The position numbers and the translations under genes are program-made. A stretch of DNA of 40,118 bases from positions 1 through 40,118 of IMG/VR virus record IMGVR_UViG_3300025168_000207. One strand, written 5' to 3'. The notes under the pieces were generated by a model. The model ran no database searches. It was not told where the DNA came from and was given only the letters and a program-made list of their open reading frames with translations. Source of the DNA: a virus. The first letter of the stretch is position 1. Each line of letters starts with the position of its first letter. Below are positions 1 through 40,118 of this stretch, in pieces.

Positions 1-1
1 G

Positions 2-307
2 ACTGCTGAATTACACGCTGATTTATTTGATAAGCAAAGCAATGTTGGTGGCAAAATAGTATTTCCTGAAGATGGTGGTTTACCTTCTTTTGAACCTTAT
101 GTGGTTGATGCAAATGAACAATTAAGAACTCATAGAAATAATTTATTAGCAGAAACAGATTGGATGGCAGGACAGGATGCTCCTGCAATGAGTCAAAATT
201 GGAAAGATTATAGACAGGCTTTAAGAGATTTTCCATCCTCAGCATCACCCAAAATTGATGATGACGGAAGTTTAATAAATATAACATGGCCTGAGAAACC
301 GGAGTAA
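2..307 (+). CDS. Tail fibre assembly chaperone, C-terminal part (5' end outside window)
   Basis: Open from the left edge of the window, so only the last 101 residues are visible. The end of the protein has the layout of the phage tail assembly chaperone family (Phage_tail_APC type): a run with R-N-x-L-L-A-E-T-D-W (about residues 40-50 of the visible part), then W-K-D-Y-R-Q-A-L-R-D-F-P, then a short tail ending I-T-W-P. In known phages such proteins are encoded directly after a tail fibre gene and help it fold or trimerise. The gene at 3018-3563 ends with the same signature, so this phage has two chaperones and probably a second fibre gene left of the window. A GTG at 101 could be read as a start, but the frame is open upstream and the family context favours a longer protein. 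Confidence 0.75.
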   Translation, partial: TAELHADLFDKQSNVGGKIVFPEDGGLPSFEPYVVDANEQLRTHRNNLLAETDWMAGQDAPAMSQNWKDYRQALRDFPSSASPKIDDDGSLINITWPEKPE

Positions 308-321
308 ATGAATGAAACGAG
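307..321 (+). repeat. 15-base direct repeat, copy 1 (second copy at 3747-3761)
   Basis: The sequence AATGAATGAAACGAG occurs here and, identical, at 3747-3761. In both places it sits at the stop codon of one gene and carries the ATG that opens a frame starting M-K-R. At 3752 that frame is a 103-residue membrane protein; here it stops after 14 codons. Both copies lie downstream of a tail fibre chaperone gene. It looks like a trace of duplication or recombination of the fibre-chaperone module. Confidence 0.6.
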
Positions 322-405
322 CAAGCACTCATAGATATGCAACAAAAAAAGGATAAGGATGCCCCTGCAAAAAACCCTACATACAAAGGAGTAACACATG
401 AGTAG
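312..405 (+). pseudogene. Possible remnant or frameshifted microgene between chaperone and tail fibre
   Basis: An ATG at 312 opens MKRASTHRYATKKG and stops at 356. A run of seven A (344-350) lies just before the stop. If one A is skipped, the frame continues for 17 more codons to a stop at 403-405, giving a 30-residue basic peptide that overlaps the start of the tail fibre gene. The same 15-base start region opens a complete gene at 3752. The stretch may therefore be a decayed copy, a microgene with a homopolymer error, or a chance frame. No clear ribosome site precedes it. Confidence 0.2.
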
Positions 406-3016
406 AGCAAGAACTAATGCAGATCAGGCACACACCGAATCACTGAGTGTTGTACCACACATAATCCCAGATGTGCTGTATCCTGCTGTTGGTGGAAAAG
501 GTATTGATGGTGCTACTACAGTAACAAGTTTCGGGACTGATTTTGCTATTACTGGTTATGTAACCTTGAAGTACTACTACACAGACATTAAAGGTTCCAA
601 GCCAATCAAAGACCCTAGAATTGGTAGTCACTTTGGGAGTCAGAGGCATAAAGTAACTTCAATGCAACTATTAGAACAAGAGACTGCAACACATGGTTCA
701 GATGTTTATTCTTTGGATGGTAGAGAATATTTTAGATTTTCACGAGGTACTGGATCAGTTTCAGGCGCAAAAATACTCAATGATGCAAGCGGTATAGATA
801 TTAATATGTCAGGTAATGGTGCAACTGGGCAATTTATAGAAATTGTTGGATATTTTAATAAAGCAAATATTTTAATCCATCAACAAGCTAATTCTGCGGC
901 TAGAACTTTAGTCCCACATATAAATGGTGGATCGGCTGGAACTGCCTCTGAACAACCAACTATTGCTTCCCCTCTTGGCAGTAGATTTGTAAGCGCACCT
1001 AGTTTATCAGCACTAACATTTCAGGCCAGTATTACAACTCCCGGCATTAATACATTAAAACTTACTCATAATAATTATGATACTAATTTTTTCGGAGTAG
1101 AACTAATAGCCCAAGACACCACATCAACTACAACCAAATCACAGATACAGATTCCCTCACAGAATGTAGTCTCCTACGGAAAGAAGTTTACTGTTGCAGA
1201 GACAAAACACTATAACCCATTTGCATTTAAGACTGATGGTTCAACAGCATGGGCATCTGGCGCACATAATGGTACTGCTTGGCCTATAGGAACAGGTTCT
1301 AGTACCAACATTGATACTGCAACCTCACTTGGTTTAGCGGCATGGTTACATAGTTCAAATTATTATAAGCCTTACAATGGTGGAAGAGTAGTCAAGTGGA
1401 TTGCTAATGATGGAACAATCAAGACATCAGTTAACATGATGCCACCTAATGCTAGGTCAATTGGAAACTCAGCATCACTTACAAATGGTACTGCAAAGGC
1501 AAATGCTTCAATAGCAAATAATACTTTCTATCCTACATTTGAAGCAACAGCAGTAGACCACTCACAAGCAGAAGTTGCAAAGACATTCCATTGGAGAGAG
1601 TTTGGGAATGGTTCTGCAAATCGTGGGACAAATGATGCATCATCACCTTCTTTGGCAGATGCAAGTATGCTTTCTACTGTTGCCGATGATATAGCTTATG
1701 TAATGGATGACGGATTGACAAGTTTATCTGGTGATGATGTAAAATGGGGATCAGGACAAAACCAATTTTCCCCTGTAGCTCAAGATGACTTTTATTACAT
1801 TACTTTTATTGGAACAGGCATTACATTACACGATAGTTATTATGGTGCTGGAATGATTCATTTAGCTCAAAATTTACCTTATGGAACTCATATTTTAAAA
1901 GTGAATAGAGGAGCTGCAGCACATCCTGCGTATTGGGTAGATGGAGTATCATATGGAACAGTAAGCAATGGCAGTTATGGAAATTTTAATGAGGTTACTT
2001 TCTACCAACCCAAGATGCCTCCTATACCAGAGGATGCTGTAGTCATTTCGGATTATATGCTGATGGCAGATCATCTTATTGCAGGTTCAGGAGCAATAAA
2101 TATATCTAAAGGAGTACGAAGGGTTAGCGGAACAAGAGATGTGTTTTATCAAGATGGAAATTGGACATATGCAACAACTGCATTTCAAGCCTATGGGAGT
2201 ATGGTTTACTCTACTGGTGATGCTGATGCTTCTATCACTACATTTGGGACAAAGGGGATTTTAGTAGCTTATGATACAGTAAATAGAACAAGACAATTTG
2301 AAGTAAACGGTTCAACCGCTGATTCTACTGAAGTAGGGACAGGAAATGGAGCAATCCAATATCCAGATGCAGATTCTATATTAGGAACTAATAAATTTGG
2401 TATTAATGGTAGTGGATCAAGTTCTTGTGATATGCATTCTTGGGATATTGTTTCTCCAATCCACACATCATCACACTACCAGACCTTTGAAACACCATTC
2501 CTACATGAGCTAGTAGGAGGTGATCGAAACATGGAACAGACTAATCTTGTGGTTACTCCAGATGGTAAGACTTGGGATGAGGTTACTAGGGATGTGGGTT
2601 ATATTGGGAAAGATCAGGTTTCATTTTATACTGCTGATAATGGTACTACTGCTGCTGATGCTAAGGTAATTTGGGATTTTACTAGAGGTGTTGCTAATAA
2701 ACAAAACGTAGGTCAAAAGGATACTTGTATAGCATATGATCGTGTTATCATTCTTAAGGATGGAATCTATGATATTAAATTTGACGGCAAACCTAACAGT
2801 AAAGGAGATGATGGAGAGTGTGCTTTAAATCATAATGGTAATTTAATACTAGTTGGTTCTCTTGGAAGCACCAGCACAGCAAAACGAGCCGCATTTTCCT
2901 GTCAAACTACTATGCAATTAAAACGTGGAGATTATTTTGAAGTAGTGCCACAATATTTTGTTCTTTATAATTATGCGGCACATGGTACAAAACTGCTCAT
3001 AATTAGGAAAGTATAA
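398..3016 (+). CDS. Tail fibre / receptor-binding protein
   Basis: This 872-residue protein is rich in Gly, Ser, Thr, Asn and Tyr, has no hydrophobic segment, and has the beta-rich composition of phage tail fibres. The middle part (about 430-600) resembles the beta-sandwich modules that precede or bind carbohydrate in fibre proteins. It is followed by a recognisable fibre segment around 700-760 that includes V-V-T-P-D-G-K-T-W-D-E-V-T-R-D-V. The last 100 residues end in a compact beta domain with L-K-R-G-D-Y-F-E-V-V, like the C1q-type jelly-roll heads of other marine phage fibres. A good ribosome site (AAAGGAG, 386-391) precedes the ATG at 398. A tail fibre chaperone follows after one base, the usual arrangement. 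The head domain is the likely determinant of host range; the receptor is unknown. Confidence 0.8.
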   Translation: MSRARTNADQAHTESLSVVPHIIPDVLYPAVGGKGIDGATTVTSFGTDFAITGYVTLKYYYTDIKGSKPIKDPRIGSHFGSQRHKVTSMQLLEQETATHGSDVYSLDGREYFRFSRGTGSVSGAKILNDASGIDINMSGNGATGQFIEIVGYFNKANILIHQQANSAARTLVPHINGGSAGTASEQPTIASPLGSRFVSAPSLSALTFQASITTPGINTLKLTHNNYDTNFFGVELIAQDTTSTTTKSQIQIPSQNVVSYGKKFTVAETKHYNPFAFKTDGSTAWASGAHNGTAWPIGTGSSTNIDTATSLGLAAWLHSSNYYKPYNGGRVVKWIANDGTIKTSVNMMPPNARSIGNSASLTNGTAKANASIANNTFYPTFEATAVDHSQAEVAKTFHWREFGNGSANRGTNDASSPSLADASMLSTVADDIAYVMDDGLTSLSGDDVKWGSGQNQFSPVAQDDFYYITFIGTGITLHDSYYGAGMIHLAQNLPYGTHILKVNRGAAAHPAYWVDGVSYGTVSNGSYGNFNEVTFYQPKMPPIPEDAVVISDYMLMADHLIAGSGAINISKGVRRVSGTRDVFYQDGNWTYATTAFQAYGSMVYSTGDADASITTFGTKGILVAYDTVNRTRQFEVNGSTADSTEVGTGNGAIQYPDADSILGTNKFGINGSGSSSCDMHSWDIVSPIHTSSHYQTFETPFLHELVGGDRNMEQTNLVVTPDGKTWDEVTRDVGYIGKDQVSFYTADNGTTAADAKVIWDFTRGVANKQNVGQKDTCIAYDRVIILKDGIYDIKFDGKPNSKGDDGECALNHNGNLILVGSLGSTSTAKRAAFSCQTTMQLKRGDYFEVVPQYFVLYNYAAHGTKLLIIRKV

Positions 3017-3017
3017 T

Positions 3018-3563
3018 ATGTATATATCACATAAAAGCAATGTACTCCAGACAATCCACGAAACAGAGTGGCAATGCAGGAGAAATTCAAAAGGTATGTC
3101 CAAACCTGAATACTGGACATGGATCGAAAGTATTACATCTGGTGATCCTCCTGTAGTTACCTATCCAAGTGAAGACTTTACAATCGTTGAGTGTACTGAT
3201 GAAGATGTTCAGGCAAGACTGAATCAGCTTGGTGATTATTCAGCAGAAGGAGTCTACAACATCAAATGGTCAGACTCTAAAGTAAACTGTGAAGAAGTCT
3301 TAGACAATGATGAAAAGAGTCAAGACCCTAAAATGTATGTCAAATCTCATTTTAAAGGAGATGACACAGCTAAAGATGCTCGGCTACTAGCAGACAAGTG
3401 GACAGCAGTTCGTAGAGACAGAGACAGTAGACTTAGTCAGACTGACTATCTAGCACTTAAAGATTCTACGCTAGCAACTAATATGAAAACATATAGACAA
3501 GCACTCAGGGATGTACCTTCACAAGCCGATGTAGATAACATTACATGGCCTACTAAACCATGA
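3018..3563 (+). CDS. Tail fibre assembly chaperone
   Basis: A 181-residue protein starting one base after the fibre gene stops. The C-terminal 50 residues carry the chaperone signature seen at 2-307: R-R-D-R-D-S-R-L-S-Q-T-D-Y, then Y-R-Q-A-L-R-D-V-P, then N-I-T-W-P. The N-terminal two thirds are unlike the visible part of the first chaperone and may be what recognises its own fibre. It includes a W-x-W-I-E-S stretch and an acidic middle. In this family the protein assists folding or trimer formation of the fibre encoded next to it and may remain on the virion. Its stop codon overlaps the ATG of the next gene (ATGA), so the two are probably translationally coupled. Confidence 0.8.
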   Translation: MYISHKSNVLQTIHETEWQCRRNSKGMSKPEYWTWIESITSGDPPVVTYPSEDFTIVECTDEDVQARLNQLGDYSAEGVYNIKWSDSKVNCEEVLDNDEKSQDPKMYVKSHFKGDDTAKDARLLADKWTAVRRDRDSRLSQTDYLALKDSTLATNMKTYRQALRDVPSQADVDNITWPTKP

Positions 3564-3751
3564 AATCTAAAATAGTTTTATTATTGGCATCGGGTTTAAT
3601 CATAATACTGATCTGCATTGTAGGCATGGAGAGCTACATAGCATTAGCAGAAGGTAAAGAGGTGAGTGAATCAACTCATGGTCTTTTGCAATCTGCCTTA
3701 ACTGGAACTGTAGGTATAATTGCAGGATTTATAAGTGGCAAATCTGAATGA
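3560..3751 (+). CDS. Small two-helix membrane protein, lysis block
   Basis: A 63-residue protein with two likely membrane helices: residues about 4-24 (I-V-L-L-L-A-S-G-L-I-I-I-L) and about 43-60 (L-T-G-T-V-G-I-I-A-G-F-I), joined by a short charged loop. It overlaps the chaperone gene by four bases (ATGA) and is the first of a run of tiny overlapping genes that includes spanin-like and endolysin genes. Small two-helix proteins in this position are often holins or holin partners, but I cannot assign the function from sequence. A similar conserved pattern, a short loop followed by L-L-Q-x-A-L-T-G-x-V-G-I-I-A-G, is familiar from other tailed phages as a hypothetical protein. Confidence 0.7.
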   Translation: MKSKIVLLLASGLIIILICIVGMESYIALAEGKEVSESTHGLLQSALTGTVGIIAGFISGKSE

Positions 3752-3761
3752 ATGAAACGAG
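3747..3761 (+). repeat. 15-base direct repeat, copy 2 (first copy at 307-321)
   Basis: Identical to 307-321. Here it spans the stop codon of the 63-residue membrane protein (TGA, 3749-3751) and the ATG at 3752 of the next gene. See the first copy for interpretation. Confidence 0.6.
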
Positions 3762-4063
3762 TGCATCATACGTTATTAGGGGGAGCAGGTAGTCCACTTG
3801 AAAACAGGAAACTTCTTAACTTTTGGGCACGATTTGTCATTTCAATTGCCAACGCAATTACGTTCTTGGTTTTACTCTATTTACTGTTCTATTCGGAAGT
3901 TAAAGAATCAAGCCGTGACTTGGTTAATATCCTCTGTGGAGCATACGTTGCTGTTCTTGCTAAAAGTACCGATTATTGGTTTAGGGAGAAAAAAGATCAT
4001 GAACATGAAGAAGAGATGGAAGCAAGCAAAGGAAGATATAAATTAAAAAAAGGAGAGCTATAA
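3752..4063 (+). CDS. Holin-like membrane protein (candidate holin)
   Basis: A 103-residue protein with two hydrophobic segments, about residues 27-47 (A-R-F-V-I-S-I-A-N-A-I-T-F-L-V-L-L-Y-L-L-F) and about 56-73 (L-V-N-I-L-C-G-A-Y-V-A-V-L-A). A strongly charged tail of about 28 residues follows, rich in Lys, Glu and His. Two helices plus a charged cytoplasmic tail is a common holin layout. The context supports it: spanin-like genes and an endolysin lie within 1.6 kb downstream on the same strand. The start directly abuts the stop of the previous gene (TGAATG). A competing frame inside it (3798-4046) has no ribosome site and is ignored. The adjacent 63-residue gene and the three-helix protein at 30022 are rival holin candidates. 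Confidence 0.55.
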   Translation: MKRVHHTLLGGAGSPLENRKLLNFWARFVISIANAITFLVLLYLLFYSEVKESSRDLVNILCGAYVAVLAKSTDYWFREKKDHEHEEEMEASKGRYKLKKGEL

Positions 4064-4305
4064 TGGGCCTATTTACACAGTTTAAGAATTTGTTTTTTGA
4101 TTTTGAACCTGATTCGGATGATCATTATATTATAGATAAGTGGAAAAAAGAAACAGAAGAAGCAGATCGTTTAAAAGAGCTACATCGTAAATCTCGTAAA
4201 CAAACGGCAAAATCTAAACTAAAAAGGAATCTTAAATTAGAAGATTTTGAACGTGCAAAACAGACCGATAAACAAAAAAATAAAACATTAAGCTCTAATT
4301 TCTGA
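4063..4305 (+). CDS. Small charged protein of unknown function, lysis block
   Basis: An 80-residue hydrophilic protein. Residues 1-20 contain a short aromatic stretch (L-F-T-Q-F-K-N-L-F-F-D-F) that could be an amphipathic membrane-contacting helix. The rest is very rich in Lys, Arg and Glu and likely helical. The ribosome site AGGAG (4051-4055) precedes the ATG, which overlaps the stop of the previous gene (TAATG). The stop in turn overlaps the next start (TGATG), so it is part of a translationally coupled run. I recognise no domain. A regulatory partner of the holin is possible but is inference only. Confidence 0.65.
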   Translation: MGLFTQFKNLFFDFEPDSDDHYIIDKWKKETEEADRLKELHRKSRKQTAKSKLKRNLKLEDFERAKQTDKQKNKTLSSNF

Positions 4306-4571
4306 TGGCAAATGGAAATGGTAACAATGCTATACAAGCAGTTACAGAACATGCTCTTGTAAAAACATTTACTCCACTTGCAGTAGCAGCTTTATTGGCA
4401 ACTGTAGGGTGGTTGTTCAGTACGGTTATGGATGTTGAAAAACTAGCCAGAGATAATAAATTACATATTAAACATCTTCACATGGCAGAAGAAAATTTTG
4501 AAGGCCAAATGAAAGATGTAGAAGCAACATTAACAGATATTCGTATTAACGTAGGTCGTTTAGTTCACTAA
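4305..4571 (+). CDS. Single-helix membrane protein with coiled coil, lysis block
   Basis: An 88-residue protein with one membrane segment at about 20-42 (T-P-L-A-V-A-A-L-L-A-T-V-G-W-L-F) followed by about 45 residues with heptad-like spacing, likely a coiled coil. This layout, N-terminal anchor plus helical domain, fits an inner-membrane spanin subunit (Rz type) or a haemolysin XhlA-like helper. It lies just upstream of a second short anchor-plus-helix protein and a lipoprotein. Either it or the 57-residue protein at 4571 could be the inner spanin. Start and stop both overlap neighbours (TGATG before, TAATG after), which supports it as a real gene. Confidence 0.65.
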   Translation: MANGNGNNAIQAVTEHALVKTFTPLAVAALLATVGWLFSTVMDVEKLARDNKLHIKHLHMAEENFEGQMKDVEATLTDIRINVGRLVH

Positions 4572-4744
4572 TGGAGCACCATATGTCCGTCAACAACATT
4601 TTATTAGTATTAGGTAGTTTAGTAGTTGCTTCAATTACGTGGCTTCTGGTGAATGTCTCAGAACTTAGTGGAGATGTTAAAGTTATTAAATTTCAAGTTA
4701 AACAAAACAGTGAAGACTTAAAAAGTTTAACTGCAAAAGAATGA
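4571..4744 (+). CDS. Spanin inner-membrane subunit candidate (Rz-like)
   Basis: A short gene of 57 residues. Residues 9-28 form one membrane helix (I-L-L-V-L-G-S-L-V-V-A-S-I-T-W-L-L-V), followed by a hydrophilic, probably helical domain of about 28 residues. The ATG overlaps the previous stop (TAATG). Its 3' end overlaps the start of a lipoprotein gene by four bases (ATGA at 4741-4744). An anchor-plus-helix protein overlapped by a small lipoprotein just upstream of an endolysin is the arrangement of Rz/Rz1 spanins, which fuse inner and outer membranes in the last step of lysis of Gram-negative hosts. The periplasmic part is short for an inner spanin, so the 88-residue neighbour may take that role. 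Confidence 0.55.
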   Translation: MEHHMSVNNILLVLGSLVVASITWLLVNVSELSGDVKVIKFQVKQNSEDLKSLTAKE

Positions 4745-4890
4745 AAGTTTTACTGTTAATTTTAATATTATCGGGATGTAGTGCAGTTAGTAGTAATAGG
4801 TTAGGACACTGGGTAGATACGTATCCTAGTGAATATTCAATCTGGCAGTGTGTAGAGCCAATAACGCCATACAGAAATAAGGAGTGTTAA
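4741..4890 (+). CDS. Spanin outer-membrane lipoprotein candidate (Rz1-like)
   Basis: A 49-residue protein with a typical lipoprotein signal: M-K-V-L-L-L-I-L-I-L-S-G-C, the lipobox cysteine being residue 13. Cleavage before Cys13 would leave a 37-residue lipidated peptide with residue 14 Ser and 15 Ala (no Asp at +2, so sorting to the outer membrane is expected). The start overlaps the stop of the anchor-plus-helix gene (ATGA). Family knowledge: outer spanins are very small lipoproteins encoded overlapping or next to the inner subunit. It is not proline-rich as Rz1 of lambda is, so the assignment rests on lipobox, size and position. Its presence argues for a host with an outer membrane. Confidence 0.6.
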   Translation: MKVLLLILILSGCSAVSSNRLGHWVDTYPSEYSIWQCVEPITPYRNKEC

Positions 4891-4891
4891 T

Positions 4892-4969
4892 ATGCCACAA
4901 GGTGCAGGGACATACGGAGATCAATTAGGTCGTCCACCTAAGAAGAAAAAGAAGAAGAAGAAAAAATAA
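4892..4969 (+). CDS. 25-residue protein with poly-lysine tail
   Basis: A microgene: M-P-Q-G-A-G-T-Y-G-D-Q-L-G-R-P-P followed by nine lysines and a stop. A ribosome site GGAG (4881-4884) lies seven bases before the ATG. The G-T-Y-G-x-x-x-G-R-P-P-K-K-K pattern recurs as a tiny hypothetical protein in many short-tailed phages, usually near lysis or structural genes, so I take it as real in spite of its length. The function is unknown; a basic peptide binding DNA, RNA or acidic lipid would fit but is inference. The codons are AAG/AAA mixed, not a simple A run. Confidence 0.6.
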   Translation: MPQGAGTYGDQLGRPPKKKKKKKKK

Positions 4970-5011
4970 AAGAATTTAACAGAAAGACAGTTATTAATAT
5001 AAGGAGATAGT

Positions 5012-5191
5012 ATGCCATTTATAATTGCAGGAGTAGTAAAGAGTATGGCTTTTTCAATGCTAGGTAATTCTGGCGTGATAGAAAAAGTTATTATTCTATT
5101 GTTAGAAACCTTGGCAAAGAAGACTGACTCAGATGTAGATGATAAGTTAGTTAAATTGCTAAAAGAATCATTGGGCAAGTCGGGCAAGTAG
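5012..5191 (+). CDS. Small helical protein of unknown function, lysis block
   Basis: A 59-residue protein with an excellent ribosome site (AAGGAG, 5001-5006). The N-terminal half is hydrophobic and amphipathic (residues 3-33). The second half is charged with D-V-D-D-K-L-V-K-L-L-K-E-S, a pattern that I have seen in small conserved proteins of T7-like and other marine podoviruses, where function is also unknown. It lies between the poly-lysine peptide and the endolysin. It could be membrane-associated, but the hydrophobic part is broken by charged residues, so I do not call a transmembrane helix. Confidence 0.6.
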   Translation: MPFIIAGVVKSMAFSMLGNSGVIEKVIILLLETLAKKTDSDVDDKLVKLLKESLGKSGK

Positions 5192-5262
5192 TCCGATTTA
5201 CTAATCCCATGTGGATTGGAACTAGACGACAATTCAATGGGCTAATTATAGGAGGAATAGCT

Positions 5263-5658
5263 ATGATGATTACGAAGAACTTTTCTGTAGATGAAATGAT
5301 GTGTCATTGCGGATGCGGTGAAGATTCTATGGATATGGACTTTATGGATATATTACAGAATATAAGAGAGGATATGAATAGACCTCTTAAGATTAGTAGT
5401 GGAGTACGTTGTGTAAAACATAATTCTAATGTGTCTTCAACAGGTTCTACAGGCCCCCATGTTCCAAGAACTAGCGGTGGGAAGGCGGCAGATATTGTCA
5501 TTGCTGGAGCTGATGCACTAAGGTTTGTAGATATAGCCAGAAAGCATGGTATAAGTGGAGTTGGAATATCACAGAGAGGATTACATGCAAAACGTTTTAT
5601 ACATATAGATACACTCTCTGAAGATAGTCATCCTAGACCTACTATGTGGTCTTATTAA
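5263..5658 (+). CDS. Endolysin, M15-type peptidase
   Basis: A 131-residue peptidase of the M15A type (D-Ala-D-Ala carboxypeptidase/L-Ala-D-Glu endopeptidase fold), expected to cut peptidoglycan cross-links at lysis. Visible in order: the N-terminal F-S-x-x-E-M-M-C-H-C-G-C-G segment (7-19), S-S-G-V-R with N (45-56), the first zinc ligand H66 in G-P-H, D77 in K-A-A-D-I as second ligand, and H114-x-D116 near the C terminus as third ligand and catalytic acid region. There is no signal peptide, so it needs a holin for release. I chose the ATG at 5263 because GGAGG lies at 5251-5255. An in-frame ATG at 5209 would add 18 residues outside the fold. The gene closes the lysis block, and the next gene starts three bases after its stop. 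Confidence 0.85.
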   Translation: MMITKNFSVDEMMCHCGCGEDSMDMDFMDILQNIREDMNRPLKISSGVRCVKHNSNVSSTGSTGPHVPRTSGGKAADIVIAGADALRFVDIARKHGISGVGISQRGLHAKRFIHIDTLSEDSHPRPTMWSY

Positions 5659-5660
5659 AT

Positions 5661-5987
5661 ATGTCCGATACTAGTAGTTCTACTTTTACATATTCAGATG
5701 ATGAGTTTATGTGCGTGTTTAATCATATTCTCACTAATGAAAAAATTGCAGAACCAGTTGTAGATATTAACGCTGTACTACCTAGTGCGGAATATGATAG
5801 TTTAGAATTAGTTATGTTATTTGGTTGGCTTTCTGAGATGTTTAACATTAATTTTGATTTAGTAGATGTAGATGCACTTTTAAGTAAAAAAGATATAACA
5901 CTAAAAGAACTTAAAGATGTAATTGCTGATACTGCAACTATTAATCTTAATTTTAGTGATTTAGAAAGTTACAGCATATGCCGATAG
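5661..5987 (+). CDS. Acyl carrier protein-like protein
   Basis: A 108-residue acidic protein. Residues 36-100 read like an acyl carrier protein: an acidic loop, then E-Y-D-S-L-E-L-V-M-L-F (44-54) with D46-S47-L48, the usual phosphopantetheine attachment motif at the start of helix 2, then a third helical part with L-K-E-L-K-D-V-I-A-D. It is longer than a free ACP (about 80) by an N-terminal Ser/Thr-rich stretch and a C-terminal tail. I chose the ATG at 5661; an upstream GTG at 5646 would overlap the endolysin. The gene overlaps the next by ten bases and lies just before the portal gene. What it would carry is unknown: no acyltransferase, ketosynthase or phosphopantetheinyl transferase is seen in the window, so a host enzyme would have to modify Ser47. 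Confidence 0.6.
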   Translation: MSDTSSSTFTYSDDEFMCVFNHILTNEKIAEPVVDINAVLPSAEYDSLELVMLFGWLSEMFNINFDLVDVDALLSKKDITLKELKDVIADTATINLNFSDLESYSICR

Positions 5988-6322
5988 CATCTGGTAAATG
6001 TAGATATCTGCAAAAAGGACAAGCTTCGTTAATACATGCTTATAGTGTAGATTTAGACGGGTCTTTAGTAATAGGTGTATTTATAGGTAAGCAAATAAGA
6101 GACAAATTTAATTTTGCAGAAGTATGGAGACACTTTGTAACTAATGTAGCTAAAGAAAAAAGTATATATTGTGTTATATATGACGGGGCAGTAGACACCC
6201 ATGTATTTAAAAACCAAATGAAGTACCACTCTACTATAGACGGGTTGAGAGTGTATAAAATAAATAATTTTATGGTAGATAATCCTGCTGCTTATCCAAA
6301 TATTGTAACTAAAATTGTTTAA
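5978..6322 (+). CDS. Hypothetical protein between ACP-like gene and portal
   Basis: A 114-residue soluble protein, no membrane helix. It overlaps the ACP-like gene by ten bases and the portal start by one base (TAATG), so the three are probably co-translated. The C-terminal half, with Y-C-V-I-Y-D-G-A-V-D-T-H-V-F-K-N-Q-M-K-Y, has a weak likeness to the last strands and helices of GNAT-type acyltransferases found near portal genes in other podoviruses. I see no clear acetyl-CoA pyrophosphate-binding loop (Q/R-x-x-G-x-G/A). An acyltransferase working with the ACP is an attractive but unproven idea; a small head or connector protein is equally possible. Confidence 0.6.
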   Translation: MPIASGKCRYLQKGQASLIHAYSVDLDGSLVIGVFIGKQIRDKFNFAEVWRHFVTNVAKEKSIYCVIYDGAVDTHVFKNQMKYHSTIDGLRVYKINNFMVDNPAAYPNIVTKIV

Positions 6323-8490
6323 TGGCTATTGTTTCTCCTGGATTAAAAGATATTACTGAATCTGAGTCTGCAGAATTGGTGGATTGGAAAAATCCTCCTA
6401 GTTTACTTGATTTAAAACAAGATTACTCAGCGGCTAAACCCGCACATACGTTACACACTGCTGCTGTAGATAGGTGGTTAGATGTGTTAGAAGGGAATCA
6501 AGTAATTAACGCTAAAAAAGGTAGAAGTAAAATAGTACCTAAATTAGTTAGAAAACAAGCTGAATGGCGTTATTCTGCATTAGCTGAACCTTTTTTATCT
6601 ACAGATGATTTATTTAACACTGCTCCTGCTACTTTTGAAGATAAGCAGTCAGCTGTTCAGAATGGACAAGTATTAAACTACCAAATTAATTGCAAAATAA
6701 GTAAAACTAAATTTATAGATGAGTATATTAGAGCTGCTGTAGATGAAGGCACAGTTATAGTAAAAGTAGGCTGGGAGTTTGAAGAGGAGACTAAAGACGT
6801 AGAAGTTCCTGATTTTGAATTACAACCTACTGCAGATGCAGAAGCAACGCATCAACAATTACATGCTCTGATGCAGGAGTCTCCCGAACAATATCGTGCA
6901 GAAGTACCTTTAGAAATCCAACAAGCTCACGAGGTAACTATGCAACAGGGGACTCCTGTACTCCCAATACAAGTAGGTTCACACACAGAAGAGCAAACTA
7001 CTACTATTAAGAACCAACCTATACTAGAAGTGTGTAACTACAATAATATAGTTATAGATCCTACGTGTAATGGGGATATACAGGAAGCAAAGTTTGTAGT
7101 GTATAGTTTTGAGTCTTCTCTTTCGGAACTGAAGAAAGATGGTAGGTATAAAAATTTAGACTCAATTAATTTTGATGATAATTCTATTCTTAGTGAACCA
7201 GATCATGCTATTACAGATGATAGCAATTTTGTTTTCCAGGATACAGCAAGGAAACAAGTTGTAGTAAAAGAATATTGGGGATACTGGGATATAAATGATA
7301 CAGGGGAAGTAGTACCATTTGTTGCTTCATGGATAGGAAGTACTATTATTAGGTTAGAAGAAAATCCGTACCCGGATAAAGAACTACCTTTTGTTTTAGT
7401 TCAGTATTTACCTAAAAGAAGAAGTATTTATGGAGAACCTGATGCTCATTTGTTAGAAGATAATCAAAAAATTATTGGAGCAGTAACTAGAGGAATAATA
7501 GATGTTATTGGTAGAAGTGCAAACGGCCAACAAGGTATACGTAAAGATGCTTTAGATATTACTAATTCTAGGAAGTTTGAAAGGGGGGAAGACTTTAAGT
7601 TTAATGCGAATACAGATCCTAGGTCTGCTTTTTACATGGAAACTTACCCAGAAATTCCTAGATCTGCATTAGAAGTATTAAATATGCAGAATAATGAAGC
7701 AGAATCACTTACAGGTATAAAAGCATTTACTCAAGGTATTTCAGGGCAAGCTTTAGGGTCTACAGCAACGGGTATTAGATCTGCTCTTGATGCTACATCA
7801 AAAAGAGAATTAGGTATTCTTAGGCGGCTTTCTGACGGTTTAAATCAAATTGGACGAAAAGTTATATCTATGAATGCTGAATTTCTTGATGATGAAGAAA
7901 TTATAAGAATAACTAATAATGAATTAGTTGCTATTAATAGAGATGATTTAGGCGGTAAATATGATATTAAACTAAATATATCTACTGCAGAAGCTGATAA
8001 CGAAAAAGCACAAGAATTAGCATTTATGTTGCAAACAATGGGTAATTCTTTACCATTAGATATGTCTAAGATGGTTTTAAGTGATATTGCTCGATTAAGG
8101 AAAATGCCTGAGTTAGCTAAACAAATTGCAGAATATCAATCTCAGCCCGATCCGTTAGCTCAACAGAAAGCGCAGTTAGAACTGCAGTTACTACAAGCAC
8201 AAATAGCTAATGAAACTGCTAAAGGGCAAGAAAATGCTATAGATGTCCAGTATAAGACAGCTAAAACTCAGACTGAAATAGCTAAAGCTAGAGGATTAGA
8301 TAGTGTGTCTGACTTAAAAGATTTAGACTTTTTAGAACAAGAATCTGGTGTAGGAAGAGAACATGAAAATCAAATAGCTTCGTTAAAACACAATCAAAAT
8401 ATGGAATCTAAAGACCATAGTAGATTATCCGATCTTGATAAATTAGCCTTTCAAAATATGGCACAACCAATAGATAGCATACCACAATGA
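6322..8490 (+). CDS. Portal protein
   Basis: A 722-residue protein with the length and layout of P22/N4-type portals. Residues 60-130 carry a typical portal stretch: K-I-V-P-K-L-V-R-K-Q-A-E-W-R-Y, followed by L-A-E-P-F-L-S, then V-L-N-Y-Q-I-N near the clip/wing region. Around 370-400 lies P-Y-P-D-K-E-L-P-F-V-L-V-Q-Y, with E-A-E-S-L-T-G-I-K-A-F-T-Q-G (about 457-470) and T-A-T-G-I-R-S-A-L-D, all usual in this family. The last 120 residues are Gln/Ala/Lys-rich and helical, suggesting a barrel or coiled coil. Twelve copies would form the DNA gate at one vertex and bind terminase and tail. The stop overlaps the next ATG (ATGA). The terminase gene is not in the window. Confidence 0.88.
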   Translation: MAIVSPGLKDITESESAELVDWKNPPSLLDLKQDYSAAKPAHTLHTAAVDRWLDVLEGNQVINAKKGRSKIVPKLVRKQAEWRYSALAEPFLSTDDLFNTAPATFEDKQSAVQNGQVLNYQINCKISKTKFIDEYIRAAVDEGTVIVKVGWEFEEETKDVEVPDFELQPTADAEATHQQLHALMQESPEQYRAEVPLEIQQAHEVTMQQGTPVLPIQVGSHTEEQTTTIKNQPILEVCNYNNIVIDPTCNGDIQEAKFVVYSFESSLSELKKDGRYKNLDSINFDDNSILSEPDHAITDDSNFVFQDTARKQVVVKEYWGYWDINDTGEVVPFVASWIGSTIIRLEENPYPDKELPFVLVQYLPKRRSIYGEPDAHLLEDNQKIIGAVTRGIIDVIGRSANGQQGIRKDALDITNSRKFERGEDFKFNANTDPRSAFYMETYPEIPRSALEVLNMQNNEAESLTGIKAFTQGISGQALGSTATGIRSALDATSKRELGILRRLSDGLNQIGRKVISMNAEFLDDEEIIRITNNELVAINRDDLGGKYDIKLNISTAEADNEKAQELAFMLQTMGNSLPLDMSKMVLSDIARLRKMPELAKQIAEYQSQPDPLAQQKAQLELQLLQAQIANETAKGQENAIDVQYKTAKTQTEIAKARGLDSVSDLKDLDFLEQESGVGREHENQIASLKHNQNMESKDHSRLSDLDKLAFQNMAQPIDSIPQ

Positions 8491-8819
8491 ATGATTTAGA
8501 ACACGTAGACATACAGATAACTACAGCAGAAAAATTGATTTTACTGAGAGATAATTTTTATAAATTATCTGAAAATAAACATTTTAAAGAAATAATTATG
8601 AATGATTATTTCAAAGAAGAAGCGGCTAGGTTAGTTATGGCTAAAAGTAATACTAGCTTAGATGACTCACAACAACGTTCCATCGATAATATGATTGCTG
8701 GAATAGGTAGTTTATCTAATTATTTTGATATGATCATTCGTCGAGGTAATGAAATGGAAGTTAGTATGAAAGATTTTGAACAAACCAGAGAAGAAATTCT
8801 CGCAGAGGAGGTTAATTAA
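8487..8819 (+). CDS. Small protein between portal and scaffold
   Basis: A 110-residue, mostly helical, acidic protein with no membrane segment. It overlaps the portal gene by four bases (ATGA) and ends three bases before the scaffold start. In N4 and many podoviruses one small gene of unknown role lies in this slot. Possible roles are a head assembly helper or a minor virion protein; the sequence gives no motif to decide. The end of the gene holds the strong ribosome site of the next gene (GAGGAGG, 8804-8810). Confidence 0.7.
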   Translation: MNDLEHVDIQITTAEKLILLRDNFYKLSENKHFKEIIMNDYFKEEAARLVMAKSNTSLDDSQQRSIDNMIAGIGSLSNYFDMIIRRGNEMEVSMKDFEQTREEILAEEVN

Positions 8820-8821
8820 TT

Positions 8822-9964
8822 ATGGAGAATGTATTAGGTCTTTCGGATGATGAGTTCTTAAAGCAGAATCAAGAAGAACTCTCGGCAACAGAAGATTCTC
8901 AAGAATCAACTGACACAGTTACGCCTGAAGGAGACATTACTGATGAGACTATTAGTGATGAAAGTAATAATGCTACTGGCGACAACCAAGAGATTGTTGA
9001 AGAAGACACTTCAAAAGAAGAACTGGACACTTTGCCTGAGGATACTCAAGCAGATGCTCAACCTTTCGTTGAAGATACTAATTCAGAATCTATTGATGCA
9101 GATAGTAATAAAGAGGATACAGACACACCTGAGGATACACCTCAAGAGACTGATACTTTTAATTATGAGAATGCATACAACCAGGTAACAGCTCCATTTA
9201 AAGCTAATGGTGCAACTATGCAGGTCAAATCACCTGAAGATATAGTTAGGTTAATGCAGATGGGCGCAGGTGCTCAGAAGCAAATGGCTAAACTGAAACC
9301 TAATCTTAAGTTAATTAAGATGTTGGAAAATAATAATCTTCTAGATGAACGTAGATTGAATAATTTAATTGATCTATCTAAAAATGACAGCAAAGCTATT
9401 GCTAAATTAGTTAAGGATAGTGGAGTAGACCCTGATGAAATTGATATAGAGAATGCCAGTACTTATCAACCTAATAATTATACTGTAACAGATAGTGAGT
9501 ATGAGCTAGATCAAGTACTAGATAGCATAAAGCACACAGATACTTTTGATAAAACCATTGACTTATTAACGTCAGAATGGGATGACAAGAGTAAAACGTT
9601 TGTATCAGAAAACCCTAATGTAATTAAGGTGATTAATGATCATATGCTAAACGGTGTCTATGATAAAGTGAATGCTATTATGCAACAAGATAAGGCTTTA
9701 GGTAAGTTATCTGGAGTATCTGATGTTGATGCATATAAACAAATTATAGATATGTTAGCTAGCAATGGGGAGCTTATTGATGGGAATCAGCAAGCACCTG
9801 TGCAATCTAATGTAACGGATATAGGAGATGTTGATTCGGTTAAGCGTAAGCAAAATCGTAAAGCAGCAGCTCCTACTAAACAAACAAATGCTAGCAATAA
9901 TTCTAAACAGGATGTTAGTTATTTAACATTGTCTGATGATGAATTTATGGCTAAGTATGCTTAA
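8822..9964 (+). CDS. Capsid scaffolding protein (probable)
   Basis: A 380-residue protein encoded between portal and major capsid protein, the classic place for a scaffold. The first 120 residues are extremely acidic (Asp/Glu/Ser/Thr repeats with P-E-D-T). The middle (120-200) is Lys/Leu-rich with Y-N-Q-V-T-A-P-F-K-A-N-G, as in other podovirus scaffolds. The rest is charged and helical, with a basic patch V-K-R-K-Q-N-R-K near 340. The protein begins and ends with nearly the same peptide: L-S-D-D-E-F-L (7-13) and L-S-D-D-E-F-M (373-378 region). Scaffolds bind the capsid protein through terminal helices and leave before or during packaging. The ribosome site is GAGGAGG (8804-8810). Confidence 0.75.
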   Translation: MENVLGLSDDEFLKQNQEELSATEDSQESTDTVTPEGDITDETISDESNNATGDNQEIVEEDTSKEELDTLPEDTQADAQPFVEDTNSESIDADSNKEDTDTPEDTPQETDTFNYENAYNQVTAPFKANGATMQVKSPEDIVRLMQMGAGAQKQMAKLKPNLKLIKMLENNNLLDERRLNNLIDLSKNDSKAIAKLVKDSGVDPDEIDIENASTYQPNNYTVTDSEYELDQVLDSIKHTDTFDKTIDLLTSEWDDKSKTFVSENPNVIKVINDHMLNGVYDKVNAIMQQDKALGKLSGVSDVDAYKQIIDMLASNGELIDGNQQAPVQSNVTDIGDVDSVKRKQNRKAAAPTKQTNASNNSKQDVSYLTLSDDEFMAKYA

Positions 9965-9992
9965 TTTTAAACTAAAATAAAAGGAGGTCATT

Positions 9993-11321
9993 ATGGCCGC
10001 TCAACAATATAATAATCCGGGCACAACTGCTTCAAGCATTGGTGCACAGGCTCGTACTGATTTTTACGAGAAAAAAGCGATTATTGCTGTTAGAGATAAA
10101 CAGTATTTTTCGCCTTTGGCTAATGTCAAAGCAATGCCTAAAAATATGGGTAAGAAAATTAAGCAGGATGTATATGTTCCTTTGCTTGATGATCGCAACG
10201 TAAACGACCAAGGTTTAGATGCAGCAGGGTTAATTATTACTAACGCTAAGTTTGAAGCGTTTAATGCTGCTGGTGCTCCACAATCAGGTGGCACAGGATG
10301 GACTGCAGCTACAGCAACTCATGCAGGGTTTTATGCTACTGAAGCTAATGCAATAGCTGCTGCGGGAGATTATGGTAGTTTTCAGGCAACTGGAGGTCAT
10401 ATATATGGTAGCCAGAAAGATATTGGATCTATCGCTGCTAAAATTCCTACTCTTTCTGAGTCAGGTGGACGTGTAAATAGAGTTGGTTTTACTCGTTTGC
10501 AAGTAGAAGCTGACCTAAAGAAACGTGGATTCTTTGTTGAGTATACACAAGAATCTATGGATTTTGATAGTGATGCCGATCTTTTAGCTCATATTACTGA
10601 AGAAGCAGTAGTAGGTGCTAATGAGCTAACAGAAGCAGAGCTACAAAATGATTTGCTTAATACAGCATCAGGAACTGGTACTACTATGTATATTACTACT
10701 GACGCTGATGATACAGAGGTAATTGATGTAGGTACTAAAGCACATGTAGATGGTTTAGTTAGATATAAAGATCTTATGCGTTTATCTATTGCTTTAGATG
10801 ACAATAAGACTCCTAAATCAACTAAAATTATTGCAGGTTCCCGTATGACTGATACTAAAACCATTAATGGTGGACGTATTATGTATATCGGTTCTGAAAT
10901 GATTCCTGCTCTACGGGCCATGCAAGATTTACACAGTCAACCTGCTTTTGTTGGTGTAGAAAAATATGCCGATGCAGGTAATGTGTTAAATGGTGAAATT
11001 GGTACCATTGATAACTTTCGTATTGTTGTAGTTCCTGAAATGCAATATGGCCAAAATAAAGGCAAGAAAGCAGGAGGAGCAGGCACAGAAATAGATATTT
11101 ATCCTATGCTTGTTGTTGGTGATGGAGCATTTACTACTGTTGGTTTCCAAACTGACGGTAAAAGTGTTAAATTCTCTATTAATCACAAAAAACCTGGAAG
11201 TGAAATTTCAGATTTAGCTAATCCTTATGGTGAGAAAGGATTCTATAGTATCAAATGGTACTATGGTTTTCTCGCTATGCGCCCAGAACGCTTAGGCGTT
11301 ATTTGGACTAAAGCGGATTAG
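9993..11321 (+). CDS. Major capsid protein, N4 gp56 family
   Basis: A 442-residue protein of the N4-gp56 major capsid family (HK97 fold by family knowledge). Characteristic pieces: an N-terminal arm with Y-E-K-K-A-I-I-A-V-R-D-K-Q-Y-F, then M-P-K-N-M-G-K-K-I-K-Q-D-V-Y-V-P-L-L-D-D, then R-L-Q-V-E-A-D-L-K-K-R-G-F-F-V-E-Y-T-Q, and P-A-F-V-G-V-E-K-Y-A-D in the second half. It ends with the Y-S-I-K-W-Y-Y-G-F-L-A-M-R-P-E-R-L tail usual for the family. The ribosome site AAAGGAGG (9980-9987) is the strongest in the window, fitting a protein needed in hundreds of copies. A hairpin terminator follows at 11336-11379. The insertion around 95-140 is rich in Gly/Ala/Thr and may be a surface loop. Confidence 0.9.
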   Translation: MAAQQYNNPGTTASSIGAQARTDFYEKKAIIAVRDKQYFSPLANVKAMPKNMGKKIKQDVYVPLLDDRNVNDQGLDAAGLIITNAKFEAFNAAGAPQSGGTGWTAATATHAGFYATEANAIAAAGDYGSFQATGGHIYGSQKDIGSIAAKIPTLSESGGRVNRVGFTRLQVEADLKKRGFFVEYTQESMDFDSDADLLAHITEEAVVGANELTEAELQNDLLNTASGTGTTMYITTDADDTEVIDVGTKAHVDGLVRYKDLMRLSIALDDNKTPKSTKIIAGSRMTDTKTINGGRIMYIGSEMIPALRAMQDLHSQPAFVGVEKYADAGNVLNGEIGTIDNFRIVVVPEMQYGQNKGKKAGGAGTEIDIYPMLVVGDGAFTTVGFQTDGKSVKFSINHKKPGSEISDLANPYGEKGFYSIKWYYGFLAMRPERLGVIWTKAD

Positions 11322-11335
11322 TCATTAAGTAAATG

Positions 11336-11379
11336 TTCTCCTGTTACTCATTGCAATTAAGCTTTGAGTAATGGGAGAA
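11336..11379 (+). terminator. Hairpin (partial terminator) after the major capsid gene
   Basis: Bases 11336-11350 (TTCTCCTGTTACTCA) pair with 11365-11379 (TGAGTAATGGGAGAA) into an uninterrupted 15-bp RNA stem with two G-U pairs and a 14-base loop. It starts 14 bases after the capsid stop codon and is followed by an A/T-rich tract rather than a pure U run. A strong hairpin just after the major capsid gene is also found in T7 and N4-like phages, where it terminates part of the transcripts or protects the 3' end of the capsid message, so that capsid mRNA exceeds that of downstream genes. Confidence 0.75.
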
Positions 11380-11405
11380 TTATATAAACTATAAAATAAA
11401 AAATC

Positions 11406-11972
11406 ATGGATATTGAAAATATGGATATTGAAGATGTTAAAGCAGAATTAACTGGCCGAGACATTAAAATACATCATAAAACTAGTGAAAAAAAGCTCAG
11501 AGAGACGTTACAGGCTGATGTAGATAAAAATGATGCTGGAGTACCTGCAGAAGTGGAATCTTCTCCTGTAGAGCCTTCTAAGGCTAAAGTTAAAGCTAAA
11601 AAAGCACCTGCAATGACTTTAGAACAAAAATGCATGCATTTAAAAAGAATTATAGTCACACCAAATGATCCTGAACTATCTGGCCACGCAGGGCTAGTAT
11701 TTACAGTTATGGTTAGTGCAGTAAATAACGGAAAAGCTATTAAAAAGTATGTACCGTTTAATAATGAAGAAGGATGGCATGTACCTAACGTTATTGTTAA
11801 TCAGATTGCTAATGCAGACATGCAAAAATTTAAATCTGTTAAAGCCCCCAATGGCGATACTGTTTTGCAACCGTATCAAGCTAAGAAGTTTAATGTACAG
11901 GTTTTACCTGATTTAACTCAAAAAGAAATAGATAAATTAGCAGCAAGTCAAGCTGCTAGAGGTGATGCTTAA
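11406..11972 (+). CDS. Probable virion protein with N-terminal HeH/LEM-like helix pair
   Basis: A 188-residue protein. Residues 9-38 (E-D-V-K-A-E-L, then D-I-K-I-H-H, then E-K-K-L-R-E-T-L) fit a HeH/LEM-like helix-loop-helix of the kind often fused to small phage head proteins. A Lys/Pro/Ala-rich linker follows (50-75), then a beta-rich domain (75-175) including P-F-N-N-E-E-G-W-H-V-P-N-V-I-V. The linker is basic. The gene follows the capsid terminator and has no good ribosome site; an in-frame ATG at 421+11000 is an alternative start five codons later. Its place after the major capsid gene suggests a head, head-tail or decoration role, but I cannot name it. Confidence 0.65.
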   Translation: MDIENMDIEDVKAELTGRDIKIHHKTSEKKLRETLQADVDKNDAGVPAEVESSPVEPSKAKVKAKKAPAMTLEQKCMHLKRIIVTPNDPELSGHAGLVFTVMVSAVNNGKAIKKYVPFNNEEGWHVPNVIVNQIANADMQKFKSVKAPNGDTVLQPYQAKKFNVQVLPDLTQKEIDKLAASQAARGDA

Positions 11973-11989
11973 CTATTAAATAAATTATT

Positions 11990-12532
11990 ATGGCACACAC
12001 AGAAGCACATATAGAATTTGGTACTTTATCTAATGCTACTACTGTAGGTACAGGTAATGCATCAGATGGAACTGGTAATTTTGACAAGTTAATGAAAGTT
12101 GTTACTTTACATGTAGAGAAACAATTTACTGACGGTAGAATTACAGGTACAGATTACGCCACAGTATACTTAGGAGCGTTGCAAAGTACATTGGCACAAG
12201 CAGTTAGCTTTACACTTAATATGAATAAAGCTAATGAAGAAGCTGATTTATTGGCTCAAAAGACAACTACTGAATATGCACAAACATTAGTAACTGGAAA
12301 TACTACACCAAATGCTAATAGCGTAACAGGTAAGCAGATAACTCTGTTTACTGAGCAAGCTAAAGGATTTAAATGGAATGCAGATGCTAAATATTTAAAG
12401 TCTTTACTAGATGCTTACGCTATAAATGTATCTGTAAGTAAAGTATCTGATACAGCTACTGCTAAAATAAAAGGAGGAACTGCTAATACTGGTATAGATA
12501 ATATAATAGAAACTTACAAACCTACAGGCTAG
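11990..12532 (+). CDS. Virion structural protein, conserved podovirus type
   Basis: A 180-residue protein. The second half has the pattern found in a group of conserved structural proteins of marine podoviruses: E-E-A-D-L-L-A-Q-K-T-T-T-E, then K-Q-I-T-L-F-T-E-Q-A-K-G-F-K-W-N-A-D-A-K (about 123-142), followed by a helical stretch and a Gly/Thr-rich end. These proteins are encoded after the major capsid gene and have been found in virions, probably as minor head or tail-tube parts. It starts 17 bases after the previous stop and ends seven bases before the next gene. The N-terminal half is Thr/Gly-rich. Confidence 0.65.
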   Translation: MAHTEAHIEFGTLSNATTVGTGNASDGTGNFDKLMKVVTLHVEKQFTDGRITGTDYATVYLGALQSTLAQAVSFTLNMNKANEEADLLAQKTTTEYAQTLVTGNTTPNANSVTGKQITLFTEQAKGFKWNADAKYLKSLLDAYAINVSVSKVSDTATAKIKGGTANTGIDNIIETYKPTG

Positions 12533-12539
12533 CAAAATT

Positions 12540-14849
12540 ATGGCAGGGGTAGTAGGAGTAGTAAACGATGTAGTTACGACCGTTGCCAGTCAAGCTGAAG
12601 CATTTGCAACCGCAGTAGTTGCTACAGGCGCACAAATATTAAATGATTTTATTAATGTTTTAGCTGGGCCAGCAGGACACGATAAAGTAATTAGTGAATT
12701 CTCTACGCAGAATAGTTATTTATTTACCGATGATAAGTACATAGATAATTTATATAATACTGATGAAATAGCTTTAAACAGTTTAATTAAAGGAACATCT
12801 TTTACTAATGAAATAGTTGATTTTTATAGAAAAGCAAGTTCATCAACTGATTATGTAAGCGATATAGAAGTTTATGATGCTTTTAATCTTTATGGTAGTG
12901 GTACTTTTCAAGAGAATAATTATTACAGTATTTATAACCCTGATATAAGATCTAATTATAGTATTCATAGTGGGCCCGACGCACTGGATGACATTCTTCC
13001 TTCAGTTACACTTAGAGTAAACAATCTTAATTTGTTTGAAGGGTCAGTTTCTGCTGAGTATGCAGGTACTAATGGGCGGCAGTCAAGCTTTAAATGGCAT
13101 GTTGTGCTAGAAGACGACGATGGGCAGCAAGGAGCAGAAGGATATTATCGTTACGCACCTACATTGACTTCCACTACTTTTGTTTCAGTACAACAAAATA
13201 CTAAAAACTATATAAAAGCTTTAGGTTTACCAGATCCTGAAAATTTATTAGATGATTTACCTTATAGTCAGCATAGTAATGTAATAGATTCTGCATTTCT
13301 TAATTTTAGAGTTAAATGGGTAAGTGGATCGGACAGTACAACAGGTAATAGAATAAGTAATAAGTATTTATGGTTATTAGCTAAGGAGTTATATAATGTA
13401 AGTTCCATGCCGCATACATTAACTTATACTACTGATGCTGATGGAGTCGACACAGTATCTTTATTTCAATATCAAGTGAATGGAGATGGGCATAATTATA
13501 CTATGGGGGTTTCTCATGTTTCAACATCTACAGGGAATAGCACAGTTACTAGCTCAAACCCGTATCAATACGATAAAGATTTAACTTCTAATGATGGATA
13601 TTATTATTATGACGCCAATAAAACTTTGCCTGTAGGAGATAGTCAAGCTCAAACTGTATCGCAAGTACAATCATACTTAAATGATAGTAGTATAGGCACT
13701 ACAGAAGTACAAGCTAATTGGTTGGAAATAGAAGAAAATAGTGTATCAGTTACTGTTGATGGAGTAGCTTCTGTATTTCCAGATGAAATTTATCTAGTTG
13801 GATCTGGTATTACCTTAAAAATACACAAACCCTCAAATAATACATATGTAACTGCTGACGATCAAGTATTACGAGTAGGTAATTTATATATAAAGAAAAG
13901 TAGTACAGAAATAATATTTGCTACTGTACCTGCTAGCGTATACTCTAACGCTAGTGTCACATATGGTAGATCTAATGCTACTAGTGTTACTTATTATGCA
14001 GTGCATAATGTATCTTCTATAGAAAGGATAACTGATTATGCTAATGATTACGCCGACGCCAATTTTAGGTATATAACTCACAAATTAGATGCTTCTAATA
14101 ATTGTGTATCTGCTCCGGTAATATGGAATATATATCAAAGATTAGATCCGTTTGAACAGCATAAATTGGTCATGGCTAGTGCTAATATATCATTGCACTT
14201 AGCTTATTATGAGCGTATAGAAAAAACATGGGAGGAAAAACTTAGAGCTGCTACATTAGAAGTTATTAGAATAGGAGCAATTGTATTTGCTGTTTATTCA
14301 CTGGGAACAGCAAGTTCACTAGTTGTATTAGCTGAAACTGCAATTGTTGCATATGCCACATCTTTAGCAGTAAATGCTTTTATAGAACACATACTTGTAC
14401 CCGTAATAATAAGTAATTTTGGGGAAGATGAAGGTTTGATACTGTTAGCTGTAGCGGCTGTAGCCATTGCATACTATAGTAGTAAAAGTAGTACAGCAGG
14501 ATTAAATCAGTTTCCTAATCAAGTTACATTATTTACAGCGTCTATAGACGTAATGAATCAATTGTATTCGTTGGCAGTAGTTCAACCAGGACTAATTGAA
14601 ATGCAAAGGGAACAAGAGGAATTAATAGCAGCAGATAAAGAACTAACTGAAGAAGAAGAAGCATTACAAGCGGAAATGGACGCATTATTTGGTACAGATA
14701 CTTCTCCTAATGCATTACTGAATTTACAAATTAGAGCTGCATTAAACCCAATGCCTGCATCAGCTTATTTTGGTTACCACGACGGTATATTAGAAAGGCA
14801 GTTTGACTGTTATGACTATGATAAGTATAATACACTTAATGTTAGTTAA
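12540..14849 (+). CDS. Large virion protein with hydrophobic segment (probable tail or internal protein)
   Basis: A 769-residue protein. Residues 1-45 are Ala/Val-rich. The bulk (60-560) is Asn/Tyr/Ser-rich and beta-like. Residues about 570-645 hold two or three strongly hydrophobic helices (I-G-A-I-V-F-A-V-Y-S-L, then L-V-V-L-A-E-T-A-I-V-A-Y-A, then L-I-L-L-A-V-A-A-V-A-I-A-Y-Y). A Glu-rich coil follows near 690-720. Hydrophobic helices inside a virion protein suggest that it could insert into the host membrane during DNA entry, as internal or ejection proteins of podoviruses do. No domain was recognised by eye. It lies between the small structural gene and the internal-protein genes and is surely part of the same operon. 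Confidence 0.6.
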   Translation: MAGVVGVVNDVVTTVASQAEAFATAVVATGAQILNDFINVLAGPAGHDKVISEFSTQNSYLFTDDKYIDNLYNTDEIALNSLIKGTSFTNEIVDFYRKASSSTDYVSDIEVYDAFNLYGSGTFQENNYYSIYNPDIRSNYSIHSGPDALDDILPSVTLRVNNLNLFEGSVSAEYAGTNGRQSSFKWHVVLEDDDGQQGAEGYYRYAPTLTSTTFVSVQQNTKNYIKALGLPDPENLLDDLPYSQHSNVIDSAFLNFRVKWVSGSDSTTGNRISNKYLWLLAKELYNVSSMPHTLTYTTDADGVDTVSLFQYQVNGDGHNYTMGVSHVSTSTGNSTVTSSNPYQYDKDLTSNDGYYYYDANKTLPVGDSQAQTVSQVQSYLNDSSIGTTEVQANWLEIEENSVSVTVDGVASVFPDEIYLVGSGITLKIHKPSNNTYVTADDQVLRVGNLYIKKSSTEIIFATVPASVYSNASVTYGRSNATSVTYYAVHNVSSIERITDYANDYADANFRYITHKLDASNNCVSAPVIWNIYQRLDPFEQHKLVMASANISLHLAYYERIEKTWEEKLRAATLEVIRIGAIVFAVYSLGTASSLVVLAETAIVAYATSLAVNAFIEHILVPVIISNFGEDEGLILLAVAAVAIAYYSSKSSTAGLNQFPNQVTLFTASIDVMNQLYSLAVVQPGLIEMQREQEELIAADKELTEEEEALQAEMDALFGTDTSPNALLNLQIRAALNPMPASAYFGYHDGILERQFDCYDYDKYNTLNVS

Positions 14850-14887
14850 GCGTACACAAGCAACTAAATATAACTATAAAGGTAAGT

Positions 14888-16156
14888 ATGGCAAAGAAAA
14901 GGCAATTTAAAGGTGCTAAATATAAAGATGGAATATTAAGTTACAATTACCTTGGTGGAAAAGGAGGAAAAGGAAGAGGAAATGTATCTATAAAACAGCA
15001 GGGTGACGATTGGTATTTTGTAGGTAAGGATGGAGAAATTAGAACTGATGTGGGTGATGGAGGTAAATTAACTCCAACTCATATGAAGAATTTAAAGAAT
15101 GATGGTATATTTGATGCTGTCCCTAAAGCTGAGGTACCCGATGGCCCTAAAGGGGATGTTGATCCAAATCCAGGTGATGCAAAACCTCCTGTTGAACTAG
15201 CAGAAAGTAATTACGAACTACCCGGTGAAATGTCAGCACCTGTGTCAAAAGCGCAGAAAGCATTTACACCTGGTGATTCTGCTGCAGGAAGTTCTAACCC
15301 AATAACTGCGTCTACAGAAAATGCTCCTACATTCCAATCAGAATCGTATACTGGTCCTGGTACATCAGTCTGGTCACCCAGTGCAGGAGAATTAAGTGTT
15401 AGAGGTAGTTCTACTCAAGGGAATATGCCAATGAATTATTCTAGTGGTGGTGATTGGTCACCCGGTGCATCATCTACGTCAGATGGAGGATTTACCAGTT
15501 CAAACATTGCAATTCCTCAGTCTTCTGGTGGCTCTAGCGAGTACGTAGATAAATTTGGACCAGGGACTCCAAAACAGTCTTCTTATGGTGGAAGTGAGTG
15601 GCAAGATAAAAATCCAAGAGGGTATGGTTCATTTAACTCAGATGGGCCCGGATATCGTTACACTAAAGAAGGGGCCGAAATTCCTTTGCGCCCGCCGTCC
15701 ACTTTCGGACCCCCGTCTTCTAGTCCCATAAGTACATCACCTGACACTGCGTTCTCGCCTGCTAATGAATATACAGGTGTTTCTGCGGATAACACTCCGA
15801 ATATGCCCAGTGATTATACAACAGGCTGGTCACCAGGTGTAGAATCTGCAGGCATGCCCTCTGAACCAGGTATTAAAAATCAAGCGAGTCCAGGAATGAC
15901 TTCTGCTGAGGGATGGAATGCAGCAGGGTCAGTAATGAAAGGTGTAGGGGGCTTAGCTTCAGCCTATACAGGTATAAAGAACTACCAGTTAGCTAGAGAT
16001 GCGCATAATGCCCAGAAGAACCAATGGCAGGCGAATTATAATCAACAATTAAAAGCGTATGAGGATAATAAAGTGATGGCAAATAATGAAATAGCTGCTA
16101 GGAATAGGGTTCTTGAGTCACGAGGGCAAAAGAAAAGTTATAACACTATTAAATAA
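14888..16156 (+). CDS. Internal virion (ejection) protein, Gly/Ser/Pro-rich
   Basis: A 422-residue protein. Residues 1-60 are basic and Gly-rich. Residues 75-340 form a low-complexity Pro/Ser/Gly/Thr region with a recurring W-S-P-(S/G) motif (three copies, near residues 161, 193 and 315). Residues 345-365 are a small hydrophobic patch (V-M-K-G-V-G-G-L-A-S-A-Y-T-G-I). The C-terminal 55 residues (Y-Q-L-A-R-D-A-H-N-A-Q-K-N-Q-W, then Y-N-Q-Q-L-K-A-Y-E-D-N) match the helical tail shared by many podovirus internal head proteins of the T7 and P22 gp7 sort. Inference: packed in the head and ejected with the DNA. It is the first of four internal-type proteins in a row. Confidence 0.65.
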   Translation: MAKKRQFKGAKYKDGILSYNYLGGKGGKGRGNVSIKQQGDDWYFVGKDGEIRTDVGDGGKLTPTHMKNLKNDGIFDAVPKAEVPDGPKGDVDPNPGDAKPPVELAESNYELPGEMSAPVSKAQKAFTPGDSAAGSSNPITASTENAPTFQSESYTGPGTSVWSPSAGELSVRGSSTQGNMPMNYSSGGDWSPGASSTSDGGFTSSNIAIPQSSGGSSEYVDKFGPGTPKQSSYGGSEWQDKNPRGYGSFNSDGPGYRYTKEGAEIPLRPPSTFGPPSSSPISTSPDTAFSPANEYTGVSADNTPNMPSDYTTGWSPGVESAGMPSEPGIKNQASPGMTSAEGWNAAGSVMKGVGGLASAYTGIKNYQLARDAHNAQKNQWQANYNQQLKAYEDNKVMANNEIAARNRVLESRGQKKSYNTIK

Positions 16157-16182
16157 CGTACACTCTACAATAGAGAAATAAT

Positions 16183-18495
16183 ATGGCACTCACATGGCAA
16201 AACGTATCTCCTAGTAATCCTGCAGGTATATTACAAGCAGGTAACATGGCAGGAGCTAATATAGCAAAAGGGCTTGATGTTTTAGGTAGTAGTATGCAGG
16301 AAGGTGCTAAAGATTATACAGATGCAGAAACTGGTAAGCTGCTACTTATGCTTGATAGTGCTAAGGATAGGAATGAAAGACAAACTATCCTTGATGATGC
16401 TGATAAGTCTTATATTAATCAAGATATTATAGCTAAAGATAATCAACAGTTTGAAGCTAGAGAACAGCAGAAAGAAGAAGCATTATTTAGTCGAACTATG
16501 CAAGAGCAAGATGCTACAAGAGATATAGATCATAAAGCTTTTGTACGAAAGCAAACGCTAGGTGATCAAGAACGAGATATTGCTCGTGACGCAACTACTG
16601 CAGATTATCGAGCAGAAACTCTTAAGAATCAACGTAGCGAACAAGAACTAGCCAAGTTAAATCGTATTGAAGACCTTAGGTTACAATCTACAAAGACTGC
16701 AGCTGAAACAGTAAGAAACAGAAGAGCAGAAGCTCGGGAAATTTCTCAGTATGGTATGTTAGAAAAAGAACATAATATAAAATTAGAAAAAGCAAAAAAA
16801 GATCAAGAAAAAATTAAACAAGGTGAGATTTTAACTGGAAAAGCTGGTCCTAGGATAAGAGAAACAAATGATATAAACGGGTTAGTTAATTTACGAAAAG
16901 ATTACAGAGATGCACGACTTAAACAAATACCTGGAGCCCAAGGTATTATGGACGCAATTAATGTTAAAATAGCTAAAGTAATAGATCTTCCTAGTATATA
17001 TGGAGGTGATATTACTATGGCTATTGAGGGGAAAACTCAAGCAGAAAAAGTTAGAAGTCATAGTAGTAATCTTCAAAAAACTGTAGGTAGATTAAAAACA
17101 ATTTTACCTGCTAGTACTTCTGTAGAATTACAGACTATGGCTGAGGATATTCTCAGAAAATCATCTCCTGTATACGCAGATGAAATGAGTAAATTAAAAA
17201 TAACTTCAAAAGAATTTAATGATAATTATTTATTAAATTTTAGAAGTGATCTACGTACATATACATACGATGACGATGGTTTAACAAGTGCTGATATAAC
17301 TAATCTTCGTAATAGATTCATCACCGGTAAGGGGACACAAATTACTCCTGAAAATGCAGAAGCTATAGAAACTATTACTGGTATTTTAGATTCAAGATAT
17401 AAACACAATTTTAATAAAACACCTCTGAGAACATTATTAAGTAGTGTAGATCCAAATATGTTAAAAGCTAATATGGAAATAGCTAGCGTTGCTGGTGAAG
17501 TAGATGGGGCAATAAATAAAGAGCGTGTTAAAGATAAACATAATGCAAATGTACAAAATTTAATAAACGCATTACGTCCTATAGGTGATTATGCAGATAA
17601 ATTAACTAATGACGAAATGAAGAAAAAAGTAACTGAAGAATTATTAAGAGATCCTGCTTATGCTAATATAGTTAATAAAGCAGGGATTTCTTATATTGAT
17701 GATATGAAGAGGGATAAAAGTCAGGCTGTAATAAGATTTAACACTAAAATAGGAAAAGCTAAAACTGCAAAAGATTTTTCTGGTATCATAGATTTTGCAA
17801 TAACTAATGGTATATTAGATGAAACAAATGCATCTTTGTTTACAACCAAAATAAGTGAGGAAGCACTAAAAGATGAAGAAATTATTAATACACAAATTAC
17901 TATAGATCCAGCTACATTTACTTATGATGGATGGGAAGCATGGGAACGACAAGCAAGATTTGAAATTAAGGAAAAATGGGAGCGTATACCTGAAAGTACA
18001 GTAGATAAAATGGTAGCTAGTGTTGTAGATAACCCCACTAATAAACCCCTTAAAGTTGCAATAAAAAGTTATCAAGATCTGCAAGCATATAAAGCCAACT
18101 TGCAAGCTGAGATGAATAAATTAACTACTGCCCAAAAACTAACTGATGCTAAATTTAATGAAGAGTTTGCAAAAGCCCCTATACGAACTTTAACTAATCA
18201 TGTTTTGAGTGCACCAAACAGAAAATTAGTATTGGATTCACTTTTAGCTGCAGACGATCCTGCAGATTTACAGGATACTATATCTAATGCATGGGAATTA
18301 ACAAATCATGTGTATAAAGCTTTAAAAAAAGCAAATCCAAAAGATACTCCGAAACAACTAGGTAGAAAGTCAAAAAGAGCCCTTGATGCTATTGTTCCTG
18401 AGAATCAATGGCTTGGAGAAGAATTTACTGTGGATAACTTCCCTAGTAAAGAAGATATTATACGTGCAAGTAAAGAAAATAGTTTATTTAGATAA
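16183..18495 (+). CDS. Internal virion protein, long helical
   Basis: A 770-residue, very charged, almost entirely helical protein. The N terminus, M-A-L-T-W-Q-N-V-x-P followed by a stretch ending G-A-N-I-A-K-G-L-D-V-L, matches the start of many podovirus internal virion proteins. Next comes a long coiled-coil-like segment (90-215) rich in Glu, Arg, Lys and Gln, then alternating helical repeats to the C terminus. There is no enzymatic motif. Family knowledge: such proteins assemble with one or two giant partners into the channel that carries DNA across the periplasm. The partners here are the 1194- and 2508-residue proteins encoded next. Confidence 0.7.
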   Translation: MALTWQNVSPSNPAGILQAGNMAGANIAKGLDVLGSSMQEGAKDYTDAETGKLLLMLDSAKDRNERQTILDDADKSYINQDIIAKDNQQFEAREQQKEEALFSRTMQEQDATRDIDHKAFVRKQTLGDQERDIARDATTADYRAETLKNQRSEQELAKLNRIEDLRLQSTKTAAETVRNRRAEAREISQYGMLEKEHNIKLEKAKKDQEKIKQGEILTGKAGPRIRETNDINGLVNLRKDYRDARLKQIPGAQGIMDAINVKIAKVIDLPSIYGGDITMAIEGKTQAEKVRSHSSNLQKTVGRLKTILPASTSVELQTMAEDILRKSSPVYADEMSKLKITSKEFNDNYLLNFRSDLRTYTYDDDGLTSADITNLRNRFITGKGTQITPENAEAIETITGILDSRYKHNFNKTPLRTLLSSVDPNMLKANMEIASVAGEVDGAINKERVKDKHNANVQNLINALRPIGDYADKLTNDEMKKKVTEELLRDPAYANIVNKAGISYIDDMKRDKSQAVIRFNTKIGKAKTAKDFSGIIDFAITNGILDETNASLFTTKISEEALKDEEIINTQITIDPATFTYDGWEAWERQARFEIKEKWERIPESTVDKMVASVVDNPTNKPLKVAIKSYQDLQAYKANLQAEMNKLTTAQKLTDAKFNEEFAKAPIRTLTNHVLSAPNRKLVLDSLLAADDPADLQDTISNAWELTNHVYKALKKANPKDTPKQLGRKSKRALDAIVPENQWLGEEFTVDNFPSKEDIIRASKENSLFR

Positions 18496-18525
18496 TAAAA
18501 AATTTAATAATAGTGTGATACTTTC

Positions 18526-21500
18526 ATGTCTACTCATACACAGTTTGTTAATGTACTGCAAAATAAAAAACAATCTGTATTTACTACTAAACAAAATGTT
18601 TTAAATAGAGTAACTGCTGCAAAACAACGCATACTCTCCCCTGTTACTGTTATCTCCACATATGATGATGTTGAGGCTGTGTCTTATGACGACAAGCTAA
18701 CATCTCCTGAAATGTACGACAGTGTTTACACTGAAGGTACACAACCATATCAACAGCCCCCAATAGAATCTGAAGAAGGAAATATTCGTAAGCATACAGA
18801 TGGTTCATTTTCTGTAATTGAGTCTGATGGATATGTTCATAATTTTGGTTTTGATGAGCAAATAGCTCGTTCTTATGGGGCTCACACTATTGCAAAAGAT
18901 AAAGCTATAGAAGAAGATGCACCTAAACCGGGTTCTGCTGGGGATGTAGCTAATAGATTGCTACAAGCTACTGTAGGTATAGGAGGAATGGCGTATAAAG
19001 GCGTAGTAGGAACAGGGCAGACTCTTCGTCACCAAATAGATGATTATAATAGTAGAGGTGCTCTTAGACCTGTAGTAATTGAACCTGGTAGAGAGTATGT
19101 AGGACAAAGAAATCCTAAAATAACAGAGGAAGATGAAAGTAGGTTTAATAACATAGAACAACTTCCTTCTGAAATACAACAATTATACAGAAAATCACTT
19201 AAATTTAAAATACTTACTGAGCTTAAAAATAGAGCAGAAGGAACAAAAGAAGATCTAGCTGTTGCAGAAGAAGATATAGCTGATATAAATAAAGCAATAC
19301 CTGTTGATAGATCAGTAGAGGCGGCTAGATCGGCAAATTTTAAATATGTAGCCGAAACAGAAGGATTATGGGAAGCCACAAAATATACTTTAAAGGAAGA
19401 TTGGGATAGTTATTTATATGGAGGTATTGATGCTATTCCGTACATGGCTGTATTAGCTACAGGAAATGTACCAGCAATTACTACATTAGTAACCTCAATG
19501 GCTATAGGGAATAATGTAGAAAATACTAAAGAATTTTTAAGATTAAATGATGGAGTAGAACCTACTAAAGATGAAGCAGCTAGGATACAACTATTTTCAG
19601 CAGCACAAGCAGCAGTAGATGCAATTGGAGATAGATTAGCTGTAGCAGGATTACCTAAAGCAGCAATAGCTGCTTTGTCTAAACAGCTTATTTCAGCAAA
19701 GAAAATACTTTCTTCCACAGCAAAATCAGTTCCCTCAGTACTTAATAATTTTGTTGTTAAAACTATAGCTAAAGTTGCTATTACTCCAGCAAAGATGGTA
19801 GTTACTGAAGCTCCTGCTGGAGCTGCAGAGGACTTTTCAAGACAAATTGCTACTGAAGGAAAAATTAGCGATCCTGCCTCTATAGTTGAAGCTGCCATAA
19901 TAGAAGGATTTGCTGCTCCTGTAGCAGCACCAGCAGTTAGAGTAGGTGCAGCAGTAGGAAAAGCTGTCACACAAAAAACTAAAGATAAAGAAATTGACAC
20001 AGAAGAAACACCAGGAACACCAGGAACAATAGAATCAACAGGAACACCAGAAATAATAGAACCTCCTCTGCCTATCGATAAAGCAGAGTTTGATACTTTA
20101 ATTGGTTCTGTGGTGTATGCAGAAGGAGAAGATCAAACAAAGAACATTAAAACACTACATGAACTTAGAAAAAGAGAACTTACTTCTACACAAGAAGAGA
20201 TTCATGCAAAAAAAGTTACAGAATTAGAAAATAAAATTAATAATAAAACAGCTAATACTAATCCTGTAGATGATGAAGGTAAAGCTTCTTTAGAAAATGT
20301 AGTAAATTTAACTGAAGAAGAATTTAAAAAAGTAGAAGAAGAATTAACAGGATCTGAAGATTCTAAAGAAGAAGATAAAGCATATTTCAAGAGTATTTCC
20401 AAGTTAATAGCTGCGAAAAAAAGAGCTGAAGCTAGTATAAGCACTGTATCTGAAGATATTCGTGATGGAGTTGAGGAAAGACATAAAGGAGCTAGTACTC
20501 TTTTTTCAGAGGTTAAAACTTTAGTTAATTCATTGGTAGCTCCAAATGCTGATCCTGACCGAATAAATAGAGAAATACTAACTAAAATAAATGAGTTACA
20601 AACACATTCAGGTAACTTAGAGAAAAAAGAAGAAGCATTTAGAAAAGCAGAGAACTATGTTGTAGATGAAAGTAAAGAGATACCAGAATCTGCAGAGTTA
20701 GATACAATTGAAGCAATTGTTGATAAAAATGGAGTTAAGCCTAGAGTTGGAACAGGAAATACAGGATCTGCAATAGTTATAGGTACCACTAAAAATAGAT
20801 CAACTACTTATACAGTATATTACAATCAATCTAGGGATGAAATAAAAGATGCAAACACTGAGTATGAAGGTTATGTTACAGAAATAACACGTCTTAAGAC
20901 AGGGAAATCTAGTATAAATAACCTGGTAAATGCAGTTGCTGAGGATAATAAATATGTGGATGCTGTAGCGACTGCTGCTACTGCTTATTTAAAGTCTACT
21001 ATACATGCAGATACTAAAAATAGAGTAGTAGCACTAAAGAGTGAGCAAGCAACAATAGCTGCATTAGCAGAACAAGAGTATAATAGAAAAACAACTGAAG
21101 TTACTGAAGAAGAACTAGAAACTATTGATGTAGAAACAGAGCCAACTAGAACAGGAACAATAAATGTATTTTGGGGAAAACCTGAATCTACCGAATCTAC
21201 TAAAATACTATCTAACCTGGCTCCAAGAACATTCACATACGAAGGAAGGGAATATGGCAGTGTAGAACATGCTTATCAATCTAATAAGTCAGGAACTTTT
21301 GATCAAGATACTTATACTGAGTATGTTAAAAAGGGTAGATCTGGAAGAAAGATAAAAGGTAAAGGTACCATTGAGGAACTGGAAGCAGCAGATAGTTTAG
21401 GATTAATGAAAAAACTTGTAGTTGAAAGTTTTATACAAAATCCTAATTCAGATGCAGCTGCTAAATTGATGCAATATGCAGAATTTACTCACGATAACGA

Positions 21501-22110
21501 TGGATTAATTGATCAAGCCTTTCTGGATGGGTTGTATCTAGCTCAAGAAAGTTTAGAAAAAAGTGCTCAGGATGCTGCTGACGCAAATGTAACTGATACA
21601 GATAGTCAAACTACTCTTACTGAAGAAACTTCTCCTGAAGGGACTCCTGTAACTTCACAGGAAGAAACTACTGAAGTACCTAGTGAAGCACTTACAGATG
21701 AAGAAATTGAAGCAAGAATAAATGCTGATACTTTAGAATTACAAAGAAGAAATGAAGCTAGAGCAGCAGAGCAAGAAGCTGCACCGCCTGTTACTGAAGA
21801 AAGCACTACTGAAGAAGAAGCCACTGTTGCTACAGAAACTATAAGTGATGTTGATGATACTACTACTACTGAAACAACTGCTGAAACTTCTACAGAAGAA
21901 GCTAGTGAAGCTGAAGTTACAACACAACAAAGTAGTGAAGTTAGTTTTAAATTAGATAATAACCTTAGTTTACAAGAATCTGAACTAGATGTGCACACAT
22001 TAAGTGTATTATTCCCAGCTGCTATAAATGCAGATGGTACTTTAAAAACAGGAGATACTGCTGATGCAGCTGTTAATAAACTAGGTAAATTTTTAGAGGT
22101 GTGTAAATAA
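18526..22110 (+). CDS. Giant internal virion protein with NADAR-like domain
   Basis: A 1194-residue protein. Residues 140-490 look like internal core proteins of podoviruses, with Gly/Ala-rich hydrophobic stretches (about 300-330 and 454-480) and a T-E-A-P-A-G-A-A-E-D-F-S-R-Q segment. Residues 490-870 are charged and helical. Residues 879-1005 match the NADAR (YbiA) fold: I-N-V-F-W-G, L-S-N-L-A-P-R-T-F-T-Y-E-G, then the signature Y-G-S-V-E-H-A-Y-Q (E914, H915), then M-K-K-L-V-V-E-S-F and E-F-T-H-D-N-D. A Thr/Glu-rich acidic linker (1019-1142) leads to the end. NADAR enzymes are N-glycosidases, some of which remove ADP-ribose from guanine. The stop overlaps the next start (TAATG). Ejection with the DNA is inferred from position. 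Confidence 0.75.
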   Translation: MSTHTQFVNVLQNKKQSVFTTKQNVLNRVTAAKQRILSPVTVISTYDDVEAVSYDDKLTSPEMYDSVYTEGTQPYQQPPIESEEGNIRKHTDGSFSVIESDGYVHNFGFDEQIARSYGAHTIAKDKAIEEDAPKPGSAGDVANRLLQATVGIGGMAYKGVVGTGQTLRHQIDDYNSRGALRPVVIEPGREYVGQRNPKITEEDESRFNNIEQLPSEIQQLYRKSLKFKILTELKNRAEGTKEDLAVAEEDIADINKAIPVDRSVEAARSANFKYVAETEGLWEATKYTLKEDWDSYLYGGIDAIPYMAVLATGNVPAITTLVTSMAIGNNVENTKEFLRLNDGVEPTKDEAARIQLFSAAQAAVDAIGDRLAVAGLPKAAIAALSKQLISAKKILSSTAKSVPSVLNNFVVKTIAKVAITPAKMVVTEAPAGAAEDFSRQIATEGKISDPASIVEAAIIEGFAAPVAAPAVRVGAAVGKAVTQKTKDKEIDTEETPGTPGTIESTGTPEIIEPPLPIDKAEFDTLIGSVVYAEGEDQTKNIKTLHELRKRELTSTQEEIHAKKVTELENKINNKTANTNPVDDEGKASLENVVNLTEEEFKKVEEELTGSEDSKEEDKAYFKSISKLIAAKKRAEASISTVSEDIRDGVEERHKGASTLFSEVKTLVNSLVAPNADPDRINREILTKINELQTHSGNLEKKEEAFRKAENYVVDESKEIPESAELDTIEAIVDKNGVKPRVGTGNTGSAIVIGTTKNRSTTYTVYYNQSRDEIKDANTEYEGYVTEITRLKTGKSSINNLVNAVAEDNKYVDAVATAATAYLKSTIHADTKNRVVALKSEQATIAALAEQEYNRKTTEVTEEELETIDVETEPTRTGTINVFWGKPESTESTKILSNLAPRTFTYEGREYGSVEHAYQSNKSGTFDQDTYTEYVKKGRSGRKIKGKGTIEELEAADSLGLMKKLVVESFIQNPNSDAAAKLMQYAEFTHDNDGLIDQAFLDGLYLAQESLEKSAQDAADANVTDTDSQTTLTEETSPEGTPVTSQEETTEVPSEALTDEEIEARINADTLELQRRNEARAAEQEAAPPVTEESTTEEEATVATETISDVDDTTTTETTAETSTEEASEAEVTTQQSSEVSFKLDNNLSLQESELDVHTLSVLFPAAINADGTLKTGDTADAAVNKLGKFLEVCK

Positions 22111-25100
22111 TGACTCCTTGTGGTATTAGTGTAACTAAAAAATTAGGTAATTTGCCTCCGGTTATAGATTTTATAGCACGAAGCAAAACCTTAAGGGATA
22201 CTGCTTCTGCTGACCCTAAGGGTGCAATTAATAAATTTATGGAGTTAGTAGGTAAAGTTATTTCTGATGTACTTAAAACTAAGCCTATTGCTGGTATACA
22301 GTCTATTCCTGCAGTTTTGTTTAAAAAAGAAAATAGTAAATATCTTAAAAGGTATTTAGAGAGTATAAATATTGCTCCTAATGTAGCTGGTGTTATGATT
22401 AATGAGTGGGCATCTTACAGGGCTTCAGCTGAAAATATTAGTAAATCTCGGGGCAATACAGTATATCCTATAAAGAATCCTTTAGCGCTTATTATAGATA
22501 AGGAAGGTAATTTACCTCCTAATGTAGCATTTGCTAGTATGATCGCTATTGCAGATTGGATACACAAACATCCAACTAATACAGTGTTTATTAATAGTCG
22601 GTCTAAAGAGCAATTTATGCTTTCTAGAGGACAAGGAGCTAGGCTTACTAACAATGAACTAGAACAAATGGACCAAATAGGACATGATTTTAATGATGCA
22701 AGCACCCAGATAGGTAATATTGTGCTAAAACTTTTAGGTGTGTCAGGAGTAAATAAAGATTTAGGTACTGTTCAATATATAGAGAATATTGTTCCTGCAT
22801 TAGGCATGTATGCTTTAATGACTGAACACTTTAAATCTACTAATAAAAAAATAACAGTAGATACTCACAAATGGGTATTTACTAATGACTCTCCAGGTAG
22901 AAAATTTGTAAACGGTGGATTGTATAACCACATTAAATTGATTCTAAAAAAAGATAATACAAATAGTCAGCGCATATCTAGAGCAATACCTGGTATTGCT
23001 AAAGGAGAAGATGTATCTTCTGCTGCTGATATACTACAGAACCCTGCTACTGCTATTCCTCAAGGAGTACGTAATTTTTTCGGGAAAATATCCGGGAAAA
23101 TAAAAAATACTATAAAAAAGAAACAACAGCAAGAATGGACTACCTCTAGCGCTATAGCTCCCTTAACTGTAATTAAAAATTTAGGAAATGAGGGTATTAA
23201 ACTATTACATGAATTAGCAGGTGTTATTAGTGAAGAAAATTTAGGTTACGAAAAAGGTGGTGTGTTTTATCCGTATAATGAAGCACATTACGTTAGAACT
23301 ACAGCTTCCAATGACGACAAAAAGAACGCATTTAACGAGTTGTTTACAGCTCATGAAGCTGAAGATACCCCGTTAGCTAAATTTTATTTTAAGTATGTAT
23401 TAGCTATAACGAATAGAGCCTTACAAGTAGGAACTAAGATATTCCCTCAAAATAGTCATATACACAGAGCGTTTATACAACCTGTAGGATCTACTAAGTA
23501 CAATAGTTCAAATATGCATTTGTTCAAATTAGCTGTTTTGTACAATGTAGGATTCTCTATAGATAAAGCTACTCCTGAAAAAGTGTTAGAAGAATTTGAT
23601 AAAGTACAAGGAGACGCTAATCTACTAGCTGCTATAAATGAATTAAATAAAGGAAATAATGTTAATGGAAAGGTTCTTATAGAAGAAATTAGAAAGTTTT
23701 ATGAGACACATACTGGAGGTAAACCTGGGGACAATATAAAAATATTAGCTGCTATACAAGCTATGAGTGCATACAAAGCAGCAGGAAACGGAATAGAAAG
23801 TAAAGATAAATATAAAGAGTTTACTTCTGATGTTACTTTAGAAATAGATGGAATTACTAATGGGTTTGCAATGACCTTACTGCAGTTCCCTATGCGTTCT
23901 TTAGGTGCAACGCTAGAAAGAAGACTTAATCAAATTGGTGTTTATCTGGATAAATTTTCACGACATAGGGTGGATGGTACTTACGCAGAAGATAACTCTA
24001 ATAAAGAAGATACGTACAATGACTTTGCTACGTTAGTTAATGAGTTTTCTTCAGCAGAAACAGCTAGTGAGTATATACTTGCAAACAAGAAACGGTTTAA
24101 AAAACTGATAGAAAAATATAGTGAAAATAAGTTTGATGAAGGATACGGATTTGAAAAAAACTTTAAGGAAGATTTCAATAAAAGAAATACTGCTCTCTAT
24201 AGCATATTTCCATTTGCAGATGGAGAAGGCAATTTACTTAGGGAAGTAGTTAAATATCCTTTTATGATTTTTAATTATAGTGGGAGCATTAAGGCTATAA
24301 CTACAGGGGTTGCTTCAAATGTTGTAGATAAAGTACACGAAACTTTGAATACTTTAAGTAAGGATCTTGAAGGAGAAATACCTAAAGACTCTGCAAAAGA
24401 ATTAATTTCTTTTCTAAACACAGCAGAAGAAGCAGGAATTATATTTGGAGTTAAACCTGATTTACCTAAATTAAAAAGTAGATTAGATAAAATAGTAAAT
24501 ACTACTGGTGATCCAGAATCAAGTGAAATAAATGGGGCACTTAACTTTTTAAACCAATTAGAAGTAAATGAAGAAATTTCATTAGAAAGCATTAGTGAAA
24601 TATTAATTCCTAGATTTGATTTAGCCCTAACAGAAATGCTGGGCCCAATTAAAAATAGTACAACTCAGGCTAATCAAATAGCTGAATTAATGTTTTCTAT
24701 ATTTAAAGTTAAATTAGATGCCGCAGTAAAAGCCAAATTAGAAGAATTGAATAAAAAACATGGTACAAAAATAGAGACTCTTCCTGATAAAGAAGTTGCG
24801 CTGATAGCTAAAGAATTAGAGCGATATGTTCCTAGGTATTCGGGAGCATTAGTTAATAGCCCAGTAAGTGCGGATGCGGATAGTATTAGTGAAATATTTA
24901 CAGATTTAATGACTGCTGATTTAGATAAGGATAGTACAAGTAAATCATCTGTAACATATGAATACAATCTTCCTCCGGGAGTTACAGGAGAAGCAAAAAG
25001 CAAAAATATTACTCCTTATACTAAAGTTTATAGTAATCCTGGGGCATCAGCAGTTATTAGGGCCATTATAAATATGGAAGCCTCTGTAATGTCAGAAACA

Positions 25101-28100
25101 GAAGGACTGCATACAGATGTACTAACTACTTTTGATGGAGTACTAGGGCAGCCTGAGACATTAGAGAAATTCTCAAAAGAGTATGGTAAGAACTTTCTTA
25201 AATTAAATAGAGACATATCTATTATGCAAGATATGCTTGATACTCTTAATGCTAACATAGCAGAATTAGAAAAAACTAAAGAATGGGAATCAATTGAAGC
25301 TGCTGCAGATGATTGGATGAAAGAAAATGCGTTTGCACGTGTAGAAAACTATGAACGTATATCTTTTTCTGGTGCTTTAGCTGCAGTAACTTCTAAAAAT
25401 GATGAAGTACAGGCTGATAGGGACGCTTTATTTGAAAGAATGGATAAAGAAACAGTAGTAGCGCATCAGATGTTCTTTATGGATATGTATCCAAAGTTTA
25501 CTTCAAAGAAGTTAACTGCTGAGGAAACCCTGGAAGATGATAAACGAACATACTTTTTTGAAAATAGTGAATATGTAAAAAATATAAATCAAGAAGCAAG
25601 AGATATAGCTAGAGCCAGTAAGGAAGGTAAGTATGAAGATAGGTTAGATATAGCAAAAGATGCAGCTAAAAAAGTAAAACAAAGATTATCTGCAACAATA
25701 GAAGAATCAGGAGGGGTCGAGAAAGCCATACAGCTACTGTCAGTACTAAATGAAAAAAGTATATCACATCTACTTAGGCTTACTAGAGAAACTGCTGAAT
25801 ATGCAGCGTTAGAAGCATTTTTAGATAAACGTGAATCTACAACATCCACTAATAAATTAATTAAAGCAATTCTTGTAGGAGGATATGGTATAGCAGAAAT
25901 TGATGCTATCCAGGGAAAAGATAGAGCTGAACTAGATAGGTTAAAATTTGCTCTGCAAAATAAATTTGAAATGTATCATACATTGGGTGATGACGCAGAG
26001 ATGCGTATAAATTTTGAGCATAAAGATGAAGCACATACTGTTGGAATACAGGAATTAAAAAATGAATTTATTACTCCAGAAGAGTTAGGAGCAAGAGAAG
26101 AAGCTGTTAGAGAGCCGGATGCTACTGACAAAGAAACTGCAATATTAGAAGGTAAATCATTTTATAATACTGAAACAGATCCTGATAGTGTAGGTACTTT
26201 AGGACCAGAACTAGATAGGATTAATCCTGTAGAAACACATTCATCTACAGTTACAAGTAATACTATAAATAAGTTATTCCATAAGTTCCAGGAAATATCT
26301 GCTCCTTACTATACATCAAAAAAATCAAAAGTTGCACATACTAATGCATTAGAGAAAGTATTATCAGCTGTGTCTGCAGGGCTGGATTCAGTAAGTAATA
26401 TAAATTTAAATGTTGAAAAAGTTGATGGGATTACTCAGGGTAAGTATTTACCTGCATTAAATAGAGTAAGAGTATCTTTAAGTAGAAAACCTCCTTTAGC
26501 TATAAATGGAAGTACTCCTCAAGAAGTGTACGTACACGAAATGTTACATGCACTTCTAAAAGGAACCATTAAAGAAAATCCTTTATTAGTTACACAGCTG
26601 CGTAAATTATTCCAGCAAACTAAACAAGAATTTGATTCTAATGGTAAGCATCAAGTGTTCTTGGAAGGAATAGATAATCCAACTGAACATGATATAGCTA
26701 TGGCTAAGCAGCAATATAGCTATGTATTTAGTAATACAAAGAAAGAAGATCATGGAGAATTAGAAGAGTTTCTAGTATATGCTGTAACTAATAGAGCTAT
26801 GATTAGTTATTTAAGTAACACGCAGATAGCGCTACCAGTAAGGAATGGTAAACTGTTGGGTAAACTGCAGCATATGGTTGACGTGCTTATAGATCTTGCA
26901 TTAAAACTTCTTTCTAGGAAATTTAGTAGAGGAAGTAATGCTTATGCAGATGCATTAGCTACAATGGAGTATTTGATAGAAGCTCAGAATAAAAATGAAC
27001 GGCTAGCAAATAGCTTTTCTCAAAAACTAAATGATAAATTAACAAAAGGAGATAGACGAATAAGTGAATGGATTTCAAAGAAAGCTGAAGATATGTTAAA
27101 TGCTGATAGCGACTCTAAATTAGCTAAAGTTAGAGATTCTGCTATTGGTGCTGCTGGGTTGATTATGAGTGACAATGCTAAAGCACAAGCAGTCAAACAG
27201 AAACTAGGCAGTATACTAGGTAAAACTGCCAGATCTATCTATAACAACTATGGTAGTGGTGTGTTATCACCAGCACTAGTTATGTTGCTACTTCAGTCTA
27301 AAAATCTTGTAGATAAAACTACAATGACAACTAATAGAATGTCTGTAGAGTGGTTTAATGAAAAATTATGGGTGTCTACAAAAGGTAAAGATATTAGCCA
27401 TTACACAAAAGAAGCACTTACTAACGTATTACTACGCACAGGGTTGTCCGGATTAACAAAAATCCAGATGGAACCTATAGATATATTTAACTTATTAGGA
27501 AGTCCACAAAATATAAAAAAACAAAAAGATAAAATATTAAAGCATCTAAAAATAACTGGAAATCATATAGCAATTAAATATGCTGAGGAATTGGGGATAC
27601 ATGCATCTACAGGAGATTCAGATGCTAACTTACCACAACTACATGATAATGGATATACTATAGCAGTGGAGCATCTGAAGAATGTAGTAGTAGAAGACGC
27701 TACAAAATATTTAGAAGCTTACGCTACGCTAGTCGCTTTAGATCACACTAATAAACGAGAAGTAGCTGCTGTTAAAGAATTATCTACTGCTGAATTTTTT
27801 GCGAATCCAAAAGTCAATGGAATGACTGATATACTTTTATACCATGCATCATACAATGAAAAAGTATTGAAAGATCTGTTTAAAGGAAATCCTACCCAAA
27901 TGAGATTTGGTTATATTATAGAGAAGGTAGATAATTTACACGGAATGGTGATAGGAAAAGAAAGTGAAGCAGAAGCTAGGAGGAAAGAAGGGTATACCGA
28001 GATGTACCCATTAGGTGATTTAAATGGTATAAGTGAAAGTGATAATGTGTTATTTGTGGGACATAATATACCAGAAAATCCTTATGTTTCAGGGATATTT

Positions 28101-29636
28101 TCTATGGCAGGTATACGGCACATGGGTACTTCGCTAAGGGAAATACTTAAAAATCATCCTGATTATATTAGAAAGAATGGAGGTATAAATTATCCTAAAA
28201 TTGCCAGGACAATACATAGAGTAAAAAAAGCTGATGCAGCAAAGAGTGGATCTTCTGTTTCTTATAAAAAAACTAATCTCCGTCCATTAAAAAATGATCA
28301 AAGGGGTATTGTAGATTTTAGAGTCATGATGAATCATGCTACGAAAAAGAAGTTATTACGTCCTGACCTGGAATTTCAAAATGTATTTGCTAATATGCAA
28401 TCTACTCTAGTAGGTAGGGTGAATACGATTACTGTAGATAAAGCAGTAGTTGATTCATTAGTTTGGGAGCAAGATAATATAATGCCTAATAATCCTAATC
28501 TACCATTTATAAATATACTAGATGAAGATTCTCCATTTCATGAGCAGTACTTACGGCTTCCCAGGGAAATACGGGAGTACATGGAGAAGTATGTTATTAA
28601 TGTAGAAGGCAAACCATCATTTATGATTAATGCGGATCAGATAGATCAGGTATTTGGATATTCTGCTCCAACTATAACTAATTTAAAATGGGTTAAAAGA
28701 AGTCCTACTGTATTAAAACATGCTAGATTGGCTGAGTATATGACTAGACAAATTGTGTCTTATGCAAAGGATAGGATAGTTATAGCTACCCCTGCAGTTG
28801 TAGCTAGAAATATACTATCTAATACAGTTAACCTAACTATTCGTAAAATACCTTTTCCTTACACAGCTAAAAAGTATATAGAAGGTTACACAGAGTATCG
28901 TAGGTATACTAAAGATCTTACTGAAGCAAATTTTTTAAAAGTCAAGATAGACGCAAATAAATTACCACCGACTAGCACCGAAGCTAAACAGTATGTTAGA
29001 TTAGTTAAAGCAGTTGTGGCTAATAAAATGCATACATACAGTAAGCTTGGATTAAATTCAATTATTGTTGAGGATGTGAATACTGCAGCTACAGATGGGT
29101 ATTTAAATAGACTCCAAAAACAACTAAAAGATACTGGTGTAGGTAAACTTATAGGAAAAATGCCTACATCTGTACAAGAAACTAGTAAAACATTAATACT
29201 AGCAAAATCAAGTGCAGTGTACAAAGGATTACAGCATGTAGTGCAGCTGTCAGATTTTCTAGCTAGGTATGTAATGATTGAATACGCTGTTAATGTAAAA
29301 AAGCAACCACAAAATATTGCTGTAATGGAAGCTATAGAAGCATTCGTATTATTTGATGAAAACTTAACTCCTGCATTACATGCATTAGATTCTACTGGAA
29401 TAACAATATTTGCTGCGTATGCTATGCGTAATGTGAGAGCAGCTAAGGCCCTAATTAAATACTCTCCACAACTTGCTACATTAAGTATTGCTGGTGAATC
29501 AATCTTAGGAATAGACGGTATGGCAGCTAATATATTAACTAATCCAATTCCTAGTTTGTTTAATCAAGCAAATATTTTTGATAAAGCTACAGAGCTTACA
29601 GGTCTTGAAATACTTTCTAATACGTTGTCTAATTAA
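22110..29636 (+). CDS. N4-like virion RNA polymerase fused to a metalloprotease-like domain
   Basis: A 2508-residue protein with single-subunit RNA polymerase motifs. Motif A: E-I-D-G-I-T-N-G-F with D580. Motif B: R711-x3-K715-x3-M719-x3-Y723, the same spacing as T7 R627, K631, M635, Y639. Motif C: T-T-F-D-G-V-L with D1009. A candidate for the upstream T/DxxGR arginine is R453 (S-H-I-H-R). The A-to-C distance (429) is near that of N4 virion polymerase (392) and larger than that of T7 (275). Residues 1476-1480 form H-E-M-L-H with E1552/E1553 downstream, a zincin-type site. The end (about 2200-2490) matches the tail of giant podovirus internal proteins, with D-F-L-A-R-Y and R-A-A-K-A-L-I-K-Y. 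The position after portal, capsid and internal genes equals that of N4 gp50 (about 3500 residues). It would be packaged and would transcribe early genes after entry. Ribosome site AGAGGTG at 22095-22101. Confidence 0.8.
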   Translation: MTPCGISVTKKLGNLPPVIDFIARSKTLRDTASADPKGAINKFMELVGKVISDVLKTKPIAGIQSIPAVLFKKENSKYLKRYLESINIAPNVAGVMINEWASYRASAENISKSRGNTVYPIKNPLALIIDKEGNLPPNVAFASMIAIADWIHKHPTNTVFINSRSKEQFMLSRGQGARLTNNELEQMDQIGHDFNDASTQIGNIVLKLLGVSGVNKDLGTVQYIENIVPALGMYALMTEHFKSTNKKITVDTHKWVFTNDSPGRKFVNGGLYNHIKLILKKDNTNSQRISRAIPGIAKGEDVSSAADILQNPATAIPQGVRNFFGKISGKIKNTIKKKQQQEWTTSSAIAPLTVIKNLGNEGIKLLHELAGVISEENLGYEKGGVFYPYNEAHYVRTTASNDDKKNAFNELFTAHEAEDTPLAKFYFKYVLAITNRALQVGTKIFPQNSHIHRAFIQPVGSTKYNSSNMHLFKLAVLYNVGFSIDKATPEKVLEEFDKVQGDANLLAAINELNKGNNVNGKVLIEEIRKFYETHTGGKPGDNIKILAAIQAMSAYKAAGNGIESKDKYKEFTSDVTLEIDGITNGFAMTLLQFPMRSLGATLERRLNQIGVYLDKFSRHRVDGTYAEDNSNKEDTYNDFATLVNEFSSAETASEYILANKKRFKKLIEKYSENKFDEGYGFEKNFKEDFNKRNTALYSIFPFADGEGNLLREVVKYPFMIFNYSGSIKAITTGVASNVVDKVHETLNTLSKDLEGEIPKDSAKELISFLNTAEEAGIIFGVKPDLPKLKSRLDKIVNTTGDPESSEINGALNFLNQLEVNEEISLESISEILIPRFDLALTEMLGPIKNSTTQANQIAELMFSIFKVKLDAAVKAKLEELNKKHGTKIETLPDKEVALIAKELERYVPRYSGALVNSPVSADADSISEIFTDLMTADLDKDSTSKSSVTYEYNLPPGVTGEAKSKNITPYTKVYSNPGASAVIRAIINMEASVMSETEGLHTDVLTTFDGVLGQPETLEKFSKEYGKNFLKLNRDISIMQDMLDTLNANIAELEKTKEWESIEAAADDWMKENAFARVENYERISFSGALAAVTSKNDEVQADRDALFERMDKETVVAHQMFFMDMYPKFTSKKLTAEETLEDDKRTYFFENSEYVKNINQEARDIARASKEGKYEDRLDIAKDAAKKVKQRLSATIEESGGVEKAIQLLSVLNEKSISHLLRLTRETAEYAALEAFLDKRESTTSTNKLIKAILVGGYGIAEIDAIQGKDRAELDRLKFALQNKFEMYHTLGDDAEMRINFEHKDEAHTVGIQELKNEFITPEELGAREEAVREPDATDKETAILEGKSFYNTETDPDSVGTLGPELDRINPVETHSSTVTSNTINKLFHKFQEISAPYYTSKKSKVAHTNALEKVLSAVSAGLDSVSNINLNVEKVDGITQGKYLPALNRVRVSLSRKPPLAINGSTPQEVYVHEMLHALLKGTIKENPLLVTQLRKLFQQTKQEFDSNGKHQVFLEGIDNPTEHDIAMAKQQYSYVFSNTKKEDHGELEEFLVYAVTNRAMISYLSNTQIALPVRNGKLLGKLQHMVDVLIDLALKLLSRKFSRGSNAYADALATMEYLIEAQNKNERLANSFSQKLNDKLTKGDRRISEWISKKAEDMLNADSDSKLAKVRDSAIGAAGLIMSDNAKAQAVKQKLGSILGKTARSIYNNYGSGVLSPALVMLLLQSKNLVDKTTMTTNRMSVEWFNEKLWVSTKGKDISHYTKEALTNVLLRTGLSGLTKIQMEPIDIFNLLGSPQNIKKQKDKILKHLKITGNHIAIKYAEELGIHASTGDSDANLPQLHDNGYTIAVEHLKNVVVEDATKYLEAYATLVALDHTNKREVAAVKELSTAEFFANPKVNGMTDILLYHASYNEKVLKDLFKGNPTQMRFGYIIEKVDNLHGMVIGKESEAEARRKEGYTEMYPLGDLNGISESDNVLFVGHNIPENPYVSGIFSMAGIRHMGTSLREILKNHPDYIRKNGGINYPKIARTIHRVKKADAAKSGSSVSYKKTNLRPLKNDQRGIVDFRVMMNHATKKKLLRPDLEFQNVFANMQSTLVGRVNTITVDKAVVDSLVWEQDNIMPNNPNLPFINILDEDSPFHEQYLRLPREIREYMEKYVINVEGKPSFMINADQIDQVFGYSAPTITNLKWVKRSPTVLKHARLAEYMTRQIVSYAKDRIVIATPAVVARNILSNTVNLTIRKIPFPYTAKKYIEGYTEYRRYTKDLTEANFLKVKIDANKLPPTSTEAKQYVRLVKAVVANKMHTYSKLGLNSIIVEDVNTAATDGYLNRLQKQLKDTGVGKLIGKMPTSVQETSKTLILAKSSAVYKGLQHVVQLSDFLARYVMIEYAVNVKKQPQNIAVMEAIEAFVLFDENLTPALHALDSTGITIFAAYAMRNVRAAKALIKYSPQLATLSIAGESILGIDGMAANILTNPIPSLFNQANIFDKATELTGLEILSNTLSN

Positions 29637-29677
29637 TTACGCTATGAAAATATAAGAAAATTAAATAAGAGGAACCA

Positions 29678-30013
29678 ATGGCAGAAACAAATGAAAATTC
29701 ACACATAGAACCAGTATTAGCTGTAAAATTAACTAAAGCAATATGGGTATTAGTGTTTGCTGTGTTATGGTTAGGTTACATGATAACCAGTTTTGAGGAT
29801 AGTGTAGAATCTGTGGTGACAGCACGTATGATGGAGATTGCAGAAATTATTGATCATGAAATGGATGACACGAATGATAATTACGAGGCTAGTTTTAGCT
29901 TATTATTAAAAAATCAATGCAGTGATGCTTATAAAAAGGCATTTAATAATAAATGTGAAGGGCGTGTTCAAATAAAAGAGTTAATGCAAAAAAAAGGAAA
30001 CCCATCTTTATAG
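29678..30013 (+). CDS. Single-pass membrane protein of unknown function
   Basis: A 111-residue protein with one membrane helix at about 20-40 (K-A-I-W-V-L-V-F-A-V-L-W-L-G-Y-M-I). About 70 hydrophilic residues follow, probably outside the cytoplasm, with two cysteines (C80 and C93 region) that could form a disulphide. The ribosome site AGAGGA (29669-29674) lies before the ATG. It is the first of two small membrane-protein genes after the polymerase gene and before the strand switch. Function not recognised; lysis control or superinfection exclusion are possible roles for such proteins but nothing here decides. Confidence 0.65.
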   Translation: MAETNENSHIEPVLAVKLTKAIWVLVFAVLWLGYMITSFEDSVESVVTARMMEIAEIIDHEMDDTNDNYEASFSLLLKNQCSDAYKKAFNNKCEGRVQIKELMQKKGNPSL

Positions 30014-30021
30014 GAATATAA

Positions 30022-30351
30022 ATGATAGAAATTTTCACAGAACATCAGAATACGATTTTAATGATCATATTCATATTTTTTTACTCAGTACTAGTATTAT
30101 TCAGGAACAGTAAAAGTGTAATAGCAGATTTTTTCAGGAATATAGTATATATGGGAAGCGGAATGTTATTTGTTTACTATATATTTCAAATTTCATATTT
30201 AGAATCATATAAGGAATTTGAATATTTAGTTATATTTTTAATAGCCCTAAGTTTTAGGGATTTACTACCAGTAATAGTGGATTTTACAGTAGATGTTGCA
30301 ACAACAAAGCTAAAACAGTTAGATAAAAAAGTAAAAGATTCTGAAAAATAA
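30022..30351 (+). CDS. Three-helix membrane protein, possible holin
   Basis: A 109-residue protein with three likely membrane helices: about 12-28 (I-L-M-I-I-F-I-F-F-Y-S-V-L-V-L-F), 40-60 (I-V-Y-M-G-S-G-M-L-F-V-Y-Y-I-F) and 67-88 (L-V-I-F-L-I-A-L-S-F-R-D-L-L-P-V-I). A basic C-terminal tail follows. Three helices with a charged tail is the class I holin layout, so it competes with the gene at 3752 for the holin role, though it is far from the endolysin. It is the last gene on this strand; the first gene of the opposite strand ends 13 bases further on. The ATG at 30022 follows the previous stop by eight bases, with GGAA close upstream. Confidence 0.6.
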   Translation: MIEIFTEHQNTILMIIFIFFYSVLVLFRNSKSVIADFFRNIVYMGSGMLFVYYIFQISYLESYKEFEYLVIFLIALSFRDLLPVIVDFTVDVATTKLKQLDKKVKDSEK

Positions 30352-30364
30352 TAGTATATCTACT
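30352..30364. other. Convergent junction of late and replication genes
   Basis: Only 13 bases separate the stop codons of the last plus-strand gene and the last minus-strand gene. AGTA-TATC-TACT could form a tiny four-base-pair stem, but nothing here resembles a strong bidirectional terminator. Transcripts from both sides probably run into each other or end inside the neighbouring genes. The same convergence of replication genes with the leftward late block is found next to the virion polymerase gene in N4. Confidence 0.7.
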
Positions 30365-30559
30365 TTAATTGTCTCCATCTGGATCTTCTTCGTACGTCAG
30401 TAGCATAACTACAAATATAGTTAATCCTATTACAGCTATGCTAATAATTACAGGTAAGGAATAAGCTACTAGTACTAGTACAATTCCTAAAACTGTTAGT
30501 ACTACTATAGTGATAAGTAACACACGCAAGGTGCTATTTATTTTTCTCCATACAGCCAT
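30365..30559 (-). CDS. Small two-helix membrane protein
   Basis: A 64-residue protein: a basic N terminus (M-A-V-W-R-K), then two strongly hydrophobic segments at about 12-32 and 35-56 rich in Val, Ile and Leu, and an acidic end (Y-E-E-D-P-D-G-D-N). I chose the ATG at 30559, four bases after the stop of the upstream gene. An in-frame ATG at 30619 would add 20 residues overlapping that gene and looks less likely. It is the last gene of the minus-strand array. Function unknown; a membrane protein at the end of a replication operon could anchor a complex or alter host physiology. Confidence 0.6.
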   Translation of the reverse strand: MAVWRKINSTLRVLLITIVVLTVLGIVLVLVAYSLPVIISIAVIGLTIFVVMLLTYEEDPDGDN

Positions 30560-30563
30560 AGTT

Positions 30564-31103
30564 TTAATTGAATAATGAGTTAAGATCAGTAAGCGGTTCT
30601 GTCTTGGGTACTCCTTCATTAGGTTCTGGATCAGGTTTTTCTTCTTCTTCTGCTAGTACTTCTTCCTCACTTGCATCTAAATCAGAGTCAGCATCTTGTA
30701 ATTCTATAGGTTCAGCTTTTATTTCAACTAATTCTTCATTCTCATGAGGTTTACATAGTTTACCGTCCATATATTCTTGGCCGTCTGCCCCGATGTAGTA
30801 AGTAGCATTATCAGGTAATGTATTATATCCTGTTTGTATTGTTGCTTTTTCATAATCCAGTAAAATTCTATTTAATCGAATTTCTTCTTTATGCATTACG
30901 ATTTCGCACTTAGATCGTCGTTTTCCTGAGATAGGGCTATATTCGTACTCAAACTGCTGTTCATTGTCAGGAGTAGGCTGTGGTACATTATTTACAGGTG
31001 TTACATTGACAGCTGCAGTAGTAATTTCTATGTTATCTCTAACATACGCTCTAACTTCTTCTTTGACAATTTGTTCTATATCAACATTTATTACAAGTTT
31101 CAT
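30564..31103 (-). CDS. Conserved phage hypothetical protein, acidic C terminus
   Basis: A 179-residue protein. The start, M-K-L-V-I-N-V-D-I-E-Q-I-V-K-E-E-V-R-A-Y-V, and the later Y-S-P-I-S-G-K-R-R-S-K-C-E-I-V-M-H-K-E-E (about 55-75) form a pattern seen in hypothetical proteins near replication genes of other phages. Residues 120-170 are highly acidic (Glu/Asp/Pro), ending L-N-S-L-F-N. The acidic tail recalls those of DNA-binding partner proteins, but no fold is recognised. It follows the RuvC-like gene by 20 bases and precedes the two-helix protein. A role in recombination or DNA processing is inferred only from the neighbours. Confidence 0.65.
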   Translation of the reverse strand: MKLVINVDIEQIVKEEVRAYVRDNIEITTAAVNVTPVNNVPQPTPDNEQQFEYEYSPISGKRRSKCEIVMHKEEIRLNRILLDYEKATIQTGYNTLPDNATYYIGADGQEYMDGKLCKPHENEELVEIKAEPIELQDADSDLDASEEEVLAEEEEKPDPEPNEGVPKTEPLTDLNSLFN

Positions 31104-31123
31104 ATTTAATTATTGTTAATTTG

Positions 31124-31585
31124 TTAGTGTGTGAGGCCATAATAAGCTACCATACAAGCATCTGACCTGCCATCTAGTAACCCTCCTCGTTTCCCATATA
31201 TATTTACATTAGGGTATAATTTTTTAGCTATGTCAGCTACATTTTTTTTAATATGTTTTCCTTTACTGGTTACTCCAATATGTTTTTGCCAAATTTTTGG
31301 AGTTACTGTACGTATCTTTGCGCTGTCTCCTTTACTGATAATTTCAGAAACAGTAGTAACCATACCTAAATTTTTTCCAAATATAAAATTTGATTTTGCG
31401 GACATACCATACAGGGAATGAACATCTTCAATCCATATATATGTAACTGTTTGGTTAAATAACCAAATAGCTATATCATACGTGGTTGATTTATTCAAGT
31501 CGCAAAAAGCTATATATGTAGAGTCAGTTCGATCTAATACACATATAGCTCCATTGCTGCCTGGATCTATGCCGCAGATTCTCAT
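31124..31585 (-). CDS. RuvC-like Holliday junction resolvase
   Basis: A 153-residue protein of the RNase H-fold RuvC family. The first strand reads C-G-I-D7-P-G-S-N-G with the catalytic Asp. E53 lies at the end of the next core strand (Y-I-W-I-E-D-V-H). Residues 138-142 (D-G-R-S-D) near the C terminus give the last acidic pair before the closing helix A-C-M-V-A-Y-Y-G. The middle contains K-S-N-F-I-F-G-K-N-L-G-M and W-Q-K-H-I-G, as in phage RuvC homologues. The length equals that of bacterial RuvC (about 150-170). It would cut branched DNA formed during replication or before packaging. It follows the single-stranded DNA-binding protein gene by 11 bases in the replication operon. Confidence 0.8.
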   Translation of the reverse strand: MRICGIDPGSNGAICVLDRTDSTYIAFCDLNKSTTYDIAIWLFNQTVTYIWIEDVHSLYGMSAKSNFIFGKNLGMVTTVSEIISKGDSAKIRTVTPKIWQKHIGVTSKGKHIKKNVADIAKKLYPNVNIYGKRGGLLDGRSDACMVAYYGLTH

Positions 31586-31596
31586 TTAGAGTAAGT

Positions 31597-32316
31597 TTAC
31601 TGGTTAAAAGGGGCAGAATCATCAGATTGATTAAAGATACTAGCTGATGTGCTAGGAGTATTTTTAACCAAAGATTTAGAGGATTTGTCAATGACAATTC
31701 CTACATTTTTCTTAGCCCATTTATCAAAGACTAGTGCATCAGAATTATTATGCATCTCTTCAGCAGATTTACCTTCGGCATTACCAAAGAACTTACATTC
31801 ATTGATAGATCTAGTTTCGCCTGATGGTACATATTCTCCTGCATCATTTTTAACATTTTTATTCTGAATTATTTGATGAACAGCCACAGTAATAGCACTA
31901 TTAAGTAAAGGTATAATTACTGGGCGTTCTTTAGGTATTTCTTTACGCTCGTCGTAGTCGTAAATTAAAACCATCTTCTTCTCTGTACTGTCTAAGCAAG
32001 CGGATAAATGACTATCTGCTGCAGCTACACATAAAGAGTTTGCTGTAGAGTATCCAGGTAAAGGATATGACTTACCAGCTTTTTCGTAGTAAGTTTTATT
32101 ACCTTTTGCATTACCTGATTTAATGTAGAATGCTTCTTTTAATTCTTTTCCATCTGAATTTTCAAGTACTACATTTACACTAATTGCACCAGATTTTGCT
32201 TGATCTAGATATGCCATTTTTACGGTGGCTTTGTATACTCCAGATTCCCATAGGTATCCTCCTACGGATTCTGTAGATACTTTTTCAACATTTTTTGGTA
32301 AATCCCAATCGGACAT
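31597..32316 (-). CDS. Single-stranded DNA-binding protein, N4 type
   Basis: A 239-residue protein. Residues 25-90 contain the pattern of N4-like phage SSBs: G-V-Y-K-A-T-V-K-M-A-Y-L-D-Q-A-K-S-G-A, then F-Y-I-K-S-G-N-A-K-G-N-K-T-Y-Y, then S-Y-P-L-P-G-Y-S-T-A-N-S-L. The last 20 residues are a flexible Ser/Asn/Asp tail ending S-D-D-S-A-P-F-N-Q, like the acidic tip through which SSBs bind partner enzymes. It should coat single-stranded DNA at forks; in N4 the SSB is also needed for late transcription by the host polymerase. The ribosome site AAAAGGAA lies close before the ATG (plus-strand 32322-32329). It is placed between the structured region and the RuvC-like gene. Confidence 0.75.
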   Translation of the reverse strand: MSDWDLPKNVEKVSTESVGGYLWESGVYKATVKMAYLDQAKSGAISVNVVLENSDGKELKEAFYIKSGNAKGNKTYYEKAGKSYPLPGYSTANSLCVAAADSHLSACLDSTEKKMVLIYDYDERKEIPKERPVIIPLLNSAITVAVHQIIQNKNVKNDAGEYVPSGETRSINECKFFGNAEGKSAEEMHNNSDALVFDKWAKKNVGIVIDKSSKSLVKNTPSTSASIFNQSDDSAPFNQ

Positions 32317-32342
32317 TTTGTTCCTTTTGAATTGAATTATTA

Positions 32343-32522
32343 TTAGTTATTATTGTTAGTATTATTAGTATTAATTAAGCTTATTGGTTCCTTTCTAAAT
32401 AAGGGTTTACTAGTTCTATACTCATCAGCGTGAGTATGTGCGCAAAAAAACATACCGAACTCAACCACATAATCTTCGTGTAGGAGTTCTCCACAGTATG
32501 CACAAGGTAATTTATTTACCAT
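32343..32522 (-). CDS. Small zinc-ribbon-like protein (59 residues)
   Basis: A hand-read frame of 59 residues. C7-A-Y-C10-G and then F-F-C27-A-H29-T-H31 give a C-x2-C / C-x-H pattern suited to one zinc ion. The C terminus is an Asn/Thr run (T-N-N-T-N-N-N-N) encoded by a trinucleotide-like repeat. No good ribosome site is seen upstream. It lies 26 bases upstream of the SSB gene on the same strand. It belongs to a set of five or six small cysteine-pair proteins in this operon. The function is unknown; binding nucleic acid or a protein partner would be typical. Confidence 0.5.
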   Translation of the reverse strand: MVNKLPCAYCGELLHEDYVVEFGMFFCAHTHADEYRTSKPLFRKEPISLINTNNTNNNN

Positions 32523-32564
32523 AAGTTATTTATTGCTTTAAATTTTTGTGGGGGAGTATAAGGA

Positions 32565-32723
32565 AAGTACCTTGCCATCTTAGTTATTCTGCTTAAATTG
32601 CAGAGCATAATACATGAATAAACTTATGCAGAACTAATGACTTCTTTCTAAGATTACTCACTAGCTAACTTTACCTGGATTGTACCAGGATAGGAGGACA
32701 CTAGCAGTTTAGACAAGGTACTT
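32565..32723 (-). ncRNA. Candidate structured non-coding RNA
   Basis: This 260-base intergenic stretch (32523-32782) has stops in every frame but many paired segments. A perfect 10-bp closing helix joins 32565-32574 (AAGTACCTTG) and 32714-32723 (CAAGGTACTT). Inside, 32577-32583 pairs with 32648-32654 (7 bp, ATCTTAG/CTAAGAT), and that helix encloses two hairpins: 32588-32592 with 32600-32604 (TCTGC/GCAGA) and 32605-32610 with 32624-32629 (GCATAA/TTATGC). A further hairpin is 32674-32678 with 32685-32689 (CCTGG/CCAGG). A nested, branched set of perfect helices is unlikely by chance in such AT-rich DNA. The strand is taken from the neighbours; pairing alone does not show it. A replication origin is another possibility. 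Confidence 0.5.
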
Positions 32724-32738
32724 AGATTTGATTAGTTA

Positions 32739-32755
32739 GTAGTGTTTAACACTAC
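32739..32755. promoter_or_regulatory. 7-bp hairpin with 3-base loop (possible N4-type promoter hairpin)
   Basis: GTAGTGT, loop TTA, ACACTAC: a perfect palindrome with a three-base loop, read on either strand. Virion RNA polymerases of the N4 type recognise promoters extruded as hairpins of 5-7 bp with a three-base loop whose central base is a purine. On the minus strand the loop is TAA with central A. The neighbouring bases 32758-32772 give a second short hairpin (GTGC/GCAC, loop of seven). As an intergenic site next to the candidate RNA and with a virion polymerase in the same phage, it may be a promoter, a terminator part or an origin element. Confidence 0.35.
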
Positions 32756-32782
32756 GAGTGCAAAAAGGGCACACTTAGCATA

Positions 32783-33100
32783 CTATTTATGTTTATTTAA
32801 AATAGCATTATAAGAAGCGACATCATGAACAGTATCTCCTAGTATCTTTATATTAGTATCAGCACAATTTATATTTGTTTGCACATCATCATGTTGCAGC
32901 CAGGGGTTAGCATGTAAGATAGCTCGCTTTAAAATATCTAAAGTCAGTTCCCAGAGTATATTCTCAAATACAGGAATATCTGGGTGAACTCTAGCTACTA
33001 TCCATACATCATCTTGGGTTACTGCAGGTTGACCTAAATATTCTAATAGTAAATCTATCTGATCGTGACCAGACATATCAAAAGAATTAAACCGCAACAT
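32783..33100 (-). CDS. Hypothetical protein, replication block
   Basis: A 105-residue soluble protein without recognisable domain. I chose the ATG at 33100, seven bases after the stop of the upstream small gene. A longer frame to 33238 would overlap that gene almost entirely and has an unlike N terminus. Visible features: an acidic, hydrophobic helix (D-Q-I-D-L-L-L-E-Y-L) near the start, W-I-V-A-R-V-H-P-D-I-P-V-F in the middle, then a helical part with W-E-L-T-L-D-I-L-K-R-A. It is the last gene before the structured intergenic region. Confidence 0.55.
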   Translation of the reverse strand: MLRFNSFDMSGHDQIDLLLEYLGQPAVTQDDVWIVARVHPDIPVFENILWELTLDILKRAILHANPWLQHDDVQTNINCADTNIKILGDTVHDVASYNAILNKHK

Positions 33101-33107
33101 AAAGATT

Positions 33108-33263
33108 TTACAGGTTAAATTGTGGAGGTATTTTACTAAAGTAACGAACGAATAAATCCCGTGCTTGCTCACGTCTACGCTTAGCTGCTGCTGCTTTATT
33201 ACGACGTATTTGCGCTGCTTTAACTGCACGGATAACATCGTAACTGTTAAATAGGTGTTCCAT
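33108..33263 (-). CDS. Small basic Ala/Arg-rich protein (51 residues)
   Basis: A hand-read frame. M-E-H-L-F-N-S-Y-D-V-I-R-A-V-K-A-A-Q is followed by a basic helix R-R-N-K-A-A-A-A-K-R-R-R-E-Q-A-R (20-35) and an aromatic end. It overlaps the end of the upstream zinc-ribbon-like gene by 17 bases and is followed after seven bases by the next gene, a spacing like that of its neighbours. The long basic helix suggests RNA or DNA binding. It competes with an alternative frame (up to 33238) that would extend the next gene; I prefer this one because of its own ATG and tidy spacing. Confidence 0.5.
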   Translation of the reverse strand: MEHLFNSYDVIRAVKAAQIRRNKAAAAKRRREQARDLFVRYFSKIPPQFNL

Positions 33264-33429
33264 CTTTCTTCCTAGTTATTTGAGTTTTATTGTGGACATT
33301 GCGGTAATACTGCTGGTGTTTTGCATTTGCTATGAAGCCGCACTCTTCTGAGCAATATCTTGTTCTTTTTTGCTGTGTTGTGCTCAAGTTGACAATTATA
33401 TTAGAGCAAATTGAACAATATTTTTGCAT
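33247..33429 (-). CDS. Single zinc-ribbon microprotein (60 residues)
   Basis: A 60-residue protein with C5-S-I-C8 and C26-S-E-E-C30, that is C-x2-C and C-S-x2-C about 17 residues apart, followed by a basic tail. The same unit occurs three times in the protein at 34191-34862, so this looks like a single-unit paralogue. The pattern is like the treble-clef or zinc-ribbon units of phage HNH-type proteins (C-x2-C-x(n)-C-S-x2-C-R), but no HNH catalytic part is present. It starts two bases after the stop of the gene at 33432-33611 and overlaps the next by 17 bases. Confidence 0.65.
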   Translation of the reverse strand: MQKYCSICSNIIVNLSTTQQKRTRYCSEECGFIANAKHQQYYRNVHNKTQITRKKDGTPI

Positions 33430-33431
33430 GG

Positions 33432-33611
33432 CTAGTTTAAAAAGAAGTTAAGTTTACCGTCTTTTATTTCAGGTATAGGTAAGTTTTTATCGATGCACTC
33501 ACATATTTCAGATTTATGTTGAAACATTTTTTTAGGGTGAGCTATTACACGAATAGTGTAGCCTTCTCCGTGGCATTTAGGGCATGGTGGTATATCTAGG
33601 GGAAAATTCAT
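33432..33611 (-). CDS. Small CxxCxGxG protein (DnaJ zinc finger-like half)
   Basis: A hand-read frame of 59 residues: P-P-C10-P-K-C13-H-G-E-G-Y followed by I-C38-E-C40-I-D. C-x2-C-x-G-x-G is the half-motif of DnaJ-type zinc fingers; here it is joined to a C-x-C, enough for one zinc ion. The rest is Lys/Pro/Ile-rich and ends L-N-F-F-L-N. It starts 24 bases after the 93-residue gene and ends two bases before the next start. Free DnaJ-zinc-finger-like microproteins are known in phages, but their roles are mostly unknown. Part of the cysteine-pair cluster. Confidence 0.6.
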   Translation of the reverse strand: MNFPLDIPPCPKCHGEGYTIRVIAHPKKMFQHKSEICECIDKNLPIPEIKDGKLNFFLN

Positions 33612-33635
33612 ATATCCTTTACATGTAGGTTGTTG

Positions 33636-33917
33636 TTAGTAGTCGTCTGTTTTTTCAGCATATTTTTCATTCAAAAAATTAAATGAGTCTTCAGCAACTT
33701 GTTTGTATATATCATCAATTTCAGAAGGTATTCCTAGTATTGCAGTTTCATCCCATTCTTTTGTGAAACATGAGGGAGTTTCGGGCCCTATATGTTCTTT
33801 TAGTACTTCGATTACTCCTCCATTTTCAAAGAATATCTTCTTTTCAACTTTAATTAGTTCCCTCATTTCAGCTTTTGTAAGTGTTTTGTTTTTTCGCCTA
33901 AAATTTAGATCCTTCAT
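33636..33917 (-). CDS. Hypothetical charged protein (93 residues)
   Basis: A soluble, charged protein. The N terminus is basic and likely helical (F-R-R-K-N-K-T-L-T-K-A-E-M-R-E-L-I-K-V-E-K-K-I). The middle holds H-I-G-P-E-T-P-S-C-F, and the C terminus is acidic. There is no recognised fold. It starts 26 bases downstream (on the minus strand) of the poly-T end of the structured element at 33943-34016, which could therefore act as its leader. Apart from that element it sits inside a cluster of zinc-ribbon-like microproteins. Confidence 0.6.
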   Translation of the reverse strand: MKDLNFRRKNKTLTKAEMRELIKVEKKIFFENGGVIEVLKEHIGPETPSCFTKEWDETAILGIPSEIDDIYKQVAEDSFNFLNEKYAEKTDDY

Positions 33918-33942
33918 AATAGTAAGTTAATTAGAAGGTTAT

Positions 33943-34016
33943 AAAAAACAGGCACTCTATCTACTCTGTGGTACGTCTTTGCATATAGCCCGAGTCTACC
34001 CACTAAGAGTGCCTGT
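33943..34016 (-). ncRNA. Candidate compact structured RNA ending in a U run
   Basis: A perfect 11-bp helix (ACAGGCACTCT at 33948-33958, AGAGTGCCTGT at 34006-34016) encloses 47 bases. On the minus strand the 3' arm is directly followed by a run of T (33943-33948), like the end of a terminator. Inside, 33968-33973 (GTGGTA) pairs with 33997-34003 with one bulged base. The 69-base span resembles a tRNA in size, but no T-loop, no anticodon arm and no T-psi-C sequence can be drawn, so it is not a tRNA. It lies between the zinc-ribbon gene ending at 34021 and the gene starting at 33917. It may be a regulatory leader, a processed small RNA or an unusual terminator. Confidence 0.5.
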
Positions 34017-34020
34017 AAAT

Positions 34021-34194
34021 CTACAGCTGTTTAAGTTCACTATTTAGTCTGTGCACAAAACGATCCATACAAGTATCACAACTTTGAAACTTTATATATC
34101 TATTCCAAGGATTCATTCTGCCTATCATAATGTTTCTTTTATCATTGACAAGTTTATTACAATTTTTAAAATCACAAATTGGAGGTTGGTTCAT
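34021..34194 (-). CDS. Small zinc-ribbon-like protein (57 residues)
   Basis: A hand-read frame of 57 residues: I-C7-D-F-K-N-C12 near the start and S-C39-D-T-C42 later, a C-x4-C / C-x2-C arrangement, with a basic middle (D-K-R-N-I-M-I-G-R). Its ATG overlaps the stop of the upstream zinc-ribbon gene (ATGA at 34194-34191), which strongly supports it as a translated gene. It ends five bases before the structured element at 34016. No catalytic motif. A zinc-stabilised nucleic acid- or protein-binding microprotein is likely. Confidence 0.65.
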   Translation of the reverse strand: MNQPPICDFKNCNKLVNDKRNIMIGRMNPWNRYIKFQSCDTCMDRFVHRLNSELKQL

Positions 34195-34862
34195 GCAGTG
34201 TCCATTTCTAATAGATCTGTATCCAGGCGTCCAAGCGCTGCTTCTTCGTAAAATTCTCTTTCATCACCAAATATTTTAAGTGATGTCATTCCTACTGATG
34301 GTACTTTGGATGCGGGACTATCTGGAAGTTTAGTTATTTTATTTTTTTTTAAATACTGTATTGTTGCTTCTTTGAGCTCGTGACGGAGTGCTACTTTGTC
34401 GAATACATAGTTTTTTAGCTGGGAGCTCGTAAGTTCATGTTTACTAACAGGTTTTGCCCGTCTGCTTGGTCTAATCCGGGTAGTGTTTCGTTCTTTTTGT
34501 CTATAATCTATTTTTCTACACTCAAGACTGCAATTGAGATGCAAATAATTACGTGGTTTAAATACCTTGTTGCATATGTTGCAATTTATTTGTTTTATTT
34601 TTTTACGTCTACTTGTTAAATAAAGAGTTTTTTTAATTTCTCTGCATTCTTCGGAGCAGCATGTTTGAACGGATCGGAGCGGCTTATAAATTTTAGAGCA
34701 AATTTCACAATTGTTATTTTCTATTTTCTTTCTTCTCTCATGTATTTTAGCATGAGCTATTTCACTTAATCTAGTCCTGTAACAAGTATTTGAACAGTAG
34801 GTAAGTTTCCTACCTGTTAGTTTATTATTGCATGCTATGCAGTTTTTTCTTTTTCCAGGCAT
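34191..34862 (-). CDS. Protein with three tandem zinc-ribbon units
   Basis: A 223-residue protein. Three copies of C-x2-C ... C-(S)-x2-C follow one another: C8/C11 with C23/C27, C52/C55 with C69/C73, and C94/C97 with C109/C113, each with S-x2-C in the second pair and each followed by Arg/Lys-rich helices. After the third unit comes a very basic stretch (R-I-R-P-S-R-R-A-K-P-V), then a helical, acidic C-terminal domain (145-223). The unit resembles the zinc ribbon fused to some phage HNH nucleases, but no H-N-H motif is visible. Tandem repetition suggests nucleic acid binding along an extended site. It overlaps the upstream gene by 28 bases and the downstream gene by four. Confidence 0.7.
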   Translation of the reverse strand: MPGKRKNCIACNNKLTGRKLTYCSNTCYRTRLSEIAHAKIHERRKKIENNNCEICSKIYKPLRSVQTCCSEECREIKKTLYLTSRRKKIKQINCNICNKVFKPRNYLHLNCSLECRKIDYRQKERNTTRIRPSRRAKPVSKHELTSSQLKNYVFDKVALRHELKEATIQYLKKNKITKLPDSPASKVPSVGMTSLKIFGDEREFYEEAALGRLDTDLLEMDTA

Positions 34863-35065
34863 TTTTTCTCTTCCTCTTTTTTAAATGTGTCTACAGTTTG
34901 TATAGCAATTTCTTTAAACCTCCAGATACGGCACACTTCACCGTAATCAGCAGAGCCACCATATTGGTCACAGAGATCATCAACTTCTTTATCAAATGCT
35001 TTCTCTATTTTTTTAACTATTCTAGCAATTAGCTGATTCCTGTAAAATTTATTAACTGGTGTCAT
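34835..35065 (-). CDS. Hypothetical helical protein (76 residues)
   Basis: A short, charged, likely helical protein: basic N-terminal half (Y-R-N-Q-L-I-A-R-I-V-K-K-I-E-K-A-F), then D-D-L-C-D-Q-Y-G-G and a Lys/Glu-rich tail. It starts five bases after the stop of the Sak4-like gene and overlaps the start of the triple zinc-ribbon gene by 28 bases. No family recognised. Its place between two DNA-binding-type genes suggests a replication or recombination accessory role, but that is inference from position. Confidence 0.6.
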   Translation of the reverse strand: MTPVNKFYRNQLIARIVKKIEKAFDKEVDDLCDQYGGSADYGEVCRIWRFKEIAIQTVDTFKKEEEKKCLEKEKTA

Positions 35066-35070
35066 ATTTG

Positions 35071-35805
35071 TTATCCGTAATACTCGTGTAGTCTATCTAT
35101 AACATGTTTTATATTGTTATCTATATAAGTCTCATTCATTACCCACATATCTTTAGGACTGCTAATTCGTTCGTTTACAGTACTTTTAGTTACCCTGGTT
35201 TGATAGACATGTTTAAAACCTAAATATTCTTCATCTTCAGTAACAGTAAACATAGCCGACTTAGCTAGATCGTCAGATAAGGCGGATAAAGCTAATTTTT
35301 TAGTGGATATGACGTTAGTAAAGAAACTTTCTACTCCTTGGTTCATTAACGATCCCTTTACTTTCACAAAGGTTTCATTAATCATTTCAGCTTCGTTTAG
35401 TATGTCAGACGTATGCGCTAAGAATATTATGTTTTTAGTAGATGAAGCTACATACCGAGACATTAGTACTTTCATGAATTGGGCGTAATCACCCCAAGCT
35501 TTCATGGTATTAGATGAAGTAAGAACATACATACTTTCGTACATGTCCATTAAGTAGGTAAGGGTATCTATAACAATAGTGTGCACATCTTCCCTTGCTT
35601 CTGCTTGTTCTATTGCTTGATATACTTGTAAAGGGTCAGTAACGACTATGTAGTACTGGGAAGAGAATGAATGTTTAAATGGTAATTTTTTGCCATTCTC
35701 GCAGTTAAGGTAGATAACTCCAGTGTCGTCTTTTAAACTTTCTAAACTAGAAGATTTACCTGTTTTGCTTTTGCCTGATATTAATATTAAATGATCATTT
35801 TGCAT
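35071..35805 (-). CDS. Sak4-like RecA-fold ATPase (AAA_24 type)
   Basis: A 244-residue ATPase. Walker A is G11-K-S-K-T-G-K-S18; then the strand I-Y-L-N-C-E-N-G with L-P-F, as in phage AAA_24/Sak4 proteins; Walker B ends in D80 (H-T-I-V-I-D-T-L-T). A sensor-like stretch N-I-I-F-L-A-H-T follows near 145-155. Sak4 proteins are short RecA-core ATPases that help annealing on SSB-coated single-stranded DNA. The gene stands downstream of the primase-like gene, overlapping it by 11 bases, with the SSB and the RuvC-like gene in the same operon, a good recombination set. Ribosome site AGAGGT on the minus strand just before the ATG. Confidence 0.75.
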   Translation of the reverse strand: MQNDHLILISGKSKTGKSSSLESLKDDTGVIYLNCENGKKLPFKHSFSSQYYIVVTDPLQVYQAIEQAEAREDVHTIVIDTLTYLMDMYESMYVLTSSNTMKAWGDYAQFMKVLMSRYVASSTKNIIFLAHTSDILNEAEMINETFVKVKGSLMNQGVESFFTNVISTKKLALSALSDDLAKSAMFTVTEDEEYLGFKHVYQTRVTKSTVNERISSPKDMWVMNETYIDNNIKHVIDRLHEYYG

Positions 35806-37963
35806 TATTACCTCTTTCTTGGTATTTTTTATTTAATGAGTACAAAATACTATTCTGTATTTGTTGAAAATCTAGTGGGGACTCTAATGACTGATTCATT
35901 GAAGTTATACTAGATTTAATTACATCTAAAGCATACCCTGCGTCTATCATGATCATACCGTATCGGTATAAATGATTAGCCCGGTTACCTTCGATAGTGT
36001 ATGTTAAGAACCATTTTTCAAGGTTACTTACTCCTTTGGCTGACAAGGAACTATTATTTATATCATTAGATTTTTTAGTTTCAGGTATAAATAAAGTTGC
36101 ATCAATTAACTCTCCTTGGTTATACATGTATTGACCAGGGTAAGATTCCCATTTTCTTGCAGCATCTTTAGTAGCTGTGTCTACAGGAAATGGTAACCAC
36201 TTGTAGACATTTGTCATGTATTTAGCATAATCAGTAGTTGATAATTTTAGTCTATGCGACATCGGGAATATCAATCTAAACCGATTAACTTCTTCAGTGT
36301 TTCTTTTTGTAGTAGATAGTAGAAATGTATATTTTTCCAAAAGTAAAGTAACAGCACTAATAGATATATCTCCATCACAATCACAAATTAATAAATCAAA
36401 TCCTGGAATAGTATTTTCTGTTTTTCTGTGCTCGTTTAAAAAGTTGTGGGCCGCATAGTGGTAACCAGTAGATGTTGTTATGTTGTGCAGATTAGTAAAT
36501 TTAACTGAATTGGCAGTAAATTTATATGTTTTATCTGTACTTGTGCTTACACGCAATTCATCTATATTAGAGATTTCTAATGTTTCACCTGAGAAAAACT
36601 CTATATCGTCGTGGGTGTACTTACGGATGATAATGTTGTTTTTATATCCATACGAACTAGCTAGCGTCATCATAGTCTTACGCTGCAACTCTGAACCCTT
36701 ATAAAAAGGCAGTTCTTGTATTAATTCGTGTTGTGTTACTTTCTTTTCTGTAGTTGCTAAGTAATGCGCTAATCTTTTATACGCACCCTGTTTTTTCATA
36801 ATAGAAGTAAATGCTTTACCTGAGTCTTCTACTACGTTTATAGCGTAGTCTATGTGATCAGAAGTAATCTCATGAGAAAGATCAGCAAATGCGTATGCTC
36901 CAGCTAGTTTTAATGTCTTATAGTACCTATGTACCATTTCTACTTTATGCACAGGTAAATGCTCATGCATTTTATCTGCCAGGTGCTCACACTTCATTTG
37001 GTAGTCTATTAAGTAAATAGAATTATTCTCAGACATAGTAATAACAGGATTAAATGGGCTGTCTGCGTATGCGCTGAATAAAGACTGCACGTCTTTGATG
37101 CTGTTATTTAGGGATGTATCTATCATTTGTAGATACCTGTCTTTAGCAGTTAAATGTTTTTTCCTGCCTACTTCAGTTACAAAGCTAAATAGTAATCTTC
37201 TGGCGTACCCTGTCTCTAAAAACTCTTTAAAATGCTCTTCTACACTATCACCGTCTAATAACTTAGAAGGGGTGCCAAACATTAATAAATTAGTTGGAGT
37301 GATTCCAGGTAATTCCTGGGAACGAATGTTCTCAGAAGTGTTTTTAATCAGTTTCTGTTTAACTAGACCTATATCATATAATTCTAAGAAAGTGGTAAGA
37401 ACATCTGTAGATGCAGATAGATTAGACCCAATTTCATCTAATTCTAAGTTCATCGATCCAGCAGAAGCTAATAGTAGTTTTTCTCTCATTTGTTTAACAG
37501 CAGGCACAGTAGCGCTGTCAAAACTAAATGCTAATTCACCTAATCGGTTAAATTGCTGAGTAAATTTATCTACTTGTATATCTGTTTCTTCCGCTAAGCT
37601 AATAACGCTATTACCGTTATTTACTAGAGTATTCGCTCTTTCTACGGCCAAAGTGTAAATATTCTCTTCAGCTTTTTGATGAAATATATTTTTTAAGAAT
37701 TTGGATTTAAAATACTCCATAAATTCTCTATCAAAAAATGTAGTAGAATAACCTTTACCTGCGCCAGAAATCATTAGATTAAGCACATAAGTGTTAACTG
37801 GGATTACCCCTCTATCTTGAGTTTGGATGTTACACCTCATCATAGATGCTACTTTACTCAGGTAATACGCTGTTAGGACTCTGAAAGAGTGTCTAGTATC
37901 TGTATTTATTTTTTTACTGAGTATGTCTACTATTTTTTCAGATAATGGATGGTATTTTTTCAT
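35795..37963 (-). CDS. Primase/ATPase-like replication protein
   Basis: A 722-residue protein. The N-terminal part (about 20-330) has a P-loop S-G-A-G-K-G (66-71) in the context N-x-Y-V-L-N-L-M-I-S-G-A-G-K-G, then N-L-E-L-D-E-I-G-S and G-T-P-S-K-L-L near 210-240. This is the DUF3987-like helicase/ATPase arrangement also known in N4-like phages. The C-terminal part (about 505-640) looks like an archaeo-eukaryotic primase-type domain: L-L-I-C-D528-C-D530-G-D, then N-R-F-R-L-I-F-P-M-S-H-R near 570. Order is ATPase first and primase-like second. It probably primes and/or unwinds DNA for the phage replisome. The DNA polymerase is not in the window. The helicase and nuclease genes precede it. Confidence 0.6.
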   Translation of the reverse strand: MKKYHPLSEKIVDILSKKINTDTRHSFRVLTAYYLSKVASMMRCNIQTQDRGVIPVNTYVLNLMISGAGKGYSTTFFDREFMEYFKSKFLKNIFHQKAEENIYTLAVERANTLVNNGNSVISLAEETDIQVDKFTQQFNRLGELAFSFDSATVPAVKQMREKLLLASAGSMNLELDEIGSNLSASTDVLTTFLELYDIGLVKQKLIKNTSENIRSQELPGITPTNLLMFGTPSKLLDGDSVEEHFKEFLETGYARRLLFSFVTEVGRKKHLTAKDRYLQMIDTSLNNSIKDVQSLFSAYADSPFNPVITMSENNSIYLIDYQMKCEHLADKMHEHLPVHKVEMVHRYYKTLKLAGAYAFADLSHEITSDHIDYAINVVEDSGKAFTSIMKKQGAYKRLAHYLATTEKKVTQHELIQELPFYKGSELQRKTMMTLASSYGYKNNIIIRKYTHDDIEFFSGETLEISNIDELRVSTSTDKTYKFTANSVKFTNLHNITTSTGYHYAAHNFLNEHRKTENTIPGFDLLICDCDGDISISAVTLLLEKYTFLLSTTKRNTEEVNRFRLIFPMSHRLKLSTTDYAKYMTNVYKWLPFPVDTATKDAARKWESYPGQYMYNQGELIDATLFIPETKKSNDINNSSLSAKGVSNLEKWFLTYTIEGNRANHLYRYGMIMIDAGYALDVIKSSITSMNQSLESPLDFQQIQNSILYSLNKKYQERGNNAK

Positions 37964-37988
37964 TAGGTCATTTATTTGATGTTGTAGA

Positions 37989-38966
37989 TTATACTAACAA
38001 TCTTCCCTGCATGATAAGTTGTTTTGCTTGGTTACAAACATTTAAGGCATTACAGTAAGTACATGCTTTTACTTGTCCTCTGACTTCATTAACTATGCCT
38101 ACACTGCCTTCACTTGTTAGCCTTGCATTAGCGGCACCTAGGGTATCAAAGTTTTTAGTTGATCTATCTAGTTTGCTGGGGTTTTTGTAATACTTAAATA
38201 CAGTAGCTGTAGCCCATAATTCTTCATCAGTACACTCAGGGAGAGTTTCTTGATCAGCGTTAAGGTATGTCTGTATTGCTTTTAATTTAGTAGTTAACCA
38301 CTGTTCAGTGGCTTCTAAGGACATAAGTGGATATGTCTTAGTCATTACTCTATTTTGTGGGTAATCTCTTTGTTGTAGCGCTTTAGCTTTACTCCAATCA
38401 GTAAATATAAATTCAATATCCATATAATCATCAGTAATGATATTAGGAGATAGCCATCTATATATTGAACCTTGTAAGATGTATTTTTGATCGTTAGATC
38501 CAAATATTACACTGTACACGCTTGTAGACTTGTAATCTGACAATCTACCATTTACAACAACATCATACTTGCCAGTTATTGTATATTCACCTAATTTCTT
38601 TTCGTGGCGCTGCTCTATGTAAACAGGTATATCCTCTTCAGATAAAACTGTAGAATTAATTTTAATACGGTTTTGCCAATCTTCTTTGCCAATAGCAGTA
38701 AGTGCTATTTTTAATGCTTCAGGATTTTTCCAGGCATTCTCACAAGCATCGTGAAAAGCAGTACCTAATTTACTTGCAGCGAGATCTATAATATCTACTT
38801 CTTTCTCTAGGGTATCGTGCTGCATACCTAGTATGATAGACCGAATACTGCGCAGCAGAGCAGTAGTGCTTATAGCTGTATCTCTGCTATCATGATCATA
38901 AGTGTCGTTAACTAAAAATACTGCTAACGGTAAACTGAGTTGATTTTTATTTGTGAATTTATACAT
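37989..38966 (-). CDS. RecB-like PD-(D/E)XK nuclease with C-terminal cysteines
   Basis: A 325-residue nuclease of the PD-(D/E)XK (RecB/Cas4-like) type. H72 lies in G-T-A-F-H-D-A-C-E; D135 in T-G-K-Y-D-V-V-V-N-G; D144-Y-K146 form the (D/E)xK pair; Q165 and Y169 lie in Y-I-L-Q-G-S-I-Y-R, the usual QxxxY helix. The C terminus has C302-x2-C305-x5-C311, three cysteines as in the iron-sulphur-bearing relatives, although the fourth, usually N-terminal, cysteine is not obvious. Expected activity: DNA end resection or exonuclease action. It lies between helicase and primase-like genes, so it may work with the RecD-like helicase. Confidence 0.75.
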   Translation of the reverse strand: MYKFTNKNQLSLPLAVFLVNDTYDHDSRDTAISTTALLRSIRSIILGMQHDTLEKEVDIIDLAASKLGTAFHDACENAWKNPEALKIALTAIGKEDWQNRIKINSTVLSEEDIPVYIEQRHEKKLGEYTITGKYDVVVNGRLSDYKSTSVYSVIFGSNDQKYILQGSIYRWLSPNIITDDYMDIEFIFTDWSKAKALQQRDYPQNRVMTKTYPLMSLEATEQWLTTKLKAIQTYLNADQETLPECTDEELWATATVFKYYKNPSKLDRSTKNFDTLGAANARLTSEGSVGIVNEVRGQVKACTYCNALNVCNQAKQLIMQGRLLV

Positions 38967-39063
38967 AGATTACTTTTGAGGGGAGAGGGTTATTTGCAAG
39001 ATATGAAGTATATATTTTAAACGAAATCCACTAATTTACAATACAATTTTTTGTAAATATATG
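38967..39063 (-). other. Intergenic spacer with weak AT hairpin
   Basis: A 97-base spacer between the helicase and nuclease genes. ATTTACAA and TTGTAAAT (within about 39032-39057) could form an 8-bp, very AT-rich stem, but without a U run on the minus strand. No clear ribosome site precedes the nuclease ATG. A promoter for the downstream genes could lie here; I cannot assign one. Confidence 0.35.
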
Positions 39064-40118
39064 TTATTGAGAGATGTACACATTCGTTTTAGCTCTAGTC
39101 AAAGCGACATACATTAACCTATTTCTAATAGTGATTTGTTTGCATTTTAATATGTTAGAATAGTCAATGAATATTTCATCAAAAGTAGCTCCTTGAGCTT
39201 TATGTATAGTACCTGCAAAAGGTAATCTAATATCAGCAACGTAGTTTTTTACTCTGTAATAAGTTGTCCATGATTTGTTTTTTACTGCAGTTGCTTTTAA
39301 TTCTTTCAACACTGTATTAAGTATGCTCAGATTATTTGGTGTAAATATTTCTACAAAATCAGGAGCATTACTCCGTTTTACTAGTAACTTATTCCCCTGC
39401 ATACCTTCATATTCATATGGATGGTAACTTATTATATTTATTTTTTCGTTGTTGTCTAGTATGACTTTGCCTTGTTCATTAATAACAGATGTATTACTGA
39501 TAAACTCTTCATTTTCATAGTAATCTTGCGTTGTCCCCGATAACAAATATGTAGCTTTGCGAATCATATTGTTATAGTTTATAGCCGCAGCATTAGTGTA
39601 TGTACACATAGGTACAGGTACTTTGTCTCCAGCTTTAAAATTTATGTATTTATCTACAAATTTTTCAATAAACTTCTGGTGAGTCAATACATGGATACCT
39701 TTTCCATTACTATCTAGCAATGTATTTATACTTGGTTCTACAGTAGTTTTCCCTGAAATAAAGTCTACATAGTCTAATGCTTTTTTTACTATGGGATTTC
39801 CTGCTAACTGGCGGTGTACTGTAGTTAAATGGAAAGTAGGCAATGTAGTGTCAAATATGCTGCATTGGCCTTTTACAGGGGGTAATTGAAAGTAGTCTCC
39901 TACGAATAACACTTTTAAAGTGTATTTAGTCACTATGTTTGAGATAGCATATAGGAATCCATCATTAATCATAGAGGACTCGTCAATAATAACTACTCCA
40001 TTTGAAGAAAGTAATGGTTGGTTAGCCGTAATTAACTTTTCTTGGCCATTAACTAAATTAAACGATGGTTTCACTCCAAATAGTTTATGAGCAGTAAGAC
40101 ATGATTTAGCATGTTGGG
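39064..40118 (-). CDS. RecD/Dda-type superfamily 1 helicase (N terminus outside window)
   Basis: Open to the right edge of the window, about 350 residues visible. Helicase motifs in order from the visible N terminus: Q-H-A-K-S-C-L-T-A-H-K-L (motif Ia region), V-V-I-I-D-E-S-S-M-I (Walker B, motif II), L-F-V-G-D-Y-F-Q-L-P-P-V (motif III), V-H-R-Q (motif IV region), G-T-I-H-K-A-Q-G-A-T-F-D (motif V) and M-Y-V-A-L-T-R-A-K (motif VI). Walker A must lie beyond 40118. This is the RecD2/Dda type, a 5'-3' helicase used by phages in replication and recombination; N4-like phages have one upstream of their nuclease and primase-like genes. A GTG at 40074 is not taken as the start because the motif Ia region lies upstream of it. 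Confidence 0.85.
   Translation of the reverse strand, partial: QHAKSCLTAHKLFGVKPSFNLVNGQEKLITANQPLLSSNGVVIIDESSMINDGFLYAISNIVTKYTLKVLFVGDYFQLPPVKGQCSIFDTTLPTFHLTTVHRQLAGNPIVKKALDYVDFISGKTTVEPSINTLLDSNGKGIHVLTHQKFIEKFVDKYINFKAGDKVPVPMCTYTNAAAINYNNMIRKATYLLSGTTQDYYENEEFISNTSVINEQGKVILDNNEKINIISYHPYEYEGMQGNKLLVKRSNAPDFVEIFTPNNLSILNTVLKELKATAVKNKSWTTYYRVKNYVADIRLPFAGTIHKAQGATFDEIFIDYSNILKCKQITIRNRLMYVALTRAKTNVYISQ

What the first reader, a model, noticed from the sequence alone, without database searches (positions are those of the whole stretch)
22110..29636. Virion RNA polymerase of N4 type, with T7 motif spacing conserved exactly in motif B
Seen: E-I-D580-G, R711-x3-K715-x3-M719-x3-Y723 (identical spacing to T7 R627/K631/M635/Y639) and F-D1009-G. 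Known: N4 packages a giant RNA polymerase in the head and ejects it with DNA. Here the gene sits exactly where N4 gp50 lies, at the end of the structural operon. At 2508 residues it is about 1000 shorter than the N4 enzyme, the polymerase core begins very near the N terminus, and the long extra part is C-terminal. The DxxGR motif seems altered to S-H-I-H-R (R453).
Basis: partly seen in the sequence, partly recalled or inferred. Interest (0 to 1): 0.8.

Follow-up and report, generated by a model that had tools for sequence, protein, structure and literature searches.

The report
Split virion RNA polymerase, cysteine-stapled
This marine phage makes the giant RNA polymerase that N4-type phages inject into their host as two separate proteins instead of one, and the only cysteine in each protein sits exactly at the broken end, as if a disulfide bond rejoins the chain; the same pattern turns up in many distant relatives, including a cultured phage in which it can be tested.

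Summary
The ORF at 22110-29636 is a real N4-type virion RNA polymerase. All quoted motif residues are present, and the AlphaFold model of residues 1-1130 matches N4 mini-vRNAP (Z 24.6). The N-terminal ~1000 residues are not lost: they are encoded by the adjacent upstream gene, 18526-22110 (1194 aa), whose stop overlaps the polymerase start (TAATG). A profile of N-terminal domains from fused relatives, built without this sequence, hits it at E 4.7e-95. In most relatives both parts form one chain of 3000-5000 residues.

The unexpected part is cysteine. Fused vRNAPs contain essentially none (91 of 100 environmental proteins, all 15 references). The two proteins here contain one each: residue 1193 of 1194 upstream, residue 4 of 2508 downstream. 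Across 23 junctions in split relatives (73,781 residues) there are exactly 46 cysteines, one at each broken end and none elsewhere. Three-piece chains carry cysteine on both ends of the middle piece. A tree needs about ten fused/split changes. Cultured Alteromonas phages AD45 show the pattern, annotated in GenBank as "potential frameshift". I propose that a disulfide rejoins the broken chain. That bond is inferred, not shown.

The parts
18526..22110 (+). N-terminal subunit of the split vRNAP, 1194 aa; single cysteine at residue 1193
   Evidence: Profile of N-terminal domains from 36 fused relatives, built without this sequence, E 4.7e-95; collinear with the N-terminal part of single 4255-aa frame in G002; Cys count
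22110..29636 (+). Catalytic subunit of the split vRNAP (polymerase + C-terminal domain), 2508 aa; single cysteine at residue 4
   Evidence: PHROG 2206 E 8.7e-162; fold match to N4 mini-vRNAP Z 24.6; Cys count
22102..22104 (+). Codon TGT for Cys1193, next to last residue of the upstream chain
   Evidence: Sequence; only Cys of 1194 residues
22119..22121 (+). Codon TGT for Cys4 of the downstream chain
   Evidence: Sequence; only Cys of 2508 residues
22096..22112 (+). Junction GAGGTGTGTAAATAATG: Shine-Dalgarno-like GAGG, overlapping stop TAA and start ATG
   Evidence: Sequence and three-frame translation; the same GTGTGTAAATAATG at the junction of L186/G003
22242..25484 (+). Polymerase domain (residues ~45-1125) with R436, E578, D580, R711, K715, Y723, D1009
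   Evidence: AlphaFold pLDDT 80, pTM 0.81; residue map to N4
26262..29633 (+). C-terminal domain (residues ~1385-2508), HExxH motif at residues 1476-1480 (26535-26549)
   Evidence: PHROG 2206 stretch 1388-2480; HExxH conserved
21169..21498 (+). NADAR-like stretch in the N-terminal subunit (residues 882-991)
   Evidence: phrog_1017 E 1.6e-7; Pfam NADAR E 0.009, below cut-off
16183..18495 (+). Gene in the gp51 (ejection protein) place, 770 aa, no cysteine
   Evidence: Position and Cys count; assigned by position only
14888..16156 (+). Gene in the gp52 (ejection protein) place, 422 aa, no cysteine
   Evidence: phrog_2646 E 1.8e-8, function unknown; position and Cys count

Best explanation
The window encodes an N4-type virion RNA polymerase as two polypeptides: an N-terminal subunit (18526-22110, by homology the membrane/ejectosome domain) and a catalytic subunit (22110-29636, polymerase plus C-terminal domain). 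Shown: the homology, the split and its recurrence, and the restriction of cysteine to the broken ends. Inferred: Cys1193 at the end of the first chain and Cys4 at the start of the second form an interchain disulfide that restores one continuous, otherwise cysteine-free chain. The bond would form once the protein has left the reducing cytoplasm (in the released virion, or in the periplasm during ejection); the restored chain would pass the tail as one string of domains; the bond would then be reduced in the host cytoplasm, freeing the polymerase from its membrane-bound N-terminal part. Early transcription would otherwise proceed as in N4.
For: Split is real: the stop/start overlap carries its own ribosome-binding site, and the downstream frame has a stop just upstream; N-terminal domain profile E 4.7e-95; fused in relatives. 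Cysteine: none in N4 and 14 references, none in 91 of 100 fused environmental vRNAPs (371,160 aa; background 0.86%). 23 junctions: 46 cysteines, one at every facing end, no other in 73,781 aa, none at 16 outer N-termini or 21 outer C-termini. Middle pieces of two three-piece chains carry one at each end (L218, L310). Partners fetched after the rule was formed obeyed it in three further genomes, at 3, 4 and 10 residues from the end. Two cultured AD45 genomes read here show it. About ten fused/split changes on the tree. Residues 1-42 of the catalytic subunit are predicted disordered, so Cys4 is accessible.
Against: No disulfide has been seen; all evidence is from sequence. Split systems were picked partly by N-terminal cysteine, so the share of splits that lack it is less certain: L202, L215, L344 and L352 are broken without a terminal Cys and are not settled. 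Nine of 100 fused proteins do contain cysteine (three of them probably through a mis-called start; L279 and L280 have 20-25). Two free ends could bind a metal or other partners instead. The virion interior has not been shown to be oxidising.
Confidence: 0.74

Rival explanations
1. The split is an artefact of sequencing or gene calling, or is bypassed by read-through or frameshifting, so that one long chain is made. This is the reading suggested in an earlier survey (PMC10654107) and in the GenBank note 'potential frameshift' for AD45.
For: Some breaks are of this kind: pSb-1, L183, L374.
Against: In the query the stop and start overlap, with a ribosome-binding site, and two stops in a row end the first frame. 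In L208, L216, L249, L254 and L314 other genes lie between the pieces. AD45-P1 and P3 carry the same two ORFs. Artefacts would not place cysteines at the ends.
Confidence: 0.05
2. The two chains are separate subunits held together without a covalent bond; the terminal cysteines do something else, such as binding a metal or a thiol of another virion protein (for example the gp53-like plug, which has Cys757 of 769).
For: Cysteine pairs can bind metal; the plug-position protein of the window has a Cys near its C-terminus.
Against: The cysteines occur only on ends that face a partner piece, on both ends of middle pieces, and never on outer ends, which fits a chain A-B-C and not a third partner. 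N4 gp53 has four Cys and its vRNAP none.
Confidence: 0.15
3. The pieces are joined by a peptide or thioester-type ligation (trans-splicing or native chemical ligation) that uses the cysteines.
For: A Cys lies at the very end or next to it on the upstream side, and near the N-terminus downstream.
Against: No intein sequence; the downstream Cys lies at residue 3 to 10 and is never the first residue, and the distance to the upstream end varies, whereas ligation needs a fixed site.
Confidence: 0.04
4. The enzyme has simply lost its N-terminal domain.
For: The ORF itself is 2508 aa and begins with the polymerase domain.
Against: The upstream gene is the N-terminal domain (E 4.7e-95), in the place it occupies in fused relatives.
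Confidence: 0.02

Closest known systems
N4 gp50 virion RNA polymerase (Schitoviridae; PDB 2po4, 9pnq, 9pnr, 11fw)
   Same: Polymerase fold, catalytic residues, C-terminal domain with HExxH, gene order, near-absence of cysteine.
   Different: N4 makes one 3500-aa chain with no cysteine; here two chains of 1194 and 2508 aa with one cysteine at each facing end.
Alteromonas phages AD45-P1 to P4 (annotated 'potential frameshift', N4 gp50-like)
   Same: vRNAP in two genes with one Cys at each facing end (2495 aa, Cys 2493; 1409 aa, Cys 4).
   Different: The break lies between polymerase and C-terminal domain, not between N-terminal domain and polymerase.
N4 RNA polymerase II (gp15/gp16 heterodimer)
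   Same: A single-subunit-type phage RNA polymerase encoded in two genes (PMC4496689).
   Different: Not a virion protein; split inside the polymerase.
Agrobacterium phage Milano (disulfide-stabilised particle)
   Same: A title and abstract on neck and capsid with disulfides (PMC10491603; abstract only, not read in full) suggest precedent for disulfides in phage particles.
   Different: There the bonds are in the shell and neck; here one would join pieces of an ejected enzyme.

Membership tests
N4-type virion RNA polymerase | Catalytic residues of the T/DxxGR, A, B and C motifs (N4 R424, D559, K670, Y678, D951) | tested here: met
   R436, D580, K715, Y723, D1009
N4-type virion RNA polymerase | Polymerase fold of N4 mini-vRNAP | tested here: met
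   Z 24.6, rmsd 4.5, 897 residues to 2po4; Foldseek E 9.2e-22 to 9pnq
N4-type virion RNA polymerase | C-terminal domain with HExxH | tested here: met
   PHROG 2206 over residues 1388-2480; HEMLH at 1476
N4-type virion RNA polymerase | N-terminal domain of about 1000 residues present | tested here: met
   Present, but in the separate upstream protein
N4-type virion RNA polymerase | One giant (~3500 aa) polypeptide (PMC7650795) | tested here: not met
   1194 + 2508 aa in two genes; hence called a split variant and not a canonical member
N4-type virion RNA polymerase | No cysteine (PMC2784036, PMC3715699, PMC3915230) | tested here: not met
   One Cys in each chain, at the facing ends only
N4-type virion RNA polymerase | Packaged in the virion and ejected with the DNA | not testable with these tools
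   Inferred from homology and operon position
N4-type virion RNA polymerase | Starts at hairpin promoters with a 3-nt loop | tested here: inconclusive
   Two 6-bp-stem, 3-nt-loop hairpins lie before the RNAPII gene in the longer contig
Schitoviridae | Hallmark genes: portal, MCP, DNA polymerase, large terminase, primase, second RNA polymerase | tested here: met
   PHROG hits in the window and in the contig that extends it
Schitoviridae | Three RNA polymerase genes, one of them a ~3500-aa vRNAP (PMC7650795) | tested here: not met
   vRNAP is in two genes; the RNAPII-type hit is one 548-aa ORF, other subunits not sought; the two contigs are incomplete
T7-type RNA polymerase | Closer to T7 than to N4 in fold | tested here: not met
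   N4 entries rank first by Z and E-value; T7 entries follow with about half the aligned length

The most novel reading that the evidence does not exclude
Giant ejected phage proteins are kept free of cysteine, and whenever evolution cuts such a chain into genes, a single cysteine is added to each new end, so that a disulfide restores one threadable chain outside the reducing cytoplasm and lets go inside the new host. It would be a convergent, redox-switched, genetically segmented polypeptide.
Probability: 0.6. Interest if true: 0.93.

Novelty: new variant of a known kind. Interest (0 to 1): 0.86.

Why it matters
How a protein of about 380 kDa is packed, passed through a ~35 A channel and refolded is an open question for N4 phages (PMC12633501). 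Split genomes are a natural experiment: they show which domain borders can be cut, and the cysteine pairs argue that the pieces must travel as one chain. The old remark that vRNAPs lack cysteine becomes a rule with a meaning, and one exception that can be tested with a cultured phage (AD45) and a gel with and without reductant. It also indicates that fragmented vRNAPs, which an earlier survey concatenated as presumed calling errors or could lose through its 2500-residue length filter (PMC10654107), are partly real.

Tried and rejected
Missing N-terminal domain: rejected, it is the next gene upstream. Frameshift or read-through: rejected for the query; accepted for L183, L374 and pSb-1; undecided for L202, L215, L344 and L352. 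Intein or fixed ligation site: no sequence for it, and Cys positions vary. Terminal Cys as a by-product of a ribosome-binding site or of the TGTAAATAATG overlap: rejected, because the downstream Cys and the widely spaced junctions do not share that sequence. Scans with the query proteins alone found only the 100% identical contig; the MCP scan opened the family. One genome-contig scan gave four loci, of which none added a split system. The upstream protein was folded but at low confidence (pLDDT 61, pTM 0.41), so it was not searched against structures. The hairpin-promoter look was only suggestive.

Full report
Observation. It is a genuine N4-type virion RNA polymerase: PHROG 2206 at E 8.7e-162, matches in 427 phage records, and a solved N4 vRNAP chain found by sequence alone.

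Catalytic domain. AlphaFold of residues 1-1130 with 29 relatives gave pLDDT 80 and pTM 0.81. The best structural matches are all N4 vRNAP entries (2po4 Z 24.6 over 897 residues; 9pnq Foldseek E 9.2e-22), ahead of T7 and mitochondrial polymerases. The residue map against N4 mini-vRNAP is R436=R424, R453=R440, E578=E557, D580=D559, R711=R666, K715=K670, Y723=Y678, D1009=D951.

Domain layout. N4 vRNAP has a lipid-binding N-terminal domain (about 1-1000), the polymerase, and a C-terminal domain with an HExxH subdomain C1 and a helical C2 (PMC12633501; zincin relation in PMC5512222). In the query the polymerase starts near residue 45, HExxH is at 1476, and the C-terminal domain ends the protein. 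What looked lost is the upstream gene 18526-22110. A profile of N-terminal domains from 36 fused relatives, built without the query, hits it at E 4.7e-95. In relative G002 the two parts lie in one 4255-residue frame, and in G005, G006, G009 and G010 likewise in single long frames. The junction reads GAGGTGTGTAAATAATG: stop and start overlap by one base, with a Shine-Dalgarno-like GAGG ten bases before the ATG and a stop just upstream in the second frame.

Cysteine. N4 and 14 other reference vRNAPs have no cysteine. This has been noted before for N4, roseophages, Pseudomonas and Achromobacter phages and tied to passage through tail or periplasm (PMC2784036, PMC3715699, PMC3915230; the last two also raise disulfides as a hindrance). 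I extended it: 91 of 100 non-redundant fused environmental vRNAPs have none, against 0.86% cysteine in neighbouring genes. The query pieces have one each: residue 1193 of 1194 and residue 4 of 2508. Scans with alignments of the vRNAP and its C-terminal domain gave many more split systems of three kinds: N-terminal domain | rest; N-terminal domain and polymerase | C-terminal domain; and three pieces. For 23 junctions with both sides in hand, the pieces hold 73,781 residues and exactly 46 cysteines: one at each facing end, none elsewhere, none at 16 outer N-termini or 21 outer C-termini. The two middle pieces of three-piece chains carry one at each end (L218: 3 and 407 of 408; L310: 3 and 774 of 776). 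In L208, L216, L249, L254 and L314 other genes, some with ordinary cysteine content, stand between the pieces. For L315, L312 and L313 the full partner was fetched only after the rule was formed, and each has a single cysteine, 3, 4 or 10 residues from its end.

Cultured example. Alteromonas phages AD45-P1 to P4 carry a GenBank 'potential frameshift' over this gene. In the two read here (P1, P3) it is two clean ORFs, 2495 aa (single Cys 2493) and 1409 aa (single Cys 4), 7 bases apart. Shigella phage pSb-1, broken into three ORFs with no cysteine, serves as a contrast: its relatives are fused, and its breaks may be sequence errors. Other breaks without terminal cysteine are interruptions of a chain intact in a close relative (L374, L183) or undecided (L202, L215, L344, L352).

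History. On a FastTree tree of 142 C-terminal domains the fused/split state needs 10 changes; the polymerase | C-terminal-domain split is one clade, the N-terminal | rest split arises in several places, and the query sits among fused relatives. With background rates of 13% (Cys in the first 11 residues) and 10.5% (last 6), even eight independent origins with both ends marked have a chance near 1e-15. Caveats: the split set was drawn partly by N-terminal cysteine, the tree is a fast one, and changes can be gains or losses.

Mechanism. Shown: homology, split, recurrence, placement of cysteine. Inferred: an interchain disulfide that restores one chain outside the reducing cytoplasm and is undone in the host. 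In support, the tips are flexible or short helices in the models (residues 1-42 disordered in the catalytic subunit; Cys1193 on a terminal helix after a disordered linker in a low-confidence model), and the proteins in the gp51 and gp52 places, like N4 gp51 and gp52, are cysteine-free. Cys position varies from residue 3 to 10 and from 0 to 4 before the end among the 23 junctions (10 in L313), which suits a disulfide better than a ligation site.

Relation to known kinds. It works like N4 vRNAP and is homologous to it in sequence and fold. It does not meet two stated features, one giant chain and no cysteine, so I call it a split, probably disulfide-joined variant. An earlier survey met split vRNAPs in two reference genomes, suspected gene-calling mistakes or read-through, concatenated them, and dropped proteins under 2500 residues (PMC10654107). 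I found no paper in the held library that links the breaks to cysteine; subscription journals were not searchable.

Noticed in passing
window 21169-21498 (residues 882-991 of the 18526-22110 product): NADAR-like stretch (phrog_1017 E 1.6e-7; Pfam NADAR E 0.009, below its cut-off) in the vRNAP N-terminal subunit; NADAR enzymes act on ADP-ribosylated substrates, so it could be an ejected counter-defence activity.
   Followed up: partly
L178 3673-8775, residues ~1070-1203: The split-off N-terminal subunit of this relative carries a RecD/Pif1-like helicase ATPase (AAA_30 E 3.6e-21).
   Followed up: no
L019 7252-7266 and 7630-7644, before the gene at 7824-9470: Two 6-bp-stem, 3-nt-loop hairpins upstream of the 548-aa RNAPII-like ORF in the longer identical contig; template-strand loops AGA and CAG have a central purine, as N4 early promoters do. 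Four such hairpins in 20 kb against 1.0 in shuffles.
   Followed up: partly
L279 from 233, L280 from 1, L205 from 2261: Fused vRNAPs that break the no-cysteine rule, with 20, 25 and 5 cysteines; L279 and L280 are the sister group of the polymerase | C-terminal-domain split clade.
   Followed up: no
L208 6708-8511, L216 5431-6810, L314 3453-5577: Other genes inserted between the pieces of a split vRNAP; what they encode was not determined.
   Followed up: no
window 398-3016: 872-aa ORF without a family hit (best PHROG E 0.043), followed by a tail-fibre-assembly-like gene (3018-3563): probably a divergent tail protein.
   Followed up: no
window 12540-14849: The gene in the gp53 (tail plug) place has two cysteines, one near its C-terminus (757 of 769); no significant family hit.
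   Followed up: no
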